Shown here: piece after piece, positions 1 to 13,339 of the stretch | Numbering within the stretch: the stretch's first letter is position 1 | How the letters are laid out: every line of letters starts with the position of its first letter | Assembly (NCBI GenBank): GCA_011390455.1 | Contig: JAABSI010000082.1 | Location: forward strand, 1-13,339 | Length of the DNA: 13,339 bases | Reading direction: 5' to 3' | Source of the DNA: Trueperaceae bacterium | GTDB taxonomy: Bacteria; Deinococcota; Deinococci; Deinococcales; Trueperaceae | Program-made: the position numbers and the translations under genes | The notes under the pieces: model-generated | Told to the model about the DNA's origin: nothing | Seen by the model: the letters and a program-made list of their open reading frames with translations, nothing else | Databases searched by the model: none

Positions 1-300
1 CAGGACCTCGGCCGTGGCGCCTTCGGCGGTGCGGCCGTCGGGGAAGGCCATCGTCCACGACCAGTGCACGAGCGCCAAGTCGCCCGCCTCGAACGCCACC
101 GACTCGTTCATGCGGATGGAGGCGCCGGTGTTCAGGTACCCCTGGAGGACGTTGTGGATCGCGTCCGATCCGGCGTGGGCCCCGCGCGCGTTGGTGAAGA
201 CGGCGTCGGGCTCGTACAGCTCCATCAGCCCCTCGAGGTCGCCTGCGGCGAACAGCGTCTCGAAGGCCTTGCCTGCATCGGCGGGTCGACGTACGTCCAT
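1..300 (-). CDS. NTF2/SnoaL-like protein, C-terminus beyond window
   Basis: The first 100 codons of a minus-strand gene are visible; the rest lies off the left edge. The start is ATG at 300, with GAGAGGA about 7 nt upstream. The N-terminal text (FETLFAAGDLEGLMELYEP, then DAVFTNARG and a GSDAI turn) is the typical opening helix and strand of SnoaL-like / DUF4440 proteins of the NTF2 cone fold, which run to about 120-150 residues. Such proteins act as small isomerases, cyclases or ligand-binding domains; nothing here fixes the substrate. The HWSW segment near residue 75 lies on a core strand. It is the first gene left of the leftmost tRNA remnant, so it may belong to older chromosomal or element DNA. 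Confidence 0.8.
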   Translation of the reverse strand, partial: MDVRRPADAGKAFETLFAAGDLEGLMELYEPDAVFTNARGAHAGSDAIHNVLQGYLNTGASIRMNESVAFEAGDLALVHWSWTMAFPDGRTAEGATAEVL

Positions 301-461
301 GGTCGCGTCCTCTCGCCCGGACCCACCGGGCTTGGAGGGCGCCTGGCGGAGGGTGGGCATCGAAATGCGGTTTTATGGCATGAGGGGGGGCGAGGACGCG
401 GGTTCGGGGGCTGTGCACCGGCGCTGAGCGGCCGTCTCGAGCGTCGCGGGGGGGTTCGCTG

Positions 462-506
462 TGGTGCGGCCGAGAGCGCTCGCACTCCTGGCCTTCCGGT
501 CCGTAG
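462..506 (-). repeat. Degenerate tRNA 3'-half remnant, copy 1
   Basis: Read on the minus strand this runs from an anticodon loop (CTACGGA, 506-500) through an anticodon-stem 3' strand, a 5-nt variable loop, a T-arm and an acceptor 3' strand to A plus CCA (464-462). The anticodon loop is identical to copies 3 and 4. The T-loop has decayed to TGCGAGC and the T-stem no longer pairs fully. The terminator beside it is reduced to a G-rich half (about 447-456) followed by TTC. The 5' half of the tRNA is absent. Seen in the sequence: fragment and order. Inferred: an old attachment-site scar. Confidence 0.6.
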
Positions 507-558
507 TCCACTGTTCGCGTATGGGCCGAGGCCCGACGGGGCCAAGGTCGAGGTGGGT

Positions 559-1152
559 CTACGTGATTGCGCCGACGAACCGGAGGAGTGGCCCCAACTC
601 CCCCCGGTCGGCGGCGCGTAGAGCGGCGATGTAGACCACGCGGCGCTCGCCGTCCGCCTGCAAGTCGAACCCGCTCGCCCACGCCACCGGTGGATGGCGG
701 TAGACGGTGTCGAGCAAGACGTCGGCGGCGATGCGGGCATGGCGACCGTTCCCGTTCACGAAGGGGTGGATCTGGACCATGCGGTGGTGGAACCGAGCTG
801 CGGCCTCGAGCGGGGCGTACACCTCGTGTTCCGACCAGGACCGCGCGTCGAGCAGCATCGAACGCAGCGCCGGACCGATGGAGAACGGGTCGACGCCGAT
901 GTTCTTCTCGGTACGGCGATACGTGCCCGCCCATGCCCAAACCTCGCCGAAGAGGCGTCGGTGGAGGGTTCGGATGACCCCATCGTCGAACACGTCCAGC
1001 CGGCGCTGCCGCGAGACCCACGCAAGGCCCTGTTCGATGTTGGCCTGTTCGAGCTCGTCGAGCTCGCCGCGGGTGGTGACGTGGCGTAGCTTCAGGCCCT
1101 GGGCCTCGTCCGGATCGAGCGGCGTCGCGCCGTCGGGTTCGACGAACGTCAC
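559..1152 (-). CDS. Mobile mystery protein B, Fic/DOC-domain protein
   Basis: This 197-aa protein matches the family called mobile mystery protein B: an opening FVEPDGATPLDPDEAQGL, a WAWAGTYRRTEKNIG segment (73-86) and a Fic motif HPFVNGNGRHAR at 129-140. Fic proteins usually transfer AMP or another phosphate-containing group to hydroxyl side chains, using the motif His as base. Here the usual Asp/Glu metal ligand is Asn (HPFVN). The chosen start is GTG at 1152, which overlaps the TGA of the upstream HTH gene in a GTGA arrangement and fits the family N-terminus; the frame stays open much further upstream, but that is only high-GC read-through. The pair is co-transcribed and probably translationally coupled. 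In this family the two genes nearly always occur together and often on mobile DNA. Target unknown. Confidence 0.9.
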   Translation of the reverse strand: MTFVEPDGATPLDPDEAQGLKLRHVTTRGELDELEQANIEQGLAWVSRQRRLDVFDDGVIRTLHRRLFGEVWAWAGTYRRTEKNIGVDPFSIGPALRSMLLDARSWSEHEVYAPLEAAARFHHRMVQIHPFVNGNGRHARIAADVLLDTVYRHPPVAWASGFDLQADGERRVVYIAALRAADRGELGPLLRFVGAIT

Positions 1153-1613
1153 GGCATTCGCCAGAAGTCCGGTGGTACCTCGCGCGCCAGTTCCTCGGCG
1201 AGATCCTCGATCCGCTGCGCGATCCGAGCGTTCGGGAGGGACTGGCTCTCGAGCGCCATATGCCCGCTTGCTCGGCGCACGAGGTCGTCGGCCTTGCGCA
1301 CGGCGTGAGCGCGGATCACGTCGCCGACGCTTCCTTCCGGGACGACGGCGTACACGAAGCGTCCACCCATGGCTTCGGCGAGCTTCTGCATCTGCTTCAG
1401 GGTGATGGCGCCGTCGCGTTCGTTGCGTTCTGCCTGGTAGACCGCGCTGCGGCTGACGTCCATACGAGCAGCGACCTCTGCTCCGGACATGCCTAGGGCC
1501 GTTCGCAGCGTAACGAGCCAACCTTCGGGCGGGCGTTGGACCGCTGCGAACTGCTGAGCCGCGCGGTCTACGAGCCGGACGTATTGGTTCCGGACCGTGC
1601 GTCGAATGCTCAT
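1149..1613 (-). CDS. Mobile mystery protein A, HTH regulator
   Basis: This 154-aa protein has a Cro/C1-type helix-turn-helix at about 33-86, with recognition region VAARMDVSRSAVYQAERNE. It is followed by the family segment MQKLAEAMGGRFVYAVVP, and a basic N-terminus (MSIRRTVRNQYVRLVDRA) precedes it. Length and layout match mobile mystery protein A, the constant partner of the Fic protein encoded just downstream with a 4-base overlap. The start ATG at 1613 has GAGGTG 9 nt upstream. A near-consensus promoter and inverted repeats lie immediately upstream, so autoregulation is likely. Toxin-antitoxin-like behaviour is plausible from the layout (regulator first, Fic second) but has not been established for the family as far as I know. 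Confidence 0.9.
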   Translation of the reverse strand: MSIRRTVRNQYVRLVDRAAQQFAAVQRPPEGWLVTLRTALGMSGAEVAARMDVSRSAVYQAERNERDGAITLKQMQKLAEAMGGRFVYAVVPEGSVGDVIRAHAVRKADDLVRRASGHMALESQSLPNARIAQRIEDLAEELAREVPPDFWRMP

Positions 1614-1626
1614 TGCCTATCACCTC

Positions 1627-1653
1627 ATATGCAAACTGCGTCGATTCGCATAT
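1627..1653. promoter_or_regulatory. Inverted repeat, candidate operator of the HTH/Fic pair
   Basis: Arms ATATGCAAA (1627-1635) and TTCGCATAT (1645-1653) are complementary at 8 of 9 positions, with a 9-bp spacer. The site covers the expected transcription start of the pair and lies 14-40 bp upstream of the ATG. A second, outer inverted repeat, TGCCTATCA (1614-1622) and TGATAGGCA (1691-1699), is a perfect 9-bp match enclosing both the operator and the promoter. Binding by the HTH protein is inferred. Confidence 0.55.
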
Positions 1654-1656
1654 CAA

Positions 1657-1685
1657 ATGATAGACAAGAGTTATGAAGTTGTCAA
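1657..1685 (-). promoter_or_regulatory. Sigma-70-type promoter of the HTH/Fic pair
   Basis: On the minus strand there is a consensus TTGACA (1685-1680), a 17-bp spacer and TATCAT (1662-1657). Transcription would start near 1650, about 37 nt before the ATG. This is much more AT-rich and consensus-like than the surrounding DNA, as is common for imported genes that must be expressed in varied hosts. Confidence 0.75.
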
Positions 1686-1763
1686 GGTATTGATAGGCAC
1701 CGAGATGTCGTGCGCCCCGTCGCGCGTCGATGGTCCACGACGGCCCGGAGGCCGAAGAGAGAA

Positions 1764-1786
1764 GAACCCCGTCAGAGACGGGGTTC
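1764..1786 (-). terminator. Hairpin terminator attached to tRNA remnant 2
   Basis: A perfect 10-bp stem (GAACCCCGTC / GACGGGGTTC) with an AGA loop lies 4 nt beyond the CCA of the remnant. On the minus strand it is followed by a pyrimidine-rich run. It looks like the original tRNA gene terminator carried along with the fragment, and it now lies just after the acetyltransferase gene. Confidence 0.6.
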
Positions 1787-1790
1787 GCTG

Positions 1791-1835
1791 TGGTGCAGCC
1801 GAGAAGACTCGAACTCCTGACGTTCCGGTCCGCCC
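1791..1835 (-). repeat. tRNA 3'-half remnant, copy 2
   Basis: On the minus strand the order is a partly decayed anticodon loop, CCGGA stem strand, ACGTC variable loop, T-arm AGGAG-TTCGAGT-CTTCT (pairs fully with one G-U), acceptor CGGCTGC, A and CCA (1793-1791). The acceptor and anticodon stem differ from copies 3 and 4 (CGGGCGC, TCAGA), so this copy may derive from another tRNA or a diverged paralogue. There is no 5' half. It abuts the stop codon of the acetyltransferase (1836). Confidence 0.65.
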
Positions 1836-2414
1836 TCAGCTGCCACCCTTCGGCCGCGGCGAGGCAGCCCACTCGTCCCGCAGCTGCGACATCAGGATCG
1901 AGTCCGAGAAGCCCCCTCGATGGCGGCGCGCGTGCCGCAACACGCCCTCGGTGACGAAGCCGGCCTTGAGGTAGGTCTTCTGAGCACGCGGGTTGTGCGT
2001 GTACACCTTGAGCCAGATGCGCTCGAGAGGCAGCTCGCCGAAGCCGAAGTCGACGAGGGCGTTCAGCGCCTCGGTGCCGTAGCCCTGGCCCCACAGCTCC
2101 TTGTCGCCGATGAACATGCTGAGCTCGGCGCTCCCGTTGACCTGGTCCATGTGCCAAAGCACGGCGGTGCCGATGAAGTCGTCCTCGCCCGCGCGGCAGA
2201 TGGTGAAGTAGAAGGCGTCCGAGCCGTGCTGGACGCTGATCTGCTCGAACCAGCGGCGGAGGTTGGTCTCGCTCATCGGGTGCGGGAAGCCGGCCAGGGA
2301 CGCGGTGTCGCGATCGGTGCAGGCGCGCCGGTACGCTTCGAGATCGCGCTCCTCGATGGGGCGGAGCCAGATCCGCTCGCCTTGGAGCATGGGGACGTAG
2401 TGCGCATCGGGCAT
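1836..2414 (-). CDS. GNAT family N-acetyltransferase (RimJ/RimL-like)
   Basis: A 192-aa GNAT protein, the usual length for RimJ/RimL-like acetyltransferases, which move an acetyl group from acetyl-CoA to an N-terminal or small-molecule amine. It begins with GERIWLRPIEERDLEAY (12-28) and carries the acetyl-CoA pyrophosphate loop WGQGYGTEA (108-116). It ends with the motif-B segment NPRAQKTYLKAGF (141-153) and a GVLRHARRHRGGFSDS tail strand. The start is ATG at 2414, with GAGGAGG 6 nt upstream, an excellent ribosome site. Substrate is unknown; ribosomal protein, antibiotic or metabolite are all possible. It is the sole gene between tRNA remnants 2 and 3, so it forms a one-gene cargo module, and its stop touches remnant 2. 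Confidence 0.92.
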   Translation of the reverse strand: MPDAHYVPMLQGERIWLRPIEERDLEAYRRACTDRDTASLAGFPHPMSETNLRRWFEQISVQHGSDAFYFTICRAGEDDFIGTAVLWHMDQVNGSAELSMFIGDKELWGQGYGTEALNALVDFGFGELPLERIWLKVYTHNPRAQKTYLKAGFVTEGVLRHARRHRGGFSDSILMSQLRDEWAASPRPKGGS

Positions 2415-2500
2415 GGGCGTCCTCCTCGGACTTTGTGATCGAGGCGGGCAGCATAGCCTGGCCTCAGCACCGCGGCGGGCAACGAGGGGCCGCAACGAAC

Positions 2501-2523
2501 GAACCCCGCCGACGGCGGGGTTC
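2501..2523 (-). terminator. Hairpin terminator attached to tRNA remnant 3
   Basis: A 10-bp perfect stem (GAACCCCGCC / GGCGGGGTTC) with a GAC loop, 4 nt beyond the CCA of remnant 3. Relative to copies 2 and 4 one stem pair has changed on both sides (T-A to C-G), so pairing is preserved. Confidence 0.6.
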
Positions 2524-2527
2524 ATCG

Positions 2528-2572
2528 TGGTGCGCCCGAGAAGATTCGAACTCCTGACCTTCTGATCCGTAG
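2528..2572 (-). repeat. tRNA-Arg(ACG) 3'-half remnant, copy 3
   Basis: On the minus strand: anticodon loop CTACGGA with anticodon ACG, stem strand TCAGA, variable loop AGGTC, T-arm AGGAG-TTCGAAT-CTTCT, acceptor CGGGCGC, A73, CCA (2530-2528). All 3' elements are sound. Upstream, the anticodon stem 5' strand should be TCTGA but the sequence reads GCGGA, and no D-arm or acceptor 5' strand follows. It is therefore a precise 3'-half, as expected of an att core, and not a functional tRNA. Confidence 0.75.
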
Positions 2573-3073
2573 TCCGCTTTTGCGTCGGGGACGGGGTTTG
2601 CCGTGGTTGCCTCGTGCTGTCGGGAGTGGCCAGGTGACGAGAGATCTGTCGTTCGAAGGCCTTAGGTGGATGCGACTGGAGACGACTCCTGACGGCGTGA
2701 GTTCGCGCACGTTTCGCACACTCCGAGTGCATTGCAGGGCAATGCAGATGGTGCGCCCGGCCAGTGGGGGCGCCACCACGCGCAGATCCCGGCCCGCTGC
2801 GCAGAGGGCCTGAACGCGTCAACCAAAGTCTTGGCGAGGCAAGTCGCGCGATCGCAGCGCCCCTATAGAAGCCAGCGGTTCAGGCTGCCGGGAGTGCGCC
2901 CGTAACCACCGCGAGCAAAGAGCACACGTAAGGGATATGAAAGCAGGTTGGCGCAACACTGTGTCATCGGGCGCCCGCAAGTGCGCTGCGGCCCGTCCTT
3001 TGCGAGCCGCACACCAACACCACATCTGACCGATGCCGAGCATCATTCGGCTCGGAGGCTGAAGGAGCCAAAC

Positions 3074-3736
3074 GTGAACGACAACAACCGATGCGACCAG
3101 TGTGGTCGCGCTCTGGGCGCCACCAACATGCACACCATTTGCCGCGACTGCCGCAACCAACAGAACCGCAACAGCATCCAGCCGCTCCTTGCACAACCGG
3201 TCCCAACGCAATCAAGGCCAACAGCAGCCCTGCCCCAGCATCGTTACGAGGCCGCCTTCATCCAATCTAGTGGTGACGGCTTCAGTGAGCAGTTCGAGCG
3301 CTTCGACGCGAACGACGGCTACCAACCCAGCTTCCACTGGGTCGCCGCCATCGTGACCTTCCTGGCGCCCCCGCTCTGGTTCGTGCACCGCAAGCTCTAC
3401 GGCTGGGCGCTTGCCTTCTTCCTCGCGGAAGTCGCGACCAGCTTCATCATCCCCGTCACCACAAACGGCAGTGACACCACCGGTTGGGGTTACGCACAAG
3501 GCATCGCGATCGCTATCGCGGGTGGCGCTCTCGCGCACTACGCCTACTGGCAGAAGATGCACAACGCCATCCGCACGGCGAAGGCCCGCTACTCAACGAA
3601 CGACGCGATCCTGCTTGATCTCTCGCGACGCGGTGGCACCAACCTCTACGGCGTACTCCTCATCATCGCGATCTACCTCATCCTCGGAATGGGGCTCGCC
3701 GTCCTCACCGTCCTGGAAGGCTACGGCTGGTTCTAG
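3074..3736 (+). CDS. Zinc-ribbon membrane protein, DUF2628-like
   Basis: A 220-aa protein starting with GTG at 3074, preceded by GGAG 6 nt upstream; a longer frame from 2948 has no ribosome site and no plausible N-terminus. Residues 7-26 form a small zinc ribbon (CDQCG ... CRDC, Cys 7, 10, 23, 26). A polar linker follows to about 85. There are four hydrophobic segments: 87-104 (including FLAPPLWFVHRKLYGWAL), 110-126, 140-159 and 201-217. The W-F-x-x-R-K-x-Y pattern after the first segment resembles the DUF2628 family of inner-membrane proteins of unknown role. The gene is alone on its strand and converges on the large protein gene at 4005. No function is assigned. Confidence 0.8.
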   Translation: MNDNNRCDQCGRALGATNMHTICRDCRNQQNRNSIQPLLAQPVPTQSRPTAALPQHRYEAAFIQSSGDGFSEQFERFDANDGYQPSFHWVAAIVTFLAPPLWFVHRKLYGWALAFFLAEVATSFIIPVTTNGSDTTGWGYAQGIAIAIAGGALAHYAYWQKMHNAIRTAKARYSTNDAILLDLSRRGGTNLYGVLLIIAIYLILGMGLAVLTVLEGYGWF

Positions 3737-4004
3737 CCCACGACCCCGTCACCTCGGGAGATGCTGTGTTGCTCGTCAAGCCCTGGCGGGTGCGACCGAG
3801 GGGAGTGACCCCACTTCCGTGGACGTGCGAGCACGGCCTGGGCTTGATTCGTTCGAGACTACGTCTACAAGCGAGATTACGACTTTAAGAGCGATGCTCT
3901 CTGTTCGAAGCATCGAGGCAAGCGCGCCCCGCATGGATCGCGCCTGATGACGATTTGTGGATGAACGATGTCGGCCACTGTGGGCACGAGCAGGTCGGTA
4001 TGAC

Positions 4005-7000
4005 TCATTGCGACATGAACCCGATGGAGACGACGTTGCCGTAGGTCGAAACGACGTAGATGCCTTCTGGGCGGCGGAACGCTCCGATGTACGCGTTGCT
4101 CTGGGGCTCTCGTTGCCAGCGGATCTCTCGTGATGACGGTTGGAGGTAGATGTCGAAAAGCGCATCAACGAGACTTGAGATCATCGATTCGCCGTCGTAG
4201 GAAACCCCGCACGTGACGACAGCGAATGGGGTTTGAGGGCACTGTAGGTCCGTCAATTCGAGTTCGTTTGCGATGAACGCCACGACAAATCCGGGAGTCG
4301 CCCGAATGCGCTCACCCGGTTGTGGTGCCGGTCGCCCAGAAGAGCTGTTGAACATGCGCTCGCTTGCCGCGGGAGTTGCGGCGGGCCGCGGTGGAGGTGC
4401 CTGCCGCTCCGCGACGGTTGGTGGTGGCGTTGGGGCTGGGGGCGGAGCAAGGGCCTGTCGCTCGGCGTCTGTGTAGCGTTCAAGGTACGTCGAGTGCTCG
4501 GCGTCACCGGAGATCGTGAGGAGCCCCTCGAAGCCCTTGTGGTTTGGCGGGCTCGCGACGATGGTGTACGTGACTTCTGCACCGACGGGCAGTCGGTACG
4601 TTGCGGGTGTCCGCGATGTGTCTTGGCCAGATACGCGAATGGTGGCACCCGTTGGGTCGGAAGTGAAGGTTACGTTTGCGGCCCGCACGAGCTCTTGGCT
4701 CACGCTCGTATCCTCAGCGAACCGCATCGTGTCGCTGCGGCCAAACCACTGATCGTCTGGAGGCTCAATGACGATGACGTAGTCCGTGTCTGCGACGAGT
4801 TCCAGAGTGGTCGGTAGCGCCACGGGCTCTTCCAGGACGCCTGGAATGCGGAGCAGGGCCCCGGGTGCGTTGCTGCCGACTTGGACTTCAATCTGTCGCT
4901 TCTGAACTAGCGACACGACGCTGTCGCTCACCATCCGGACTACGAGCGGGAGGGCAGGAAGGTACCGCGTGGCTGGGTCTGACTGGGCGGAGGCGCTGAG
5001 CTCGGTACCGATGGGCGCGCGAACGTCGACGGTGCCCAGTCCAGAGTGGACATCGCCTCCTTCTTCCTCGACGACGATGACCGCCTCGGGGTCGGTGGAC
5101 GTGAAGCGTGCGGTGGCGAACTCAACTACCGGAATGATGAGGGTGATGTCGCGGACGTTCAGCCTGGCGGCGTCGGCCCCGATTGGCACCAGCGAGATGG
5201 GTACGAGGCCACTCAGTGGGGGAGATTCTGCAATGGCGTACTGGCCCGTTGTTGTCTGGGCGCTGATTCCAGTGCGACGGGTCTCGGTTTCGATCGCCGC
5301 TTCGGTCGTACCGACCGCGTCGATACCGAGCGCGGAGAGGGTCGCATCGTCAGCTTGGCTGATCGCGGGCGTTTGGCCGCGGGTTACGGACAGCTGGTTG
5401 CTTGTTATCAGGAGTGCCTGCACGGAACTGGAGGTTGCGTCAAACGTGCACTCGTAGGTCACGTCAAGGTCACGATCGTTGACGGTGACCTCGAGAGGGC
5501 CTGTGCGCGTGACCATCCCAGTGCCTTGAGCGAAGTCGGTTACCACACCAGTCCTACCGAAGAACCCGGTTGGATAGGCGATGGCACTTAGGGGAAAGAG
5601 AGTGTCGAAGAACGTGGCGACCGTTTCGTCGCACGCTGGCTCTGCATCGCGTACTGCGGTCCGGCGTTGCACGTCCCCTGCGGACGTCGAGACGCGTGAG
5701 CTCGACCCTGGAATGTGCAGAACAGCGTCCGTGTCAATCGAGCCGCGCCACAGCACGCCGGTGAGGGAAGACACGGTCGTGGTGGCGTTCTCGGTCACGT
5801 ACGCCTGGAGCAAGGGTGTTTCGAAGTCGCGACCATCGAGCGAGAGCTGAGCACCGCTATGGTTGACGACGCTCAGCGCGTGTTTCGGTTCCAGATTCAC
5901 TTCGACGATCGTCGCGGGCGCTGCGAATAGAACGCCGTTGCTGACCACGAAATTGGCATTAGTGTCGTCAAGGCGACCCGGCGTGGAGTGTGTGATGTCC
6001 ACGACGTTGGTTCCGTCGCGCAATCCAATGATCGCGGGAAGCTGACGTGGTGAGGGCCCGTCGTTGATCGTTGCAAGCAGCGAGCTTGGTGTCGAAGCGT
6101 TGCTCCGTGCAGCCACTGCGACGTTGAAGACCGCTGCGCCGGGTGTGGGCTCTCCATGGTGGAAGGGCGTTACCTGATGATCGACCACAAGCGTCGTTGA
6201 GGTGTCGAGCAACGCATCGCCTTGAACGACGAGCGCTATGCCCGCTTCGTGCTCCATGACGGCTTCGAAGGCGACGATCAGGCGCCCGTCGGATGACACG
6301 AGGCGTGCCGGATTGTTCGGTAGGGGGACACTGCCGTCGTCGTTGATGCCCATCCATTGACCGTCGTTGAATCGCACGGCGCGAAACGCCGAGCCTGGCG
6401 GCGAGAGAAACCGAAGGCAGTTGCTTGGCCCACAGCGTTCTGCGGGCGGAAGCTCAGGCGACCGCGGCATCGATGCAGGGGCCTGTGCTTGTGCCTCCCC
6501 GACTGAGCCTGAAGGTGTGGTGGATGGCGAACTGGCAGCCCCGTCAACGGAACTGCCTTGCGTGGGGTTCCCAGCGTCGTTGACGTTGGTGGGGGGCGGT
6601 TGGATCAAAGCCAAGAGCGAGATGACGCCAACGACGGAACCAATCGTGAGCAACGGAACCCTATAGGTGTGGAGACGATCGCCAACGGAACTCGACTTCT
6701 GGAGGAACCTACGCCTCTCGAGCAGGAGGCCGAGAGCCGTCAATAGGAGCCCGGTCGCCAGCCATGCGCTCGTCAGGTCCAGGCGGCCCGAGAGCAATGT
6801 GGCCGAAAGGAGTGCCGCGACTGCAACGAACACCCAGGAATCGGTGCGGTGTGGTCCAGTGCGTCTTGGTGCTTTGGCGGCGCGACGCGGTTGGTTCGTC
6901 GACTTTTGCAAGGGACTCCTGGTCGCGGCGTCACCGCGAGGTTCGGTAGGCTCGAGCGCAGGTGGCTGATCGACTCCTCCGACGCTTGCAACGGTGGGAC

Positions 7001-7256
7001 CAAAGAGGTCTGCGATGGGCACCGGTGGTGCCGGCACTTCGGCGCGGAGTGTTCTGAGGCGTTTCCGGTAGCGTTTGGCAGCCACCAGGTCGAAGAACGC
7101 TTGATCGTCTGTGTCGCGCAACCGCCGCCGTGTGCTCCGGTTCTTGGCTTGCTGAAAACCCAAGCTCTTGATCTCGGCTGTGTGCAGAGCGTCCTCGAGC
7201 GTCTCAGCGTACTCGTGTACGTGCTTACGGCGCTGAAAGGCAGATAGGGCCGTCAC
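4005..7256 (-). CDS. Large membrane-anchored protein with PEGA-like repeats, function unknown
   Basis: A protein of about 1083 aa that I do not recognise as a whole. The preferred start is GTG at 7256, with AGAGGAAG 5 nt upstream; a TTG at 7337 in the same frame would add 27 basic residues. Layout from GTG: a charged, probably helical cytoplasmic part (1-140); three hydrophobic segments (about 141-157, 162-180, 200-218) with a basic loop between the second and third, placing the rest outside; and a Ser/Thr/Pro linker. A long beta-rich region with paired cysteines (CGPSNC near 275) follows. Near the end are two PEGA-like units, about 775-860 and 861-930 (TFTSDPTGATIRVSG). A Pro-rich stretch and a C-terminal domain of about 100 aa with two cysteines (CPQTPFAVVTC) complete it. 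PEGA domains occur on exported or surface proteins. It could be a surface or envelope protein; role unknown. The 268 bp beyond its 3' end (3737-4004) hold only a weak 7-bp hairpin (3892-3915). Confidence 0.8.
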   Translation of the reverse strand: MTALSAFQRRKHVHEYAETLEDALHTAEIKSLGFQQAKNRSTRRRLRDTDDQAFFDLVAAKRYRKRLRTLRAEVPAPPVPIADLFGPTVASVGGVDQPPALEPTEPRGDAATRSPLQKSTNQPRRAAKAPRRTGPHRTDSWVFVAVAALLSATLLSGRLDLTSAWLATGLLLTALGLLLERRRFLQKSSSVGDRLHTYRVPLLTIGSVVGVISLLALIQPPPTNVNDAGNPTQGSSVDGAASSPSTTPSGSVGEAQAQAPASMPRSPELPPAERCGPSNCLRFLSPPGSAFRAVRFNDGQWMGINDDGSVPLPNNPARLVSSDGRLIVAFEAVMEHEAGIALVVQGDALLDTSTTLVVDHQVTPFHHGEPTPGAAVFNVAVAARSNASTPSSLLATINDGPSPRQLPAIIGLRDGTNVVDITHSTPGRLDDTNANFVVSNGVLFAAPATIVEVNLEPKHALSVVNHSGAQLSLDGRDFETPLLQAYVTENATTTVSSLTGVLWRGSIDTDAVLHIPGSSSRVSTSAGDVQRRTAVRDAEPACDETVATFFDTLFPLSAIAYPTGFFGRTGVVTDFAQGTGMVTRTGPLEVTVNDRDLDVTYECTFDATSSSVQALLITSNQLSVTRGQTPAISQADDATLSALGIDAVGTTEAAIETETRRTGISAQTTTGQYAIAESPPLSGLVPISLVPIGADAARLNVRDITLIIPVVEFATARFTSTDPEAVIVVEEEGGDVHSGLGTVDVRAPIGTELSASAQSDPATRYLPALPLVVRMVSDSVVSLVQKRQIEVQVGSNAPGALLRIPGVLEEPVALPTTLELVADTDYVIVIEPPDDQWFGRSDTMRFAEDTSVSQELVRAANVTFTSDPTGATIRVSGQDTSRTPATYRLPVGAEVTYTIVASPPNHKGFEGLLTISGDAEHSTYLERYTDAERQALAPPPAPTPPPTVAERQAPPPRPAATPAASERMFNSSSGRPAPQPGERIRATPGFVVAFIANELELTDLQCPQTPFAVVTCGVSYDGESMISSLVDALFDIYLQPSSREIRWQREPQSNAYIGAFRRPEGIYVVSTYGNVVSIGFMSQ

Positions 7257-7337
7257 TAGTTCTTCCTCTCGACGCCAGCGCGTTTTCTTGGCCCAGGGGT
7301 GCAAGGTGGTCTTCTGGGCCCGTGCTGAGCGAACCAA

Positions 7338-7712
7338 GCTCGGGTGCGAGCATTGTCCAACTTCAGCATGAAACGCCCAGGTCTCGGTAGAGGCTCTCCT
7401 CTCCTGCGCCTAGAGTTCATAAATCTGGTCGCACCGAATGGCGGCTTACGGTCGCGGCTCATACACGAACATCGGGGAGGAACCGCACTGGGCTTCGTAG
7501 AGGTACTGCTCTCAAGCGGCGTGCCTACTCACCGCGTCTCGATAGCGCGCTGCAGCCCTGATCGCTCCTTATCGAGTGCCCGTTCGAACTCGCGGGTCGG
7601 GGAAAGGCAGGGGGACGCAGACGTTGTTGTGGGCCGGTGCCAGAGCCCCTGTACGGATTGGTGCGAATGCAGTTGAGTGCCGCAGCGAGTACCGGTGCCG
7701 CCGGCGCCTGGG
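7338..7712. other. Intergenic stretch with no recognised gene
   Basis: Between the divergent large protein gene and the TetR promoter I see no convincing gene, tRNA remnant or repeat. Open frames exist on both strands but lack ribosome sites and have random arginine-rich translations. The promoter of the large gene must lie here; I could not pick out a clear pair of boxes. Confidence 0.5.
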
Positions 7713-7740
7713 TTGACATGCGGAAAACATGCGTTATCCT
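7713..7740 (+). promoter_or_regulatory. Promoter of the TetR-flavoprotein operon
   Basis: TTGACA (7713-7718), a 16-bp spacer and TATCCT (7735-7740) form a good sigma-70-type promoter. Transcription would start near 7747, about 44 nt before the TetR start codon. CATGCG occurs twice in the spacer region (7718-7723 and 7728-7733). Confidence 0.65.
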
Positions 7741-7749
7741 CAGCGGGAA

Positions 7750-7761
7750 GGACAAATGTCC
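7750..7761. promoter_or_regulatory. Candidate TetR operator
   Basis: GGACA-AA-TGTCC, with perfect 5-bp arms around 2 bp, sits just after the predicted transcription start of the operon. TetR-family repressors usually bind such short palindromes over their own promoter. Binding by the adjacent regulator is inferred. Confidence 0.45.
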
Positions 7762-7790
7762 TACCCCGTATGGGATGCGGAGGCGTGCGC

Positions 7791-8462
7791 ATGGCGAGAG
7801 CCGGCGAACGGGAAGATGCCTTGCTCGACGCAGTCGCCGATTACCTCGTGGCGAATGGCATCGCTGAGTGCACGTTCCGTTCGCTCGCACAGGCGCTCGA
7901 TACCAGCACCTACACGTTCGTCTACCACTTCGGTACGAAGGCTCAGCTGATCGATGCTGCGCTTCGGCATGTGAGCCGTCGCGAGATCGAAGAGGTTCGC
8001 TCGTGGATGGCGGCCGACGAGGGCGTCGCGGATGCTGGTCTTGGGCCGGAAGCAGGCGGCGTTGGTCTCGTCATGCGGCGGTACTGGAGTTGGTGCCTGC
8101 GGCCGTCGCATCGGCAGGTGATGCGGCTCTTCTTCGAGGCGGGAAACCTTGCTCAACGGCAGCCGGAGCTCTACCCGCCGGTAGTACGCGACATCCTTCT
8201 GGAGGGCCTCGAGCTCGAGCGCGAGATCGTCCGATCGACCGGTGCGGAGGCCGCGACCGTGGACGCGATGGCGACGCTCGTCAGCGGCGCCATCTGGGGT
8301 TTGCAGCACGACCTGTTGATGACGGGCGACGCGGAGCGCACGACCCGTGCGCTCGATGCGGTCGCGACGATGATCGACCACTATCTGGCGATGGGTGATC
8401 CCTTCGCCCACGCACCCGCGAACGACCACGCCGATTCCTCTCTGCGAAAGGAGCACGTATGA
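7791..8462 (+). CDS. TetR/AcrR-family transcriptional regulator
   Basis: A 223-aa regulator of normal family length. The start ATG at 7791 has GGAGG 7 nt upstream. The N-terminal domain (about 1-60) carries the TetR helix-turn-helix: ALLDAVADYLVANGIAECTFR, then SLAQALDTSTYTFVYHFGTKAQLIDAAL, in which YxYHFGTKxxL is the family signature (here VYHFGTKAQL). The C-terminal ligand domain includes a LVSGAIWGLQHDLLMTGD segment. Its stop overlaps the next start (ATGA at 8459-8462), so it is cotranscribed and translationally coupled with the flavoprotein. It most likely represses its own operon until the flavoprotein's substrate or a related compound binds; the ligand is unknown. Confidence 0.92.
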   Translation: MARAGEREDALLDAVADYLVANGIAECTFRSLAQALDTSTYTFVYHFGTKAQLIDAALRHVSRREIEEVRSWMAADEGVADAGLGPEAGGVGLVMRRYWSWCLRPSHRQVMRLFFEAGNLAQRQPELYPPVVRDILLEGLELEREIVRSTGAEAATVDAMATLVSGAIWGLQHDLLMTGDAERTTRALDAVATMIDHYLAMGDPFAHAPANDHADSSLRKEHV

Positions 8463-10216
8463 GCAAGCACGACAACGGGCACGACCGCACCCCACGATTC
8501 ACGCGACGGGACTTCCTGAAGACGGTCGGGGGTGGGACGGCCGCGGTGGTGCTCGGCGGCGCCGCCTCCGTCGTGAAGGCCCAGGAGGGTGCTCCGATCA
8601 CGTGGGACCGGGAGACCGATGTGGTGGTCGTCGGGACGGGCGGCGCGGGCGGGGCTGCGGCGGCGGGGGCCTTCGAGGGTGGCGCCGAGGTGATCGTGGT
8701 CGAGAAGTCCGCCGGTTATGGCGGCACCACGGGCAAGTCGGGGGGCACGAGTTGGGTGCCGAACAACGCGCGGATGCGCGATCGTGGCCTCGAGGATCCG
8801 AAGGACGACGCGATGCGGTACATGGCGCGCCTCGCGTACCCGCACCTGTACCGCCAGGATGGCGAGAACCTGGGTCTTCCGGCTTCGACGTACGCGCTCC
8901 TCGAGACCTTCTACGATCGGGGCGCCGAGGCCTTCGAAGCGCTCGAGGCCGCCGGTGCTTTCCGTACGGTGACCAGCATGTCCTGGACGGGCGAGCCGAC
9001 GCCGGATTACTACGCCCACGTCGCCGAGAACCGCGCGCCGCGTGGCCGCGCGATCAACCCGGGTCGTGAGGACGGCACGTCGGGCTTCGGCGCGGACATG
9101 GTGCGGCAGATGCGCGAGTACCTCGTCGGGAAGTCCGTGCCGATCCTGCTCGGGCATCAGGTCACGAAGGTGATCACGAACGCTGGCGGCGACGTCATCG
9201 GCGTGGAGGTGCTCGATCGCGCCGGCAGCCCACTGAACATCCGCACCCGCAAGGGGGTCGTGTTCGCGAGCGGTGGCTTCACGCACAACCCGGACATGGC
9301 CACGAACTACCTGCGCGGACCGATCTTCGGTGGTTGCGCGGTCCCTACCAACCAGGGCGACCTCGTCACGATCTCAGAGGAGCTCGGAGCGAAGCTCGGC
9401 AACATGAACGAGGCCTGGTTGCAGGAGGAGATCCTCGAGGAGGTGCTCGAGTTCGCGAGCGTTCCTTCGGGCGTCTGGTTCCTGACGGGCGACAGCATGG
9501 TCACGGTCAACAAGCACGGCCATCGGGTGTACGACGAGAAGCACGTGTACAACGAGCGCACGCGCGTCCATTACACGTGGGACCCGCAAGCGGGCGAGTA
9601 CCCGAACCTGTTGCTGTTCTACATCTACGACCGTCGCGTCGCCGAGCTCTACCCGGGCGGTGGTGGTCCGGTTCCGCCGGCCGACGCCGAGGCCGCCTAC
9701 GTCATCGAGGGTGCGGACTGGGACGAGCTCGAGCGCAACATCAACGCGCGATTGGCCGACCTCGAGCCGCGGATCGGTCACGTGCGCCTCGCGGGTGACT
9801 TCGGCGCCAACCTGCGCAGCACGGTCGAGCGCTTCAACGGCTTCGCCGAGACCGGTGAGGACCTCGACTTCGCGCGGGGCACGATTCCGATCAGCGCGCA
9901 CTTCCACGGGCCACGTCGCGACGGGAACGACAAGCCGAACCCGTACATGCACCCGCTCTCGGAGTCCGGCCCATACTCGTGCATCATCTTGGCGCCGGGC
10001 ACCCTCGACACGAAGGGTGGTCCGGTGACCACGAGCGACGGTCAGGTCGTCGATGCCCGGGGTCGGCCGATCCGTGGGATGTACGCCGCTGGCAACGCCG
10101 CCGCGTCTCCGTCAGGACAGGCTTACTGGGGCGCGGGCGGCACGCTCGGTCCAGCGTTGACGTTCGGCTGGCTTGCCGGCCAGCATGCGGCTGCCCAGAG
10201 CGACACCGCAGTCTGA
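8459..10216 (+). CDS. Tat-exported FAD-dependent oxidoreductase, 3-ketosteroid-dehydrogenase-like
   Basis: A 585-aa flavoprotein. The N-terminus has a twin-arginine signal, TRRDFLK (15-21), a hydrophobic stretch, and a likely cut after VKA (41), so it folds with FAD and is exported. The FAD-binding fold follows: VVVVGTGGAGGAAAA (55-69) with GxGxxG, an acidic end VVEK (80-83), and GGTTGKSGGTSWVPNN (88-103), which closely resembles 3-ketosteroid dehydrogenases and relatives in the FAD_binding_2 family. The C-terminus has GMYAAGNAAA followed by AYWGAGGTLGPALTFG; Tyr556 and Gly560 occupy the Y-x-x-x-G spacing of the catalytic Tyr and Gly in ketosteroid delta-1-dehydrogenases. AAAGGAG precedes the ATG. 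Substrate is probably a cyclic ketone or enone; fumarate-reductase-like activity cannot be excluded. The downstream cytochrome is a plausible electron acceptor. Confidence 0.9.
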   Translation: MSKHDNGHDRTPRFTRRDFLKTVGGGTAAVVLGGAASVVKAQEGAPITWDRETDVVVVGTGGAGGAAAAGAFEGGAEVIVVEKSAGYGGTTGKSGGTSWVPNNARMRDRGLEDPKDDAMRYMARLAYPHLYRQDGENLGLPASTYALLETFYDRGAEAFEALEAAGAFRTVTSMSWTGEPTPDYYAHVAENRAPRGRAINPGREDGTSGFGADMVRQMREYLVGKSVPILLGHQVTKVITNAGGDVIGVEVLDRAGSPLNIRTRKGVVFASGGFTHNPDMATNYLRGPIFGGCAVPTNQGDLVTISEELGAKLGNMNEAWLQEEILEEVLEFASVPSGVWFLTGDSMVTVNKHGHRVYDEKHVYNERTRVHYTWDPQAGEYPNLLLFYIYDRRVAELYPGGGGPVPPADAEAAYVIEGADWDELERNINARLADLEPRIGHVRLAGDFGANLRSTVERFNGFAETGEDLDFARGTIPISAHFHGPRRDGNDKPNPYMHPLSESGPYSCIILAPGTLDTKGGPVTTSDGQVVDARGRPIRGMYAAGNAAASPSGQAYWGAGGTLGPALTFGWLAGQHAAAQSDTAV

Positions 10217-10238
10217 CGACAAGCACGCCTCTCGTTCG

Positions 10239-10266
10239 CCGCGTGGCGCCGCTTGGCGCCACGCGG
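10239..10266 (+). promoter_or_regulatory. Strong 12-bp hairpin between flavoprotein and cytochrome genes
   Basis: CCGCGTGGCGCC / GGCGCCACGCGG pairs perfectly around a GCTT loop. Only a short TTCTT follows, so it is a poor intrinsic terminator. It ends 17 nt before the cytochrome ATG, just upstream of the GGAAGG ribosome site. It may attenuate transcription or protect the 3' end of the upstream message, lowering or separating expression of the last two genes. Confidence 0.6.
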
Positions 10267-10283
10267 TTCTTGGAAGGATCCAT

Positions 10284-10730
10284 ATGTCGACGTTTCGCCC
10301 CTTCGCCCTCGCAGGCGTCTTCACCCTCCTCGTGTTGGTTGGCGTTGCCTTCTCGGATGGCAGCGACGAGCCGGTCAGCTGCGAGGCGTTCGACCCCTCG
10401 ACCGCCACCGTGAGTTTCGTCAACGACGTCCAGATGGTCTTCGACTTCAATTGCGTCGCGTGCCATCAGACGGGCGCCGAGAACGCGGACCTGAACCTCG
10501 AGTGGGGCATCGCTTACGGTGAACTGGTCGGGGTGGACAGCAGCGAGGGTGATCTCCTGCGGGTTACCCCGGGTGATGTCGAGGCCAGCTACCTGATGCA
10601 CAAGCTTCGCGGCACGCATCTCGAAGTCGGCGGTTCGGGCAGCATCATGCCACTGGGTCTCGGCGCGTTGCCTGAGCGTGAGATCGCTGTGGTCGAGACG
10701 TGGGTTCGCGAATGCGCGCTCGACAACTGA
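10284..10730 (+). CDS. Exported mono-heme c-type cytochrome
   Basis: A 148-aa protein from ATG 10284, with GGAAGG 6 nt upstream. Residues 6-23 are a hydrophobic export signal or anchor. A single heme site CVACH lies at 57-61, and a later SIMPLG (120-125) offers the Met axial ligand in the usual MP context. The closing W140 (VVETWVRECA) matches the C-terminal helix of small planctomycete-type and related cytochrome c domains. Its position, 67 bp after the flavoprotein gene and overlapping the next gene, suggests it takes electrons from the exported flavoprotein. That partnership is inferred. Confidence 0.88.
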   Translation: MSTFRPFALAGVFTLLVLVGVAFSDGSDEPVSCEAFDPSTATVSFVNDVQMVFDFNCVACHQTGAENADLNLEWGIAYGELVGVDSSEGDLLRVTPGDVEASYLMHKLRGTHLEVGGSGSIMPLGLGALPEREIAVVETWVRECALDN

Positions 10731-11383
10731 ACACCGAGCCCGGCCGGTTCGTCCTGACGCACCGCCACTCGGGCAACGCAAGCGGTGCGCCTACGGTGGT
10801 GCTCCTGCACGATCGCTACGGAGATCTCGATGGCCTCGATGCTGTGGCTCGCCCCCTCGAGCCCGACCATCCGGTGATCGCCGTGCGAGCGGCCCGCACG
10901 CAGATTCGCGATCAGTTCGTGCACGGCTACTACTGGTACATCGATCATGGTGCCTGTGAGCCGGAGGCGTCGACGCTTGGCGACGCGCTCGCGCAGATCG
11001 AACTCGGTTTGTTCGAGCACGAGCCGGGTACTGGTGGGGCTGGGTACGTCTTGGTCGGTAAGGGCCAGGGGGCCACGGTCGCGCTGCTGGTCGCACGGGC
11101 TTGGCCGGAACTGGTGCGGTGCGTGGTCGCGTGGGATGGTTGCATCCCCGCTGCTTGGGCATCCGGAGTTGACGTCACCCGTCAGGCCATGGACGGCGTC
11201 AAGGTGCTGCTCGTCTTGAGCGACGATGCGGCAGCCGAGCGCGCCACGCAGGCGCGCGCCGAGCTCGAAGCGGCTGGGGCAGAGGTTCAGTTGCGCCAGG
11301 CCCATTTTCGCGTTGATGAAGGCGACGCCTCGACGTCGTACTCGATCGCGCGGTGGGTGCGGGATGCTTGTGGGCAGAGCTAG
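10712..11383 (+). CDS. Alpha/beta hydrolase-fold protein lacking the nucleophile serine
   Basis: A 223-aa protein related to carboxylesterase / dienelactone-hydrolase-like alpha/beta hydrolases: PTVVLLHDRYGD (27-38) is the first core strand and oxyanion region, and YVLVGKGQGATVALLVAR (112-129) is the nucleophile elbow. The usual GxSxG is GKGQG here (116-120), so Gly118 replaces the catalytic Ser. DVTRQAMDGVKVLLVLSDD (154-172) carries the usual acid position, and His198 is the only late His. The ATG at 10712 overlaps the cytochrome gene by 19 bp; a GTG at 10700 is an alternative start. It is probably translated by coupling. Likely a non-hydrolytic member, perhaps a binding protein or an enzyme with altered chemistry. 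Confidence 0.8.
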   Translation: MRARQLNTEPGRFVLTHRHSGNASGAPTVVLLHDRYGDLDGLDAVARPLEPDHPVIAVRAARTQIRDQFVHGYYWYIDHGACEPEASTLGDALAQIELGLFEHEPGTGGAGYVLVGKGQGATVALLVARAWPELVRCVVAWDGCIPAAWASGVDVTRQAMDGVKVLLVLSDDAAAERATQARAELEAAGAEVQLRQAHFRVDEGDASTSYSIARWVRDACGQS

Positions 11384-11586
11384 GGTGGGAGGTGACCCGC
11401 TCGATCCGCCGACTGCGGCCGGGAGACCGGAGCCTCGAGGGCAGGACGGGCTCCTGGCCCACGATCGGTGCTTGCGCCGCGAAGATGTTTTTGTCGACCC
11501 GCGAGAAACGGCCCCAAACGATTTCGCCCACGTTCCGCGCATGGTCCATTCTATTGAGTGCTTTGAGGTAACTACCAATAACGGAA
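11384..11586. other. Non-coding tail of the 9 kb module
   Basis: From the hydrolase stop to the terminator hairpin of remnant 4 I see no gene, only overlapping frames without ribosome sites. The last 45 bases (about 11542-11586) are distinctly more AT-rich than the rest. This would be the inner right end of the module bounded by remnants 3 and 4. Confidence 0.45.
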
Positions 11587-11609
11587 GAATCCCGTCAGAG
11601 ACGGGGTTC
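11587..11609 (-). terminator. Hairpin terminator attached to tRNA remnant 4
   Basis: GAATCCCGTC / GACGGGGTTC with an AGA loop: a 10-bp stem with one G-U pair, otherwise identical to the hairpin of remnant 2. It lies 4 nt past the CCA of remnant 4. On the plus strand it could also end transcripts of the TetR operon. Confidence 0.6.
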
Positions 11610-11613
11610 ACTG

Positions 11614-11658
11614 TGGTGCGCCCGAGAAGATTCGAACTCCTGACCTCCTGATCCGTAG
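11614..11658 (-). repeat. tRNA-Arg(ACG) 3'-half remnant, copy 4
   Basis: Minus strand: anticodon loop CTACGGA, stem strand TCAGG, variable loop AGGTC, T-arm AGGAG-TTCGAAT-CTTCT, acceptor CGGGCGC, A73 and CCA (11616-11614). It differs from copy 3 at one position. The sequence that should supply the anticodon stem 5' strand is CCGGA, and no D-arm is present, so it is a 3'-half only. Confidence 0.75.
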
Positions 11659-11941
11659 TCCGGGTTTTGCGTCTGGGACAGGGTGTGTGGGGGTTGCGTC
11701 AAGTGGTCGGGAGTGGCCTGGTGACGTGTGCTTGGGCGATTCTTGGGCTCGGTCGGATACGACTGGAGACGACTCCTGGCGGCGCAGGTTCGCGCACGTT
11801 TCGCACACGCCGAAGCCGTTTGGAACGAACGCAAATGGTGAGCCCCGGCAGTAGGCGAGAAACGATAATGGCGGACACGTGACCGTGGGCTGTGTTGCTC
11901 ATTGACGCAGCCACGAGCCTTGCTGAGGCGGTTCGAGTGAG

Positions 11942-11956
11942 GGTAGAGCCTCTACC
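11942..11956 (-). terminator. Short palindrome after the lipoprotein gene
   Basis: GGTAGAG-C-CTCTACC is a perfect 7-bp inverted repeat, realistically a 5-bp stem with a 5-nt loop, 15 nt beyond the lipoprotein stop. No T-run follows on the minus strand. A weak terminator at best. Confidence 0.3.
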
Positions 11957-11970
11957 GGAACGAAGACGCT

Positions 11971-13206
11971 TCAGTCGAACTGGAGATCCGATGCGCAACC
12001 GTGGATGCTCAGATCCGCGTACCTGCTCTGCAGCGGTGGAGCCGTGAACTGTCGGGGAACCTCAGAGAGCGGAATCGTGAAGGCAGCAAGATAATCGAGC
12101 GACTGCAGGCCTCGCGCTTCATCCCACAACGGCCCGACCTCTGCCAGCTCAGGTCGCTGCTCACGAACATACACGGTGTGGTCATACAGCATCGTATTGC
12201 CCGAAGCCATACCAGGATTCACGTACACGAGCACATCTTGAGCAGGATTACCCGCCTGAACTGCGAACGCATCAACATCGAACACCCAAGTATCTGGATC
12301 AGTAGTGATGTTTTCAGGCCCAGGAACTACATGAGCAACCATCTCGTACACCGTTCTGAACCCGATCAGGGACCGGTCGTCAGGATGCACGTCGAGGCGC
12401 AGATCAACAACACCATCGGTGAAGTCTTCTCCCAACTGAGATACACGATCCCGGGCACGAACGCTTGAGACGACCGCTCCGGGAGGGAGAACCGAGCGGA
12501 TCGGAACAGGAGTATTGAACAGGTGACTCTGAAAGAAGAAGTCGCCAGAAGACTGCATCATGCTCGGGAAACTCTCACCGGTAGACAAGAGGCCCTCGCA
12601 GCCCGGAAAACGATCGAGAAACGTGTTCGTCTCGTCAGGATCAGGGTTCCAATCAGGAGGAGCAACATCAAGAATCTTCTCATCGAGAGGGTACACAGTC
12701 ACATCCTCAAGACCACGCTCAGCGAGATACGAACCAGGAAAACTACCGCCGATCCCACGAGCTAGATCGATCCAACCAAGACGACCGGTATCGTAGAACG
12801 ACCGATCAGGATCGAACGCCTGATCCGCACGAGCAGCATCCCACGTACCACGAAGAGCCCACACCGTTGCAGGACCGACGACGGGATAGTCGTCGACCAC
12901 GCGCTGCAACACAACCGGATCGGCACCCTCGTCGACCAGCGAACGCAGCTCGTCGATCATGGAACGCTCGAACCGGGTGAAGCAGTGCTCGCCCTCAACA
13001 TCGTGTTCGTAACGGTTCAGATTGGCATCGTACGCAGCAACATACAGATCCAAACCGACCTCAAGAGCATGATCGACGGCAGTACCCGACACGCAATCAG
13101 GATTGGGCGCAGGATCGGGGGGCGGCGTCACGCCACCACCGTCACCGGGATCGCACGACGAAATGAGTAGAACTGCAGCGAGAACACCAAGACCAACCGG
13201 TCTCAA
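11971..13206 (-). CDS. Lipoprotein of unknown function
   Basis: A 411-aa reading from TTG at 13206. Residues 2-18 look like a lipoprotein signal (LRPVGLGVLAAVLLISSC), with lipobox ISSC and Cys18. A Gly/Pro/Asp-rich tether follows (DPGDGGGVTPPPDPAPNPD), then an acidic soluble domain (about 45-411) containing many D, W and Y residues and a late segment VLVYVNPGMASGN. I recognise no family. The frame has no stop between 13206 and the window edge, so the true start may lie further right; the lipobox favours a start near 13206, but no clear ribosome site supports the TTG. Codon use (many CGT, GGT, GAT) is unlike the GC3-rich flavoprotein gene. It lies beyond remnant 4 and so probably belongs to a different inserted module. 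Confidence 0.75.
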   Translation of the reverse strand: MRPVGLGVLAAVLLISSCDPGDGGGVTPPPDPAPNPDCVSGTAVDHALEVGLDLYVAAYDANLNRYEHDVEGEHCFTRFERSMIDELRSLVDEGADPVVLQRVVDDYPVVGPATVWALRGTWDAARADQAFDPDRSFYDTGRLGWIDLARGIGGSFPGSYLAERGLEDVTVYPLDEKILDVAPPDWNPDPDETNTFLDRFPGCEGLLSTGESFPSMMQSSGDFFFQSHLFNTPVPIRSVLPPGAVVSSVRARDRVSQLGEDFTDGVVDLRLDVHPDDRSLIGFRTVYEMVAHVVPGPENITTDPDTWVFDVDAFAVQAGNPAQDVLVYVNPGMASGNTMLYDHTVYVREQRPELAEVGPLWDEARGLQSLDYLAAFTIPLSEVPRQFTAPPLQSRYADLSIHGCASDLQFD

Positions 13207-13339
13207 ACCACGACGAGCACCACGGTCGAACGCCGCACGAGCGCGACCGACAAGTCCATCGCCATGCCCAGAAGGAACCCGCGGCCCGCTCGGAGAATCC
13301 TTCTCCTTGAGCGCGGGAAGACCGCCAGAACCTCGATCC

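Follow-up and report, generated by a model that had tools for sequence, protein, structure and literature searches.

Small integrase-less elements probably form a tandem array behind tRNA-Arg(ACG) in Trueperaceae

The window, by which we mean the whole stretch of 13,339 nucleotides analysed here (an uncultured bacterium of the Trueperaceae, Deinococcota; contig JAABSI010000082.1 of assembly GCA_011390455.1), carries four 3' halves of tRNA-Arg(ACG), all on the minus strand, at 462-506, 1791-1835, 2528-2572 and 11614-11658 (fragments 1 to 4), as a sequence-only reading had claimed. ARAGORN reported no tRNA in the window. A 24-nt T-arm probe, allowing up to three mismatches, recovered three of the four fragments, missing fragment 1 as the most decayed, and gave no match on 200 dinucleotide shuffles. 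In ungapped comparison with the 3' half of the intact tRNA-Arg(ACG) of the Trueperaceae MAG S08.Bin137 (genome G002, locus L030), fragment 3 is identical at 45/45 positions and fragment 4 at 44/45; the decayed fragment 2 and the oldest-looking fragment 1 each reach 36/45. In most fragments, identity to the tRNA begins at the anticodon loop; the core CTACGGA lies at 2566-2572 in fragment 3 and at 11652-11658 in fragment 4. These two fragments sit in a longer repeat of about 279 alignment columns with 78% identity, most of it upstream of the fragment. Hairpin terminators, recognisable as inverted repeats on the minus strand, follow fragments 2 (1764-1786), 3 (2500-2523) and 4 (11587-11609), and the terminator of fragment 1 is degraded, again as first described. 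Since the fragments predicted to lie nearest the tRNA gene (3 and 4) are intact and those farthest away (1 and 2) are decayed, the pattern is the one expected from stepwise accretion; the order of decay is only rough, given terminator identities to the S08.Bin137 stretch of 29/31, 21/31, 30/31 and 13/31 for fragments 4, 3, 2 and 1.

The fragments divide the window into modules whose cargo is as the sequence-only reading had it: a Fic/HTH pair, a lone acetyltransferase, and a module of about 9 kb with TetR and redox genes. At the left edge, a SnoaL-like gene (1-360, Pfam SnoaL_2) is 93% identical to G019:C111, and this homology, which ends at 360, marks the probable chromosomal flank of the array. 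The adjacent genes for mobile mystery protein B (559-1152, minus strand; TIGR02613, 250.6 bits against a cut-off of 124.4; Pfam Fic) and mobile mystery protein A (1149-1613, minus strand; TIGR02612, 144.8 bits against 122.6; Pfam HTH_3) both exceed the curated cut-offs. A GNAT acetyltransferase gene (1836-2414, minus strand; Pfam Acetyltransf_3, 100.2 bits), whose stop codon directly adjoins fragment 2, is the single gene of a 693-bp module. Both of these modules are bounded by tRNA halves alone. Element X (2573-11613, about 9 kb, from fragment 4 to fragment 3) encodes a DUF2628 protein (3074-3736, plus strand), a protein of 1110 residues (4005-7337, minus), TetR (7677-8462, plus), an FAD oxidoreductase (8459-10216, plus), a 148-residue protein with weak likeness to a c-type cytochrome model (10284-10730, plus) and an esterase-like protein (10700-11383, plus). 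The distal part of a further element, Y (11659-13339, minus strand), encodes a protein of 411 residues (11971-13206, minus) that has no Pfam match and that we judge, by reading its sequence, to be lipoprotein-like. A Pfam scan of the 11 open reading frames of the window found no integrase, in agreement with the earlier claim that none is in view, and no conjugation family.

Beyond the tRNA halves themselves, fragments 3 and 4 share an 11-bp tandem repeat that matches one motif exactly and lies 148-149 nt upstream of the core in the anticodon loop. The copy belonging to element X, its P arm (TGTGCGAAACGTGCGCGAA; 2702-2720, minus strand), lies at -148 from the core of fragment 3, and that of element Y (11789-11807, minus strand) at -149 from the core of fragment 4; the two are identical in flanks that have drifted to about 78%. 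At +117 from the core of fragment 4 lies a P' arm of element X (11523-11541, minus strand) with two mismatches to the motif, and the same position holds the motif behind the tRNA genes of G002 (no mismatch) and G019 (one mismatch), the latter genome also having it at -149 with three mismatches. Expressed as a pattern, this arm class is TGYGCGAAACGTGYGCGAA at -148 or +117 of CTACGGATCAG. With at most one mismatch, the motif occurs in 2 of 111 genomes of the class, each time 117 nt behind tRNA-Arg, and its reversed control in none. More broadly, an 11-bp tandem repeat is present at -124 to -149 in 8 of 11 fragments, and across 34 sites the signal for period 11 is strongest at +116 (z 4.7), with no peak for periods 10 and 12. 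A core with arms on both sides is seen in element X, in the G019 element and, by way of G002, in element Y; these three have their ends alone in common and carry unrelated cargo. No recognisable P arm was found at fragments 1 and 2 or at the G003 fragment, and no P' arm behind fragment 3.

We read fragments 3 and 4 as the attR sites of elements X and Y, and the repeats as arm-type sites, candidates for integrase binding. The label of scars, given to all four fragments at first, is therefore too modest for these two, which retain arm-type repeats. Read in frame, the arm would also encode CETCA, and it does so in the single viral match to the motif, the unrelated coding sequence L121; because this frame is broken in the G019 P arm and in the P' arm of X, we retain the interpretation as a DNA site. 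A scan of viral and genome contigs for the exact 21-mer arm gave no match, and a search of the available DNA for a second arm copy at 14 arm-repeat loci gave no convincing partner end. A 33-nt motif common to X and the G019 element was likewise set aside as the end of an insertion sequence, which we take to be IS3: at locus L124 of G022 it directly adjoins a gene encoding rve/HTH_21 transposase domains. IS3-like inverted-repeat remnants lie within X and beside the arm of Y.

Where does the array sit on the chromosome? The sequence-only reading had predicted a tRNA-Arg(ACG) gene to the right, and homology supports this: positions 12541-13339 are 95% identical to L030 14123-14921, where an intact tRNA-Arg, its terminator and an arm repeat at +117 precede the start of the same lipoprotein-like element. 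This order places the right edge of the window about 440 bp from tRNA-Arg, which itself lies outside it, and the remainder of element Y up to the tRNA is visible only in S08.Bin137.

Similar rows of modules, often with toxin-antitoxin genes, occur in relatives. In G019, G015 and G003, an intact tRNA-Arg gene precedes 3' fragments on the same strand that enclose different cargo, so that cargo behind this gene differs between relatives, a comparison that the sequence-only reading had proposed; the complete tRNA-to-fragment intervals of these three genomes lack an integrase, their PF00589 matches falling outside them. Arrays of the same layout follow tRNA-Lys in G012 and G009, and an independent array at tRNA-Lys carries the mobile mystery A/B pair once more. 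A contrast in GC content shows in G002, G019 and the window; G015 lacks it, and in G003 it runs the other way. The 37.8 kb spanned by 11 modules hold 3 PIN domains, and 39 genomes totalling 123.5 Mb hold 447, or 3.6 per Mb (Poisson P 4e-4). This is a post hoc test of the only toxin-antitoxin class tried, with rounded genome sizes and an estimated length for Y, and two of the three module PINs come from the G012 array, itself located by searching for a toxin-antitoxin-like gene. Integrase-bearing elements also occur at tRNA-Arg halves in relatives, with the same layout and other repeat sequences: in G028:C526 and G027:C100, integrase genes end about 90 bp behind the half, with an arm repeat between.

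We consider it very probable that the window covers the tRNA-distal portion of a tandem array made up of small elements that lack an integrase, similar to cis-mobilizable elements (CIMEs), behind the Trueperaceae tRNA-Arg(ACG). We envision a scenario whereby a tyrosine integrase recombines each element into the tRNA, crossing over at or close to the anticodon loop (CTACGGA, 7 nt), and each element brings its own tRNA 3' half and terminator, such that the tRNA would be restored and the previous 3' half displaced outward with each insertion. Elements X and Y and their G019 equivalent would offer arm repeats on both sides for integrase binding without a gene for the integrase, which might be supplied by another element, either in trans or, after accretion, in cis by a prophage or ICE with this tRNA as its target. 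A circular intermediate, a stepwise order of insertion and a stabilising role of the toxin-antitoxin cargo would fit this scheme.

Three other accounts of the fragments fare poorly. Their homology to one another and to the tRNA might reflect duplication or homologous recombination rather than site-specific integration, but in most of them the tRNA identity starts only at the anticodon loop, and the sequence upstream comes from the element and has tandem repeats at a fixed distance, an arm geometry that already weakens this account and leaves it very improbable. Equally slight is the chance that unrelated contigs were fused at tRNA 3' halves during metagenome assembly: the contigs of G027 and of some other drafts do break at or near this repeat, but the G015 element lies inside a 4.3-Mb contig, those of G019, G003, G012 and G009 inside single contigs, and L030 independently places Y beside the tRNA. 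Marginally less probable still is that the modules retain the fragments for use as transcription terminators or RNA signals, their history of mobility being incidental. The hairpins retained at fragments 2 to 4 and the GNAT stop codon abutting fragment 2 would suit such a role, yet hairpins arrive with the tRNA 3' end itself, fragment 1 bounds a module with its hairpin decayed, and arms on both sides, the site behind the tRNA and the differing cargo would be left unexplained.

A far more serious alternative, to which we give nearly even chances, has the integration history in common with our explanation and differs on present function: the modules may be immobile relics, deletion leftovers of ICEs, IMEs or prophages that once had their own integrase, with nothing mobilising them now. 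Mobility of the modules today is hypothetical. The decayed, armless fragments 1 and 2, the two mismatches in one arm copy and the IS3-like remnants all suit relics, as does the failure to find a cognate integrase with this arm class in 111 genomes of the class or IMG/VR. Mobilisation in trans, part of the sequence-only reading, stays a hypothesis; its integration junctions, accumulation site beside tRNA-Arg(ACG) and integrase-less modules were upheld. Nor was a clean empty site seen: G017 has the gene flanking the G019 fragment and no tRNA in the 3.8 kb examined, and G019:C111 has the SnoaL-like gene and no tRNA in 19 kb. Against relics stand the identical P arms of X and Y despite their drifted flanks, and the presence of three unrelated cargoes on one arm class, for which exchange is easier to conceive than three separate deletions. 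The conserved ends, moreover, hold no detected integrase remnant. A 56-residue conceptual frame in the conserved P' flank of L030, tried as a hidden remnant, gave no integrase by tblastn against the 111 genomes, phages and plasmids, a search that covers the conserved end of the element alone; its good matches were L030 itself (E 1e-34) and the G019 copy (E 1e-5), followed by a next best of E 0.008, with some match at E <=1 in 42 of the 111 genomes and none in phages and plasmids.

Conceivably, though we think it rather unlikely, Trueperaceae possess an integron-like capture system on tRNA genes, in which cassettes would accumulate in order at tRNA-Arg(ACG) and tRNA-Lys(CTT), moved in trans by integrases of visiting prophages or ICEs that use the same tRNA. 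Each such minimal cassette would combine a tRNA 3' half and a terminator with two arm sites for an integrase, would encode no integrase itself, and would carry a single gene or a few, in most cases a toxin-antitoxin pair. Cassettes rich in toxin-antitoxin genes occur in integrons. If true, such a system would provide a concrete vehicle for the mobile mystery A/B pair. Whatever their mobility, arrays rich in toxin-antitoxin genes bear on how these modules, including this unexplained pair, travel without a visible vehicle. Integrase-less islands are usually known by their tRNA fragment only and dismissed as scars; here, the arm repeats of elements with and without an integrase can be read and set side by side at one tRNA. 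This suggests a simple test of whether a module retains a complete attachment site, namely to look for the 11-bp tandem repeat on both sides of the core, some 125-150 nt ahead of it and some 116 nt past its start.

By analogy, we take the array to be of a known type. CIMEs of Streptococcus are att-bounded, lack integration and transfer genes, follow one another at the 3' end of the gene they target and span 1.2-13 kb, gene-free microCIMEs included among their kind, and these reports cite 215 CIMEs at the tRNA-Lys CTT of S. agalactiae (PMC5704250, PMC7563491). The window elements resemble them in lacking integration and transfer genes and in their tandem order behind the target gene. Compared with the CIMEs so described, however, the Trueperaceae array has no known neighbouring ICE or IME with arms of its class, that one class serves three unrelated cargoes, toxin-antitoxin pairs are frequent, and descent from an ICE or IME would be conjectural. 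Tandem genomic islands at ssrA of Dehalococcoides likewise have the repeated 3' end of an RNA gene at their boundaries, and 15 of them lack an integration module; as far as the available text goes, they differ in their tmRNA target, serine recombinase and reductive dehalogenase cargo (PMC3146451). In Methylopumilus, the additive flexible genomic island fGI-2 repeats the last 20 nt of tRNA-Lys(CTT) around modules of 330 bp-42 kb, but its cargo is mostly hypothetical and the consulted portion of the source does not mention arm sites (PMC10872708). Tycheposons and helper-dependent elements, in the extracts available, carry tRNA-associated cargo and in some cases require a helper, yet measure 4-200 kb and carry a tyrosine recombinase, which no window ORF encodes; satellites use phage particles (PMC11389934, PMC10872708). 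CALINs, integron cassette arrays without an integrase, are described in part of one source as small modules that depend on an integrase elsewhere, and differ in that we read the site here as a core within a tRNA, flanked by arm repeats, instead of attC (PMC11389934). Within this company, three traits appear distinctive here: module sizes of 0.7-2 kb, the presence of both arm sites in some modules, and toxin-antitoxin cargo that is frequent and includes mobile mystery A/B.

The four tRNA-Arg(ACG) 3' halves that a sequence-only reading had placed in the window, at 462-506, 1791-1835, 2528-2572 and 11614-11658 (fragments 1 to 4), are all present, on the minus strand, and ARAGORN calls no tRNA in the window. 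Fragments 1, 3 and 4 start with the anticodon loop CTACGGA (the core, from which offsets are counted below) and end with CCA, fragment 2 has partly lost this loop, and hairpin terminators lie behind fragments 2-4; a longer repeat of ~279 columns at 78% identity, mostly upstream of the fragment, holds fragments 3 and 4. The intact tRNA-Arg that the same reading expected to the right lies outside the window itself and is borne out by homology. Scanning genome contigs with the tRNA-Arg T-arm and acceptor end, followed by the terminator start, yielded three contigs, from Truepera sp. or Trueperaceae (Deinococcota), the best being S08.Bin137 (L008/L030, genome G002). It carries tRNA-Ser, tRNA-Ser and tRNA-Arg(ACG), all intact, and behind them a terminator identical to that of fragment 4 at 29/31 positions, an arm repeat and a gene that window 12541-13339 matches at 95% identity; this layout puts the right edge of the window ~440 bp from tRNA-Arg. 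Among the matches listed for the FAD protein of element X (the ~9 kb between fragments 4 and 3), the closest relatives, at ranks 2-8, show 63-87% identity. Elsewhere, in G020 (L063, contig C47, 1496-1877), a gap of 305 bp that contains a tRNA-Ser separates two intact tRNA-Arg(ACG) genes.

The flanks of the fragments carry candidate integrase arms. The motif TGYGCGAAACGTGYGCGAA, read in the tRNA direction, consists of two 8-mers 11 bp apart and occurs exactly at -148 of fragment 3 and -149 of fragment 4, and with three mismatches at -149 in G019; its partner lies at +117 of fragment 4 (two mismatches) and of the intact tRNAs of G002 (none) and G019 (one). Allowing at most one mismatch, it is found in 2 of 111 class genomes, both times 117 nt behind tRNA-Arg, and a reversed-pattern control had no match in the 111. 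Different elements at tRNA-Arg show the same layout with other repeat sequences: of 12 fragments collected, 11 had sufficient upstream DNA, and in eight of these an 11-bp tandem repeat, with 7 or more of 8 positions identical, sits between -149 and -124, the exceptions being fragments 1 and 2 of the window and that of G003, while repeats of this quality lie elsewhere within 700 nt upstream in 4/11. Across 34 of 37 tRNA or fragment sites (three had flanks too short), mean period-11 self-identity peaks at +116, at 3.76 of 8 vs a background of 2.31 (z 4.7, a descriptive value because the sites are related), and periods 10 and 12 give no comparable peak there; some sites, including fragment 3 and the G015 tRNA, lack an arm signal near +116. 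GGTAGC-type tandem repeats follow tRNA-Arg at ~+102 in L064 (G022) and L075 (G023), and on the G023 chromosome the nearest integrase match is >400 kb from this repeat, which suggests further integrase-less elements.

Integrase-bearing junctions agree with the same arm map. In G028:C526 and G027:C100 the integrase gene ends ~90 bp past the tRNA half with an arm repeat between, and a second fragment also has the G028 arm, at -129; the contig edge cuts the G027:C100 tRNA-half copy after 2 nt, so that absence of its 5' half is unproven. G027:C5 holds a tRNA-Arg 3' half without a 5' half, and in G013 the distance from the intact tRNA-Arg to the end of an integrase gene behind it is 1.0 kb. Of 39 Trueperaceae genomes, 37 contain integrase genes; the same search found none in the G002 draft. 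In L157 (G028:C785, 1-330), the 3' half of another tRNA, Ala as read, is followed by an integrase gene and preceded by an arm repeat nearly that of the G028 tRNA-Arg elements, and related arms may thus serve two tRNAs. Two IMG/VR viral contigs (L001, L002) contain a tRNA-Arg 3' half with no called tRNA, and resemble phage attachment sites.

Integrase-less elements recur at tRNA-Arg. The att query matched in 34/39 Trueperaceae genomes (E <=0.01), and among loci fetched from the matches listed, at least five genomes (G003, G015, G019, G027, G028) have 3' halves without a 5' half. Three complete tRNA-to-fragment intervals have no integrase match: 1.8 kb in G019 (TacA1 antitoxin, GNAT), 2.2 kb in G015 (Phd/YefM and PIN, TPR protein) and 7.2 kb in G003 (ABC-transporter genes, TetR, an AbiEi-type antitoxin and a weakly AbiEii-like protein).

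The HTH and Fic genes between fragments 2 and 1 encode 'mobile mystery' proteins A and B, a pair that TIGR descriptions associate with plasmids or islands; the Fic protein (559-1152, minus strand) also matches the PADLOC candidate-defence models PDC-S04 (E 2e-18) and SoFic. Of the 111 class genomes, G012 alone encodes a B protein that scores above the cut-off. The gene lies behind an intact tRNA-Lys(CTT), in an array (L166, G012:C225, 2252-14917) with three tRNA-Lys 3' halves on the strand of that tRNA; the third half matches only in part (36 nt, 86%), and the contig gave no integrase match. The three intervals of this array hold AbiE-type genes with an APH-like gene; Phd and PIN; and Gp49/HTH, mobile mystery A/B, TacA1-like and PIN genes, a hydrolase and further genes read without a domain scan. 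The APH-like phosphotransferase and the hydrolase, which is distantly like macrolide esterases, both fall below curated cut-offs. In G009, 1.1 kb from tRNA-Lys to a tRNA-Lys half (31-nt match) holds a HigB-like toxin with an HTH partner. No tested tRNA-Lys site has arm repeats at -180 to -90; weak matches lie behind the G012 tRNA and the G009 fragment, and a clear 11-bp tandem repeat, TGTGCCTATTATGTGCC, only behind the G030 fragment. That fragment (L191, G030:C27, ~3570-3614) has a partial integrase match ~5 kb beyond. With arms mostly unrecognised, the tRNA-Lys arrays are an independent replicate of the fragments and cargo, but not of the arms.

Across 11 intervals (four in the window, three at tRNA-Arg in relatives, three in G012, one in G009), counting element Y (rightward from fragment 4, completed through G002 only), eight have a TA-like pair, by a classing of our own that includes mobile mystery A/B and the G003 AbiE; 5/8 is the fairer tally, because G012 was found via one of its TA-like genes. 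No TA was recognised in X, in Y or in the GNAT module between fragments 3 and 2.

How might such an array arise? We envision serial integration beside the tRNA, whereby older 3' halves would be displaced outward. The anticodon-loop core, the two-sided repeats and the carried 3' half with terminator fit this scenario, as does the state of the fragments, intact close to the tRNA and decayed at a distance (44, 45, 36 and 36 of 45 identical to the intact 3' half for fragments 4, 3, 2 and 1); terminator identities (29, 21, 30 and 13 of 31) fit less well. X, Y and the G019 element enclose unrelated cargo between shared ends, which extend over ~150-200 nt at P and 180-270 nt at P'. Modules might move in trans, or in cis after accretion; that they are instead relics whose movement has ceased is a reading to which we give slightly less than even weight.

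At the left edge, window 1-360 matches G019:C111 at 93% identity, with no homology past 360; GC content in this stretch is 70.8% vs 58.5-68.2% in the modules, with 75-77% in chromosomal parts of G002 and G019, a contrast that is absent in G015 and reversed in G003. The outer end of the array probably lies in the stretch from 360 to fragment 1. Three stretches, 7369-7411 and 7487-7519 (plus strand) and 11939-11973 (minus strand), resemble the terminal inverted repeat found on an IS3-like insertion sequence and are probably remnants; the matching repeat adjoins an rve/HTH_21 gene in G022. A c-di-GMP-II-GAG riboswitch match at 4800-4886 (minus strand; 23.8 vs a gathering threshold of 40 bits, E 0.77) sits within same-strand coding sequence and is probably due to chance.

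A literature search on Trueperaceae, integrase and tRNA listed one Rubrobacter genome paper, and we found no earlier account of such an array in this lineage. None of the titles and abstract openings listed, a coverage that mostly excludes subscription journals, concerned TA modules that lack an integrase and are stacked at a tRNA; PMC4750851 mentions mobile mystery protein B by name, and PMC11389934 treats CALINs, integron cassette arrays that lack an integrase. The array is real, well preserved and of a known kind: earlier descriptions cover CIMEs and their accretion (PMC5704250, PMC7563491), islands in tandem at ssrA, 15 of them integrase-less (PMC3146451), tRNA-Lys repeat islands (PMC10872708) and additive islands in Alteromonas (PMC5217437). 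Its attachment sites are unusually legible, and its TA-rich flavour is worth testing.
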